Of a stretch of 64,000 bases of DNA, positions 1 through 64,000 are shown in pieces (the first letter of the stretch is position 1; each line of letters begins with the position of its first letter). The notes below the pieces were generated by a model, which was not told the origin of the DNA, did not search any database, and saw only the letters and a list, made by a program, of their open reading frames with translations. The position numbers and the translations under genes were made by a program. Source of the stretch: Aquilaria yunnanensis. Its lineage: Eukaryota; Streptophyta; Magnoliopsida; Malvales; Thymelaeaceae. The stretch is taken from positions 22,195,001-22,259,000 of the forward strand of contig CM077594.1 of the NCBI GenBank assembly GCA_039654915.1, in the 5' to 3' direction.

Positions 1-17
1 GAGCCCGCCACACTGAA

Positions 18-1604
18 TTGCAATGTGCTACTCGAGTGGCTCGGTCTTTAGCTAGAAATCCTTCTTCCTGTAAGGGCAACACTTCCATTGTGGCTGATCA
101 CTTATCTATAAGTGGAATCTCCACTGCTTTACCTGTCTTAGCTATTCCATTACCGCAAACTCCATTAGCAGATATCAGTAATATAGTTCCGACATGCCAT
201 CATTCTACGCACCCTCATTAGATTGTAAATCTAGATATTCCTCCTCAAACCCCTTCTATCCAACATCATTTACTTAGGGTTCACCCTATTCATAGCTGCT
301 CTGAGGTAGGAGAAAGCTCTTTTACTGCGGCGAAGTGGAGTAGAATTAATACTATGTCCAGACATCCCATTGAACATATACCGATTGGTCTGTTCAATGA
401 AAATACAGTTCCTGTTACAAGTTTGCTCATCCTTACTACCTATTCCTTCATATTATTTACTCCATCAGTAATCACAAAATTATATGTTCTATTCTGACAT
501 TATTATTGAATAGACACAACTGTCGATGTCAATGTGGCTGAACCGCTGCATGGTGATCAGGATTCTCGTGGGGATGATCATCACCGTATGCTCTTTTGCC
601 TATGCCACTACAATTACTTCCACCTTCTTTAAACCTGTTCCATGATATTACTTTCTAATTCAGGTACATGCTTTGAGTATGAAGACATCGGTCCTCCTAC
701 ATGTGTTTGTCCTCACTGCGGGGCTATTATGTGGTACCAAGAAAGGAGCAACAGGTACCACCGTACATCGAATCCAGAATTCTCTATATGTTCTAGGAAA
801 GGGAAAGTTTCGATTCCTTATTCACCACCACCCCCGGACTTTATACGTCAGCTATTTGACTATAATGGAGATCAATTGTCGCGCTACTTTCGTCGGCATA
901 TACGAGAAATTAATTCAAGATTTTCCTTCACCTCCACTGAGGCATATGTCGATTCAAGTACACATGATGGCCAAGGTCCACCGGTGTTTCACTCTTGTGG
1001 AATGAATTATCATCCAATTGGATCCCTATTCCCTAATAGTGGAGATCGTTCGCGGTTTGCCCAGCTTTACATGTATGACACAGATCATGAGACATACAAT
1101 AGGATTATGAGCTTTGGTGATGGGATGTATACTGAGTATGATAGAATGATCATAGATGGTCTAATTCAGGTGTTTAATGAGCATAATGAATTGGTTAGAT
1201 TCTTCAGGATGGCAAGAGATCAGTTAAATAACAGTCCAATACCTCCTGTCCGCATTTGACTACTTAGTTCTAGAGGAAAGGATAAATGTTATGATTTGCC
1301 TATTTCGAACGAGGTCGCTGGACTATTTGATGGTATTGATGAGGAGGGTGGCAACTATCGTGACATATTGGTTTACCTATGGAATTCTGAGCCGCGTACT
1401 ATTGATTTTTTCCATCCGAAGCGTTGTGCATTGCATTTCCCGTTATTCCTTGTGTATGGAGAAAATCATTATCATTTGGAAATAAGCTACTATACCGAGG
1501 ACGGAGAATTGATTCCCATAGGAACAGTTACACCAAGAGAGTTCTATGCATATCAACTCCAACAGCGTCGTAACGTCCATTCACTCATCCTTCTGGGAGG
1601 TTGA
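18..1604 (+). pseudogene. Helitron A RepHel, N-terminal segment (broken)
   Basis: Open pieces at 18-221, 642-1259 and 1296-1604 together match the N-terminal region of plant Helitron RepHel. The 642-1259 piece (205 codons) has a zinc-finger-like start (CPHCGAIMW) and the family block around FAQLYMYDTDHE. The corresponding region of Helitron B (51227-50496) contains FAQLYIHDTKHE at the same place. The piece ends at a TGA near 1257 and the protein resumes in another frame at 1296. The 18-221 piece resembles the serine/proline-rich leader of Helitron B at 52277-51843 (shared pattern PxTPLxDI). The ATG assigned to any piece is arbitrary because the gene is broken. Confidence 0.7.
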
Positions 1605-1802
1605 CTGTTTCACGAGTACGTTGTTGATGCTTACTGTGTCATTTTTGAATCTCAATTTTCATGGCTCAAACGAAACAGAAATTGGTTTCGTGCCGAAATT
1701 TTATGTGGCCTACAGGATGCGGTTAATAGAGGTGACACAAATGGCTCCTTATATGGTAGAAGAACAATTCTCCCATCTTCCTTTGTTGGAGGGCCTAGAT
1801 AT

Positions 1803-2949
1803 ATGATGCAGAGCTATCAAGATTCAATGGCCATTTGTAGAGTTATGGAGTATCCTGACCTATTCATCACTTTAACTTGTAACCCTAAATGGACAAAAAT
1901 TAAACACTTCCTTGAATTGATCCCTGGCCAACCTACTGAAGATAGACCTAATATCGTCAATCATGTATTCATGATGAAGCTTCATAACTTTAGAGACGAT
2001 TTAACTAAACACAAACACTTTGGCCGTGTTGTTGCAGGTACAATTCATTTCCAAACTACTCATTAGTTACTTATTAAATGAAAAACATTCTTTTATCTTT
2101 CAATATTTCCCCTTATTAATAACTTAACATCTTACATATCTTTGCACTGTTGAGTTCCAAAAAAGAGGTCTCCTTCATGCGCACATTGTGCTCTTCCTTC
2201 ATCATGAGGATAAGATTAATACTCCTTAGAAAATTAATCGTCTCATCTTTGCTAAACTTCCTGATAAGGATAAAGACCCTATTGGATATAAAGCAGTTGT
2301 GACTCATATGCTACATGGCACTTGTGGGGCAGCAAATCCACGATGTCCCTACATGGTAAACAATACTTGTAGCAAGCATTACCCACGCTCATTCCAAAAT
2401 GAGACAATAATTAATGATGATGGTTTTCCCCTTTACCATTGAAGGAATGACGGTCAATATGCTATTATCCATGGTATACCGTTGGATAACCGCTGGGTCA
2501 TCCCACATAATCGTGACCTTTGTGTGAAAAATGATTGTCATGTCAACGTAGAGCTCACTAACTTGGACATGTGTGTTAAGTACCTTTGCAAATATGTTAA
2601 CAAGGCCATAGACATGTCCACGGTTCTTGTAGAAGCAGATCATCCTCTGCATTATAATGGGCCCAAAAATGATGCTGCTCATAATGATGAGAGCAAACAA
2701 TATATGAACTGTCGTTTTGCCTCTGCATCAGAAGCAATATGGCGAATCTTTGGCTTTTTTATTCATGAGCATCATCCATCAGTAGAGCGGCTATCTTTTC
2801 ATTTACCGGGTGAACAGAGTGTTTTATATGAAGATCATGATGACTTGCGTGATGTCGTCCGTGCACATGAGGAAAGTATGACAAAGTTTCAGGCTTGGAT
2901 GCACTGTAACTCTGTTGATGATTTTGCTCGCACATTGACATACATTTAG
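1803..2949 (+). pseudogene. Helitron A RepHel, HUH Rep nuclease segment (broken)
   Basis: Rolling-circle replication initiator domain. The first Rep motif reads LFITLTCNPKW within 1803-2066. About 110 bases of intron-like sequence follow, and the protein resumes near 2148 with FQKRGLLHAHIVLFL, whose His-Ala-His is the HUH metal-binding motif. The next part contains KYLCKYVNKAID (2482-2949), the family region with the catalytic tyrosines. In-frame stops occur near 2226 (TAG) and 2440 (TGA), so no functional nuclease can be made. The expected acceptor at the intron end reads GCAC instead of GCAG, another probable lesion. Helitron B has the same exon break. Confidence 0.8.
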
Positions 2950-2964
2950 TTCCCAGAACATTTT

Positions 2965-5035
2965 GTGTGGAATAGGCAAATCAAACAGTGGACTCGCCAA
3001 CGTCGGGGACGCAGTATTGGGAGGATTTACTTTGTTCACCCAACTTTAGGTGAAATATTCTACCTCCGCATGCTCTTAAATGTCGTTAAGGGACCCAGGT
3101 CATATGAGGAGATTCGCACGGTCCATGGTGTACCTTATGCAACATACAGGGAAGTATGCTCCGCGCTTGGTCTTTTTTATGGTGACGGAGAATGGCATCA
3201 GTGCTTGCGGGAGGCAGCACAGTGGGCGTCTGGACCTCATTTACTATAACTATTTGTCATATTCTTGTTTTTCTAGAAGGTTGATGACCCACTAGCCTTG
3301 TGGAGGTGTAACATTGATACCCTCACTGAAGACATATTATTTCATCAACAGAGGCTTTTAAACAACCGGTAGTTAACTATGATGAATGAAGAGAAGTAGA
3401 ATTATGCACTGTATGATATTGAACAGGCATTGAATAAAGTTGGTAGAAGCTTGAGGGAATTTCCTACTATTCCATTCCCGTAAGTGGATCCTAGGATGAT
3501 GTTACAAAACTCATTGCTCATAGAGGAGTTGAACTATAATAGGACGACATTGGCTTTAGAACATGCTGACCTGGTTAGCAATCTTAATGCTGGTCAATGC
3601 CATATTTACACATCATTGATGCACTCGGTTCAACACCGTACTGGTGGGTTCTTCTTCGTCCATGGAAGTGGTGGTACTGAAAAGACTTTCGTATGGAGGA
3701 CAATTATTTCTAAACTTCGGTCTGATGCTCGGATTGTACTTGCAGTGACTTCTTCTGGTATTGCTTCACTATTATTACCTGGAGGGACAACTGCTCATTC
3801 CCGGTTTAAGATCCCGATCCCAATAGAGAATATATCTGTATGCCATATTAAAAGGTCTACTCCAATGGCAGAGCTTCTTTGCAATACCGATTTAGTAATA
3901 TGGGATGAAGCTCCAATGGCACATCGGCATACGTTTGAGGCTGTGGACTGAACGTTTCATGATATTCTCTTCGTTATCGATCCTGCTGCTACAACAAAGG
4001 TTTTTTGGGGTATGACAGTTGTCCTCGGAGGTGATTTTTGCCAAATCTTGTTAGTTATTCCACGTGGTACTCGAGCATATATAGTTGGAGCATCAATATT
4101 ATCATCTCCTCTTTGGCAACATTGTACACTATATTCTCTTACAGATAACATCAGGCTACAAAATTGTAGATTACCTGAAGTCTCACTGTTCAACCATTGG
4201 GTTATGACAGTTGGGGATGGGTCAGTTCCGTCATGTCAGTTATCAGAAGATGAGGAGGAACCATCGTGGATTGCAATCCCTAATGATTTCTTGATTCCTT
4301 CTTTTGCTGATCTGATTGCTGACATTATCTCCTCGACTTACCCAGAATTGACTGCTAGATTTGAGGACACCAGTTACCTAAAAGAAAGGGCTATTCTTTC
4401 ATCAACTAATGATATTGTAGATATTGTCAATGACCGTGTCATTAGTATGCTCCCCAGTGATATGCAAACATTTTTCAATGCTAACAAGGTCTCCCAAGCA
4501 TCTGATAACTTCGAAGCACACACCTTGCTATACCCAACTGAGTACCTTAATACTTTCAAGTTTTCTGGTTTTCCTAACCATGAACTACGACTGAAGGTCG
4601 GTGTTCCGGTTATGTTGATGAGGAACTTGAACCAATCTCTTGGGTTATGCAATGGCACACGAATGGTTGTCACGCGGTTGGCTCAGACAGTTATTGAAGC
4701 AGAAATTATAACAGGTCTTAACTCTGGGTGACGATTTTTTATACCGCTGGTTAAAATGGTCCCTTCTGACACTGATATCCCATTTATGTTCTGTCTAAGG
4801 CAATTCCCTCTGAAGGTTTGTTTTGCCATGACAATAAACAAAAGTTATGGACAAACTTTCAACCATGTAGGCCTATATCTTCCCTAACCTGTTTTCAGCC
4901 ATGGCCAATTGTATGTTGCTGCATCACGAGTTACCAGTCCTTCAGGGTTTCGTGTCCTCCTTCAAACAAAAGATCCTACTAAGCCACTGACTCGAAATAT
5001 TGTGTACTGTAAAGTCTTCCAGCGACTATACTGAC
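2965..5035 (+). pseudogene. Helitron A RepHel, PIF1-like helicase segment (broken)
   Basis: 5'-to-3' DNA helicase domain of the SF1 PIF1 family fused to the Helitron Rep. Pieces at 2965-3249, 3484-3951 and 4012-4731, then a further frame to about 5032, cover the domain. Walker A reads GSGGTEKTF, where the family has glycine in place of the glutamate; Walker B reads VIWDEAPM; motif III reads GGDFCQ; the C-terminal motifs GQTFNHVGLYLP and GQLYVAASRVTS lie at 4850-4945. A TGA interrupts at 3949-3951, another at 4729-4731 and a TAA near 4885. The altered Walker A alone would be expected to abolish ATP binding. Confidence 0.85.
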
Positions 5036-5111
5036 CTTCCTCTTTGTTTCATCCACTGCAGTATGCTACATGTCATTCTCTATGTACTTTATATTCTAAC
5101 TGTTCTTTACT

Positions 5112-7860
5112 ATGTTCTCTGAAATCATTACTTCAGCCTCCCAACTGCAGATAAAAATGAGACCACATTTCACCCTACTCAGCCAGTTGAGCCCATTCAG
5201 CTATAAATGGACGATCAACGTGCGTCTTACCCGCTTGTGGGATTCTATAAATGCTACAACACTGAAATGTTATAGCATTGCGATGACACTACTTGATGAA
5301 CAGGTATCCTTTACTTTCCCCCTTTATTGTCATACAACATAGTTTCTTCCTTCCTCCTTACGTTATTTTCCATTTCTTGCTTACTTGTCATTCCTGCATG
5401 GTTCTAGATTTTAAACTTCATTATGTTTCCCCTGCAACATAATCATATTCATGCCATGGTTGCATCTTCTATTGCTCCTAAATTCAAGTCTCAATTGTAT
5501 GAAGGGAATGTCTACATCTTCTCCAACTTTAGCGTCTTCAGGGCTGATAAAGGGTACAGACCAGTTACTAACGAATTAGTCATTCGTTTTAATGCATCGA
5601 CAACATGCACTTTCGTCCCTGACCCTGTTCCCAACATCACCTCTTACAAGTTTGAGTTTGTTCCCCTCGAGGAAATTCACCAATGATACCCTTTGAATGT
5701 TCAACTATGCGGTAATACTTCTCAAACTTACCATTTCATGAACTAAGTTTGACTACTTCAACTTAAGTTACGATACACTTTCTATCACTCGTAGATGTTC
5801 TCGGTAAACTAATTGCCATTGGCTCCAATGCTGAAACCGTCAGATCTGATGGTGTTATCACTAAAATGTGAATTATAAAGCTCCAGAGTTTGAGGTAATC
5901 GAATACCCTTATTGTTACATTGACGTCAGTCCCACTATTGATCTTACTTTAATTCCAATACACTTATACTTACATCCATCACTCTTATTTAGTGCCTCCA
6001 CCATCGACATAACTCTTTGGGGGGACTAAGCAAATTTGCTTGACTTCGATGCGCTGAAGCACACACCAACAAACAACATTCTTGTCGTCACTCCAACATC
6101 TGTAAAGATGTGTCAGGGTATGTGCTTACACATATTCCCAATACTCGCTCAGTTTAACTCCTTAACTAGTAACTTTATACCTTTTGCTATTGTTAACTTC
6201 CAGGTCAGTACAATCTTACTTCCACATCGGGCATAAAAATTTATATTAATATTAATGTCGATGAAGTGCAGCAATTCCTTTGATTGTATGACCATCTCAC
6301 TTTCTGTTCTATTTTCACTTCCTTCCACTTCCCTGTTAAAACTGATATACTATTCGTTCCTGGCATCTCACAAAACCTTAATGTATGCCACTAGGTCATC
6401 CACTGAAAATGACATCGTGCGAGAATATGTTCCTTTACCATTTGAACGATGTAAGGAACATAGGGTAATTTATGGAAGGCAGAAAAATATTGTAGAAATT
6501 AATGATTTGCTTAGTCGTGGCCCCTTATTTGTAAGTAATTGTACTTTTAACGCCTTTATAAATTAGTGATATAACTTTCAGCTGACCTTTACCGCCACCA
6601 CCTTATTATTTACCAAAGGAAAATATTTACTCCATTCGCGCCACTGTGTCCGAGGTACTTGCTGAACGTGGATGGTGGTATTTAGCCTGCAAAAAATGTT
6701 GCAGACGAGTTGAATCAATCGGATTAACTTATTTCTACCATCAGTGCAACATTGAGAACCAGACACCACCTCTACGATATATACTTATCATTATTCCTCA
6801 TTTTATCCTTCAATTGTCTATGTGTTATATTCTGTTAATGAAATATATTCTCTTATCCTTCCAACTTATGTTACAGGTATAAGGCTATTGTAAGCACGGT
6901 GTTCACACTGCTTGACTTTGTAGCTGCCAAGTTCTTTACTTCCTCCGCTACGGCTCTTCGTGCCCTCAAGCAATCGGTTCTTTTTTATATTATTGACCTT
7001 ATTCATCAATCATTTGCCTATATTATACACCTCACCAATCCATTTACTTCACCACTACTCAATGGCTTATTCAATGTCTCTCTTAATTCTATAGGATGAT
7101 GGGCCTGCAAAACTTCAACATGTTTTCAGCCAAGCATTGAATCGTGAACTGATTCTGGAGGTTGAACTCAGTTCATTTAACTTTCAGAATCCTTCTTCCC
7201 CTATTACTCTGAAGAAGTTTCACACGATTAATCATGATGAGGAGGCGCTCGCATTTTGCCTTAGAGACCAACTTGTATGGTTCTCTAAATTCTTAATTTC
7301 TCAAACAACCCTTTTATTTGTGTCCCTTACCTGACTTAACCTTTCTTTTCATGTTCCAGCGACCAAGCCAATTGCCATAGGAATCCATCAATTATTTTGC
7401 TAATGAAAGGGCTCACATATCTTCTGTGAACATATCATCAACTATTGAAGTTGATATTGCCTCTGCTTTATAATCCCCGCACTCACATTTCATTTTACTT
7501 CTTTTAGAGCTTACATTCCACAATAACGTTTCTTATTAACTTCAAATCTCCACAGGTTGGACCTTAGGAATACCCTTTCCAAATCTCATGCTCACATAAA
7601 GCCTGATGCATTCGTGTACACTTTTATTGCAGCCCATGAATGGTACTCCTTTTCCCTTTTCTATTTATAGATTTTTCTATTTTCATGCACTTATACTTTC
7701 ATCAATATTTACATGTGTCTTTACAATCTCCCACATCTACTTATTAATTCCCATCTTCACAGGATCAAATTAGTGGAGAACTTCGACATTGCCGCATAAT
7801 TTGCGATAATAGAAGATCCTTCCATTATATAACTGTTCCTTTATACATCATGATTGAATG
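5112..7860 (+). pseudogene. Helitron A RPA70-like single-strand-DNA-binding gene, decayed multi-exon
   Basis: Plant Helitrons commonly carry RPA large-subunit-like genes thought to coat single-stranded DNA during rolling-circle transposition. Here 5150-5300 encodes an OB-fold start (WTINVRLTRLWDS, then MTLLDEQ), and 5440-5686 continues after an intron with HAMVASSIAPKF and YKFEFVPLEEI, the DUF223/RPA DNA-binding-domain pattern. At 6646-6760 the sequence GWWYLACKKCCRRV resembles the RPA70 C-terminal zinc ribbon, and 7100-7280 (RELILEVELSSFNFQ) continues that domain. Exons are separated by AT-rich introns. The C-terminal exons beyond 7360 carry stops. Exon edges are approximate. Confidence 0.65.
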
Positions 7861-7928
7861 CACATGGTTTTACTCTAACACATTAGACAATTGGTTTTAT
7901 TTCAGAAATGTTTTTGTATGACCTATTT

Positions 7929-7958
7929 ACCTGTCCGTTAGACGGGTTATAAAACTAG
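7929..7958 (+). other. Helitron A 3' terminus: hairpin and CTAG end
   Basis: A 7-bp stem (7929-7935 with 7941-7947, one G-T pair) and a 5-base loop are followed by TATAAAA and CTAG at 7955-7958, then T. Helitrons end in CTRR preceded by a short hairpin and insert between A and T, so this fits exactly. Confidence 0.88.
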
Positions 7959-8455
7959 TTGAGATGTAATCATTGTATATTACAACATACAAATGGGAGG
8001 ATGTTGGAGAATAAACTCGGTAAGTTTTCTCATTTTTTAAATACCCAAATCACCTATTTAATTATTCATATATTACATATAAAATGATCATATATCACGG
8101 GTATAAAATTGTCTATCAATAGTTCCAAGGTTATAAAAATTTCTAATTTGTATATTATATTTTGCATGGCTACTGCACATACATATATAGCTTACACGTA
8201 TTTTAGGCTCAAAAATTTCTTTTGCCAGTTATAATAAAACGTTATTTACATCCCTGTCTATATATGTTCTTCATTGGAATAAATCATGCAACTGATGAGA
8301 AATAATAAGGATATTCCATTAAATAATATAATTTAAGTGACATCTACCTTTTAATAACATAGATATTGTATGATAAATAAATTCTAATTTATAAACTAGT
8401 AGATTCAAACGCTAATCCACAAGCTGATTATTCATTATCCTATTTCTCATCCTCA
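7959..8455. other. AT-rich spacer without recognisable gene
   Basis: Low-complexity AT-rich DNA to the right of Helitron A. I see no coding or structural signal in it. Confidence 0.6.
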
Positions 8456-8686
8456 TTATGACCTTTCTTCTAATCCAACTTCCTCTACCTCGCTATCGAA
8501 GATTACCTCCATAAAAACTTCCTTGGAATCAATTGCTAATTTTCGAGCCTCTTCTTTGAAAGTATCCAATTCATCCCAAGTACATAAATAGCTCGAATCA
8601 TAAGGGTTTAGTTGTATCAATTTCACATAAAAACCAATAATCTTTAGCTTGAATTCCGCCCAATGGGCTCTGGGAAGTTTGTTCAT
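8456..8686 (-). CDS. Hypothetical small acidic ORF, possible gene fragment
   Basis: A 76-codon frame, acidic toward its C-terminus (FDSEVEEVGLEE), with no family I recognise. It deserves mention only because a TATAAATA box lies about 285 bases upstream on the same strand (8970-8977) and because it is one of the few open frames in this spacer not explained by a transposon. It may be the first exon or remnant of a host gene, or chance. No signal peptide or membrane segment is visible. Confidence 0.25.
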   Translation of the reverse strand: MNKLPRAHWAEFKLKIIGFYVKLIQLNPYDSSYLCTWDELDTFKEEARKLAIDSKEVFMEVIFDSEVEEVGLEERS

Positions 8687-8969
8687 AAATCTTCAATATC
8701 TCCGTTTCGACTTAGGGCTTTCCATTAATAGGCTGTCCGAATCATTGCTGAAAATTCGTGGAAAAAGAAAGATTCATCACATGTTTTTTCCTAAGTTTCT
8801 AAAGAAATAAAAAATAATAATATATTTTCAAACTAACAATGAAATATAGTCTTCTCCTTCGAGTCTTGGTTCCTTCTCGTGATCACCTGCATTATCTCTT
8901 GGTTCGGCGATATTTGCATCTTGTGTCTAAAATATTCTTCAGATCTTAATGGCCTTTTGGGATTAAGGC

Positions 8970-8977
8970 TATTTATA
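8970..8977 (-). promoter_or_regulatory. Candidate TATA box upstream of the 8456-8686 ORF
   Basis: TATAAATA on the - strand within a less AT-rich stretch. Such boxes also occur by chance in AT-rich DNA. Confidence 0.25.
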
Positions 8978-9034
8978 GAGTGTAATTGTTGTTTATATGA
9001 AGGAAAAGATCTTTTCTAAATCCCTTAGTATTTA

Positions 9035-9860
9035 GAACCCTATAAATCAGTATTTAAGTATATCAATTTTTTTTTTATTTTTTAATAGTATAATATCTTT
9101 TTCCTTGACTTATGCATTCATCCTTCATTTTTTAAGTTACATACAACTTATTTTCCATTTTACCCTCTCTAATACCTTTAAGTTACCGTAGAATGATAAA
9201 TGAACCTCGATTTTCCAATTTACATACCACATGTCGTTTCCATTTTGCCCTCTCTAATACCTATAACTTACCTTAGAATGATAAAAAAAAATATTAATTG
9301 CCATTTCTAAATAAATAAAAATTACTATTTACAGTAAATAATTCTCTTACTGCAATTAATTTTAATTATATTACTATAATTTTCTCTTCTTTGAATTATT
9401 CTTTCCCACTATGGTTACCCTAGTACAAATGAGTGATATTCCATTTTTTTTTCAGACTCTTTTCTTCTATAACTCTAAATACGTTAAATATGTAACTCTT
9501 TTTTTTTTTAACATAAGATCACTATAAATACCTATTCAAGTATATCCATAATTTTTTTCTATTATTATAATTTCTTTTTCCTTGAATTATGCATTCATTC
9601 TACACTTTCCAATTTACATATGAATTATTTTTTATTTTTGCCTCTATAATAAGTGTATCCTACCTTATAATGAGAGAAGAATTATTAATTATTCATTTTT
9701 AAATCAATTTAAATTACTTTTTATAGTGAATAATTTTTTAACATAAGAACACTATAATTAGTATTTAAGTATATCAATATTTTTTAAATTTTCTATTATT
9801 TTAATTTTCTTTTCCTAGAATTTTGCATTCATTCTTTCATTTATTCTTTGCTACTATACT
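9035..9860. repeat. Three diverged copies of an AT-rich spacer repeat
   Basis: Segments near 9035-9190, 9525-9660 and 9745-9850 share a common order: a 'ctataa...tatttaagtatatc' start, a T-rich stretch, 'tttttccttgaattatgcattcat', then a pyrimidine-rich tail. They are clearly related but diverged, so this is an old local duplication. No coding potential. Confidence 0.6.
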
Positions 9861-9905
9861 GACCAGAGTTAACGTGAATCCTATTTGATTTCCTTCATAC
9901 TCTTT

Positions 9906-9925
9906 GTGCCTATTTGGGAAGCGCG
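9906..9925 (+). repeat. Left terminal inverted repeat of the Harbinger element
   Basis: About 12 bases match the right end strongly, with weaker similarity for a further 8. Preceded by TTT. Confidence 0.75.
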
Positions 9926-10261
9926 TTTCCCTTGTAAAACACTCGTTAAACGCTGACAGGAAAAATTTTCAGTGTTTGGTTTCCATTCAATTGAAAAATC
10001 AGGAAACGCTAAACTTTCGCCACCGAAGAGATCGGACCGCTAAACGCAGAAAGCTCCCTACCCTTAACATTTAACCTGAACTTCTAGTGTTTGACAACAA
10101 AATTATCAATTATATCCACAAAAATTTCAAGAAGCGCGAAAGAATTAATGGATTTGGTGCCACAATCACAGTATTGAAGAAGAGATAGGGACGAAATTTA
10201 CAGAGAACACAATAATTCATCTGAACAGGGCAATCGATGGACGAAGTCGAATCAATGCCTA

Positions 10262-10456
10262 TAAGTGTTTGTTTCTTGTTTCTTGTTTCTTATTTTTTGT
10301 TGTAGTGATTGCATCGAATGATCGTGTGTCTCCTATTCTGTATATGCGTAAAACTGATTTTTCTTTAGTGTTTGTTTCTTGTTTCTTGTTCTAGCTTTTA
10401 TGCGTAAAATCGTGTTTGTTTCTTGTTTCTTGTTCTAGCTTTTATGCGTAAAACTG
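10262..10456 (+). repeat. Minisatellite inside the Harbinger element
   Basis: The motif 'gtttgtttcttgtttcttgt' followed by 'tctagcttttatgcgtaaaa' recurs at 10265, 10371 and 10412. Units are of unequal length; no coding function is visible. Confidence 0.6.
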
Positions 10457-10872
10457 ATTGTCATAGGCATAAGAGGAAGCCTTTTCCATAAACAAAGCAA
10501 CAATCGTTTCTTTTGTTGCAACCCTGCACACACATAGAGCAACAAACAAAACAGGCATAAAAGAAAGCCTTTTCGACAAGCCAATCTGTCAATAATCAAA
10601 CAACAGTAAATGTCAAAATTTAGTAATTCAATAACACAATATCTGAATTGTTTTATGCATATGATATGCTTTTTAGGTAAGTTAACTAAGCTGAAAGTAA
10701 CCGAAGTATACATTTCAATAAAAAATAAATTTGTGGCTGAACCTAAAACCTTTTTAGGAGTTTTGTTTGCTTACTTGGCTAGATATGCAAAACCAATCTT
10801 AAGTTTTAGTGTTTAGTTTCTAAATTTACTTGATTGAAAGTAGTCTACTTGCATAATATTTTTTTTTTTTAG

Positions 10873-11859
10873 ATGGAGAATCATAACTCTCAGACCAGTA
10901 ACAAACATGTTGGTGGAAGAGCACAGTGGGAACCTGTAGATGTCATTATATTTTGTGACATATGCAAGAAATGACTTGATGATGGTAATAGGCAAGGTGG
11001 TGGCCTAAAAAAATTTTCATGGAAGACCAAAGCAAGTAAGTTCAAAAATAAGACAGGGTTGTGTTATAGTGGTCCCCAAATGAAACATAAGTGGGATAAA
11101 TTAAAAAAGGATTGGAAGAATTGGATGACACTTAAGAGACTTTCCATAGGGTTAGGATGGAACTCATGTATAGGCACAGTCGATGCTTCTAATCACTGGT
11201 AGGACAAGAATATAAAGGTTTCTTTGAAAAAAAAATTATCTTAGATTTATTTTAAAAAATATATAAGTACCATTACATATGATACATATCTTCTGATTTT
11301 TTTTAATTGTTGCATGCAGGCTAATCCATAAATTGCCAAGTTTAGAACAAAAGGCATAGATCCTGAGATAGTAGAGAAGTTAGATGCACTATTTTTTGGT
11401 GCAGTTGCTAAGGGTGATGATATGTGGGCTCCATCAGATGGGCGTCCCCCCCAAAGATTTTTCCAGGCTTTATCGACCCAAAAGTCTTGCTTAGCAGATA
11501 CAAGCAATGCTCTTACTGGTTTTGAAGAACTTCCTGTTGATTCGAGCATCCCAAATGGGAATATGTCCATTGAAAATGAGGATGTTGAAGGGGTTAATTA
11601 TGATTCAGATGTAGATGAGAATCCAGTAAGGAAAAGAAATAATAAGTTACCTTCTACACAAAAAAAGAAACAATTGTGTACCAAACCAAAAGGAGGAGCT
11701 TCAATGTTGTCAGCAAAAATAGATGACATTAAAGAAGGTATTGAAAATCACAAGAATGCCATCATGGCAAGAATCAACAAGCTGCCTCCTACAATTTCTG
11801 ATGCAGTTGAGGTTTTGATCTCCATGGAGGATGATGTACCACCATGTAGCCCACTTTAA
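10873..11859 (+). pseudogene. Harbinger Myb/SANT-like DNA-binding protein (broken)
   Basis: ORF1-type partner of PIF/Harbinger transposases, thought to bind element ends and recruit the transposase. The first exon (ATG at 10873) encodes a trihelix/Myb-like domain with the tryptophan pattern AQWEP, KFSWKTK, KHKWDKLKKDWKNW and GLGWN. An intron separates it from the second part, which starts near 11320 after an AG and continues to 11859 (AKFRTKGIDPEIVEKLD and the acidic/basic tail at 11570-11720). In-frame stops occur near 10972 (TGA), 11201 (TAG) and 11328 (TAA), so it is a pseudogene. The family match rests on the tryptophan spacing. Confidence 0.7.
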
Positions 11860-12349
11860 CGATTCGCAACTAAGCTTCTATTAAACAAAGAGAAGCGTGA
11901 GATGTTTATGGCACTCAAAAGCTACTCTACAAGGATCTAGTACTTGAAAGCTGAAGAAAGCGAGCCAGAAGCAAATGAAGCACGCACTTTTAGTAGTCTA
12001 TTAGGAAATAACCAATTCAATTTTGATTCTTTGGTTGTTGCTAGGTTTAGGTTGTTGCTAGGTTTATATTTCACTTTGTGGACCCTATTATGCTAATTTA
12101 GTTTTATTTTGAGGAGTAATTTAGGTTTATAGTTACTAGTTTTATGTTTTCAAACATACCCGGTTAGCTATATATACTTTTTACAGAATTTCACTATATT
12201 TGATGGCTGAAACTTTTTTATATTGTTAGTGAACATATTTACTATAAAATATAGGATATTTAAATTGTTGGTTCTATCAATGGGTAACAATTGATGCTTT
12301 GAACTTACAAGAAATTTTCACATTTAATCCAAATTCTAATTCAGATGAA

Positions 12350-13898
12350 ATGGACAGTGATGGGAAAGAGTTGCATGCCATAATGGTAGAATACATGAAG
12401 TGGACTCACTTGACAAGTTTGGCCTTGCAGCATATTGACGACTATTATTGAAAGTATATTCTTAAGAAACCATGCATGACTTCTTTACAAACAGGTATGC
12501 AATTCATAGTTCTCTAACCTGTAAGAAACAAAGGCACTCTAGCTACAAATGCTAAATTTTATTCTCTGCACCTGACTAATTTTTAAACTTAATAATATGG
12601 TGTTTTTCATAGGTGAGCTATGGGTATGAGAGCTATTGAATGGTCATGATGGACGGTTTTATAGGGCATTTAGGATGTGAAAAGATATATTCCTAAGTTT
12701 GCTTTATACTTTGGAGAATAAGTATGGATTGCGTGGTTCATTTAACATGTCCACTACGAAGGCACTTGCATTGTTTTTATATATATTAGGACATGGAGAT
12801 TCAAATCGAGAAATTCAAGAGCGTTTTCAAAGATCAGGAGAACCAATTAGTAGGTACTTCAATATAGTATTAGAAAGTGTCATTGGCATGTCTTCTGATG
12901 TGATTCAGCCTTGTGACCGTGAATTCAAAGATACACCAGAACAGATTAGAAGGGATCATAGATATATGCCTCATTTTAAGGTAAATAAACTTGCTTAGTT
13001 ACCATAGTGTAAGCAAAATCATTTAGTTTCACTCATATAATAAATAACCATTTCTCACAAGTATATATGTCTTCTTTTATGCTTTTGAATGTTATAGGAT
13101 TGTATAAGTGCTATTGATGGCACACATATCCCAGCCTGTATCCCGGTTGCAGATCAAATACCGTATATTGGACGGAAAGGTGTGCCAACAAAAAATGTGA
13201 TGGCAGTATGCGATTTTAATATATGTTTTACTTTTGTTCTTCCTGGCTGGGAAGGATCAGCTCATGATGCAAATGTGGTTTATAAGGCTTTACGTCAAGA
13301 TCAATGGAATTTTCCTCACCCTCCACCTGGTACGTAAATATTCAATTCTCTTCTTTGTTAGCATAAATAACATTTCTTGTTAATTAATCAAACTTGCGCA
13401 GGTAAATATTATTTAGTGGATGTGAGGTACCCTCAAATTCCAGGTTACTTAGGACCTTATAGAGGGGAGAGGTATCACTTATCTGATTTTCGTCAAGGAA
13501 GACCGGTATCCAAAAAAGAAGCGATATTCAACAAAGCTCATTCATCTTTACGAAGTGTGATTGAAAGAGCTTTTGGAGTGCTGAAAAATAAATGGGCTAT
13601 GTTACGAATTATGACAAATTATCCTTTTCCCAAGCAGGTTTTGATAGTAATCGCAGCCATGACTTTGCATAATTATATACGAAGGCATCTTGAGAGCAAA
13701 GATTCTGATTTTTACAAGTTTGAATATGAAGATGATGATTTAGAAGAACATACATATGATGATGATGATGAGAGTTATGAAAACGATGGAAGAAACACCA
13801 ATGAGTCAGAGATGAAAAACCTAAAAGAGAAAATAACCGAAAGTCTACTGAGATCTAGTTGGCATCTGTATATCTTTTTTTTTTTTTTTGTGGAATAA
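12350..13898 (+). pseudogene. Harbinger DDE transposase, four-exon, broken (HARBI1/ALP1 family)
   Basis: Exons read as 12350-12494, 12613-12980, 13098-13329 and 13402-13898, all with GT-AG borders; exons 3 and 4 join through a split glycine codon. The DDE triad is present: aspartate in AIDGTHIP and aspartate in GSAHDANVV (exon 3), glutamate in SVIERAFGVLKNKW (exon 4). The C-terminus is acidic. Three in-frame TGA codons (near 12449, 12625 and 12677) disrupt exons 1 and 2 while the catalytic exons stay open. Role: cut-and-paste transposase acting at the terminal repeats with the Myb-like partner upstream. Confidence 0.85.
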
Positions 13899-14429
13899 AG
13901 TTTGCATTTTCGGGAGTTAGAGCTCATTTTTCGTCTTGTCATTATGTATTTCATTATGGTATGAAGTTGAGTGGCTTTGAAGCTGCTTCACATTTATAAT
14001 GGTGAAATGACTTCTGAACCTTTTTATGCTGAAAGTTTAAGGTATAGATATATTTTTTTTTTTTTGCCAATATTGGTTAACTTTTCAGGTATTAAAGATT
14101 TATGAGAGATTAAATGATAAAAAAAGAAATATGATCATAATATTGCAAGAAAAAATGTCAATTCAAAGTACATAATTCTGGCAATGTGATAGACATCAAA
14201 GCCATGTTATAGACATTACTTAACCAGGAGGCAAAGCCACACAAAAGGAGAATTTTTGAAGCAAGTTAAATTGTGGCTTTTAGTAAATTTGTCACATAAT
14301 AGCTTTTACTTAAAGTTAATTTACCAAACACTAAAAAATTTTCATGCTAACAGCTAACTCTAATACTAACAGCTGACTGCTAACAGCTAATGCTAACCTC
14401 TAACTCTAATATCTAACGCTAAACTCTGA

Positions 14430-14449
14430 CGCTATTACCAAACAGGCAC
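14430..14449 (-). repeat. Right terminal inverted repeat of the Harbinger element
   Basis: The reverse complement begins GTGCCTGTTTGG, matching the left end. Followed by TTT, the target-site duplication. Confidence 0.75.
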
Positions 14450-14452
14450 TTT

Positions 14453-16228
14453 CTGTCTATAACTCTAAATACCTTAAACATTATCTATCTCTTTTTTCAC
14501 ATAAATATGTACCTTAAATATATTTATAAATGCCCTTTTCATAACTCCAGATTTAAACACATTTAAACATTTGTGTGAATAAAATTCTTTATATGTTGAC
14601 ATATAAGGTATGAAAATAAATTAATTCCAGTGACACATATTCTAAATTACTGGGTGAAGTGGCGGAGTGGGATTTTTTTTTATGTAACATCGTCAACCAT
14701 TTTCATTTACTGCAATAAGTTAGAGCTTAGACAAAGTAAATACCATACACATCTTTAAGGCTAATATAGTATATAATAATATAACAAAAAGTCTAGTAGT
14801 GATAACAAATAAAATTGCTTGCCTAATTATACAAATTTGAATAACTGAGAAAAATGATGAAATTTTCATCTCACTTGTTCTAAAGACAATTATTTAGATA
14901 ATAGTATTAGGATATTACTAATTTGATATTAATAATCACTTTGATTCAATGCCTACTAGACTTGATTTTCCGCCATTTCCTTCATCTGAAAATGACAAAT
15001 CCATACTAGGGTCTTCCTTGGATTCATCCTTATTACCATCAAATAAATTGTTATACAAAATTAGCTTGAAAGTACAAAATTAGCTAATGTTGAAACCTTT
15101 GGGAAATCACAAAATCCAAATATTGTTGTACTCTTCAAATATAGACGATTTTTAACTGAGATGCCACATTCAATAAAGCCACAATCGTCCACCTCATCAA
15201 TATCGTCCATCTAGAAATCATGTTTCGATTACCTTCATTATTTAGAAGTTGGAACGAATTCAATTAAAAAGGTTATTGAATTAAAAAGGTTATTCAATAA
15301 AAAATACAGGCAACATAATTCAGTGAAAAAACATTATTTAATTTAAAGAGGTAATCAAATAATATAATATACTTGATTTAGAAATGATGCTTTTTTTCCA
15401 TAAGAATCTCGTTATCCCTTTCCACTATCTTCAATTTGTCAAGTAAACTTGTGTTCATGAGCCTTAGTTCTGCAAACCGACATTTTGCATGAATTCTTCC
15501 ACTAAAGTTAAGGTCTATGATTTTGAAAGGAAAAAATTTCTATTACATGTCACACTGCACTTTCCCTGCTACTCTAAAAGCTTGCTGATGGATTGCTAAA
15601 ATACAACTACTTTTTCATGACAATATCTATTTTAATCTCAATAAAGGATATAAATGTTGCTGAGCCCAACTTTTCTGTACTATAAATTGCATCAGGGAGA
15701 TTAGGATGTTTTAGAATTTTCTTTAACACACAAACATGACAAAATGGTAACGATATCCATTTTCTCGGGGAAGATGATTTTTTTTTTCTGTATAGGAAGA
15801 AGAATTTTTTATCTCTGGTACCAATTGTTAATGATGTCAGATAATGAAGCCTTTATAAATTGTTATTGTGCCTTTATATATGGAAATATATCAACATTTA
15901 ATTTCCAGTGTACTAAAATTGGCCTTTAAATTGTTATTGTGTTTTACATATGGAATTTTTGAATGATTTCCAGTGTACTAAGACCAAATGTACATGCAAT
16001 GTATGCAATTGAATGTGCAAGTCAACTGCACTAAAATTTATCATTTCAAATTAAATGCAGTGTGAATGGAATGTGATTTTAGTTATGTAAAGCATTCAAT
16101 GTGTAATTTGAATTATAACATAGCATGGAATATACACATGTGATTTGGAATTCGAATCCAATTCTAGCAAAATGAATGAAGGTGGGACAAATTTCAATAA
16201 AACACATTAACGCCATATTTATTAGAAA
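14453..16228. other. AT-rich spacer between Harbinger and Helitron B
   Basis: No gene recognised on either strand. Two near-identical 40-60-base stretches around 15840-15920 and 15925-15985 ('tttaaattgttattgtg', 'gatttccagtgtacta') indicate a small local duplication. Confidence 0.55.
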
Positions 16229-16257
16229 CTAGTTTAAATACCCGGTGTTGCCACTGG
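16229..16257 (-). other. Helitron B 3' terminus: hairpin and CTAG end
   Basis: On the - strand a 6-bp stem with one mismatch (16257-16252 with 16247-16242) and a 4-base loop is followed 9 bases later by CTAG at 16232-16229, and then T. Confidence 0.82.
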
Positions 16258-16743
16258 ATTTAAAAAAATAGGGTGCCAAGGAAACAATATTGCATAAATT
16301 TTATGAAAAACAGAATAAAAATTAGGCAACTGATAAAACAACAGTTATAAAGGGAAGTTCTTGGTTGTTTGTTTAAAATTGAACTGTAACAATAAAGAAG
16401 AACATGTTGATAAATATTGGAAATACAGGAAAACAATTTCTTTTCTAAATAAAGGCATTATTATTCAAGAACTTCTTAAGTAGATTGATTATTTGGAGTC
16501 ACCGGAGTCTCAGTCCTGCAAAAACAAATAAACATTAATTATACTAACCCAGTTGAGTAAATTTTTAAAACAACCAAATGGTTTGTACCTTTGTAGACAA
16601 TTAAGATCATGACCAACTTGTACAGGAGAATTTGTTAAGTGATAAATTTGGTGGTTTTTGAATTGTGACCTGTAAATTAATGGGTAAATATAGACAAATG
16701 GTACAACAATAGTTATATTTATAGATAGATAATTATTCGCTAT
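16230..16743 (-). pseudogene. Helitron B 3' tail cut off by the Ogre insertion
   Basis: This block continues, across the retrotransposon, the sequence that stops at 44056. Read on the - strand it begins with an open stretch (16743 to about 16510) that may be the last part of the RPA-like gene, with a candidate acceptor (TTTTTGCAG) near 16517. The rest is AT-rich 3' sequence ending in the Helitron terminus. No domain can be named in so short a piece. Confidence 0.5.
16739..16743. repeat. Target-site duplication GCTAT, left
   Basis: GCTAT directly abuts the LTR end at 16744 and is repeated at 44056-44060, the 5-bp duplication expected of LTR-retrotransposon integration. Confidence 0.93.
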
Positions 16744-17025
16744 TGTGGCAACGTGCGGATCGTTTTCGGGAGTCGCCACCAATCAGTTTTCTTAGGTCGA
16801 TTGGATACCTAAAATATGGTCTGCGAGAGTTCGGGGATCGGGAGTACGGTTACGTTAAAACAACTTTGTTAAAACGCCCAAAAATTGGCACCTTAGTTGA
16901 TTTTAATTTTGTTTTGCTTTGCTTTTAAAAAAAAATTTCAGTTAATTTTCAAAAATTAGAAATTTTAACTGGATTAGTCGAAATGTGGATTTTTTAATTA
17001 ATTTATATAAAATTTGATACTTCCG

Positions 17026-17241
17026 AACCATGGACTCTGCCGAGTCATTTGGACACGGAAGATTTTGATTCCGAACCATGGACTCTGCCGAGTCATTTGG
17101 ACACGGAATTTGGTGAAATTTTAAACAATTTTATCCATATTGTAAAAAATATGGATTTATATCTTTTTATTTAATTTATTTATTTTAAAAAGTTTGATAT
17201 TTTCCAAACCGTAGATCCTGCCGGATCATCCGGATATGGAA
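17026..17241. repeat. 36-base 'ccgaaccatgga...' motif, three copies in the 3' LTR (fourth near 18569)
   Basis: Copies start near 17026, 17071 and 17205, and near 18569: 'ccgaaccatggactctgccg' then 'agtcatttggacacgga', with variants carrying 'gatcctgccggatcat'. The 5' LTR has the same four. Each contains short inverted halves around the 'ctgccg' centre. Function unknown; they stand out from the AT-rich surroundings. Confidence 0.6.
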
Positions 17242-17340
17242 ATTGATTTATCGTAATTATTTAATTCTTATTATTATGAAATTAATTTTTAAATGGTAAT
17301 TCTTTTTGTTTATGAATGATTTTTAATACTAACTAAAAAA

Positions 17341-17735
17341 TTTATCTTTATATTTTTACTTCTTTTTTTACTTTCTTTCTTTTTCTTCTTTTTTACTTAT
17401 TTTTACTTTTTTTTTTTAATTTTCTTTTAATTTCTTTTCTTTTCTTTCTTTTTTATTCTTTTCTTTCTTTCTTTTCTTTTTCTTTTTCTTTCTTTTATCT
17501 TTCTTTTCTTTTTCTTATCTTTCCTTTCTTTTTTTATCTTATCTTTCTTTTTTCTTTCTTATCTTTCTTTTATTTTTCTTGTCTTTTCTTTCTTTCTTTT
17601 CTTTTTCTTATCTTTTCTTTTTTTTTTTTTATCTTTCTTTTCTTTCTTATCTTTCTTTTATTTTTCTTTCTTATCTTTCTTTTATTTTTCTTATCTTTCT
17701 TTTTTTTTTCTTGTTTACTTTTTTTGTTTTCTTGT
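17341..17735. repeat. Long CT-rich (TTTCTTT) microsatellite tract in the 3' LTR
   Basis: Nearly pure pyrimidine on the + strand for about 390 bases, hence purine-rich in the element's transcript. The equivalent tract in the 5' LTR runs from about 40860 to 41232. Open frames reading as runs of Phe/Leu/Ser here are compositional. Confidence 0.85.
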
Positions 17736-17866
17736 TTAATGAAAGATATTTATTATTTTAAAGGATTACTCAATTTATAAAAGAATTAAAAAAAATAATA
17801 ATTAATTTTTATTTAATAAGAAGTTAATTTAAAAGAATTAAAGAGTTTAAAAATAAAAATTTTGAT

Positions 17867-17961
17867 CATGGTACGGGGCGTTGTTACTCAGCCAGACCCT
17901 CTTCACCAGGTGAAGCAGCTCAAAAGCGGGCACGAGACAGTTTCCAGCCAATATACCATGA
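17867..17961. other. Structured non-AT-rich island inside the LTR
   Basis: A ~90-base stretch of balanced composition in otherwise AT-rich sequence, bracketed by inverted repeats (CATGGTA near 17868 and TACCATG near 17954) and containing a near-perfect hairpin CTTCACC-A-GGTGAAG near 17908. It is identical in the other LTR (about 41375-41468). It could be a structured RNA or protein-binding element of the leader; no function is known to me. Confidence 0.5.
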
Positions 17962-19544
17962 ACTAAAAATTTTTTATTATTTTTATTATTTTTTTATTAT
18001 TTTATTATTATTTTTTATTATTTTTTTTTTATAAAAGATTAACCAAAAGTAATTGTTTTATTAAGAGAATCAAAAATTTATATGTATATTTTAAACAAAA
18101 GAAGAAAAGTTTTGATATTTATTTAATTTATTTTGGAATAAAAGATTATTTAACCGAAAACTTATATGTATTTTAAAACAAAAGTCTTGATATTTTTATT
18201 TTTATATTCTTCTTTGTTTGATGAAAGATTTTTTTTTTTAATTTTAATTTATATTTCTGAAAATATATCTAATCAATAAGTCAAAAATATTTAAGAGAAA
18301 ATTCAATTATTTTTGTTTTATTTTGTATTATTTTGAAATTATTTGATTAAGATTTTTATAAAAGAAACAAAAAGTTATATAATTTAATAAGTAAAATATT
18401 ACTGAATAAAATATTAACCCAAAATTTTTACGCTTTTTATTCTTTTTATTAATAAAGAAAACTAAAAAAAATTATATATTAATAGATAATTAATATATTA
18501 GTCTAAAGTTTTTTTTTATTTTTTTATAAAGAAAAAATTTATTTATATATTTTATTTAAAAATATTTCCGAGCCATGGATCCTGGCGGATCATTTGGTCA
18601 TGGAGTTTTAATTTTTTTTTTATTTCATTAATTATTAATTTTAAAGATGTATTAAAAGAATGATTTTATGTTTATTTATTTATTTATTTTATTTTTGAAT
18701 TATTTCATTATGTTTGTTTATTAAAAGGAATAAAAACTTTGTTTCAAAATAAAAAAAAAAGTAATTTTTATTAGCCTTTAGAAAATTATTCACGTAAAAT
18801 TCCTTTTTTTTATCTTTTAATCATAAAAAAATTCAATTAATAAAGTGGGGTTTTTTAGCCATCCACTTTAATAACACAATAATAATAAAAGTTAGCACAA
18901 TTAATATAGTTAGATTAGTTGGATTAGTTAGTTAATAACAATAAAAAGGTTAGTAAAAGTTAGATTAAATTAATTAACAACAATAATAAAAATTAGCCAA
19001 GTTTAATTAAATTAATTGTTAACAACAATAATAAAAAGTTAGTCAAGTTAATTAAATTAATTAATTACAACAAAAATAAAAGTTAGACAATTTAATTAAT
19101 TTAATTAATTAACAACAATAATAAAAGTTAGCCAAGTTTAATTAAGTTAATTAATTAACAACAATAAATAAAAATTAGCCAAGTTTAATTAAGTTAATTA
19201 ATTAACAACAATAAATAAAAGTTAGCCAAGTTTAATTAAGTTAATTAATTACAACAAAAATAAAAGTTAGACAATTTAATTAATTATTAACAACAATAAT
19301 AATAAAGGTTAGTAAAAATTAGCAAGTTAGTTGTTAGTTGCTAATAACAAAAAAAAAAAAGGGTTAGTAATAATAACAATAATAAACAAATAAACAAGTA
19401 AAAAAAAATAAATGAGTTAGTTAATTAATTTTCTGCAAAGACAAAATAAAAAGGTTAGTGACCTAATAGAAAGAAATTGAAAAGATGATGGGTGAAACAA
19501 GGGTTTAACCTTTTAGTTTTGAATTTTGAATCCCAGGAAACGAT

Positions 19545-19835
19545 GACGGCGTGAGGCAGGGGGGTGGCGCTGGCGGCGAGGGGAAGGGCAGGGGGCGACG
19601 GGCGACCGTCGGCGAGGGCGGACGGCACGGTGACGGCGGCGGGGGCAGGGCGACGGCGACGGGCAAGGCGGCGCGGCGGAGGTGTCCGGCGGAGGAAAAA
19701 GGAGAGAAAGAAGAACGCGGGCGGCGCGGCGGCGGGAGTTAGGCACGACGGCGACGGCGTCGGGACGGCCGGACGACGGCGGCAGGACGGTTGGGCGGAG
19801 GCGTGGTGGCCGGCGGACGGCGGTGGTGGGCACGG
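19545..19835. other. GC-rich island in the 3' LTR (copy in the 5' LTR near 43052-43345)
   Basis: About 290 bases of extremely GC-rich, 'cggcg'-dominated sequence ending in a GA microsatellite. On the coding strand it lies about 180 bases downstream of the LTR TATA box, so it falls in the transcribed leader. Several strands and frames are open there (proline/arginine-rich on -, glycine/arginine-rich on +), which is compositional and not evidence of a protein. Confidence 0.7.
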
Positions 19836-20017
19836 CGAGAGAGAGAGATAGAGAGAGAGAGAGAAAGAGAGACGGAACAGAGAAAAAAAGTTTTGGCTTT
19901 CTGGGGAAGAAGGGAAGAGGGCTGGGGCTAAGGGATGTAATTTTATCTTTTTTTAAAACTGAGCTCTAAGTTTTTTTTCTATTTTTTTTCTGTGTTCAGC
20001 ACAAAATTTGGGGGGGC

Positions 20018-20025
20018 TATTTATA
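20018..20025 (-). promoter_or_regulatory. TATA box of the 3' LTR
   Basis: TATAAATA on the coding strand about 525 bases from the LTR start, embedded in 'ctataaatagcccccc'. The same box in the 5' LTR (43525-43532) should drive the genomic RNA, making U3 about 0.55 kb and R-U5 about 3.2 kb. Confidence 0.65.
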
Positions 20026-20553
20026 GAGGAAGTTTAGCTGAACTGTTGATGGATAAATTAATAAAAAATTTCAAACTTATCTCTTAAATTGGTAAAATGA
20101 CAATTTTAGTCCTTTACGTCTCTCAGCCTCTGGATAAGTTCCTGAAGCTTCTGATTTTGACAATTTTGTCGTTTTCTGTCAATTTGAGCCAAAAACGTCG
20201 GCAGGCTCAAAATTTTATGTGACAAACTGCCAAATGCTCCTGGAACTTTCAGAATTTGTCAATTTTGCCTGAAACTTCTTAATTTTGTCATTTTTACCTC
20301 AAACTTTTAAATTTTGTCATTTTTATGGAGTTTTCTTTTTTTCTTTCAAACATACACATATACACACATATATCAAATCTTCACAAAACAAAACAAAAAA
20401 AAATATATATATATTTTAAACTAATTAAAAAAATTTAGTAATAATAATAACAATAATAATAATAATAATACATTTTTTTTATTTAATTTTTTTTTTATTT
20501 AATTTTTTTTAAAATTATTTTAATGGCCGGACGAAATTGGGTGTCAACAGCTG

Positions 20554-20562
20554 CCCCCCTTT
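20554..20562 (-). promoter_or_regulatory. Polypurine tract
   Basis: AAAGGGGGG on the coding strand, followed by CAGC and then the 3' LTR start TGTTGACACC. This is the expected primer for plus-strand DNA synthesis. Confidence 0.85.
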
Positions 20563-20655
20563 GCATGCTTCATGGGACATGATGTATGCAAAGTTAGTTA
20601 CCAAATTTCGTCCAGCTTAGCTAGGCATTGAAAACCTTCTCGCCGCCTAAACTCT

Positions 20656-23600
20656 GAGGTTTAAGGAAAGGTCCTTGGAACCTCTAACGATAGGAAAGGT
20701 TCTATCGTTGTAAGATGGACTGAATGATTGACTGTTTGTTTGAGGTTTAAGGAAAGGTCCTTGGAACCTCTAACGATAGGAAAGGTTCTATCGTTGTAAG
20801 ATGGACTGAATGATTGATTGTTTGTTTGAGGTTTAAGGAAAGGTCCTTAGAACCTCTAACGATAGGAAAGGTTCTATCGTTGTAAGATGGACTGAATGAT
20901 TGATTGTTTGTTTGAGGTTTAAGGAAAGGTCCTTAGAACCTCTAACGATAGGAAAGGTTCTATCGTTGTAAGATGGACTGAATGATTGATTGTTTGTTTG
21001 AGGTTTAAGGAAAGGTCCTTGGAACCTCTAACGATAGGAAAGGTTCTATCGTTGTAAGATGGACTGAATGATTGATTGTTTGTTTGAGGTTTAAGGAAAG
21101 GTCCTTGGAACCTCTAACGATAGGAAAGGTTCTATCGTTGTAAGATGGACTGAATGATTGATTGTTTGTTTGAGGTTTAAGGAAAGGTCCTTGGAACCTC
21201 TAACGATAGGAAAGGTTCTATCGTTGTAAGATGGACTGAATGATTGATTGTTTGTTTGAGGTTTAAGGAAAGGTCCTTAGAACCTCTAACGATAGGAAAG
21301 GTTCTATCGTTGTAAGATGGACTGAATGATTGATTGTTTGTTTGAGGTTTAAGGAAAGGTCCTTAGAACCTCTAACGATAGGAAAGGTTCTATCGTTGTA
21401 AGATGGACTGAATGATTGATTGCTTGTTTGAGGTTAAGGAAAGGTCCTTAGAACCTCTAACGATAGGAAAGGTTCTATCGTTGTAAGATGGACTGAATGA
21501 TTGATTGTTTGTTTGAGGTTTAAGGAAAGGTCCTTGGAACCTCTAACGATAGGAAAGGTTCTATCGTTGTAAGATGGACTGAATGATTGATTGTTTGTTT
21601 GAGGTTTAAGGAAAGGTCCTTGGAACCTCTAACGATAGGAAAGGTTCTATCGTTGTAAGATGGACTGAATGATTGATTGTTTGTTTGAGGTTTAAGGAAA
21701 GGTCCTTAGAACCTCTAACGATAGGAAAGGTTCTATCGTTGTAAGATGGACTGAATGATTGATTGTTTGTTTGAGGTTTAAGGAAAGGTCCTTGGAACCT
21801 CTAACGATAGGAAAGGTTCTATCGTTGTAAGATGGACTGAATGATTGATTGTTTGTTTGAGGTTTAAGGAAAGGTCCTTGGAACCTCTAACGATAGGAAA
21901 GGTTCTATCGTTGTAAGATGGACTGAATGATTGATTGTTTGTTTGAGGTTTAAGGAAAGGTCCTTAGAACCTCTAACGATAGGAAAGGTTCTATCGTTGT
22001 AAGATGGACTGAATGATTGATTGTTTGTTTGAGGTTTAAGGAAAGGTCCTTAGAACCTCTAACGATAGGAAAGGTTCTATCGTTGTAAGATGGACTGAAT
22101 GATTGATTGTTTGTTTGAGGTTTAAGGAAAGGTCCTTGGAACCTCTAACGATAGGAAAGGTTCTATCGTTGTAAGATGGACTGAATGATTGATTGTTTGT
22201 TTGAGGTTTAAGGAAAGGTCCTTGGAACCTCTAACGATAGGAAAGGTTCTATCGTTGTAAGATGGACTGAATGATTGATTGTTTGTTTGAGGTTTAAGGA
22301 AAGGTCCTTGGAACCTCTAACGATAGGAAAGGTTCTATCGTTGTAAGATGGACTGAATGATTGATTGTTTGTTTGAGGTTTAAGGAAAGGTCCTTAGAAC
22401 CTCTAACGATAGGAAAGGTTCTATCGTTGTAAGATGGACTGAATGATTGATTGTTTGTTTGAGGTTTAAGGAAAGGTCCTTAGAACCTCTAACGATAGGA
22501 AAGGTTCTATCGTTGTAAGATGGACTGAATGATTGATTGTTTGTTTGAGGTTAAGGAAAGGTCCTTAGAACCTCTAACGATAGGAAAGGTTCTATCGTTG
22601 TAAGATGGACTGAATGATTGATTGTTTGTTTGAGGTTTAAGGAAAGGTCCTTAGAACCTCTAACGATAGGAAAGGTTCTATCGTTGTAAGATGGACTGAA
22701 TGATTGATTGCTTGTTTGAGGTTAAGGAAAGGTCCTTGGAACCTCTAACGATAGGAAAGGTTCTATCGTTGTAAGATGGACTGAATGATTGATTGTTTGT
22801 TTGAGGTTTAAGGAAAGGTCCTTAGAACCTCTAACGATAGGAAAGGTTCTATCGTTGTAAGATGGACTGAATGATTGATTGTTTGTTTGAGGTTTAAGGA
22901 AAGGTCCTTAGAACCTCTAACGATAGGAAAGGTTCTATCGTTGTAAGATGGACTGAATGATTGATTGCTTGTTTGAGGTTAAGGAAAGGTCCTTAGAACC
23001 TCTAACGATAGGAAAGGTTCTATCGTTGTAAGATGGACTGAATGATTGATTGTTTGTTTGAGGTTTAAGGAAAGGTCCTTGGAACCTCTAACGATAGGAA
23101 AGGTTCTATCGTTGTAAGATGGACTGAATGATTGATTGTTTGTTTGAGGTTTAAGGAAAGGTCCTTAGAACCTCTAACGATAGGAAAGGTTCTATCGTTG
23201 TAAGATGGACTGAATGATTGATTGTTTGTTTGAGGTTTAAGGAAAGGTCCTTGGAACCTCTAACGATAGGAAAGGTTCTATCGTTGTAAGATGGACTGAA
23301 TGATTGATTGTTTGTTTGAGGTTTAAGGAAAGGTCCTTGGAACCTCTAACGATAGGAAAGGTTCTATCGTTGTAAGATGGACTGAATGATTGATTGTTTG
23401 TTTGAGGTTTAAGGAAAGGTCCTTAGAACCTCTAACGATAGGAAAGGTTCTATCGTTGTAAGATGGACTGAATGATTGATTGTTTGTTTGAGGTTTAAGG
23501 AAAGGTCCTTAGAACCTCTAACGATAGGAAAGGTTCTATCGTTGTAAGATGGACTGAATGATTGATTGTTTGTTTGAGGTTTAAGGAAAGGTCCTTAGAA

Positions 23601-24595
23601 CCTCTAACGATAGGAAAGGTTCTATCGTTGTAAGATGGACTGAATGATTGATTGTTTGTTTGAGGTTTAAGGAAAGGTCCTTGGAACCTCTAACGATAGG
23701 AAAGGTTCTATCGTTGTAAGATGGACTGAATGATTGATTGTTTGTTTGAGGTTTAAGGAAAGGTCCTTGGAACCTCTAACGATAGGAAAGGTTCTATCGT
23801 TGTAAGATGGACTGAATGATTGATTGTTTGTTTGAGGTTTAAGGAAAGGTCCTTAGAACCTCTAACGATAGGAAAGGTTCTATCGTTGTAAGATGGACTG
23901 AATGATTGATTGTTTGTTTGAGGTTTAAGGAAAGGTCCTTAGAACCTCTAACGATAGGAAAGGTTCTATCGTTGTAAGATGGACTGAATGATTGATTGTT
24001 TGTTTGAGGTTAAGGAAAGGTCCTTAGAACCTCTAACGATAGGAAAGGTTCTATCGTTGTAAGATGGACTGAATGATTGATTGTTTGTTTGAGGTTTAAG
24101 GAAAGGTCCTTAGAACCTCTAACGATAGGAAAGGTTCTATCGTTGTAAGATGGACTGAATGATTGATTGCTTGTTTGAGGTTAAGGAAAGGTCCTTGGAA
24201 CCTCTAACGATAGGAAAGGTTCTATCGTTGTAAGATGGACTGAATGATTGATTGTTTGTTTGAGGTTAAGGAAAGGTCCTTAGAACCTCTAACGATAGGA
24301 AAGGTTCTATCGTTGTAAGATGGACTGAATGATTGATTGCTTGTTTGAGGTTTAAGGAAAGGTCCTTAGAACCTCTAACGATAGGAAAGGTTCTATCGTT
24401 GTAAGATGGACTGAATGATTGATTGTTTGTTTGAGGTTTAAGGAAAGGTCCTTGGAACCTCTAACGATAGGAAATGTTCTATCGTTGTAAGATGGACTGA
24501 ATGATTGATTGTTTGTTTGAGGTTTAAGGAAAGGTCCTTGGAACCTCTAACGATAGGAAATGTTCTATCGTTGTAAGATGGACTGAATGATTGAT
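20656..24595. repeat. Satellite-like tandem array, 86-bp unit, about 46 copies
   Basis: Units begin 'gaggtttaaggaaaggtcct' and end 'gattgattgtttgttt'. Neighbours differ at few positions: 'ccttggaacc' versus 'ccttagaacc', 'ggttaagg' versus 'ggtttaagg', and 'ttgcttg' versus 'ttgtttg'. Each unit holds two inverted repeats: AACGATAG / CTATCGTT around an 8-base loop, and AGGTT..AAGGA / TCCTT..AACCT. The array sits between the LOG gene and the 3' LTR, the hypervariable 3' untranslated region of Ogre-type elements, which is documented as a source of satellite DNA. The last two units carry 'ggaaatg' in place of 'ggaaagg'. Frames crossing it are not genes. Confidence 0.95.
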
Positions 24596-24775
24596 CTCGA
24601 GGCAAAGGTTCCATCCTTAAAACCCCGATGATGAAAATTGGTTGTTTTCGAGGCAAAGGTTCCTTCCTTAAAACCCCGATGATGAAAATTGATTGTTTTC
24701 GAGGCAAAGGTTCCATCCTTAAAACCCCGATGATGAAAATTGATTTTGAGGCTAAGGAGCTTTCCTTAGGACCTC
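24596..24775. repeat. 51-bp tandem repeat, three copies, next to the satellite array
   Basis: 'cgaggcaaaggttcc' then 'ttaaaaccccgatgatgaaa' recurs at 24601, 24652 and 24703, followed by a degraded unit ending 'ttaggacctcgagcg'. Its 'gaggcaaaggttcc' resembles the head of the 86-bp unit, so the two may be related. Confidence 0.8.
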
Positions 24776-25291
24776 GAGCGAAATTTATATGAAAGTAATT
24801 GAAATTGGAATAATTTTCTTCGAAAGTGTGAATTTTCATAATAGGTGAGTGCAAAAATTTAAACTTCGATAAGATGAGTGAATCTTGATGATGACAATAA
24901 CACTGACAAATTATGTAAAGGGAACGGATGTTTGGAATCAATATCCAAGGTTCATCTAATATTTTCTTCAGTAAATATAGATTCCCTTGTGAGATATGTC
25001 ATCCAAATAAGGTTAAAGCTTAACTACCCCAAAATGTTATGCCTAGTAGATCTAATAGGATGCGTCTCAAGAGTAACAAAAATTACTCTTTACTCAACCA
25101 TTCCAACCTAAAGGCATTGACCTATGGTTCTAATATCAGCATGGACGAAACTATCTTATAAGAAAAGAAATTCCTTGAAAAGAAAAACTGAAACGCGAAA
25201 GAAAATGCTGATAATAAAACTAAAGGACAAGAAAAACGGATCAGATCGCTTCTTTCTTCCACAATACTTCAACAGGGTGAGTAGAGGACCA
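24776..25291. other. Spacer between the LOG gene and the repeats
   Basis: About 500 bases of unique sequence, presumably the LOG 3' untranslated region and terminator. No further gene seen. Confidence 0.5.
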
Positions 25292-25921
25292 TTATGGGAG
25301 TGAACTGGTCGGAAAATACTGTCGTGTCCAGTCTATCTGAATCATTGCTGGATGTGGTTCAGGAACAAAAGCTTGTATTTTATCTAGCAATTCTTCAGCA
25401 GTTGTTGCGGATATTATGATTCGCCGTGCCACTCTTGATATGAAATTCTTCTGCATAGCATAATCCATAAAAGCTATCAGACCTGTAAAGAAATTGTTAA
25501 CATTTAAAAGCCCAATGGGTTTCTTATGCAAATTAAGTTGGGCCATGGAAGCAATTTGAAAGACTTCTCCCAACGTGCCAAAACCACCTGGTAGAGCGAT
25601 AAAAGCATCAGCATTTAAAAGCATTTGTAACACACGCTCTTGCAAATTTTTAACCACTAATTCTTCTCCAATCGTGCCCCCAGAAACAAATTTCAAAGGT
25701 CCAGGGATGATGCCCAAAACTTGACTTCCTCCTAAAGATGCTGCTGATGCTACACCTCCCATTAATCCGACACTACCTCCTCCATAAACTAAATGTATTT
25801 TTCGCTCAGCTAATACTCTACCCAAATGGTTGGCTGCCTTTAAATACTCTTCATCTTTTCCAGGAAAAGCCCCAGAAAATACACAAATACTTCGGGATTT
25901 ACGAGTTGGGGTTTTCTCCAT
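25292..25921 (-). CDS. LOG: LOG-family cytokinin riboside 5'-monophosphate phosphoribohydrolase, intronless, retrotransposon cargo
   Basis: LOG enzymes release active cytokinin bases from their nucleotide precursors in the cytosol. The 209-residue frame is full length for the family. Visible motifs, numbered from the chosen Met: ICVFSGAFPGK near 11-22, YGGGSVGLMG near 46-55, and PGGFGTLGE near 111-119, which matches the family signature PGGxGTxxE including its catalytic glutamate. The arginine of NLQER (about 96) fits the second conserved position; the lysine that usually follows is valine. The frame is open 29 codons further upstream (to 26008), but MEKTPTRKSR is the typical LOG start and the extra codons overlap the TATA box. 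Plant LOG genes normally contain several introns; this copy has none, suggesting capture through cDNA. Intact, same strand as the retrotransposon. Confidence 0.9.
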   Translation of the reverse strand: MEKTPTRKSRSICVFSGAFPGKDEEYLKAANHLGRVLAERKIHLVYGGGSVGLMGGVASAASLGGSQVLGIIPGPLKFVSGGTIGEELVVKNLQERVLQMLLNADAFIALPGGFGTLGEVFQIASMAQLNLHKKPIGLLNVNNFFTGLIAFMDYAMQKNFISRVARRIIISATTAEELLDKIQAFVPEPHPAMIQIDWTRQYFPTSSLP

Positions 25922-25950
25922 TCCTATCCTTATCCTTGTGAGAAAAGAGG

Positions 25951-25961
25951 ATATATTTATA
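25951..25961 (-). promoter_or_regulatory. TATA box of the cargo LOG gene
   Basis: TATAAATATAT on the - strand about 30-40 bases before the chosen ATG, preceded by 'catctc'. The same arrangement (T[C/G]..CTATAAAT) precedes three of the viral-like cargo genes. Confidence 0.6.
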
Positions 25962-26019
25962 GAGATGAAGAGATAAGGCAATAATTTTATTTTCAAGAGT
26001 GGATACATTATTGCCAGCT

Positions 26020-26560
26020 ATACACAGTAGTCACGAGTATGACTCTGGTCAGGTATGGGTACACTATCGTTAAAAGAGGAGGAAAATTTTCAAAATAGCT
26101 GCTAGCATGTACAGTAGTCACTACTGTAGCTTACGTCAGGAGTAGGTATGTGATTGTTGGAAGGGAAGGAAAATTTCAAAAGTGGCAGCTATATACAGTA
26201 GTCCGTGTCAGGAGTGGGTACATTATTGCCAAAGGGGAGGAAAATTTCAAAAGCGACAGCTAGCACGTACAGTAATCGTAACTATGGCTCATGTCAGGAG
26301 TGGATACATTATCGCTGAAAGGGGAGGAAAATTTCAAAAGCGACAGCTAGTACGTACAGTAATCGTGACTTTGGTTCACGTCAGGAGTGGATACATTATT
26401 ACCAAAAGGGGAGGAAAATTTCAAAAGCGACAGCTAGTACGTGCAGTAATCGTGACTTTGGTTCACGTCAGGAGTGAATACATTATTACCAAAAGGGGAG
26501 GAAAATTTCAAAAGCGACAGCTAGCACGTACAGTAATCGTGACTTTGATCCTCGTCTTCC
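26020..26560 (-). repeat. About six tandem copies of an 87-bp unit upstream of LOG
   Basis: Units start near 26024, 26111, 26197, 26271, 26358 and 26445 ('agtaatcgtgactttggttc', 'acgtcaggagtggatacatt', 'aaaggggaggaaaatttcaa', 'aagcgacagctagtacgtac'); a partial seventh merges into the downstream end of the first viral-like gene. Similar sequence recurs once in each spacer between the viral-like genes. On the - strand the units carry CCTGAC(G/A)TGA and GTAC(G)TAC(G) motifs; TGACG is the core bound by TGA-type bZIP factors. This is probably an amplified promoter region of LOG. A 132-codon frame on the + strand here is a repeat artefact. Confidence 0.75.
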
Positions 26561-26595
26561 ACTGGCTTTGCGTCCAGTAATGGCTTCAATGCTTT

Positions 26596-27144
26596 CTATG
26601 AATCGGTGATTTGCATCTCATCTAGCTTTCTCACAAACTGGCAAACAGGGTCATTTAGGGTCAGATTCCCAAGACTGTAACGATCTCGTTCTTTTTGGAA
26701 AATTATCCATAATCCAACAACCTCAAATTGCACTATTCCACAAGAATGCGCTTCAAGAACCTCTCGAATATCTTCTAGAGATTCCTTACGCAAGCCATTC
26801 TTAATGAATCTTATTCTATCATTACGATTTCTGGTGATCACTCCTGGAGCACGACATTTATTGCCGCAAATCCACCATCCACAATTATGACAAACGCCTA
26901 GCCTCTTTGCTCTTCTTTTTTTGGCATAAGCGCTTTTACCAAAGCCGGGCATACGGGGAAAGAACGCTTCGGGAACTTCACCAGCTGAACGAACCTTAGC
27001 TTCAATTAGCCACCGCACATTATCAGGAATGCCTTTGTGCATAAATACTCTGAATCGTTCACATCTAGCTTGATAAATCTTTTTAAGAACATTTATTGGG
27101 AAGGAAGGAAAATACTTTCGTAGGGCGGAAAGAGAAGACTCCAT
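26596..27144 (-). CDS. Viral-NABP-like cysteine-cluster protein, cargo copy 1
   Basis: 182 residues, intact. Following a helical N-terminus (SLSALRKYFPSFPINVLKKI) come a basic stretch SAYAKKRRAKR (about 71-81) and a four-cysteine cluster C-x2-C-x4-C-x3-C (VCHNCGWWICGNKC, about 84-97), then a conserved DRIRFIKNGL (about 109-118). A basic patch directly before a compact cysteine cluster and a following R/K-F-I/V-K block is characteristic of the small 3'-proximal nucleic-acid-binding proteins of vitiviruses and carlaviruses, which bind RNA and in several cases suppress RNA silencing. I chose the internal Met at 27144 over 27159 because it aligns with the other three copies and gives exactly 549 bp. 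It is the most diverged in the cysteine region (GWWIC, APG). No virus polymerase or coat gene accompanies it. A host-origin zinc-finger family is the alternative. Confidence 0.72.
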   Translation of the reverse strand: MESSLSALRKYFPSFPINVLKKIYQARCERFRVFMHKGIPDNVRWLIEAKVRSAGEVPEAFFPRMPGFGKSAYAKKRRAKRLGVCHNCGWWICGNKCRAPGVITRNRNDRIRFIKNGLRKESLEDIREVLEAHSCGIVQFEVVGLWIIFQKERDRYSLGNLTLNDPVCQFVRKLDEMQITDS

Positions 27145-27202
27145 TGATGAAGGAGGCAAAGAAAGAAATTAGTGATTGTAGGAAACGAACATAACTAACA
27201 CA

Positions 27203-27210
27203 TATTTATA
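27203..27210 (-). promoter_or_regulatory. TATA box of cargo copy 1
   Basis: TATAAATA on the - strand about 60 bases before the ATG at 27144, preceded by 'ctttcgtcac', the same context as upstream of copies 2 and 3. Confidence 0.6.
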
Positions 27211-27360
27211 GTGACGAAAGGGATAATGCGTTTATTACACTTACAGAAGCAAGTACATTATTGTCAAAAGAAAAGACAAATGACAGCTTATATGTACAGC
27301 AATCATGACTGTGGCTCTCATCTTCCACTGATTTATGTCTAGTAACGGCTTCAATGCCTT

Positions 27361-27909
27361 CTATAAGTCGGGGATTTGCTTCCCATCCAGTTTTCTCACA
27401 AACTGGCAAACAGGGTCATTAAAAGTTAGATTTCCAAGACTGTAACGATCCTGTTCTTTACGGAAAGTCCACCATAAATCCATAATTTCCCATTGCACTA
27501 TTTCACAAGAATGTGTTTCAAAAGTTAATAGGATATCATCCAAAGATTCCTTACGCAGGCCATTCTTGATGAATTTTCTTTTATCTTCATGATTTCTGGA
27601 GATGTATCCTAAAAAGCGACATTTAGTATTACAATTCCATCGTCCACATTTATGACAGACACCAAGCCTCTTTGCTCTTCGCTTTTTGGCATAAGCGCTT
27701 TTACCAAAGCCGGGCATACGGGGAAAGAACGCTTCTGGAACTTCACCAGCTGAACGAACCTTAGCTTCAATTAGCCACCGCACATTGTCAGGAATGCCTT
27801 TGTGCATAAAGACTCTAATCCTTTCACATCTAGCTTGGTAAATCATTTTAAGAACATTTATTGGGATGGAAGGAAAGTATTTTCGCATGGCGGAAAGAGT
27901 AGAATCCAT
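27361..27909 (-). CDS. Viral-NABP-like cysteine-cluster protein, cargo copy 2
   Basis: 182 residues, same length as the other copies with no indels. Basic stretch SAYAKKRRAKR then VCHKCGRWNCNTKC (four cysteines, C85, C88, C93, C97), then a K-F-I-K-N-G-L block. The first 84 residues are nearly identical to copy 1, so these two share a recent duplication or gene conversion, while the region after the cysteines is closer to copy 3. Duplication therefore included gene plus promoter: spacing from ATG to ATG is about 765 to copy 1 and 804 to copy 3. Predicted role: RNA binding in cytosol or nucleus (basic patch could act as nuclear signal). Family assignment as for copy 1. Confidence 0.72.
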   Translation of the reverse strand: MDSTLSAMRKYFPSIPINVLKMIYQARCERIRVFMHKGIPDNVRWLIEAKVRSAGEVPEAFFPRMPGFGKSAYAKKRRAKRLGVCHKCGRWNCNTKCRFLGYISRNHEDKRKFIKNGLRKESLDDILLTFETHSCEIVQWEIMDLWWTFRKEQDRYSLGNLTFNDPVCQFVRKLDGKQIPDL

Positions 27910-28012
27910 TGATAAAAGAAGAATTTGAGAGAAGAGATGAAGAAATCAGTTATTGTAGGAAACTGAGAGTCAGAGAGTATTGCATCCGCTACTTAACCGG
28001 AAAGAAGAACAC

Positions 28013-28021
28013 GCATTTATA
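28013..28021 (-). promoter_or_regulatory. TATA box of cargo copy 2
   Basis: TATAAATGC on the - strand about 105 bases before the ATG at 27909, within 'ctttcatcgctataaatg'. Confidence 0.58.
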
Positions 28022-28164
28022 GCGATGAAAGGATAACGTGTTAATTACGCTTACAGGAACAAGTATATTAAAAGAAAAGACAAATGACAGCTTATATGTA
28101 CAGGAATCATGACCGTGGCTCTCATCTTCCCCTGATTTATGTCCAGTAATGGCTTCAATGCCAT

Positions 28165-28713
28165 CTATAAGTCGGGGATTTGCTTCCCATCCAGTTTTCT
28201 TACAAACTGACAAACAGGATCGTTTAAAGTCACATTCCCAAGACTGTAACGGTTTCGTTCTTTATGGTAAGTCCTCCATAAACTGATAATTTCACCTTGC
28301 ACTTTTCCACAAGAATGCGTTTCAAGAGTCTCTCGGATATCTTCCAGAGATTCCTTACGCAGGCCATTCTTAATGAATTTTCTTTTATCTTCACGATTTA
28401 TGGAGATGTATCCTAAAGAGCGACATTTAGTAATACAATTCCATCGCCCACATTTATAACACACGCCTAGTCTCTTTGCTCTTCGCCTTTTGGCATAACG
28501 GCTTTTACCTAAACCGGGCATGCGGGGCATAAATGCATCTGGAACTTCACCCGCCAGACGGACCTTAGCTTCAATTATCCACTGCACATTATCGGGAATG
28601 CCTTTGCGTGTAAAAACTCTGATTCTTTCACATCTAGCAAGGTAGATCTTTTTAAGGACTTTTATTGGAAAGGAAGGAAAGTATTTTCGCAGTGCAGAAA
28701 GAGTAGAATCCAT
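28165..28713 (-). CDS. Viral-NABP-like cysteine-cluster protein, cargo copy 3
   Basis: 182 residues, intact. Basic stretch SRYAKRRRAKR followed by VCYKCGRWNCITKC; all four cysteines are conserved although HK is replaced by YK, so the spacing rather than the intervening residues is constrained. The downstream block (REDKRKFIKNGLRKESLEDI) is conserved with copies 1, 2 and 4. Differences from the other copies are scattered substitutions without indels or stops, the pattern expected if the protein is selected. Its C-terminus (NDPVCQFVRKLDGKQIPDL) is identical to that of copy 2. Confidence 0.72.
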   Translation of the reverse strand: MDSTLSALRKYFPSFPIKVLKKIYLARCERIRVFTRKGIPDNVQWIIEAKVRLAGEVPDAFMPRMPGLGKSRYAKRRRAKRLGVCYKCGRWNCITKCRSLGYISINREDKRKFIKNGLRKESLEDIRETLETHSCGKVQGEIISLWRTYHKERNRYSLGNVTLNDPVCQFVRKLDGKQIPDL

Positions 28714-28792
28714 TGATGAGAGAAGAATTTGAGAGAAGAGGGAAATGAATCAGTTATTGAAGGAAACTTAGATAACCGACTGGAAGAACATG

Positions 28793-28800
28793 CATTTATA
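28793..28800 (-). promoter_or_regulatory. TATA box of cargo copy 3
   Basis: TATAAATG on the - strand about 85 bases before the ATG at 28713, in the context 'tttcatcgctataaatg'. Confidence 0.58.
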
Positions 28801-28959
28801 GCGATGAAATGGATAACGTGTCGATTACACTTACGGGAGCAAATACATTATTAAAAGAAAAATGGAAAATTTTAAATATGATAAATTGTATGTACAGTGA
28901 TTGTGACTGTGGCTCACATCTTCCACTGGTTTTACGTCCAGTAACGGGATTAATGGCTT

Positions 28960-29508
28960 CTATGAGTCGAGGATTTGCTTCCCATCCAGTTTTCTTACAA
29001 GCTGACAAATAGGGTCGTTTAATGTCAGATTCCCGGGACTGTATCGTTCTCGTTCTTCATGAAAAATGCTCCATAAATCGAGAAGTTCACGTTGCACGGA
29101 TCCACAAGAATGCGTCTCAAGAGTCAATTGGAGATCATCCAATGAGTCCTTACTCAGGCCATTCTTAATGAATCGTATTTTATCTTCTCGATTATCAGAG
29201 ATCATCCCTAAAGAACGACATTTAGTATTACAGGTCCAGCGTCCGCATTTATGACAGACGCCTAGTCTCCTCGCTCTTCGCTTTTTGGCATAAGAGCTTT
29301 TGCCTACACCAGGCATGTGAGACACAACTGCCTCTGGGATTTCACCTGCCAGACGAACCTTAGCTTCAACTAACCACCGCACATCTTCAGGGATTCCTTT
29401 ATGCATCAGAGCTCTTAATCGTTCACAGCGAACTTGGTAGATCTTTTTGAGGATGTTCATTGGGAGAGAAGGAAAATATTTTCGCAAGGCAGAAAAAGTA
29501 GGATCCAT
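28960..29508 (-). CDS. Viral-NABP-like cysteine-cluster protein, cargo copy 4 (nearest pol)
   Basis: 182 residues and the most diverged copy overall (MDPTFSALRKYFPSLPMNILKKI...). It keeps SSYAKKRRARR, VCHKCGRWTCNTKC and KIRFIKNGLSKDSLDDL. It lies first after pol, about 1.3 kb downstream of the pol stop. Its upstream region lacks the clean TATAAATA of the other copies, although 'aaataaagtagg' near 29625-29635 could serve; it shares the leader element 'ccg(c)cttaaccggaaaag' (29600-29620) with copy 2 (27988-28003). It is probably the oldest of the four, the others arising by serial tandem duplication. Confidence 0.72.
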   Translation of the reverse strand: MDPTFSALRKYFPSLPMNILKKIYQVRCERLRALMHKGIPEDVRWLVEAKVRLAGEIPEAVVSHMPGVGKSSYAKKRRARRLGVCHKCGRWTCNTKCRSLGMISDNREDKIRFIKNGLSKDSLDDLQLTLETHSCGSVQRELLDLWSIFHEERERYSPGNLTLNDPICQLVRKLDGKQILDS

Positions 29509-29639
29509 TTTCTAGGAGAAAGTAAAAGAAAGGAGGGAGGAAATGATCAGTTATTATGGGCAACTGAGAGAACCGACTTGAGAGTCACGGAGTACCGTAT
29601 CCGCCGCTTAACCGGAAAAGTGAATCCTACTTTATTTTG

Positions 29640-30803
29640 ATGTGATAGATATTCCATCCAGCTGACGTCGATTCAGTCCTTGATTATTGAATCCATTGTC
29701 CGCTTTTGACGAATTTTCAACGACAATATTTCTTGATGTCTGCCTTATCTTTGACGATAGTTATAACTCATCTTGGATGCTGCTAAGCTGGCATCAATTC
29801 TGTTCTTTTAGGTGTAGCCTCAATTGCCAGGCTTTTGACGATATTGTATGCTTTATCCTTGGATTCCTGATGGGGCTGGGTCCAGCGTATTAGCTATGCG
29901 TCCAATTAGTAAGAGCTGATGTCATTAAGATCTCAGCTTATACTGCTGCAATCATGCTGCGGACATGCTTTTCATTTGATCCCTGTTATGTAAAAGCCAT
30001 GCATGCATGATGTGAAATGCATGAATGCAAGGCATGTGTAACTGATGTTTTTTTTTTTTTTTTTAATCTAGCTCTTCATGTCTTTGCTTTACTTTACTGG
30101 ATCTTCTTTGTGATTTCCTTCTCGGACTATTATTGAATCTCTTTATGCTTTCCAGCTGTTGTCCATTGTCTCAAAAGCCCAACTCTGTTCAAAAATCCTC
30201 TTTCCTTGCCTTATTTTTGAATTTTGACCTCAATTTTCTTTAATGCCCGCCTCATATTTTATGCTTCTCTGGATAATTGTCCCTGTTGAAATATTCGTGA
30301 GCATGATTCTTTCCTGCTGACATAGACATGTTAAGACTTCTGAAATGATCATTCAGGCTACCACCAAGGCTATCTCCCAAAGATTTGTTACTCCTTCTTC
30401 TTTGTTAGCCTATGTTCTGTGCTGCTCGCAAAGCAGGACCTCAATCTTACCTGTTTTAATTCACAAAGCTTATCAAAGTAATCTACGGTCTTTGTTTTTT
30501 TCTAAGTTTTAATTATTACTATTCTTCCTTCAAAAGTCACAATTTATTGCACACTTAAGGCTAGTAGGAATGTGAGATTTAAAGGAAAAGAACTGGATAG
30601 AAGCGACTTTAGCATTTTGAACGTGAGAATCTAAGGTAAGTTAAAGAGAATTGGCTTTTATTTATGGGTAAAAGAATATGAAAATCTTAGGTACAGATAG
30701 ATAATGAAAGTGTAAGGGAAGAAAGCTCTCTTTGACAACTTTGATCAAATAAACTTTGGTAACCCTGTATCCACTTCTCCCCTTCTGTTCGAAAATTTCT
30801 TCA
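29640..30803. other. Non-coding spacer between pol and the cargo genes
   Basis: About 1.16 kb without a convincing frame. It holds a 'catgcatgcatgatgtgaaatg' stretch (30000-30030) resembling one in the ORF1-gag spacer (37845-37862), and a poly-T run (30049-30064). Confidence 0.5.
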
Positions 30804-33800
30804 TTATGCAAAGTATTTCTTTACTGCATCCGAATTTACTGGCTTCGGTAAATCTCGTCCATCCATTTCTGTCAGAATTAGTGCCCCTCCTGAAAATGCT
30901 TTCTTCACGACATATGGCCCGTCATAATTTGGTGTCCATTTTCCTCTTGAATCATGTTGCATGGGTAAAATTTTCTTGAGCACTATGTCACCTTCGTGAA
31001 ATTGTCGTGGGCGAACCTTTTTGTTGTAAGCACGAATCATCCTTCTTTGATAAAGTTGCCCATGGCAGAGGGCTATCATTCTTCTTTCATCAATTAGATT
31101 TAATTGCTCGTATCTAGCTTTGACCCATTCTGCTTCTCCTAATTGAGTATCCATTAGTACCCTTAATGAAGGAATTTCAACTTCGATAGGCAATACAGCC
31201 TCCATACCGTATACCAGAGAAAAAGGTGTTGCTCCAGTAGAAGTACGGGTAGAAGTTCTATAAGCATGCAGTGCAAAAGGTAACATCTCATGCCAGTCCT
31301 TGTAAGTGACGATCATCTTTTCAACAATTCTCTTGATATTTTTATTGGCCGCTTCTACTGCACCATTCATCATCGGTCGATAAGGTGCTGAATTGAGATG
31401 CTTGATTTTGAATTGCCGGCACAAAGTCTGCATCATTGCATTATTCAGGTTCGTGGCATTGTCTGAGATGATACACTCTGGCGGTCCATAGCGACAAATG
31501 ATTTCTTTCTTAATGAACCGGCATACCACCTTTTGAGTTACGCTTGCATAAGACACAGCTTCTACCCATTTAGTAAAGTAGTCAATTGCAACTAGGATGA
31601 ATTTGTGACCATTGGAAGCTTTAGGGGTAATCGCTCCAATAACATCGATTCCCCACATGGCAAAAGGCCAAGGTATTGCTGTTACATTAAGAGGAACAGG
31701 TGGAGCTTGGATCTTGTTGGCATATATTTGGCATTTGTGACATTTTCTTACGTGATTGACGCAATCACTTTCCAATGTGAGCCAATAGTAACCAGCCCTC
31801 ATTATTTGTCTTGCCATGGTATGACCACTAGTGTGTGCTCCACATATTCCAGAATGAACTTCTTCCATGATCTTTCGTGCTTCATGAGTATCTACACAGC
31901 GAAGTAGCATCGAGTCTGGGGTTTTCTTGTAAAGTATGTCTAGGTTTAAAAGAAAACCCATTGACAATCTTCGTAGAAATTTCTTGTCATTTTCTGATAC
32001 TTCTGGTGGATATACTCTTTCTTGGAGGTATTTCTTGATATCGTGATACCAAGGCTTTCCATCCAATTCTTCTTCGATGCTCATGCAATAAGCTGGAGAA
32101 TCTATTATTCTCATCTCGAACACAGGAGTATGCTCGGGGTCACTGATCTTGTACATAACAGCCAAAGTAGCTAAAGCATCCGGTATTTGATTATCTTCCC
32201 TTGGAAGATGATGGAAGCTTATACTGTTGAATTTTCGAGCCAAGTCTAGTATGAGCTTTTGGTAAGGGATCAATTTTGAATCCCTTGTCTCCCATTCTCC
32301 GTTGATTTGATATATGACTAATGCGGAATCCCCATAAACTCGGAGATCTCGCACTTTCAATTCCAGTGCCATTTGGAGTCCCATAGCACATGCCTCATAC
32401 TCTACTATATTGTTGGTACAAGGAAATGTAATTTTTGCTGTAAGAGGGAATTGCTCTCCACTTGGAGAGATGAGTATGGCCCCAATCCCTTGTCCCAAAG
32501 CATTAGATGCTCCATCGAATGCCATTTTCCATGTTTCATCATCTTTAGAGACTTCTTGTTCTATTGTCATTATATCTCCATCAGGAAACTCCATTTTCAT
32601 TGGCTCATAATCATCCAATGCTCTATCAGCCAGATATTCAGCAATTACACTCCCTTTTACAGCCTTTTGGGTGACATACTGTATGTCGTATTCAGACAAC
32701 AGCATTTGCCATTTTGCGATCCTGCCTGATAAAGCTGGTTTTTCAAAAATGTACTTAATGGGATCAGTCTTGGAGATTAGCAATGTGGTGTTGTTGAGCA
32801 TGTAGTGTCGTAGTCGGTGTGCTACCCATGCAAGGGCACAACAGGACTTTTCTACTATTGAGTATTTCGCTTCATATGTGGTAAGCTTCTTGCTCAAATA
32901 GTAAATTGCATGCTCTTTCTTGCCTGTCTCATCATGTTGACCTAATACGGATCCTAATGAAGAATCCTGTATGGATAAATATAGAATCAACGATTCTCCA
33001 GATCGGGGTGGTACCAAGACTGGTGGATTTGATAGATATTGCTTGATTTTCTCGAATGCTTCTTGGCATTCGTTATTCCACTCGATCGGATTGTTCTTCT
33101 TCAGTGATTTGAAAAGAGGTTCACACTTGGATGTCAATTGTGAAATGAACCTTGCTATGAAGTTGATTCTGCCCAGAAAACTTCTTACTTGTTTTGGAGT
33201 CTTCGGGGGTTGCATTTCTTGTATTGCTTTGACTTTACTCGGGTCAACTCGAATCCCATCCTTGCTGACCATGAAACCCAATAACTTTCCTGAAGAGGCT
33301 CCAAAAATACATTTGGCAGGATTCAACTTCAGTTGATATTTGCGAAGTCTATCGAATAGTTTTCTTAGCACTTTTAGATGCCCCTTAGCAGTGAAAGTTT
33401 TGGCGATCATGTCGTCTACATATACTTCAATTTCTTTATGCATCATGTCATGGAATAATGCAACCATGGCTCTTTGATATGTAGCACCAGCATTCTTTAA
33501 CCCAAAAGGCATCACCTTGTAGTAGAAGGTACCCCAAAGGGTTATAAAGGCAGTTTTTATCATATCATCTGGATCAAGTTTGATTTGATTGTATCCAGAG
33601 AAGCCATCCATGAAGGAAAAATAGGAGTTTCCTGCGGTATTATCCACCAGCGTATCAATGTGAGGAAGTGGGAAGTTATCTTTAGGACTGGCTTCGTTCA
33701 ATGGCCGGTAGTCTTGACAAACTCTTAGTTTCCCGCTTTCTTTCTTTTCGACTGGAACAATGTTAACCACCCATTCTGTATATTCAGCGACCCCAAGGAA

Positions 33801-34233
33801 TCCTGCATCCCACAGCTTTCGAATCTCATCTTTCACTCTTAAGATTAGATCCGGCTTTAATCTTCGTAACTTTTGTCTGACAGGCTTCGCCCCAGGTTTC
33901 AAGGGTATTTTGTGTAGTACTATGTCTGAGCTTAAGCCAGGCATATCTTGGTATGACCAAGCAAACACATCCACATATTCTTTCAATAAATGGACTAATT
34001 CTTCTTTTTCTTCAGGAGGGAATAAAGTGCCAATCTTGACTTCTTTTACATCCTGACTGTCTCCCAGGTTGAATACCTCAGTTGGTTCTTGACTTGTTGC
34101 CCTTTCTTTTTCATCTCGCTCAATCATTTTTAATAGCTCAGGAGATACTTGAAGATCTTCGTCATCCGAGTCGGTAGTGTTTACAGGATTATCAAAGTTC
34201 ATTCTTTCATTGTCATCAAAGAGAGTTTTGGGT
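30804..34233 (-). CDS. pol: Ogre pol: reverse transcriptase, RNase H, second RNase H, integrase (second exon of gag-pro-pol)
   Basis: Open for 1132 codons from the first Met (34202) and open upstream to the intron acceptor at 34234. RT has FMDGFSGYNQIKL and the active-site YVDD near residue 260 (counting from 34202), followed by the usual gypsy RNase H. A second, archaeal-type RNase H follows (FDGASNA near 560, VEYEACAMGL, VYGDSALV, PDALATLA), a hallmark of the Tat lineage. Integrase has an HHCC zinc domain (ending KCHKC), a DDE core (D in GIDVIG near 850, D in SDNATN near 912, E in GAVEAANKN near 950) and a GPY/F module (DGPYVVKKAF near 1095). No chromodomain. No stop or frameshift seen, so the polymerase part looks functional. 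Confidence 0.95.
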
Positions 34234-34434
34234 CTGCATTATCCAGAGAGAAAAGAAAGAGAAGAAAAAAAAAAAATGGCACGAATGAGATGGATGCAAA
34301 CTGGTACTTTATTTACAATGTGCATAAATCACAACTTTATTGGAATAAAAAGCAATAACTAAAAGGTTCACTTAAACAAAGACTACACCCTATTGATTGA
34401 ACCTTTCTTTAGGAGGTTTTTACTATTAGATTAC
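34234..34434 (-). other. Ogre-type intron between protease and reverse transcriptase (201 bp)
   Basis: On the - strand the donor GT is at 34434-34433 and overlaps the gag-pro stop codon (TAA at 34433-34431). The acceptor is AATGCAG with AG at 34235-34234, preceded by a strong polypyrimidine run (34248-34275). Removing exactly these 201 bases puts the last gag-pro codons in frame with pol through a split lysine codon. A partly spliced intron at this place is a described feature of Ogre elements and would regulate the Gag to Gag-Pol ratio. Confidence 0.85.
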
Positions 34435-37400
34435 TTTGGAAAGCTTTCGATTATAACAGGCAGTTCTATCGCCTCCCAATTGTTCAGCACATCCCGTGGG
34501 CCACAAGGTTGAACAAGCTCCTCCTCTTCAGGTGAATCGCTGATGATTGCCTGAATAGAAAGACTTTCAAAAGACTTGTTGATGTTGATAGTCAGCTTGC
34601 CTTCATTGTCATTTTTTGGAATGAGACCACCACTCACGAACGTTTCGGTGATTTCAGGGATATCCAGATTTCTTTCCTGGAGAGGATGCCCTGTTAATCG
34701 TGCAATCCTCTTTTCTCTCTTTTCAGCTATTGCCTTCAGTTTATCATGTCTTGTCGGTGTGAAGCCTAGGCCGTATTTCCCTTCATTTGTGGTGATTTTC
34801 AATGGTTCTGTGATTCCTTGTAAATCTTGTCCCAGTCCTAACCCCGGTGAGTATCCTCCTTTTATCATGAGTTTGGCAACCATGCGACTTGTTTTAGAGA
34901 TGCTAGGAATGGGTTCTTCTCCATATTCGCTGACATAAGCAGCATTGACAATCTCAAAAGACCTGAAGGAGCAATCAGGTATATTTTCATTGACTTCGAC
35001 ATATTGAGCATCCGCAGGTCTTGATAGCAGGATGTCTTCTTCAGCGAAGACCGTGATTATCTTTCCTTCAATAATGAATTTCATTTTCTGGTGTAATGAA
35101 GAAGGAATTGCTCCGGCCATATGGATCCATGGTCTTCCCAGCAGGCAGGTATAAGATGGACAAATATCCATGACTTGGAATGTGATGTGGAAAAGACAGG
35201 GACCAATCCCTATTGGTAGCTCTATTTCTCCAACAACATCTCTCTTCGTTCCGTCAAATGCTCGAACAACAATATGACTGTTGTTGAGGTATGATGGGTC
35301 TAAACCAATCTTATGTAAGGTTTCGAGTGGCATTACATTTAGAGCTGACCCATTGTCGATAAGAACTCTGGCCATAATCCGATCTTTGTATTTAATCGAA
35401 ATATGCAGAGCCTTAGAGTGACCTCTTCCTTCTGCTGGTATCTCATCGTCAGTGAATGTGATGAGATTTTGTGCCGTGATGTTGTTGACAAGGTGGTCAA
35501 AGTTGTTCACGGAGATATCTTGTTCAACATAAGCCTTATTCAGGACTTTGAGAAGAGCTTCTCGATGGGCATCAGAACTTAAGAGTAATGAAAGTATGGA
35601 GATCTTTGCTGGCAGACGGTTCAACTGCTCCACGATACTGTATTCACTTTGCTTTATGAGTTTGAGAAACTCAGTAGCTTGTTCATCTGTTACTGCTCGA
35701 GGCATCTCTTGCTCTTTAGATGTGTTAATAGGTCCATTTGCTGGATCCGTAACATTCTTCTCTTGTTGGAGCTTGTTCATTTGCTCGGGAGAATAACACC
35801 GACCGCTTCTAGTCATGCCCCCAACTTCTAACGGAGTTGATGTGATGTTAGAAGTATAGTCATAGTTCCATGGAACAGTTTTATCTGATTTGTACGGGAA
35901 TGGCTTTGGAACTTGAATTCTTAAAGGCTTGAGAGCAGATTTTGAGATTGGAATGACTAGTGGTCTTGGCATGATATTGACTTCTTGTTCTTTAATTATC
36001 ACATTCACGTCATCCTCTTTATCTGACATAAAAACGATGATTTGGGAGGAGTCCATGAGACTTTGTAGACTTTTACGGAATTCTGGGCATTCTTGGATAG
36101 AATGACTTTTACTGTTATGAAAGTTGCACCACTCCTCATCCTCGACTTCTTTATTTCCAGAAGACTTTCCTATGATAATCCCTTCTTTCACAAGGCATGA
36201 ATATACATGCTTAAGAGGGGTTATGATATCATTGACTGTTTTCTTCATCGGCCAGTATTCTTCCATCATATTGACTGGTTTGGCTTGATGAGGAGGCAAT
36301 GGATTATGAGTGACGTTTGGTTCATCGGAAAAGTCCAACCACTTTGACTCAATTAATTGTTGGACTATACGCTTCAATGCTATGCAATTTTCCAGTCCGT
36401 GGCCCACGGTACCATCATGATATGGGCAATTTATGTTAGGGTCATACCACCTTGGATACGGGGGTTCCAATGGCCTTGTAGGGATTGGGTGAATAAGTTG
36501 ACTTTCGATGAGTTTTGGATACAGCTCAGTGTAAGTCATGGGAATTGGTGCGAAGATTTCTCTTGGTCTTGGTGCAGGTACTGGAGGAGTTGGAACAGGT
36601 GGCCGTAACTGATTAGGTCTGTTGGGAGGATAATTGTTGGGTCTATTGGGAAGATAATCATTGGGCCTATTGGGAGGATAATCATTGGGCCTATTGGTAG
36701 GATAATAATTGGGCTTATTGGCAGAATAGGATAGGCGAGGTCCGGTGGCCACAGTGCCCACGAAGGGAATCCCTCTTCCTCTTCCTATTTGTTGTATTTC
36801 TTCATCTTTTCTTCTGGAAGGTCCTCCTCTTTTCATAGGATCGCTAAAGGATTCAGTAATCTTCCCAGTCCTGATACCATGCTCGATCCTTTCTCCAGAC
36901 ATTACTACGTCGGAGAAGTTAGTTGCCGCATTGCCAATAAGTTTGTCATAATATGGGTATTTCAGTGTCTGGACAAATAAAGTGACCATTTCTCTTTCTG
37001 TCATGGGTGGCTGAACCTGTGCAGCTAAGTCCCTCCACCGCTGCGCATATTCCTTGAAAGTTTCTGGCTTTTTCTTCTCCATGTTTTGGAGAGTTTGGCG
37101 ATCCGGAGCCAAGTCCATAACGTGTTTATAGTTGCCGATGAAGGCCTGAGCAAGGTCATTCCAAGTTTTTATGTTCCTTGGACCTTGGCTTAGATACCAC
37201 TGTAATGCTGATTTTGTAAGACTTTCCTAAAAAAGTGCGATCCACACCTTTTCATCTTTTGTGAGTGGTTGTAGTCTCCTTAGGAACAATGTGATGTGAG
37301 TGATGGGATCACTCGTTCCATCGTATTTCATGAAATCTGGCACCTTAAAATCTGAAGGGATTACGACGTCTGGCACTAAGCAGAGGTCATCCACCGAGAG

Positions 37401-37742
37401 AGATCCGAATATAGTGCCTCCTTCAATGGCTCGCAGTCGCTTTTCTATTGTTTCGAGTTTTTGAGATTCTGCTTCTTCTTTTGGTAATGTCTTCTTCTCT
37501 TCCTGTACAGTGTCTTGTTTCAGGTGAACACTAGCAGACGGTCCTGATTCTTGAAACAGGTTTTCTTGGACTGAGACTCGTTGCGGGGTGAATCCCGGGG
37601 GATAAGTGGGATCTTGTACTTCTTTGATGGGGACTTGAGTTGCTTTCCCTTTGATTAATTCCATCAATTGTCTCATCTGTTCTGACATACTTTCAATCTT
37701 GGACTCCATCTCCATGAGACGTCCTTCGGCTTGTTCTGCCAT
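34431..37742 (-). CDS. gag-pro: Ogre gag-pro, one reading frame interrupted by a single amber codon
   Basis: ATG at 37742 begins a short coiled-coil-like region (MESKIESMSEQMRQLMELI). The gag core follows (FKVPDFMKYDGTSDP onward) but a TAG at 37229-37227 interrupts it; the same frame continues without other stops to 34431. Downstream are a proline/asparagine octapeptide repeat (NRPNxYPP, 36605-36715), two zinc-knuckle-like motifs of the C-x2-H type (CPYHDGTVGHGLENC and CNFHNSKSHSIQEC), an aspartic protease (VLIDNGSALNV near 35350-35370) and a G-patch-like glycine-rich segment (GGYSPGLGLGQ, near 34840-34870). The stop is probably a recent C-to-T change at a CAG codon, which would disable this copy unless it is read through. 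Restart at the Met at 37118 would lose the front of the gag core. Confidence 0.88.
37227..37229 (-). other. In-frame TAG within gag
   Basis: The codon follows KVWIALF and precedes ESLTKSALQWY in the same frame; both sides match Tat-type gag cores, so nothing else is lost. Confidence 0.85.
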
Positions 37743-37930
37743 TAATCTTGTTTGGAGTCGAGTTGAATATCGGTGTTGAGGTCCAATTTTACCCTTTTAA
37801 AGGAATATTTATTTTATTAGATTCTATGTGTGTATGATTGATGTGATGGATGCATGCATGAATATTGTAAATACTTGGTGAAAGAAAAACTATAATGGAA
37901 TTTCTCAATTACATTCAGCAAAAGGTTTGT

Positions 37931-39625
37931 TTAAAAGAAACGACCCAAAGTACAATACTGCTTTCTGGCCTTAGATATGAACTCCATCATTCTTTGAACA
38001 TTTACTGATGGAGTAGGACAGCTCAGTTCTTCTAACTCCTTGGCTTCTTCGCCCATTAGTTGGGCTTGTTCTGTAACTTTTCTGACTTCTACCAAAAATG
38101 TTTGCAATTGATCTTGAGAAAATCTGTATTGATCTTCCCAGTATCTGACTCTCATCTCTTTTTGATCGGTTTCATCAACCAATTGGGAGATGACTTGTTT
38201 TTGGTATTCAACTTTCTCTTCGAGGAGTTGTGTTTTGTGACCGAGCTGTTGCATGTCAAGGAGCATCCTCTTGTTCTTCTCCTTTTCTTCCTCTAGTTCT
38301 TTCTCCAACTCTCTTTTCGCCAATTTTCTGATGACCTCTTCAGATAGAACTATTCCTTCCTTCCGGTTATTTCTCCATTCATAATAAGCAGTGGGAGAAA
38401 TAATAGGCCCCGACTTCAATATGAAAATTCTTTTCCACGCAACTGAAATACCCATTGCGAGCTTATTTGAATTTGGATCTTCGTGTGAAAATTCCAACTT
38501 ACTCAGATTATGCGTCATGGGTATAAATTGCATAGACCCAAATTGTTTTCGTACTTGAGCTGGGGCATAACTTGTTCCTCCCCATATACCTAAGAGAGGA
38601 ACCCACGGGCAATTGCCGCAACGGTAGACAACGCGGGTGGAGGTAGACCAGGGGGCTCTCCATTCAATTTGGAATTCGGTGATGTTCTTGAAATAATCAA
38701 CCCATGCTTCCTTGCTGTCGTGATGAATGGTTTCACTTTTCAAAAAGGCTTCGATTGGGATGAAGTCCTTTGAAAAGCGATTTCCAAAATGTTGCTTCTC
38801 ACAAGGAAGGTGGCTTTTGATCCAAGTGTTGAGGAGATGTGAACATCCTATGAATTTGCCCCCTCTTTGGCGACAAAAGTTTAATGCCCTGATAGTTTCA
38901 CATAATATTACTGAGGTCGGATTTATTTGAGCATTGCAGATTTGCTCAAATAGTGTAATGATGTCTCCTTCAATGAATCCGACGATTCTTGGGAAGACTA
39001 CCAGGCCATATATCGCCAAGGCGAAAAGCTTGCGTCGTTGATTTTTCTGAGGGAGAACGTGACTTAATTGTTTTAAGTCGATCCAACTGATAAATTTTCG
39101 AGATCCTTTTGTTGCAAACTTGGTTTGAAGACTGGAAGCTGGCATATCCAATAATTTTGCTAGGGCTCGATGAGGCTCCGTTCTTCTATCATGTTGATAA
39201 GTCTCGATTGGATAGTCGGAGGACCAACCCAAGAGGCTGTTGTATTCTTCAATGGTTGGAACCAGATCCATCTTATCGAAAGAAAAGCATCGATAAAATG
39301 GATCCCAAAATTGTATTAGAGCCCGGACAAGTGATGCATCAACGGTAACCTTTAGTAGGCAAGTGATGTGACCATATTTTGCCGTAAAAGCTTCCCGATC
39401 AGTAGAATTCCAACTATTCCAGACTTGCAATAATTCCGTGGTGTCGTTCTGATTTATCCGGACCGATACCTGGTCCTTAAGCTGTACGTGAGAATGGGAT
39501 GTCAGAGCATCTCCGTGAAGCTTTTGAGCCGTTTCGGAATATTCCATAGCTTCAGGCTGAGTTTCGATTACTGTGTCATTCCATGATCCAGTAACAGCCG
39601 TGGGAAGATAATCGAGAATATCCAT
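37931..39625 (-). CDS. Ogre ORF1, protein of unknown function upstream of gag
   Basis: 564 intact codons. Ogre-group elements carry an extra ORF between the 5' LTR and gag whose role is unknown; this frame has the position and size. The N-terminal two-thirds is globular and contains blocks such as IQFWDPFYRCFSFDKMDLVPTIEEY, LPQKNQRRKLFALAIYGLVVFP and CPWVPLLGIWG, a style seen in plant mobile domain / DUF7745-like proteins. The last third (about 420-520) is a strongly charged coiled coil (KRELEKELEEEKEKNKR, then QLLEEKVEYQKQVISQL). The spacer to the gag ATG is 188 bases. No membrane segment or zinc motif seen. Confidence 0.8.
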   Translation of the reverse strand: MDILDYLPTAVTGSWNDTVIETQPEAMEYSETAQKLHGDALTSHSHVQLKDQVSVRINQNDTTELLQVWNSWNSTDREAFTAKYGHITCLLKVTVDASLVRALIQFWDPFYRCFSFDKMDLVPTIEEYNSLLGWSSDYPIETYQHDRRTEPHRALAKLLDMPASSLQTKFATKGSRKFISWIDLKQLSHVLPQKNQRRKLFALAIYGLVVFPRIVGFIEGDIITLFEQICNAQINPTSVILCETIRALNFCRQRGGKFIGCSHLLNTWIKSHLPCEKQHFGNRFSKDFIPIEAFLKSETIHHDSKEAWVDYFKNITEFQIEWRAPWSTSTRVVYRCGNCPWVPLLGIWGGTSYAPAQVRKQFGSMQFIPMTHNLSKLEFSHEDPNSNKLAMGISVAWKRIFILKSGPIISPTAYYEWRNNRKEGIVLSEEVIRKLAKRELEKELEEEKEKNKRMLLDMQQLGHKTQLLEEKVEYQKQVISQLVDETDQKEMRVRYWEDQYRFSQDQLQTFLVEVRKVTEQAQLMGEEAKELEELSCPTPSVNVQRMMEFISKARKQYCTLGRFF

Positions 39626-39863
39626 GATAATAGTTCTTTCACCAAATACTTATCTTTAATGATGAAATGTATATGCCGGAAAAATAAGGAAAAATAGAGT
39701 TAGTAAAAAAAATAACACATAGGATCATACAAACATATAGATAAAACAAAACCTATGGAAATGGGAACCGAGGTATGGGAAATTCTTAATGGCTGGTTCT
39801 AAGGTGGAGTAAGGAATTCTACATGCAGAAGGTGGTTTATCAAAAAGGCAAAGGATAGTTCCC

Positions 39864-39899
39864 GAATCCCGTCACTGAATCATAGTGACGGCCCGATTC
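39864..39899 (-). other. Stem-loop in the Ogre 5' leader
   Basis: A perfect 7-bp stem CGTCACT / AGTGACG with a 7-base loop (39870-39890), extended by GAATC / GATTC (39864-39868, 39895-39899). It lies between the primer-binding site and ORF1, where packaging or dimerisation structures occur in retroelements. The role is inferred. Confidence 0.5.
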
Positions 39900-40229
39900 C
39901 TTACCCTCTAGGGTTTATGTAAGGAATGGATTAATTCGAGTCGTAGCTTTTCGTGGGCCCATGCAGAGACTAACCGTCTCAGAAGGCAATACACTACTTT
40001 GCTACTTTGAAACCGGTGAAGGCTTGGAGACCGTGGCCTCACAAGGACAGCAACACCAATTCCGCTTAGAAAGAATCGTGTTTGATTTAAGGAAGCTCGG
40101 GTATAGAGCTTCATTTTGTGAATGCATTATGCATGTTTACTTAAGTAAATATAATATATAAATCCACATAATAGAAAAGCAAAGTAAATAAAAACAAATC
40201 AACTTTAGGCTCGACTCACTAACGTCGAC

Positions 40230-40247
40230 TCCCCAGTGGAGTCGCCA
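40230..40247 (-). promoter_or_regulatory. Primer-binding site, tRNA-Arg-like
   Basis: TGGCGACTCCACTGGGGA on the coding strand starts 3 bases after the 5' LTR end. Ogre/Tat elements are described as using tRNA-Arg; the exact tRNA should be checked against a tRNA set. The gypsy element at 58990 has a closely similar site. Confidence 0.8.
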
Positions 40248-40250
40248 AGC

Positions 40251-43200
40251 TGTGGCAACGTGCGGGTCTTTTTCGGGAGTCGCCACCAATCAGTTTTCTT
40301 AGGTCGATTGGATACCTAAAATATGGTCTGCGAGAGTTCGGGGATCGGGAGTACGGTTACGTTAAAACAACTTTGTTAAAACGCCCAAAAATTGGCACCT
40401 TAGTTGATTTTAATTTTGTTTTGCTTTGCTTTTAAAAAAAAATTTCAGTTAATTTTCAAAAATTAGAAATTTTAACTGGATTAGTCGAAATGTGGATTTT
40501 TTAATTAATTTATATAAAATTTGATACTTCCGAACCATGGACTCTGCCGAGTCATTTGGACACGGAAGATTTTGATTCCGAACCATGGACTCTGCCGAGT
40601 CATTTGGACACGGAATTTGGTGAAATTTTAAACAATTTTATCCATATTGTAAAAAATATGGATTTATATCTTTTTATTTAATTTATTTATTTTAAAAAGT
40701 TTGATATTTTCCAAACCGTAGATCTTGCCGGATCATCCGGATATGGAAATTGATTTATCGTAATTATTTAATTCTTATTATTATGAAATTAATTTTTAAA
40801 TGGTAATTCTTTTTGTTTATGAATGATTTTTAATACTAACTAAAAAATTTATCTTTATATTTTTACTTCTTTTTTTACTTTCTTTCTTTTTCTTCTTTTT
40901 TACTTATTTTTACTTTTTTTTTTTAATTTTCTTTTAATTTCTTTTCTTTTCTTTCTTTTTTATTCTTTTCTTTCTTTCTTTTCTTTTTCTTTTTCTTTCT
41001 TTTATCTTTCTTTTCTTTTTCTTATCTTTCCTTTCTTTTTTTATCTTATCTTTCTTTTTTCTTTCTTATCTTTCTTTTATTTTTCTTGTCTTTTCTTTCT
41101 TTCTTTTCTTTTTCTTATCTTATCTTTTTTTTTTTTTTATCTTTCTTTTCTTTCTTATCTTTCTTTTATTTTTCTTTCTTATCTTTCTTTTATTTTTCTT
41201 ATCTTTCTTTTTTTTTTCTTGTTTACTTTTTTTGTTTTCTTGTTTAATGAAAGATATTTATTATTTTAAAGGATTACTCAATTTATAAAAGAATTAAAAA
41301 AAATAATAATTAATTTTTATTTAATAAGAAGTTAATTTAAAAGAATTAAAGAGTTTAAAAATAAAAATTTTGATCATGGTACGGGGCGTTGTTACTCAGC
41401 CAGACCCTCTTCACCAGGTGAAGCAGCTCAAAAGCGGGCACGAGACAGTTTCCAGCCAATATACCATGAACTAAAAATTTTTTATTATTTTTATTATTTT
41501 TTTATTATTTTATTATTATTTTTTATTATTTTTTTTTTATAAAATATTAACCAAAAGTAATTGTTTTATTAAGAGAATCAAAAATTTATATGTATATTTT
41601 AAACAAAAGAAGAAAAGTTTTGATATTTATTTAATTTATTTTGGAATAAAAGATTATTTAACCGAAAACTTATATGTATTTTAAAACAAAAGTCTTGATA
41701 TTTTTATTTTTATATTCTTCTTTGTTTGATGAAAGATTTTTTTTTTTAATTTTAATTTATATTTCTGAAAATATATCTAATCAATAAGTCAAAAATATTT
41801 AAGAGAAAATTCAATTATTTTTGTTTTATTTTGTATTATTTTGAAATTATTTGATTAAGATTTTTATAAAAGAAACAAAAAGTTATATAATTTAATAAGT
41901 AAAATATTACTGAATAAAATATTAACCCAAAATTTTTACGCTTTTTATTCTTTTTATTAATAAAGAAAACTAAAAAAAATTATATATTAATAGATAATTA
42001 ATATATTAGTCTAAAGTTTTTTTTTATTTTTTTATAAAGAAAAAATTTATTTATATATTTTATTTAAAAATATTTCCGAGCCATGGATCCTGGCGGATCA
42101 TTTGGTCATGGAGTTTTAATTTTTTTTTTATTTCATTAATTATTAATTTTAAAGATGTATTAAAAGAATGATTTTATGTTTATTTATTTATTTATTTTAT
42201 TTTTGAATTATTTCATTATGTTTGTTTATTAAAAGGAATAAAAACTTTGTTTCAAAATAAAAAAAAAAGTAATTTTTATTAGCCTTTAGAAAATTATTCA
42301 CGTAAAATTCCTTTTTTTTATCTTTTAATCATAAAAAAATTCAATTAATAAAGTGGGGTTTTTTAGCCATCCACTTTAATAACACAATAATAATAAAAGT
42401 TAGCACAATTAATATAGTTAGATTAGTTGGATTAGTTAGTTAATAACAATAAAAAGGTTAGTAAAAGTTAGATTAAATTAATTAACAACAATAATAAAAA
42501 TTAGCCAAGTTTAATTAAATTAATTGTTAACAACAATAATAAAAAGTTAGTCAAGTTAATTAAATTAATTAATTACAACAAAAATAAAAGTTAGACAATT
42601 TAATTAATTTAATTAATTAACAACAATAATAAAAGTTAGCCAAGTTTAATTAAGTTAATTAATTAACAACAATAAATAAAAATTAGCCAAGTTTAATTAA
42701 GTTAATTAATTAACAACAATAAATAAAAGTTAGCCAAGTTTAATTAAGTTAATTAATTACAACAAAAATAAAAGTTAGACAATTTAATTAATTATTAACA
42801 ACAATAATAATAAAGGTTAGTAAAAATTAGCAAGTTAGTTGTTAGTTGCTAATAACAAAAAAAAAAAGGGTTAGTAATAATAACAATAATAAACAAATAA
42901 ACAAGTAAAAAAAAATAAATGAGTTAGTTAATTAATTTTCTGCAAAGACAAAATAAAAAGGTTAGTGACCTAATAGAAAGAAATTGAAAAGATGATGGGT
43001 GAAACAAGGGTTTAACCTTTTAGTTTTGAATTTTGAATCCCAGGAAACGATGACGGCGTGAGGCAGGGGGGTGGCGCTGGCGGCGAGGGGAAGGGCAGGG
43101 GGCGACGGGCGACCGTCGGCGAGGGCGGACGGCACGGTGACGGCGGCGGGGGCAGGGCGACGGCGACGGGCAAGGCGGCGCGGCGGAGGTGTCCGGCGGA

Positions 43201-44055
43201 GGAAAAAGGAGAGAAAGAAGAACGCGGGCGGCGCGGCGGCGGGAGTTAGGCACGACGGCGACGGCGTCGGGACGGCCGGACGACGGCGGCAGGACGGTTG
43301 GGCGGAGGCGTGGTGGCCGGCGGACGGCGGTGGTGGGCACGGCGAGAGAGAGAGACAGAGAGAGAGAGAGAAAGAGAGACGGAACAGAGAAAAAAAGTTT
43401 TGGCTTTCTGGGGAAGAAGGGAAGAGGGCTGGGGCTAAGGGATGTAATTTTATCTTTTTTTAAAACTGAGCTCTAAGTTTTTTTTCTATTTTTTTTCTGT
43501 GTTCAGCACAAAATTTGGGGGGGCTATTTATAGAGGAAGTTTAGCTGAACTGTTGATGGATAAATTAATAAAAAATTTCAAACTTATCTCTTAAATTGGT
43601 AAAATGACAATTTTAGTCCTTTACGTCTCTCAGCCTCTGGATAAGTTCCTGAAGCTTCTGATTTTGACAATTTTGTCGTTTTCTGTCAATTTGAGCCAAA
43701 AACGTCGGCAGGCTCAAAATTTTATGTGACAAACTGCCAAATGCTCCTGGAACTTTCAGAATTTGTCAATTTTGCCTGAAACTTCTTAATTTTGTCATTT
43801 TTACCTCAAACTTTTAAATTTTGTCATTTTTATGGAGTTTTCTTTTTTTCTTTCAAACATACACATATACACACATATATCAAATCTTCACAAAACAAAA
43901 CAAAAAAAATATATATATATTTTAAACTAATTAAAAAAATTTAGTAATAATAATAACAATAATAATAATAATAATACATTTTTTTTATTTAATTTTTTTT
44001 TTATTTAATTTTTTTTAAAATTATTTTAATGGCCGGACGAAATTGGGTGTCAACA
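40251..44055 (-). repeat. 5' LTR of the Ogre element (3805 bp)
   Basis: Direct repeat of 16744-20549 with the same internal features: TATA box 43525-43532, GC-rich island about 43052-43345, CT-rich tract about 40860-41232, structured island about 41375-41468 and the four 36-base motifs. Starts TGTTGACACC and ends CCACA on the coding strand. Confidence 0.95.
43525..43532 (-). promoter_or_regulatory. TATA box of the 5' LTR, presumed genomic RNA promoter
   Basis: TATAAATA on the coding strand. Transcription would start near 43500 and run through the GC-rich island and about 3.2 kb of R-U5 before ORF1. Confidence 0.65.
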
Positions 44056-44060
44056 GCTAT
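44056..44060. repeat. Target-site duplication GCTAT, right
   Basis: Directly follows the 5' LTR and equals 16739-16743. Confidence 0.93.
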
Positions 44061-46600
44061 CACATATAGTATATCGGTAGCTTCAATCTCCTGGTTTGAT
44101 AAAATGGCATCGGTGGTAGAAAATGTTGAAGGGACCTTCAAAACTTCACTCTGGATTTCATTGTTATTAGATAATGTATCATTCTAACAAATTTCATGCT
44201 CCATCGGCGTAACAGGTTCACTATAATTGCATAATGATAAAGTTTTAATTGTACATGAATATACCCTTAAGAAAATATAAGTAATCTGTTGGAATTGATT
44301 GTAACTCACTGAATATAATGGAACCGTTTGAGTGATGAAGTCTCTACGGTGTCCTTTGCATCAACTGTCCTCTTCATGCCATTATGTAACTGCGTTTGAT
44401 ATACATAACATCGAAAGTATGAATAGAGTACATTAGTAAGGCATGTTAAAAATTATTAGGAAGATAATGCATATAAATAAATAAGTAATACGTACGCATG
44501 AAATGCTGCGAAGAACTCTTCTTGCTTCAGTCACATAATCAACAGGTTGTGCATTTTTAATCGTAAATCCAGAATATTTGTTATCACGGTTATACTGGAT
44601 AACTTGAACCAGCCAAACAAATTCTAAACCTTGAAGTCGTTTGAATATCCTATCAACTGTTTCTTGACCATTTTCCTGATACAAAATAGTGAGGCATAAG
44701 GTCTAGTAGGGTGTGGAATCTTGGGTTGAGTAGGGGAGGATACAAACCGAACTATAGCCCATGACTAATTCAGAGGCAGAATACTGAAGCAATTGCCTTC
44801 CGATAGCATCAAGCAAAACAAAACAACCTGTTGTATAATGATCTCTAACTTTCACACCAACTTTCTAACTTTACATTTTGTAAAATAAAATGAAATCAAT
44901 ATTTTTTTATAATAAACCTAATTCTAGTGTACATATTACACCAACTGAATTGGATTACTATGGAAATAAATAGTAAGGACAACATTCAACTTACTGAGTA
45001 GCAGGTGTACTGGTTGTGATGTTACAACCACTACAATAAAAACATGGTCCTTGTTCAATTACCTTCCGAAGGCAAAAGCGACAACCAAGGTTACAAGGAA
45101 ATGATTGGTCAACAGAAATAATTTCCGCAAGGCAGTTAAACACAGTGTGCTAAAAAGATCATATAGAAGGTATACCATAGTATTTGAGGAATCATATTAG
45201 TAATATACAAAATTAATCACTTCATATACCTTTGCTGCAATCGAGGCATGGACATATTCAAGTTCACAGAGTGCAAGCCGATGGAAAGCCTTAGGAGTTG
45301 CTGACTTAGAAGCGTCTAAGTTGGTAGGGTAAATTTTGGAAACACCAACTTCACCAACCTCAGATCTTGTAAATTGTGGGAATAGTAGCATGGAAATGGA
45401 ACTATGGTTAACAGGATATTGTTTATGTATAATATGTTAATAACAATATAAGAAAGGAATTGAGAAAAGCTTACGATTTCAATAAAGTGGCAGTTTCAGG
45501 TAAGTCTAAATTAGCATAAAGTTAGTTCCACATGTAGACATAACATAATATCTACCTAAATATTATGTGAAGCATATATATTTAAATGGATGGCAATAAG
45601 AATTAAGAGTACAATGTAGTGTGTCACATTATTTCACAAGATTTATGGTTGATTAACATACCATGATACACCTTCACGTACATGCATGTAACAATTACAT
45701 GATCCTGATGATCATAAAATTCATCAAAAGAGAGAAGGTGTACTTTATCGCCCTACAGAACAACCTATATTTCAGCTTCTCTGAAAGAATAAGAAATGTA
45801 AAAAATCAATACTAATATATTAAGTATATGGTATATATAAAAGTGAGGAGAAATAGAAACATACATGTTATTCTTCAACCAAATACTATGCATTTGTGCA
45901 AGAACACCATCACTTTTTTTCTGGTCACGAGTGGGCTTACACATAAACAACTTTCCAATAATATCTGATACATTAGTTATACAATGATCATAAGATTATT
46001 AGATTTGTATTTCATTTATAAATAGTGAATTAAGAAGGTGTAAAAGATTAATAAGTTTAGGGTCAAAGCACCTGTGCAAATCTTGTTATCTGGATACCTT
46101 AATGGGATGTCTGAGTAATTAACAAACTCAAACCTATGCCAAGCAATTTCGATACAGTCACCCAAGACAGCAGTTACAGATGTGAACTGGGAGAAATAAA
46201 TTTTGTATGGTGACATCACTGGATTAAAGGTGGGTGGGGTATGTGCAACTGTAAAATTCTTAATGGTATAAACACCCCCCTCTAGAAGCATAGCATGAAA
46301 CTTATCCACTTTTGCTAGTGGCACCCTTGCACAAATATGATCATTCTACAAAATATGCGTAAATAAAACTTAGAATAAGTTCTCTATGTACATGTTATCT
46401 TAAACAATAAATATGAATGTTAGAATACTTACATATGCATCTAAAAGTATCATATCAATACCAAGGTAGGTGCCATCAGATGATATAATAGAATCCCAAA
46501 TACGGGTAATGCAAGCCTTCAATGACCAATTAAACCCAACTGTCGCAAAGTTATGAATAAGGTGATTTTGTTGCCTCATTTAGACCAATTAAACCTATGA
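44061..46600 (-). pseudogene. Helitron B RPA70-like gene, multi-exon, interrupted by the Ogre insertion
   Basis: Minus-strand exons match RPA large-subunit domains. 46590-46450 begins an OB fold (TRIWDSIISS, MILLDAY); 46324-46070 continues it (KFHAMLLEGGVYTIKNFTV, then CIEIAWHRFEFVNY). 45391-45197 and 45140-45000 hold a C-terminal zinc ribbon with several cysteines (PCNLGCRFC and CFYCSGC). 44684-44500 (FKRLQGLEFVWLVQVIQYN, ARRVLRSIS) is the end of that domain. AT-rich introns separate them. The 3' part is displaced by 27 kb. Presumed role: single-strand DNA binding during Helitron transposition. Exon borders are approximate and some boundaries may be decayed. Confidence 0.65.
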
Positions 46601-47443
46601 AAGGAAAAACACATACTTATATGAGCATAAGGAATGTAAGCAAGGAAGAAGTCATAATAAATCATCTGTTAGGAGAATTTTTTAGTAATAATTGTTAAAA
46701 TTAAAATTAAATTGACATACATGGTCATGAAATGGTTTTCACCTAATTTAACATCAATTTAGTTTGCCAAATACTTCTTGGTATACAATGTTTTTTGTCA
46801 AAGAATTATTATTTGTACTGTTGTTACATATCAACACTTTGAATCCATCAAGAGAAGTGACACGCGAAGCAGCAACATATAGTTGGCCATGGCCAAAAAC
46901 TGGTTCAGGGAGGTACAACCCAACATGATTAAATGTTTGGCCCTGACTCTTGTTTACTGTCATCGCGAAACAACGGGTAATGCAAGCCTTCAATGACCAA
47001 TTAAACCCAACTGTCGCAAAGTTATGAATAAGGTGATTTTGTTGCCTCATTTAGACCAATTAAACCTATGAAAGGAAAAACACATACTTATATGAGCATA
47101 AGGAATGTAAGCAAGGAAGAAGTCATAATAAATCATCTGTTAGGAGAATTTTTTAGTAATAATTGTTAAAATTAAAATTAAATTGACATACATGGTCATG
47201 AAATGGTTTTCACCTAATTTAACATCAATTTAGTTTGCCAAATACTTCTTGGTATACAATGTTTTTTGTCAAAGAATTATTATTTGTACTGTTGTTACAT
47301 ATCAACACTTTGAATCCATCAAGAGAAGTGACACGCGAAGCAGCAACATATAGTTGGCCATGGCCAAAAACTGGTTCAGGGAGGTACAACCCAACATGAT
47401 TAAATGTTTGGCCCTGACTCTTGTTTACTGTCATCGCGAAACA
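46502..47443. repeat. Tandem duplication, two 471-bp copies, in Helitron B
   Basis: 46502-46972 and 46973-47443 appear identical by eye. Each contains part of the RPA first exon, the intergenic spacer and the C-terminal end of the helicase (KSQGQTFNHVGLYLPEP onward). The inner copy creates a chimeric frame at 47050-46754 in which an RPA exon start is fused to the helicase tail. Confidence 0.9.
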
Positions 47444-49369
47444 TGGTTTGACAAAGAATTGCCGACGTGATAAATTAAAAGGTAAGTGCGTGTCTGACGG
47501 CACCATTTCAATACGTGGAATAAAGCAACGCATCTCTGCATTTCTTCCTGTCAAAACCTCTGCCTTGATAATACATTCAGCTAATCTTGTAACAATAAGT
47601 CTTGTCCCATTACACAAACCACATGTTTGGTTTATGTTCCTCATTAGAATAATTGGCACCCTAGCCTTTGGTGATAATATATGGTTTGGAAGACCAGAGA
47701 ACTTTAATGTGTTAAGGTACTCAACCAGATACAACGAAGAGTGGGCATCAGCATTTTCAGACGTAGGAGATATACAATCTGCACTCAAGTATGTTGTCAA
47801 GTCCCCTAACAATTGACCCATGATATTATTGTTGACAATATCAACTGTATCATTTTTTGGTGAGAGTATTGCCTTCTCTCTCAGGTACTGCATGTTAGTT
47901 AATCTTGCCTGTAAATCTGGATATGTAGATGTTATAACATCAACAATCGGGTCATTGGTAGACTCAATAAAAAACATATTAGGTATTTTCGTCCATGTTG
48001 CATCCTCCTCATCTTCATGAAGTTTTACTAAGGGTAATCTTCCCTCCCCAAGTTGTAGTATCCAATCAGAAAATAGTGCAACACTATCAGATGTTGAGTT
48101 CTGCAATCTCATATTTTGATGCAATGTGTAAACTCGACAATGTGACCATAATGTAGACGAACAAATTGTGGCTGTAACAATATCACCTCTACTTTCGCGA
48201 CTAATAACAGGTAAGATTTGTTTAAAGTCATCGCCGAGAACAATTGTTTTTCCACCAAAAATTTTCTGCTCGGCAATATGGTCTTGTACACGCATAAGAT
48301 CTTGTAATGTTCAATCAAGAGCCTCAAATGCATTTTTATGTGTCATTGGTGCTTCATCCCATATGATTAAGTTTGTTCGGCAAAGAAGTTCAGATAATGG
48401 GGTAGACTGTTTGACATTACACATTGATTCCTTGTCTAACTTGATCGAAATTTTAAAACGTGAATGTGCGGTACGGCCACCAGGTAATAATAGTGCTGCA
48501 ATCCCAAACGATGCAACGGCCAATGCGGTTTTTCCTTTAGAACGGACATGTGAAAGAATAGTACGCCATAGATATGTTTTACTAGTTCCTCCACTGCCAT
48601 AGACAAAAAAGAAGCCACCTAATCCTAAATAGATTGATCCGACAACCGAATCATACACAATTTTTTTTCCTTCGTTAAGGCCAAAAAATAATGATGCATG
48701 TTCAGTTGTCAATGCAACATGATCATAATTAAACTCTTCTATGATTAAAGAATTCTCCTCCACCACAATTGTGCTAAGATCGGGGAAAGGCATACCTGCA
48801 AATTCTTTCAAAGATCGTCCAAGCCGATTAATGCACTTTTCAATTTCATAAAGTGCATAATTATACTTGTCCACATCTGCCAGCACGAAATAGGGATCAT
48901 TCTTTAATGTGCGTTGTATCATTAGAATATCATCCAAAAGAGCTTCATGGTGTTGGTCCCACAATTTGATAGGGTCCACAACATGGTAAAATAGAAGTAA
49001 TGTGACAAAAAGATCTCGTAGTTGGCTACCCATTGCCCATTTTGCAGCTTCACGTAATGCTTCATGCCATTCTCCATCACCATTAAGCAAACTTAAGGCA
49101 AGACACGCTTCCTTGAATGTCGGATGTAAAACACCACGAACTGTGCACAAATCCTCATATGATGTCGGGCCTCGTTGTACATTTAGTAACATCCGAATAT
49201 AGTATCTCTCACCAGCAGTTGGGTGCACATAGTACAACCTTCCAACACTTTTCCCTCTAACACGTTTTGTCCACTTTTTAAACTGTCGATTCCAAACATA
49301 AACATGCTTTATTGGGAACTCTATATATGTAAGCCGTTTAGCTTCAGAGTAAGTAGAATTTCGACGCAT
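47225..49369 (-). pseudogene. Helitron B RepHel, PIF1-like helicase segment (single in-frame TGA)
   Basis: Two frames, 49369-48311 and 48295-47225, are in the same register and separated by one TGA at 48313-48311, so the helicase is nearly intact. Walker A reads GSGGTSKTY (family has glycine where serine stands), Walker B IIWDEAPM, motif III LGDDFKQ instead of GGDFRQ, and the C-terminal motifs KSQGQTFNHVGLYLP and GQLYVAASRVTS are present. The protein ends with YQEVFGKLN. Altered Walker A and motif III predict loss of ATPase activity. Helitron A has its stop at the corresponding codon. Confidence 0.87.
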
Positions 49370-50649
49370 TCATACTGGTAATACTATCTTGTTGAATTCG
49401 CATCACTTCATGAATATCAGCATTGTCAGGGAATAGTATATTCTGCTCGTTTGGCAAGTGAAATGAAAACCGCTCTATATGTGGGTCATGTTTATGAATG
49501 TCAAAACCAAATATTCTCCAGCAAGCTTTAGATGCAGAAATATATCTACAATCTAAATACTGTTTGATTTCATCAACCTGACCAGTAGAACCTTCAATCA
49601 CAACAGTTGATCTATCAATCCCCTTGTTCATGTACTTACACAAGTACTTAATGCACTTATCCCTATTTGTCTTCCCTACATTAACGTGATAGTCATGCTT
49701 AACAACCAAATCAACATTATGGGGAATGACTGATCGGTTGTCAAGGTCTATCCCATTTTTTGTAACAGTAGTAAAGGAATGCCTTCACCTATATATTGGA
49801 AAACCATCTTCACCAATTGATGTTTCAGATTAAAATGAACGTGGATATATTTTCTTGCATCGCCCATTAACCATGCATGGAGACCTATGGTTAGCATATC
49901 CACATGGGCCATACATCATATGTCGTGCGATAGCTGTGTAGCCAATAAGGTCAATATCCTTATTAGGCAACTCGGTTGAGATGTATCTGTCCAACATTCC
50001 AAGGTCATTAATTTTATCTTCCGGGTGCAAAAAAAAGAGCAATATGCGCATGTGGAAGTCCACACTTTTGGTGCTTTATTGTTACAATAACTGCATATAT
50101 CAAAAAATAGAACCTCAAATTATTAAATACTTACTACCAAGAGATATACTCTCTATATATTCTAGTGTGTAAATATAGATTACCTCAAATTGTTCTCCCA
50201 AAATGTTTGCCTTTAGTTACGTCCTCTAACAAAGAGTATAACTTCATTTCGAAAACACGATCTACAATATCTGGTCGATCATCAGCAGTCTGTCCTAGGA
50301 TAAACTCCAAACATGATGTTATCTCATTCCACTTAGGGTTGCACGTCATTGTTATGAACAAATCTGAATGTCCAATCGAACGACATATAGCCATTGCATC
50401 TTGATAATTCTGGGTCATGTACCTTAGGCCTCCAGTAAAAGAGGATGGCAAAATGCAAGGTTTGCTTGTGCGATAGCCAACTATGTCACCCCTATTCACA
50501 GCATCTTGTAAACCACACAATAACTCTGCACGTAGAATATTCTGATGACTTCTAATATAGGTAAAGCGTTGTTCAAGAATGCAATAATACGCATAAATGA
50601 CATATTGTTGGAAAAGCCTCCCACCATGAAGTACCATTGAATGACACAT
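49344..50649 (-). pseudogene. Helitron B RepHel, HUH Rep nuclease segment (broken)
   Basis: 50649-50185 holds the first Rep motif (LFITMTCNPKW); an intron-like gap follows to about 50100. Near 50078-50020 the reading is KCGLPHAHIALFL with the HUH histidines. A poly-T run near 50030 shifts the frame, after which HPEDKINDLGMLDRYIS continues (50063-49830). 49709-49344 contains IKYLCKYMNKGID, the tyrosine region. A TAA-type stop follows PRSF near 49830. The nuclease is therefore inactive in this copy. Confidence 0.8.
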
Positions 50650-51480
50650 AGTAACTTATTACGTATAGTGCCATCCATAGTACTATTACGATGAAGGATC
50701 CCTTCATGGAAACCATCAGCGCCATTAGGGAGCAAAATAGGGAAGCGCAAAGACATTAACTTCGGATGTAGGATATCAATCCTGCAAGGACCATGAGCAT
50801 GGGTGAAGACAACAATATCTCGCTTGTCACCCTCTTCCTCTTCTAGGCCAACGGTTAATCCAGCAATCTCTTTAGACTCTGGGAGGTTATAGCGACTGCC
50901 ATCTCCAGATCTTGATGTTAATAACCTCAATTTTACACAATAGTTATTAGACTCTTGATACATATCACGTGCCCTCCTGAATGCTCTTACAAGCTGATTA
51001 TGCTCATCGAACATGCGTGTGAGGCCTTCAACAATCTCCTTATCCATATAACTATTATGAGACTTTCCAAAGCTCCTAATACGATTGTCTATTTCATGCT
51101 TAGTATCATGTATGTACAATTGAGCAAATCTCAGAACATTGCCTTCACTCGGAACTAAAGACCCAATTCGATGGTGGTTTTCACCTCTTAATTGGAACAT
51201 TGGTTGTCCTTCTTCATTTATTTCCATATTAATGTTAGCCCCAGTAGAAGTAAAAGAAAAATGACAGTTGAACTCTCAAATATTTTTACGAAAATACTTT
51301 GACAAAGGACCTCTTCCATAGTCCATTAAAGTTCGAAGAAAATCAGGAGCTGGTGCCTCATGTGGCAACTGGACTTTCCCTTTCTGGCAACATATGGAAA
51401 ATGTAGGGTTCCTTTACCGTTGTGAGCGAATACTCCTCTCACCATACCAAACTTTGGCTTGACAATGTTCATAAGGGCAT
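50496..51480 (-). pseudogene. Helitron B RepHel, N-terminal segment
   Basis: 51227-50496 encodes the Helitron_like_N region (FAQLYIHDTKHE, VRAFRRARDMY, DIVVFTHAHGPCRIDILHPKLMSLRFPILLP). Toward 50640 the frame shifts into that of 50649-50185. Upstream, 51480-51280 contains the cysteine-rich entry domain in decayed form. Compared with Helitron A this part is better preserved: the 243-codon frame covers what needs two frames there. Confidence 0.75.
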
Positions 51481-51749
51481 ATACGATCTGGTGGCCTGAA
51501 ATCTTCTCTTTCCATAAACTGCCCTATTCAGGAAATATTTTTTTAAAAAAGTCCAGGTACTGATAGGAGGAAAAGATTGGATATGAAAAGTAATAAGAAT
51601 CTTACTATGATGTCGGAAAACTGTTAGTTGTTTAGTGTCACAATTGTCTCCATCGAAAAGGCCAGATAACAGATTATCTGAATAATTGGCTTCATAGATT
51701 AGGCTAAAGGATGCGAATGAAAAATATTGAAAAGACCCATAAAGTAAAA

Positions 51750-52277
51750 GGTACCTTCGGTAATGTCACCAATATCATCAAGAGGGAGCATAGAAAGGGG
51801 TTCAACTTCTGGAATTATTGCACGTACTCTCTTATGCGGGGGCTAGTGGGAATTGGATGAGTTACCTACTTCAAGAGTACAAATTGGGAAGGGCCTAATA
51901 GTACTTTGAGTAGTGACACACGAAATTTGCCCAACAGTTGCAGAGTTAGGCAAATGAGCAATTGATTGATGTAAACTCAGACAATGGTTTGTTATATCCG
52001 TGAGAGGAGTACGTGGCATTGGCTGATCACCACCATTATTTAATGGTCCGGGGATAGAATTTTGAGTTAAAATGAAGGAATGTGGAGGCCATTGGTTCTC
52101 ATTTGATCCTTTAATAGTAATAGTGGATCGAAAAGAATTAATTCTCGGTATATATGTATTGGGAGTGCCAGTTTCTGATGTAGGTGTTGACTGGAACAAT
52201 GCAGGAGCACGCGCACGCAATGGTGCACGTGATCGTAAAATCTGTCTACCTTGAGCTCTTCTATCTGTAACATCCAT
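51750..52277 (-). pseudogene. Helitron B RepHel, leader exon
   Basis: ATG at 52277 (MDVTDRRAQGRQILRSR) opens 144 codons rich in Ser/Thr/Pro, as in other plant RepHel leaders; the middle (PMPRTPLTDITNH) corresponds to the 18-221 frame of Helitron A. A TAG at 51845-51843 interrupts, but the frame resumes with PPHKRVRAIIPEVEPLSMLPLDDIG and ends at a likely donor near 51754. Confidence 0.6.
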
Positions 52278-52299
52278 TTCCCCTATATATAGATTGGCC

Positions 52300-53640
52300 G
52301 TCTATGAAAAAGGACACTACAACTAAGTGGTTGTAATGTTATGAACAATATAATCAATGGAAGGGTAACATAATGAATAGTAGAACAACAACATGTAAAC
52401 TAAGGGTAACATTATGGAATAATTGATGTTATTCATAAAGTATGAATATGGTATATTTTAAGTTTATTATTTCAAGTATTTTAAAGAATTCTAAGTTTTT
52501 AAAACATTAATGACAAATATTAATTTCTTCATAAGTTTAATATAAGGTATGAATATAGTATATTTTAAGCTTATCATTTCCAGTGTTTTGAAGAATTATA
52601 AGTTATTATAAAATAGTTAAAAATGTTAATTTCTTTATATTTTATGTGAAGTAATATTTTTTTTCATAAAATTAGTCCAATAACACTACTAATTATATTA
52701 ATTTCAACCACACTTAAAGATTCAATGAAACAATTCAAATTGGTGGCATGCTTGTAGCAACGGGTTAATTTTTTTTTTTAACATTATGGAATAATTTATG
52801 TTATTCATAAAGTATGAATATGGTATATTTTAAGTTTATTAATTTCTTTATATTCTATATAAAGTAACAAAAAAATTTCATTAAATTAGTCCGATAACAC
52901 TACTAATTGTATTAATATTGCATACTTAAAGATTCAATTAAATAATTCAAAATGGTGGCATGCGTGTACGAAGTCGTTATTTTTTTAAGCTTGTCATTTC
53001 CGTTAATCAATTGCATGAATTTTTTTACATTCAATGTGAAGTATATATTAATTCATAAATGACTTCCATAACAGTACTAATAATTGCATAAAAAATCTTA
53101 AATTTTTAGATCTAAAAAAAATTGGACCAAAAATAAAAGGGCATATTTTTAAAAATAAGAACCATCGAAGGGCTTATCTGAAACAAATGACAAATGGATG
53201 TCCTCATTTGATTTCCAATAGGGTTTTCAGTGACTATAATTTGTATTAATTTGATTGGCCATACTGGAAAATGCACCATGCCCTATATTTATTTTAATTT
53301 GTCTCCATTTCTCCAGTTTACAACTTCCATCTCTCTCTCTCTCACATGTCTCTACTTTCTACCCTGTCGTTCTCTCTTCTCTCTCACCTGTCTTATTGCA
53401 ACCAATAAAGATATCCAGGTGCAGCGACGCCATGGGCTTGAACTTTCTGACACTTAACCGCCGTACCAATGTGTTTTCCGGTCACAACGTCTCCCACCTC
53501 GGCGGATATTTCCACAGAATTTAAAAAAATCTACATCAATAGGTTCTTTCTCTATTCTTCTTTATCACACTCTAAAGCTTTTTTTGTCAAATACTTTTCC
53601 AATTGCTCAAGATCTTCCTTCAAACTCTTGGGTTTCTTCC
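52300..53640. other. AT-rich region right of the Helitron B genes, including its unplaced 5' end
   Basis: Two related blocks ('attatggaataat', 'gttattcataaagtatgaat', 'atggtatattttaagtttat') start near 52410 and 52787. A CT-rich stretch lies at 53330-53395. The short frames over 53230-53675 are not convincing genes. The Helitron 5' TC end should lie in or near this interval, but I could not identify it. Confidence 0.5.
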
Positions 53641-53661
53641 TGACAAATACTAAACTACTTA

Positions 53662-54039
53662 GGGTTCAGATCTAGTAAACGTTTTACGGATCATGTAAAC
53701 TATAGTTTATGGACCATGGTTTGTACTGGACCTGTCTATTGTAGCTATTATGTGTATGTTCTCTTATTTTAATGTTTACTGGGTAGGGATTCTTTGGGAC
53801 TTCATATTTTTATTATCTTAGTAAGTTTTAGCTTGCATTTTTGTTCTGCAGGGTTCAAATCTAGTAAACGTCTTATGGATCATGTAAACTATAGGTAAAT
53901 TTATGGACCATGGTTTGTACTGGACCTGTCTATTGTAGCTATTATGTGTATGTTCTCTGATTTTAATGTTTACTAGGTAGGGATTCTTTGGGACTTCATA
54001 TTTTTATTATCTTAGTAAGTTTTAGGTTGCATTTTTATT
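53662..54039 (+). repeat. Tandem duplication with 189-bp period upstream of the PRS exon
   Basis: 'gggttc(a)gatctagtaaacg' begins at 53662 and again at 53851; the copies run through 'ggaccatggtttgtactgga' and end in 'cttagtaagttttag(c/g)ttgc'. They differ at several positions. The second copy ends directly at the splice acceptor of the PRS exon, so this is duplicated intron sequence. Confidence 0.8.
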
Positions 54040-54045
54040 CTGTAG

Positions 54046-54454
54046 GTGATGAACCTTATTGGTGATGTTAAGGGCAAGGTTGCAGTGATGGTGGATGACA
54101 TGATTGACACAGCTGGTTTGTTTCCCATAATTTATTTATACTCCAATTAGATGAAGTATATAGAAAGCTATCAAGACTTTACCCGCTGAAACTTATCAGC
54201 ATAAATGATCTACTTGTTTCTCACTTGGCCCTTAGTTGTGTCTGTCAAATTCTATTGTCAAAAGTTTGGCTCTGCTTATCAGCAAGCTGCCCTGAATGGG
54301 ACTGTCTGGACTTGGCAAACTTGTTTTTCATTTGGCTGCTGCTTAAGCTTCATGCGTTTATGTTTGATGTAGGAACAATCATTAAAAGCGTAGCTCTCTT
54401 ACACCAGAAGGGTGCAAGAGAAGTCTATGCTTGTTGCAGTCATGCGGTTTTTAG
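54046..54454 (+). pseudogene. PRS: Ribose-phosphate pyrophosphokinase (PRPP synthetase) gene fragment, two exons
   Basis: Exon 54046-54115 encodes [23 protein letters not shown], which contains the PRPP-binding signature of PRPP synthetases ([10 protein letters not shown]). After a GT-AG intron, exon 54373-54454 continues with GTIIKSVALLHQKGAREVYACCSHAVF, the following block of the enzyme. The splice phases fit and the exons have no stop, but the rest of the roughly 300-residue enzyme is not visible on either side. It is a gene fragment, either left by an old duplication or captured by the neighbouring Helitron, whose 5' end is unplaced. Confidence 0.85.
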
Positions 54455-54539
54455 GTATGAAGCTAAGTTTTTCATGGTTAAGCATTCCTTGTCCATCTAC
54501 CGTTATGTAATGGTAAAACTCTTTTGATAACTTTTCAGG

Positions 54540-56700
54540 GTATGTGTTATGGTTGATAATTTATATGTTTATATGATTCATTATTTTTTGTTTGGCTCTT
54601 CTTATTAGATGTTGCTGCCAAGATAGGGTAACTTTTGACAGATACCAAGCTATTTATAGAACAATGATATGGTTAAAATGCATTAATCTCTGTTTGTTAA
54701 TGTAATTATAATTAGATTAATGAACAAATATGTATCCTAGAAGTAACCTTTTTTCATTTACATCCAAAGAAAATCCTTACTGTACTATTACATTAATGCA
54801 TTTGTCTTGTTTCCCTTGCATTTTCCTGACACTGAGTTAACCAAAGGGTTGTGGTGAATGGATTCAACCAGTGAAGGTCATCAATTGGTAAGGATTTGAT
54901 ATTATGAAGGTAAAACTCAGTACTTTTCTCTTAATCAAATTTAGTATTTGTTAATCAATATGATTACAATAAATTTTTTTTATTATTCTTGGTATATAAT
55001 GATCACCAATGAAATACTAAATTTGTAAGTTTATATACCTGAGTAGTTTGGTAAACTACACAGATATGGTAAAGATCTCTTAATCTCTTAATTTGTAAGC
55101 TATTTATAGAACAATGATATGGTAAAGATGTCCTAATCTCTGTTTGTTAATGTAATTATAATTTACTTCAATTTAAAGATATTCTGGAATTTTATAGTTC
55201 GACCATATCAAAATTAAGTATTTCGTGTCAACTGAAACATAATTTAGGTTAGTATATCAAAATTAAGTATTTCATATCAAAATTGTTTTATTGTTCTTAG
55301 TATATAATGATCACCAATGAAACTAAATTTATGGAAATTGTTTATGGAAATTGTTTAATGTAAAAAAATCATTAAACATGTATGCCTAACTGGCACTTAA
55401 TTAGATTATTTTTTAGCCTCTGTCCAGTTTTAAATACCAAACAGTTATAAAATCATAATAACAAATTTCACATGTAATTTGATTTTGCCCATCCAGTGTC
55501 TCACTGTGTTATATTGTTGCCTTCCAAACTTTCGTAACATGGTCAATAGTAATATATGACATCCATAATTATAATTATAATTTATAATTATAATCTTAAT
55601 TATAATTTATAATAACTTCTAATAAATTAAATTTCATTGTTTGTGTATTCCAGACTCCAAACATCAGCAAGTATAATAATCTTTCATGGAAATTTACACT
55701 ATGATGACTTTTCAAGGTATGCAAAATCGTAATTGTACATGCGCTATTAATTCTTCATCCGCACTTTAAAATGGAAGTGGCTTCACAATCTTATTATATC
55801 GATTATAAGTGATATGTTAATGCTCTAACATATGAGGCGTAAATAATAATTAAATAATTTTATAAAAGTGAAAAATTGTTAGTGTGAATTTAGGCATAAA
55901 TTCATGGTGGTTACCAAAACCCATATGTTAATGCTCTAACTTATGAGGCATAAATAATAATTAAATAATTTTATAAAAGTGAAAAATTAAATTCAAAAAC
56001 TATTCTATCCTTAGGTATTTCCTACTTTAGCGATTCAAGAATAATGAATTTATATACTATTGAAATGGTATCAAAATAAGCATATTCCCAAAGTATATCT
56101 CTTAATATCTCTTAATATGTTAATTACATTGTATTTAAAGTGATCTTTGAAAAAATATTTTGTATTCATAAATGAATTGTAACTATCAATAAATATCCTA
56201 GTCATAAAACATGGTGAAAGTAATTTTGGCAAGTCCCTCAATTACTTGTTGTATTCATTAGCCGCGATTATGGGATTTTGAAAGTCTAACCATATTCATT
56301 GAGGGACTGTCAAAATCATTTATGAAAATTTATGAGAGGATACCAAAAATATTTTGTATTCATTAATGAATTGTAACTATCAATAAATATCCTAGTCATA
56401 AAACATGGTGAAAGTAATTTTGGCAAGTCCCTCAATTACAGATTGTATTCATTAGCCTCAATTACTGATGAAAACTTTGAAAGTCCCTATTATATGGACT
56501 TGAACTCAATATAATTCCCAAAAAAAAAAAAAAAAAATAAGAAAAACATTCTTTTGCGCATAATTAGTACTATGGTCTAAAGACCATTGTACATAAATAT
56601 AATAACTGTTTGACCTTTACAACCGGAGGCTGCAAATTATTCCATGTCTAGGAGACACTTGATACTAATTTAAAATAATACTAATACTTGTAAATAATTG
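54540..56700. repeat. AT-rich spacer with several internal duplications
   Basis: Duplicated stretches: 'gctatttatagaacaatgatatgg' (54649 and 55098); 'tatataatgatcaccaatga' (54993 and 55302); 'atgttaatgctctaac', 'ataataattaaataatttta' (55814 and 55926); and about 110 bases beginning 'atattttgtattcat' (56154 and 56349). No gene recognised. Confidence 0.65.
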
Positions 56701-56701
56701 G

Positions 56702-57519
56702 TCATTTAGGACCTGTGCCGTAAACAGTAGCCCCTACAATATCATCTTCTTGGCTGCCAGCAACTTCTTCTTTTGGATCCACTTCATCTCCTCCTTTAAA
56801 ATTGAGACCTAACTTGTAAGGATTGAAATACTCGAACATATACTTTGTCGCACGCTCTCCACCCGTAGATCCCTCAGGCAAATCTTGATCAAAAAGTGTC
56901 CTTTTATTATTAGGTCTTGATACACTCAAGATCATTGTCTCCATCACTTCCCGCTCGTCCACTTCGTTTATCTTCTCCATTCCTGAACTTCTCTTATATT
57001 TTGCTTCTAGATCAATAATCTGTTGGAAAAATAATAGTTTTAGAAAGGATAAAATCTTGCTCACAACTTGAATTTTAAAACTTCAAATACCTTTCGAATA
57101 AGGAAAGTGTTCCTCTGTTTCTGGAAGTTGCACTCGATCTCCATGGACTTCAATTGCCCTTGCAATGTTGTATTTTGCTTTGTCACTTCTTGAAGCTCAT
57201 GTTCGGCATGCACCCGTGCACTAAAATTGAAGTCAACAATTTAAAATTTATAGAAACCTTCCAATCCTTTAATTGCTTGGTAGCTAGCACGTTGGCGACT
57301 TTTGTATCTCGATGCTGATGGCTCTCCATGAAATACATGCTTAGTTCGATTCTTGTTCTCATCCTTAACTTGAATCTCGATGATTGTTAAGAATATTGCT
57401 AAGAAGATAGATTCTGTTCTGAAAACAGCTTCAAGAAGTTTGAAATACTTTAGGATCCTTTTTGGCAAGCACACATAGCATGCTGTTATAAGATCCATTA
57501 TGATGCTGGAAGAAAACAA
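56702..57519 (-). CDS. Unrecognised three-exon gene; possible dsRNA-binding motif and coiled coil
   Basis: Exon A (57519 to about 57245) ends with HGEPSASRYKSRQRASYQA then IKGL. The spacing S-R-Y-K-S-R-Q-R-A-S-Y-Q-A-I-K-G-L fits the second helix of a double-stranded-RNA-binding motif, whose first half would be YFKLLEAVF...TIIEIQVKDE. Exon B (57220-57091) has a coiled-coil frame (EHELQEVTKQNTTLQGQLKSM). Exon C (57019-56702) joins B in frame through GT-AG (IRK to IIDLEAKY) and carries an acidic tail. The A-to-B junction with visible splice sites is out of frame, so either the model is wrong or the gene is damaged. Without homologues I cannot name it. Confidence 0.45.
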
Positions 57520-58573
57520 CTCATGGTTCTTTGCAAAAATTGATTATTCTCTTATGTTTATATAGGCAATTGTAGTCAAGTAAATATAGGAAGTAGATGG
57601 TTGGTTGAATGTTTGTATTATATTTCCTTTGAAGATGTAAATCACTTCCATAATTTATGCTGTTTTTCCACAATTACTTTCCACAATTACTAGATGTAAT
57701 TATGTTCATGTAAGTTTGCAATTTCTTTACTTTTCTGTTCCTAGCATTATAATAGGCAAATTGTCGAGTTGTCAAATGTGTTTACCTATTTAACAGATTT
57801 ACAATATTTCACTTGTTTGACACTTTTATTCATTTAGTTTCCATAATTAAGGGATTTAGGCTAATTTTCAACCCCATCTTTTTCTCAATTTTGGTTAAAC
57901 TAAACTATAAATGGATATTTATTTAATTGTGTTAATTATGGAAGATTTAAAATGATGATAATTCTTAGCGCAAATTGCAATGATGAAGGTTACGCCGTTT
58001 ACAATACGTTATTTTTAATGAAGGTTATTTGCGGAATATCACCTTTTTACTATGTGAATGGTAGTCGAATCAAAAAAGAAAAATGCCACATGTCGTAACG
58101 TTAGAAACACTAGTAAGGAAAAGACAAGCAACTCCTCTAGAAATGTCCTGCTTTATATATATATAATTAGATTAGAAATTTTAGTTGCCCTACTCTAAAC
58201 AATGAAACGAATCATTTCATTAAAACGCATTAATGCCATAAAAAATTTTCATCATTTTTTACAAGGGTATAATCAAGAATATTTTTCTAACATTTTTTGC
58301 TATAGTAGAGTTGAAAAGAAAAATTGTCACATATTGTTCTGTCAAAGACCGAATTAAGGACAAGACCATATGGTCCTTTAGAGATGCCTTGCTTTATATA
58401 TATATATATATATATAAAAAGGTTTAACAGTTTATATAATAGAAACTTAATTCCATACAAATAGTTTCTAACTTTATATACATAATTTCAATTTTACATA
58501 TGTGAATTCAACTTTGTATAATAGGAATGCAAATTTGCACAATAGTAATTTAATTTCATACAATAATAATACA

Positions 58574-58609
<36 letters not shown>

Positions 58610-58989
58610 CAATTTCTTACAGTAGTAACCTAAATTCATGCAATAATATCTTAGGTTCTACTCTTATTTGATTGTGCAATTGTTGTATCTGTGTTCTTTT
58701 ACAACAAATTCAGAAGCATACATACATAACAAAAAATTCAATCAGATGTATAAAGCTTTAATCCAAAGCATAAATCTCAAATTTCAAATTAGCTTTTCAC
58801 AAACCAATGTTATTTAATCCAGAGCATAAATCTCATCTTCAAATTATATTCTTCTTTCATTGTGTAGGCATCAAAATTTTATTCAATAAAAAATAAATTA
58901 AACCCAAATAAAAAATCTGGCCCATTGAATTTAAAGATCACAGGTCCAAGAAGTAGAATTTTTTGAGCAAAAAAATACACAATTGAAGT
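57520..58989. other. Spacer with microsatellites
   Basis: Contains (TA)n at 58396-58416 and (TG)n at 58578-58606. The phrase 'ctgctttatatatatat' occurs twice (58148 and 58389) within a related 200-base block ('ccacatgtcgtaacgtt...aaggaaaagacaag' versus 'cacatattgttctgtcaaag...aaggacaagacc'), an old duplication. No gene seen. Confidence 0.5.
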
Positions 58990-58999
58990 CGTTGAAAGC

Positions 59000-59657
59000 A
59001 CATTATGCTATTTGGACCACAATCCATTTTGGCTAAATGGATTTCAGACAATGTAAAGCCTAAAACGAGGAGAGATAGTGACACACATGGTTGGTTTATA
59101 TTTCTAGAATCTTTTAGAAAAATTCTATTAATTATCCTCTCAAATTAAATAATTATGATAATTAAGTAAGATAATTATCATATTAATTTTTTATTTAAAT
59201 AAATATAAGAGATAATTAAGTGATAATTATCACATGTGATTTTTTGGAGTCAAACCACTTCTTTTCTACAGCAAATTGGAAAATAAGCAAAACCAGGGAG
59301 AAGAAAAATTTCTCTACAAAAGCTCATTCTAACTCTTCAAGTTGATCAAGCACAACTACCCGGCAAGAGGAAAAATCAAATCCAAGATCAGATCTCAGTT
59401 TCAAGGTCAGATTTAGAGAACACAATAAGGAATGCGAAGAACATTGGTTCGTGTTTGCAAAACACAAATTCTAGAGTTTGTGTTCGTGAATAGGCCATTT
59501 GCATCTACCAAAAGCTTGAAGTGTTATTTAGAGATTGTGCGAGTAAAAAGTATGCTAAAGAGTCAATCCCTAAAATCTTTGTTCTAGATTTCAATTTTAT
59601 AATTTGTATTGCAATTAATTTCAATGTGTAATTTTACACATGGAATTTATGTGTACA
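59000..59657 (+). repeat. 5' LTR of the decayed gypsy element (left edge approximate)
   Basis: Matches 63275-63787 over most of its length, for example 'ctattaattat', 'aaatttctct(a/c)(c/t)aaaagct' and 'gatcaagc'. It ends ...GTGTACA at 59657, just before the primer site. Confidence 0.65.
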
Positions 59658-59663
59658 AATTTC

Positions 59664-59682
59664 TAGCGACTCCACCAGGGAC
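59664..59682 (+). promoter_or_regulatory. Primer-binding site of the gypsy element, tRNA-Arg-like
   Basis: TAGCGACTCCACCAGGGAC follows the LTR by six bases and resembles the Ogre site TGGCGACTCCACTGGGGA with three changes, so both elements probably used the same tRNA class. Confidence 0.6.
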
Positions 59683-60479
59683 ATTCTTTTCCTCTCATTT
59701 TTCGCATCAAGGAAGCTTAGAAGAATTTCATGTGAAGATCATAGAAGCTCAAGGTGCTGCTCTCAACAGTTAGAAATCTACATCAATGGAGAAAGAAGCT
59801 GTACCAATCATTTGTGTAAAAACTTGTGCTGAAAGATCTCAATTAGTTTCTCCACTTAAGCAATTCTCCCGTGAAGGGATGAAAAGAGGAGTTGCCATGG
59901 AGAAGCACAAAATTCAACCAATAGAGGTTAAATCAAATCATTCAAGCCATGCCATTCTTAATCACAAACTAAAAAGTAAAAGTTTATACTAAGATGATAG
60001 TTAATCTTCCAAGACATCACTGAAAAAGGCCACCACAAGTGAAAAAGTCTAGATCTAAGTCTGTGACTTTCCCAAGAAATAAGTGAGTAGATTACTCATT
60101 ATCCTCAAAGTCAAAGTTACCTGTCTTAGTTGTGGAGTATGGGAATTCTAAAGATCATCTCGAACAAATAGTACTTTCTATTAAGAGACTAATAACCAAA
60201 CTTGAAGAAAAAAGATGCTCAAATCGCATTACTAATGAGCAAGTTGGAAACATAAAATTTTCCTAAGGAAGAAACTATAAGTAGCATGAAGCTGATTGTT
60301 AATCTTGTTGATGAAAAACTTAAAACATGGAAAAACAACAAAAGCAAAAGCTAAAATGGTTGTGTAGTCTCATAAAATGCCTTAAATGACACACCTCAAA
60401 TGCTTTTGGTCTCATTATTTGTGTAGAAATTGTAACACATGATCATGGATACCATTTAAGCTCAATTTGAAGTAGCTCT

Positions 60480-61480
60480 CCATTCATGCCTGGTGTATGG
60501 AAAGCTGTATTCAGGAAGGATCGATGATCTAAGAATGCCGTTAGGCTATCAACCTCCAAAATTCCAATAATTTGATGGCAAGGGCAACCTAAAGCAACAT
60601 GTGGTTTACTTCATAAGAACTTGCAACAACTTTGGGGCTTATGGTGATCCTATGGTGAAACAATTTGTTTGATCTCTCAAAGGAACTACATTTGATTGGT
60701 ACACGAATATCTTTACTAGATCCTTTGATGGATGGGAACAATTCAAAAGAAAGTTTTTGTCACGCTTCTATAGCATTAGCAGAACGGTCAGCCTCCCAGA
60801 GTTAACTGATATCAAGCAAAAGAAGGATGAGCTAGTGATAGAATACATAGAGCGATGGAGAGCCAACATCCTTAACTGCAAGGAATGGATAAGTGAAGCC
60901 TCCTCCATTGATATGTTCACACAAAGGATGCATTGAGGAATCTTCTATAGCTTGAAAGGAAATATGTCATACTCATTCAAAGAGCTTATAATAAGGGCCA
61001 AAGACATGGAGATCCAAATCGCAAGGCATGGGAGCTATATTCCAAGCAACTCCTTTCAAAAGTATGATGGAAAGAAAAATAATGTTGGAAATGCAAATGA
61101 GATTATGGTTGTGGCTACAAGTCTAGTGATGATCCCCAAAGGGAGCTTGAGTCCTACTACCAAGTTTTGAAAAGCCAACTAGGCATTAAGAAATGGATGA
61201 CACTTAAGGAACTTGAAGCCAAAAAATATTCATCTAAGGAATCTGATGTGTCAATAATCTTGGACCAACTGTTGGAGAAGAATCTGATAGAGTTGTCAAA
61301 CCCAAAGAGGCTAGAAGACGCCAAAAGAGTAGATGACCCCAAGTATTATTGATTTCACCACATCATTGGCCACTCTGTTGAGAAGTGCTTCATGTTAAAG
61401 GATTTCATATTGTGATTGGGAAAGGAAAACCACATTTAGTTCAATGACTTTAAGGATCCATTGGTTACAAATGTTGCCAA
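60480..61480 (+). pseudogene. gag: Gypsy gag remnant
   Basis: From about 60560 the frame reads FDGKGNLKQHVVYFIRTCNNFGAYGD in pieces, then LKGTTFDWYTN and WEQFKRKFLSRFYS, the core of the plant retrotransposon gag domain, ending in the 60952-61170 frame (FKELIIRAKDMEIQIARHG). Then FHHIIGHSVEKCFMLKDFI (about 61350-61415) is the zinc-knuckle-like C-terminal motif. In-frame stops at about 60672, 60934 and 61351, among others, break it. It would form the capsid if intact. Confidence 0.75.
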
Positions 61481-61559
61481 AATACTCTTTGGAACGGTCT
61501 CCCTAAACTTCATGGAAAAACTTAAAGATGAAGCTAAGATCTCCACTTAAGACTCGACA

Positions 61560-61735
61560 AAGAAGGAAAAGACACTTAAATTACCCATACATGGTCCAAA
61601 AGATGTTGTTCCGATGAAGTTTGATGTAGATGGGAAGTGATGACTGTAAGAAGGAAAAGACACTTAAATTACCCATACATGGTCCAAAAAATGTTGTTTC
61701 GATGAAGTTTGATGTAGATGGGAAGTGATGACTGT
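61560..61735 (+). repeat. 88-bp tandem duplication in the gypsy interior
   Basis: 'aagaaggaaaagacacttaa' to 'gggaagtgatgactgt' occurs at 61560 and 61648 with two or three differences. Confidence 0.85.
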
Positions 61736-61739
61736 GTAT

Positions 61740-63270
61740 ACATATCCCGAAATGCCAAAATATTCTAAAGAACTGAATGGTCCAGGTTTGTATAAAGTCA
61801 TGATTGATTACTTAGATATCCGGAAGTCTTCATATGAGTTGGAAAGTGAAGTCGGCAATGCATAGTCAACATTCATAAGCAAGAAAGAAAAACATGCTCA
61901 AACGAGGAAGGTAAGCATCCCAAGTTCTTCTTTGAGTGTTCAACCTGATGAGCTACCGAGCTAAAAACCCAACTAGATGGGAGATCTAACGAGTTTTAGT
62001 TCATTAGATAAGCAAAATAATGAATGGGCAATGGTGAGAAGCCGAAGACGAATGAGGAATCAACCACAACACCATCGCTTACAAGAAGCTCTAAGAGACA
62101 GAGGGCAGGAAGGCATGAACAGGCATTACTCCACAAGGATGCATCCCCAAATGCCTAGGAAAGTCTAAAGACTATCGTATTCGATGGATGTAGAACCACC
62201 ACAGGTGACATTATTTGATTACTTCCCGGATTCATATTTTACAAAACATAACATGAAAATAAATACCATAGGCATTCATAGAGATAGAAAACCAAGTGGT
62301 AGCAAAAAAAAACCCGGCAAAACAAGCATCGGAGAGGTAGTTGACTTGGTAAAAACCAAGTGGTAGTTGACTTCGAAAGCAAGAAGGAAATATATGAGCT
62401 GAAGCCCTTTCAGATATTGGAAGGAAAACAATTTGAAGCAATGAGAATTACTGTGAGGAAGAGACTCGAGTTTTAAGCTTAACAAATTGATTAGCAAATC
62501 CAATGGGCAATTTGATGTGTCCGTGTGCTAGAACATATATGAAAAAAAATAAAGAAAAGTATGAGTCAAAGTATGGAAAAAACAAAACAGTGCACAATTG
62601 CAACAAAACAAGTTTGCATTCACATTGGCAATGAAAAACAGAGAAAGCTTTCACATGGAAAAAAATGAAACTGGAAAGAAAACTTATCGTCAAGTAGAGA
62701 AGAGACCTGTTGGAGGCAACAGTAATCCCAAAGCTTCATGGATGAAGATCAAAAAAAGGTAAAAGCTTAGGAGAAGCACATGCACAAGAGAACAATGCAT
62801 GCTTGAAAAAAACAGATGTATGGGAGTGGTAAGTAACATAAACTCAAAGCAAAGAAAGATTCCATATGCACATAAGCTCGCAAAGAACCTGAACAAAGGA
62901 GAAATTTCAAATTTGGCCAAATAGAAGGAAATTGGAGGTTTCTCGAATCTGTACTAATTATTGACAACCCACCTCAAACTTTGGGTAAAGAATTTTGCTA
63001 AATTGTTGGTGAATTTATAAGGGTTGTTAGTTCGATTCAAATGATCAGATTTGAAATTTAAATCCTAATAGAATTGAAGCTCTACTCTTAACTCCTGCAT
63101 TTGTCACCAAATAGAAGGCAAATTAAGCTTCCACTTGTACGAGGATCAAGCTCAACAAAAAATATTGAATTTTATTTCCTGTACAAATTTGAATGAAGTA
63201 ATCAATCCTTATGCAAAGTGGGAATTATTTCAACAACCAGTTGAGCCCCACAAAATTGGGACAAGGCATG
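61740..63270 (+). other. Decayed gypsy interior and 3' untranslated region
   Basis: Short frames such as 61977-62168 (NEWAMVRSRRRMRNQPQ) fit a gag-protease linker, and 62184-62366 may be a damaged downstream piece. No catalytic motif is visible. From about 62460 to 63270 I see nothing coding. Confidence 0.45.
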
Positions 63271-63274
63271 AAAG

Positions 63275-63787
63275 CAGTTGAAAGCAAATAGATTTTCATG
63301 CAAATAAACCTCAGGTTAAATGGATTTCAAAAATTTGAATGCCCAAAAAGAGGAGAAATGGTGGTGCATATGGCTGGTTTATGTTTCTAGAATTTTCTAA
63401 AAAATTCTATTAATTATACAATCAAATTAAATAATTAGGATAATTAAGTAAGATAATTATCATATTAATTTTCTTTTTAGATAAATATAAAAGATAATTA
63501 AGTAATAATTATTACATGTGGTTTTCTTAAATCAAACCACCTCTTCTCTATACCTATGAATAACCCTCATTGGCTAAAGGTGAGACAACAAATTGGAGAA
63601 GAAGTATAACCAAAGAAAAAAGAAATTTCTCTATAAAAGCTTTCTCCAATTTTTTAAACTGATCAAGCGTAAATGCTTGATGAAAGGAGAAATCAAATCC
63701 AAGGAAGATAAAATCCCAGCTTCAAGGCCATATTTGAAGAACACAGCAAGGAACACAAAGAACATTGGTATGTGTTCGTGTAAGACA
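63275..63787 (+). repeat. 3' LTR of the decayed gypsy element, truncated by another insertion
   Basis: Homologous to 59000-59480. Similarity stops at 'gtgttcgtgtaagaca', where a sequence starting TGTTGGGTTTCGG begins. Confidence 0.6.
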
Positions 63788-64000
63788 TGTTGGGTTTCGG
63801 GAGCCAAACAGCGCAGCGGAATTTAACCGAAACCCTCCAGGATCCAAGTGAAACGGAGTAAACCGGGTGTTCGAAAATTTTCATACCTAATTTTCGATTG
63901 AGATCTCTCACTTAACTGTGGAGTCGAATCACAAAACCTGAACAGTTGACGTGTTCAAGCTCTCTATGGTATCCACACGAGCCTCTCGGAATCACCACGT
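63788..64000. mobile_element. Probable start of another LTR element, running out of the window
   Basis: TGTTGGGTTTCGGGAGCC opens a sequence of different composition exactly where the gypsy LTR match breaks off. The TGTTG start and 'cagcgcagcggaa' resemble plant Copia LTRs, but neither the far end nor a target duplication is in the window. Confidence 0.4.

Follow-up and report, generated by a model that had tools for sequence, protein, structure and literature searches.

Results

A giant Ogre-type element occupies the locus

The window, i.e. the whole 64-kb stretch of DNA that was analyzed, contains a single 27.3-kb insertion with Ogre/Tat anatomy, in which four NABP frames sit between pol and the 3' LTR. 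The structural parts of the element are as follows.

44056..44060, no strand, target-site duplication ATAGC on the 5' side of the element, read from the flanks
40251..44055, minus strand, 5' LTR, 99.76% identical to the 3' LTR by self-blastn, TG...CA ends
37931..39625, minus strand, ORF1, DUF7745 / plant mobile domain protein (Pfam profile)
34431..37742, minus strand, gag-protease region with G-patch (37.3 bits, cut-off 22)
30804..34202, minus strand, reverse transcriptase, RNase H, additional RNase H and integrase (RVT_1, RT_RNaseH, RVT_3 and rve, each above its cut-off)
20655..24595, no strand, 86-bp tandem array of 45.9 copies, between LOG and the 3' LTR
16744..20549, minus strand, 3' LTR, self-blastn pair of the 5' LTR
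16739..16743, no strand, target-site duplication ATAGC on the 3' side of the element, read from the flanks

The two LTRs differed in 10 of 3810 aligned columns, 7 of which were substitutions, corresponding to a divergence of about 0.2%. The sequence just after the 5' LTR resembles the tRNA-Arg primer binding site of Ogre elements. ORF1 scored 191 bits for DUF7745 (cut-off 26) and 33.1 bits for PMD, slightly below the cut-off of 34.9. RT_RNaseH and RVT_3 both scored above cut-off within one frame, and the additional RNase H is a defining feature of Ogre elements of the Tat clade (PMC6317226). A 228-bp intron-like gap, a putative intron, separates this frame from the gag-protease frame. The latter is broken by one in-frame stop, its gag and protease profile matches in Pfam were both below their cut-offs, and a D[TS]G protease motif was looked for in this region and not found. 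As gag is interrupted and the motif was not found, this copy may be unable to move by itself. Six stop-to-stop frames of at least 45 aa (45–69 aa) lie in the region 29509–30803. No Rfam match and no tRNA gene were detected in the window.

By its sequence, the insertion is a young, giant Ogre-type (Tat) LTR retrotransposon with an accessory-gene region after pol. An Ogre-type carrier had been proposed in the initial annotation, and the domains, LTRs and target-site duplication are in agreement with it. A location of the NABP frames outside the element was ruled out by the enclosing LTRs and the target duplication; the LTRs, the duplication and the position of the NABPs show that these genes are carried by the retrotransposon.

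Four NABP frames are old duplicates under selection

The four NABP frames were all found on the minus strand, and each is exactly 549 bp long (182 aa and a stop).

26596..27144, minus strand, NABP copy 1 (Viral_NABP 27.1 bits, Carla_C4 21.9 bits)
27361..27909, minus strand, NABP copy 2 (Viral_NABP 26.5 bits, Carla_C4 25.2 bits)
28165..28713, minus strand, NABP copy 3 (Viral_NABP 31.5 bits, Carla_C4 24.3 bits)
28960..29508, minus strand, NABP copy 4 (Carla_C4 29.9 bits, Viral_NABP 29.0 bits)

Copies 2, 3 and 4 had protein identities to copy 1 of 78%, 74% and 68%, respectively, while the basic stretch, the four cysteines and the FIKNGL block were invariant or nearly so across all four, which confirms the intact frames with these three features originally described at 26596–29508. 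A fifth copy was not detected in the 64-kb window by tblastn, the remaining matches having E values of 0.55 or worse. The repeats are spaced by 765–804 bp. Under simulated neutral drift of 0.2–0.4 substitutions per site, a copy stayed stop-free in only 0.15–2.75% of cases (2000 simulations for each NABP copy), and this rarity together with the regular spacing argues against chance as the source of four open frames. The dN/dS among the four copies was 0.20–0.43 at dS values of 0.40–0.95, with upper bootstrap limits of 0.33–0.67; in the last third of copies 3 and 4 it reached 0.90. Therefore, the NABP copies are old duplicates under selection, and the earlier claim of a gene that was amplified and kept intact holds in the form of duplication with purifying selection.

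These data also bear on the view that the accessory genes are neutral cargo, acquired by chance and carried without function. The extra ORFs of Ogre elements are indeed heterogeneous and thought to have been acquired independently from many sources (PMC6317226). However, the dN/dS of the NABPs is well under 1 at this level of dS, four frames are open where the simulations expect so few for each, and NABP and LOG recur in many plants. The dN/dS among copies largely refutes neutral cargo for NABP, and we consider this explanation very improbable.

NABP resembles small flexivirus nucleic-acid-binding proteins

All four copies scored above the curated (gathering) cut-offs of both Pfam Viral_NABP and Carla_C4, bearing out the predicted Viral_NABP-type match. 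When 68 NABP proteins, including the window's own four, were scanned at E ≤ 0.01, Carla_C4 was found in 67 and Viral_NABP in 64. A plant zinc-finger family was considered as another source and rejected, since the Pfam hits of these 68 proteins were confined to the two viral models, apart from weak SHQ1 matches in two proteins; the plant zinc-finger match that would have spoken against the original proposal was thus absent among them. The basic stretch adjoins the four-cysteine finger, as it does in flexivirus nucleic-acid-binding proteins. Finger spacing in 166 proteins was C2-C4-C3-C in 128, C2-C4-C4-C in 14 and neither in 24. The element NABPs have C-X2-C-X4-C-X3-C, whereas the two carlavirus spacings compared are C-X2-C-X9-C-X4-C and CX2CX12CX4C. 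Hence, of the vitivirus- and carlavirus-like arrangement originally noted, the profile match, the basic stretch and the four cysteines stand, but the spacing is unlike either of these two.

The predicted fold pointed tentatively in the same direction. The BFVD search was run with the second NABP model only, because the first was weak (pLDDT 66.6). Of the 26 named matches at a probability of at least 0.54, 25 were to flexivirus proteins, for the most part nucleic-acid-binding proteins or silencing suppressors. The probability was up to 1.00, with a best viral E value of only 1e-3 and a TM-score by query of at most 0.41, so that flexivirus proteins dominate the viral fold matches in this structure-based check but TM-scores are low. 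Among solved structures, no relative was found by sequence (best E 0.21) or fold (13 matches, best E 2.8), and a scan of viral contigs gave 35 matches to the NABP pattern, none of which was confirmed. Based on profile models and predicted fold, NABP is probably homologous to the small flexivirus nucleic-acid-binding proteins.

As a correction to the initial annotation, the gene is not peculiar to this element: one search returned at least 114 relatives and another 580 at E ≤ 10, of which the best 120 were listed. Among the matches listed, relatives are widespread in eudicots, with named rosids and asterids, and the best 120 of the 580 include no named virus. The element NABPs belong to a single large family, about 182 aa in length, in which constraint extends to parts outside the finger. 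Both the host range, with no named virus among the matches listed, and this family-wide constraint would fit an ancient gene of plant retrotransposons that was later acquired by flexiviruses, with no viral capture. Against such an origin, plant genomes are well known to contain fragments of RNA viruses (PMC3136472), and we regard it as unlikely.

A LONELY GUY-like gene lies behind a related upstream unit

Downstream of NABP copy 1 lies an intronless LONELY GUY-like gene (LOG), and promoter-like units precede several of the accessory genes.

28714..28959, minus strand, promoter-like unit before NABP copy 3, TATA box near 28800
27910..28164, minus strand, promoter-like unit before NABP copy 2, TATA box near 28021
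27145..27360, minus strand, promoter-like unit before NABP copy 1, TATA box near 27210
25922..26595, minus strand, LOG upstream region, with the distal sequence of the NABP units, its tandem 87-bp copies and a TATA box near 25961
25292..25921, minus strand, LOG, 209 aa, frame open from 26008

The 238-aa LOG frame scored 105.9 bits for Lysine_decarbox, and LOG scored 150.1 bits for TIGR00730 (cut-off 96.35) and 98.9 bits for the equivalog model NF058542, far below its cut-off of 300. The match to At2g37210 had an E value of 2e-51. The PGGxGTxxE motif is kept in the window's LOG and present in 108 of 120 relatives among the matches listed; an EAR-like LxLxL tail ends 101 of these 120, whereas the window's LOG is without it. 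In a tree of LOG proteins, the window's LOG falls on a long branch together with P0115. LOG is thus a predicted cytokinin-activating enzyme, apparently encoded by a captured gene. Taken jointly, the anatomy of the element and the homologies of NABP and LOG are in our view very probable.

TATA-to-ATG distances were 66, 112, 87 and 40 bp for NABP copies 1, 2, 3 and LOG, respectively; the pattern used gave no TATA box before copy 4. The LOG upstream region was 77.5% identical to the unit before NABP copy 1 over 80 bp, and its proximal part outscored 998–1000 of 1000 mononucleotide shuffles. Judged by these alignments, the upstream units of NABP copies 1–3 and LOG are related to each other. An LTR origin of the units was ruled out, with no match outside 25993–29618 at E ≤ 0.01.

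In other plants, five fused gene models have LOG after NABP, an order that recurs in gene models of Citrus, Acer and Rhamnella. On equal-sized contigs, 7 of 74 LOG rows were found against 92 NABP rows with 2.5 expected (P 0.016), a weak signal that was stronger among contigs over 2 kb.

Close to the initial annotation is the view that only NABP matters, as a cytoplasmic silencing suppressor shielding element RNA, with LOG as an unrelated passenger. Several carlavirus relatives do suppress silencing (PMC3689765, PMC7588395), it is NABP that was amplified and is under constraint, and the window's LOG is without the tail common in its relatives. On the other hand, a related promoter unit stands before LOG, the NABP-LOG order is repeated in the Rhamnella, Citrus and Acer gene models, and the LOG frame is open with its active-site motif kept. 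We therefore find this reading improbable; the four-NABP cargo was recognized correctly but incompletely, the adjacent LOG with its related promoter unit having been missed.

Discussion

Plant LTR retrotransposons are usually taken as replicating with gag and pol alone. Five accessory genes are kept here, from a family shared with RNA viruses and from a predicted plant-hormone activator, and related promoter units precede four of them. Virus-like NABPs beside a hormone-activating gene with a related promoter suggest an element equipped to manipulate its host. Our best overall explanation, to which we give a little under an even chance, is an Ogre-type element with NABPs and a captured LOG, expressed from their own promoters, whose products act on the host.

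The mechanism that we tentatively propose, with a confidence clearly short of even, has the accessory genes transcribed from their own promoters. NABP would be an RNA- or DNA-binding protein that might, in the manner of carlavirus p12, dampen RNA silencing and/or activate host genes in the nucleus. LOG would raise active cytokinin in the same cell, and cytokinin may favor dividing cells, in which new element copies could reach the germ line. The p12 protein is described as both a nuclear activator and a cytoplasmic suppressor (PMC7588395), and carlavirus proteins vary among themselves in suppressor activity (PMC3689765).

More speculatively, and in our estimate doubtful, several giant plant LTR retrotransposon lineages might share a host-manipulation module of flexivirus-type NABPs, LOG with an added basic, EAR-like tail, and repeated copies of one promoter. 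Such lineages would reprogram the host via hormone, silencing and transcription, like some viruses and gall-formers, and act as a reservoir giving NABP to flexiviruses or taking it from them. If the genes act like their relatives, transposons would be equipped, much as viruses are, to counter silencing and to steer host cell division, and gene traffic between RNA viruses and retrotransposons would be testable with existing genomes.

Comparison with known systems

Ogre/Tat elements share with this one the additional RNase H, two gap-split polyprotein ORFs and extra ORFs (PMC6317226), and their plant-mobile-domain ORF has a putative counterpart here. The gap between gag-pro and RT-RH-INT averages 274 bp in Ogre elements (PMC6317226) against 228 bp here, and the plant-mobile-domain extra ORF is reported in 57% of them, with a PMD score here of 33.1 bits against the 34.9 cut-off. 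In that survey, an extra ORF had to reach 250 codons to be counted, a length that neither NABP nor LOG attains; its parts on extra ORFs do not name NABP (PMC6317226).

A YgdH/LONELY GUY domain occurs in Gypsy elements of Citrus and Populus (PMC9289625, citing Steinbauerova 2011). LOG is shared with these, but the part of that paper on them mentions neither NABP nor a promoter unit nor an EAR-like tail (PMC9289625). Hence LOG in plant Gypsy elements is already known, while the NABP cargo, the NABP-LOG pairing and the promoter units are apparently new, no report of them having been found in the open-licence PMC literature, where PMC9289625 was the sole relevant hit for either gene in retrotransposons. 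Orchid Ogre-like elements are likewise giant and Tat-type with an RNA-acting accessory gene, an AlkB RNA demethylase, but their accessory protein differs from NABP in being reported as similar to plant AlkB proteins (PMC9289625).

Endogenous non-retroviral RNA virus sequences also place RNA-virus-related genes in plant chromosomes (PMC3136472). The betaflexivirus-like piece in cucumber is replicase-like, unlike NABP, a term with 0 occurrences in the main text of that paper (PMC3136472). Chrysanthemum virus B p12 and other carlavirus cysteine-rich proteins likewise have a four-cysteine finger preceded by a basic stretch, and the Pfam models match them (PMC7588395, PMC3689765, PMC10141686); the NABPs described here differ in belonging to a retrotransposon, which has four of them.

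Virus-like NABP genes in the retrotransposon

The initial annotation described four intact 549-bp frames, which exist as described, and assigned them to viral nucleic-acid-binding proteins. At the level of sequence profiles this assignment held: all four copies exceeded the Pfam cut-offs for both Viral_NABP and Carla_C4. They lie in the accessory region of the element, on its coding strand.

Features of the element
40251–44055: LTR
ORF1, minus: DUF7745
34431–37742, minus: gag-protease region with G-patch
28960–29508, minus: NABP copy 4
28165–28713, minus: NABP copy 3
27361–27909, minus: NABP copy 2
26596–27144, minus: NABP copy 1
25292–25921: intronless LONELY GUY-like gene (LOG)
20655–24595: satellite-like array of 86-bp units separating LOG from the 3' LTR (45.9 copies, 98% matches)
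16744–20549: LTR

A search of 5.8 billion proteins returned 114 NABP relatives among 229 candidates; with a profile, 580 of 6714 candidates reached E ≤ 10. The named sources among the relatives listed (for the profile search, the best 120 of 580) were eudicots, namely Rhamnella, Xanthoceras, Acer, Citrus, Gossypium, Parasponia, Populus and Orobanche, and none was a named virus. At E ≤ 0.01, Carla_C4 was matched by 67 and Viral_NABP by 64 of 68 proteins, four of them from the window. The finger spacing C-x2-C-x4-C-x3-C was found in 128 of 166 proteins and differs from two published carlavirus spacings; a final x4 occurred in 14, and 24, fragments included, had neither form.

An AlphaFold model (134 input sequences; pLDDT 83.4, pTM 0.65) found nothing in the PDB. 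Against the viral models of BFVD it gave 60 matches at E ≤ 10. Among the best 50 listed, 30 had a probability of at least 0.54, and 26 of these were named: one was p23 of citrus tristeza virus and 25 were flexivirus proteins, mostly called nucleic-acid-binding protein or silencing suppressor. The lowest E-value was 1e-3 and TM by query did not exceed 0.41. The proposed tie to viral NABPs thus rests on profiles and a specific ranking, without a clean superposition.

Duplication and conservation of the NABP copies

The copies had also been proposed to be kept intact, and pairwise dN/dS was 0.20–0.43 (upper bootstrap limits 0.33–0.67) at dS of 0.40–0.95; between copies 3 and 4 it rose to 0.90 when only the final third was taken. 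The four copies formed a single clade (100/98) with the related proteins P0001 and P0005, with bootstrap not fully settled. Within it, P0001 was the partner of copy 4 and P0005 that of copy 1, which places the duplication before the splits from these proteins. Since the LTRs are only 0.2% apart, the copies were probably kept intact through many rounds of transposition.

After the stops of copies 1 and 4 the frame remains open (26550–26595 and 28885–28959, minus) and resembles the C-terminal tails ...KAFKPLLDVKPEEDVSHNHNYC of the related proteins P0080, P0099 and P0240, in which this stop is absent. These frames may reflect a leaky stop, a lost extension or conserved promoter DNA.

A LOG gene paired with NABP

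The LOG gene follows NABP copy 1, was missed in the initial annotation and retains the PGGxGTxxE motif. Its search gave 7832 relatives among 7999 scored; of the best 120 listed, 27 came from Reevesia pubescens alone, which fits the expectation for a mobile gene.

Five gene models consisted of an NABP-like part followed by a LOG-family part: P0064 from Rhamnella, P0088, P0096 and P0113 from Citrus, and P0111 from Acer. The NABP parts were identified by the protein search, and the LOG parts by LOG-family Pfam matches at E ≤ 0.01. Curated cut-offs were exceeded only by P0064 and P0096 for LOG and only by P0111 for NABP; P0064 and P0113 had no NABP profile match when scanned. The end of a sixth model, P0080 from Gossypium, looks by eye like a LOG C-terminus. 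For contigs above 2 kb, chromosome-size ones excluded, four sizes were common to 43 NABP and 25 LOG rows (0.22 expected, P 0.0001), and the matched rows presumably represent the same contigs.

In the Rhamnella models P0057 and P0106, an integrase end is fused to NABP. That of P0057 was only 24% identical to the window integrase and appears to be of Athila type, which hints that the module occurs in more than one element lineage, although such fused models can stem from faulty annotation.

LxLxL was present in the last 14 residues of 101 of the 120 listed LOG relatives, 98 of which combined it with clustered basic residues within the final 25 positions; after shuffling of the last 30 residues the motif occurred in 3.3%. 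All six LOGs tied to NABP by contig-size match or gene model had this tail, and alignments of one relative with two Arabidopsis LOG structures ended short of it. We take the tail to resemble an EAR motif, which recruits the TOPLESS co-repressor. The window LOG lacks the tail and shares a long branch with its relative P0115, so tail function may have changed or been lost in this lineage.

Promoter-like units

The spacers before NABP copies 1–3 were alignable along most of their length and contained CTATAAAT 66–112 bp 5' of the ATG. The LOG upstream region starts with NABP-spacer sequence (77.5% over 80 bp against the copy 1 unit). At its end is a related TATA segment, whose alignments with the NABP units were equalled by 2 of 1000 mononucleotide shuffles for copy 3 and by none of 1000 for copies 2 and 1. 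Between the two lie tandem copies of the distal part (TRF: period 87 bp, 3.9 copies) and further diverged ones. The units had no match at E ≤ 0.01 in the rest of the window, LTRs included. Copy 4 shares the leader only in stretches (~82% over 40–44 bp), and the pattern used for copies 1–3 found no TATA box before it. Judged from sequence, the units before copies 1–3 and LOG could act as promoters.

Anatomy and age of the element

Self-comparison of the window gave direct repeats of 3.8 kb (16744–20552 and 40251–44058, 99.76% identical), which were trimmed to the LTRs because of their termini, TGTTG...CACA, and the ATAGC on either flank of the insertion. The LTRs differed in 10 of 3810 aligned columns, 7 being substitutions, equivalent to ~0.07 million years at an assumed rate of 1.3e-8. 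On the minus strand, ORF1 and gag-protease come first and then, after a gap of 228 bp, RT-RNase H-additional RNase H-integrase, followed by the four NABPs, LOG, the 86-bp array and the 3' LTR. Ogre-type elements are known to carry tandem arrays in their 3' region. The frames of ORF1, RT-RH-INT, the NABPs and LOG are all open. The gag frame has one in-frame stop, with reading open on either side, so this copy probably needs other copies for movement. A D[TS]G protease motif was not detected in the gag-protease region. Of the marks described for the Tat clade and its Ogre subclade (PMC6317226), the additional RNase H and the gap separating two polyprotein frames occur here; for a third, the plant-mobile-domain ORF, the domain match of ORF1 scored slightly below the cut-off.

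Elsewhere in the window, a perfect 471-bp tandem duplication adjoins a Helitron-like helicase gene, and further transposon pieces were seen.

Other features of the window
46502–47443: 471-bp tandem duplication
47225–51227, minus, and 3484–4731, plus: pieces of a Rep/PIF1 helicase of Helitron type, spread over several frames
13377–13898, plus: DDE transposase piece (DDE_Tnp_4)

Proposed role and comparison with known systems

The cysteine-rich protein p12 of chrysanthemum virus B is described as an activator in the nucleus and a suppressor in the cytoplasm (PMC7588395). PVH and PVM proteins are called suppressors in a report that also gives an earlier test of p12 as negative (PMC3689765), and LOG enzymes are described as regulators of cytokinin activity (PMC9289625). 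Because of these reports on viral proteins and this role of LOG, we favor the view that the accessory region conditions the host cell: NABP would reduce silencing and/or alter transcription, and LOG would raise active cytokinin. In the open-licence PMC literature we found no report of NABP in a retrotransposon, of its pairing with LOG or of the promoter units. LOG (YgdH) is already known from Gypsy elements of Citrus and Populus (PMC9289625). The large plant-element survey set a floor of 250 codons for the extra ORFs that it counted (PMC6317226), and both NABP and LOG here are shorter than this.
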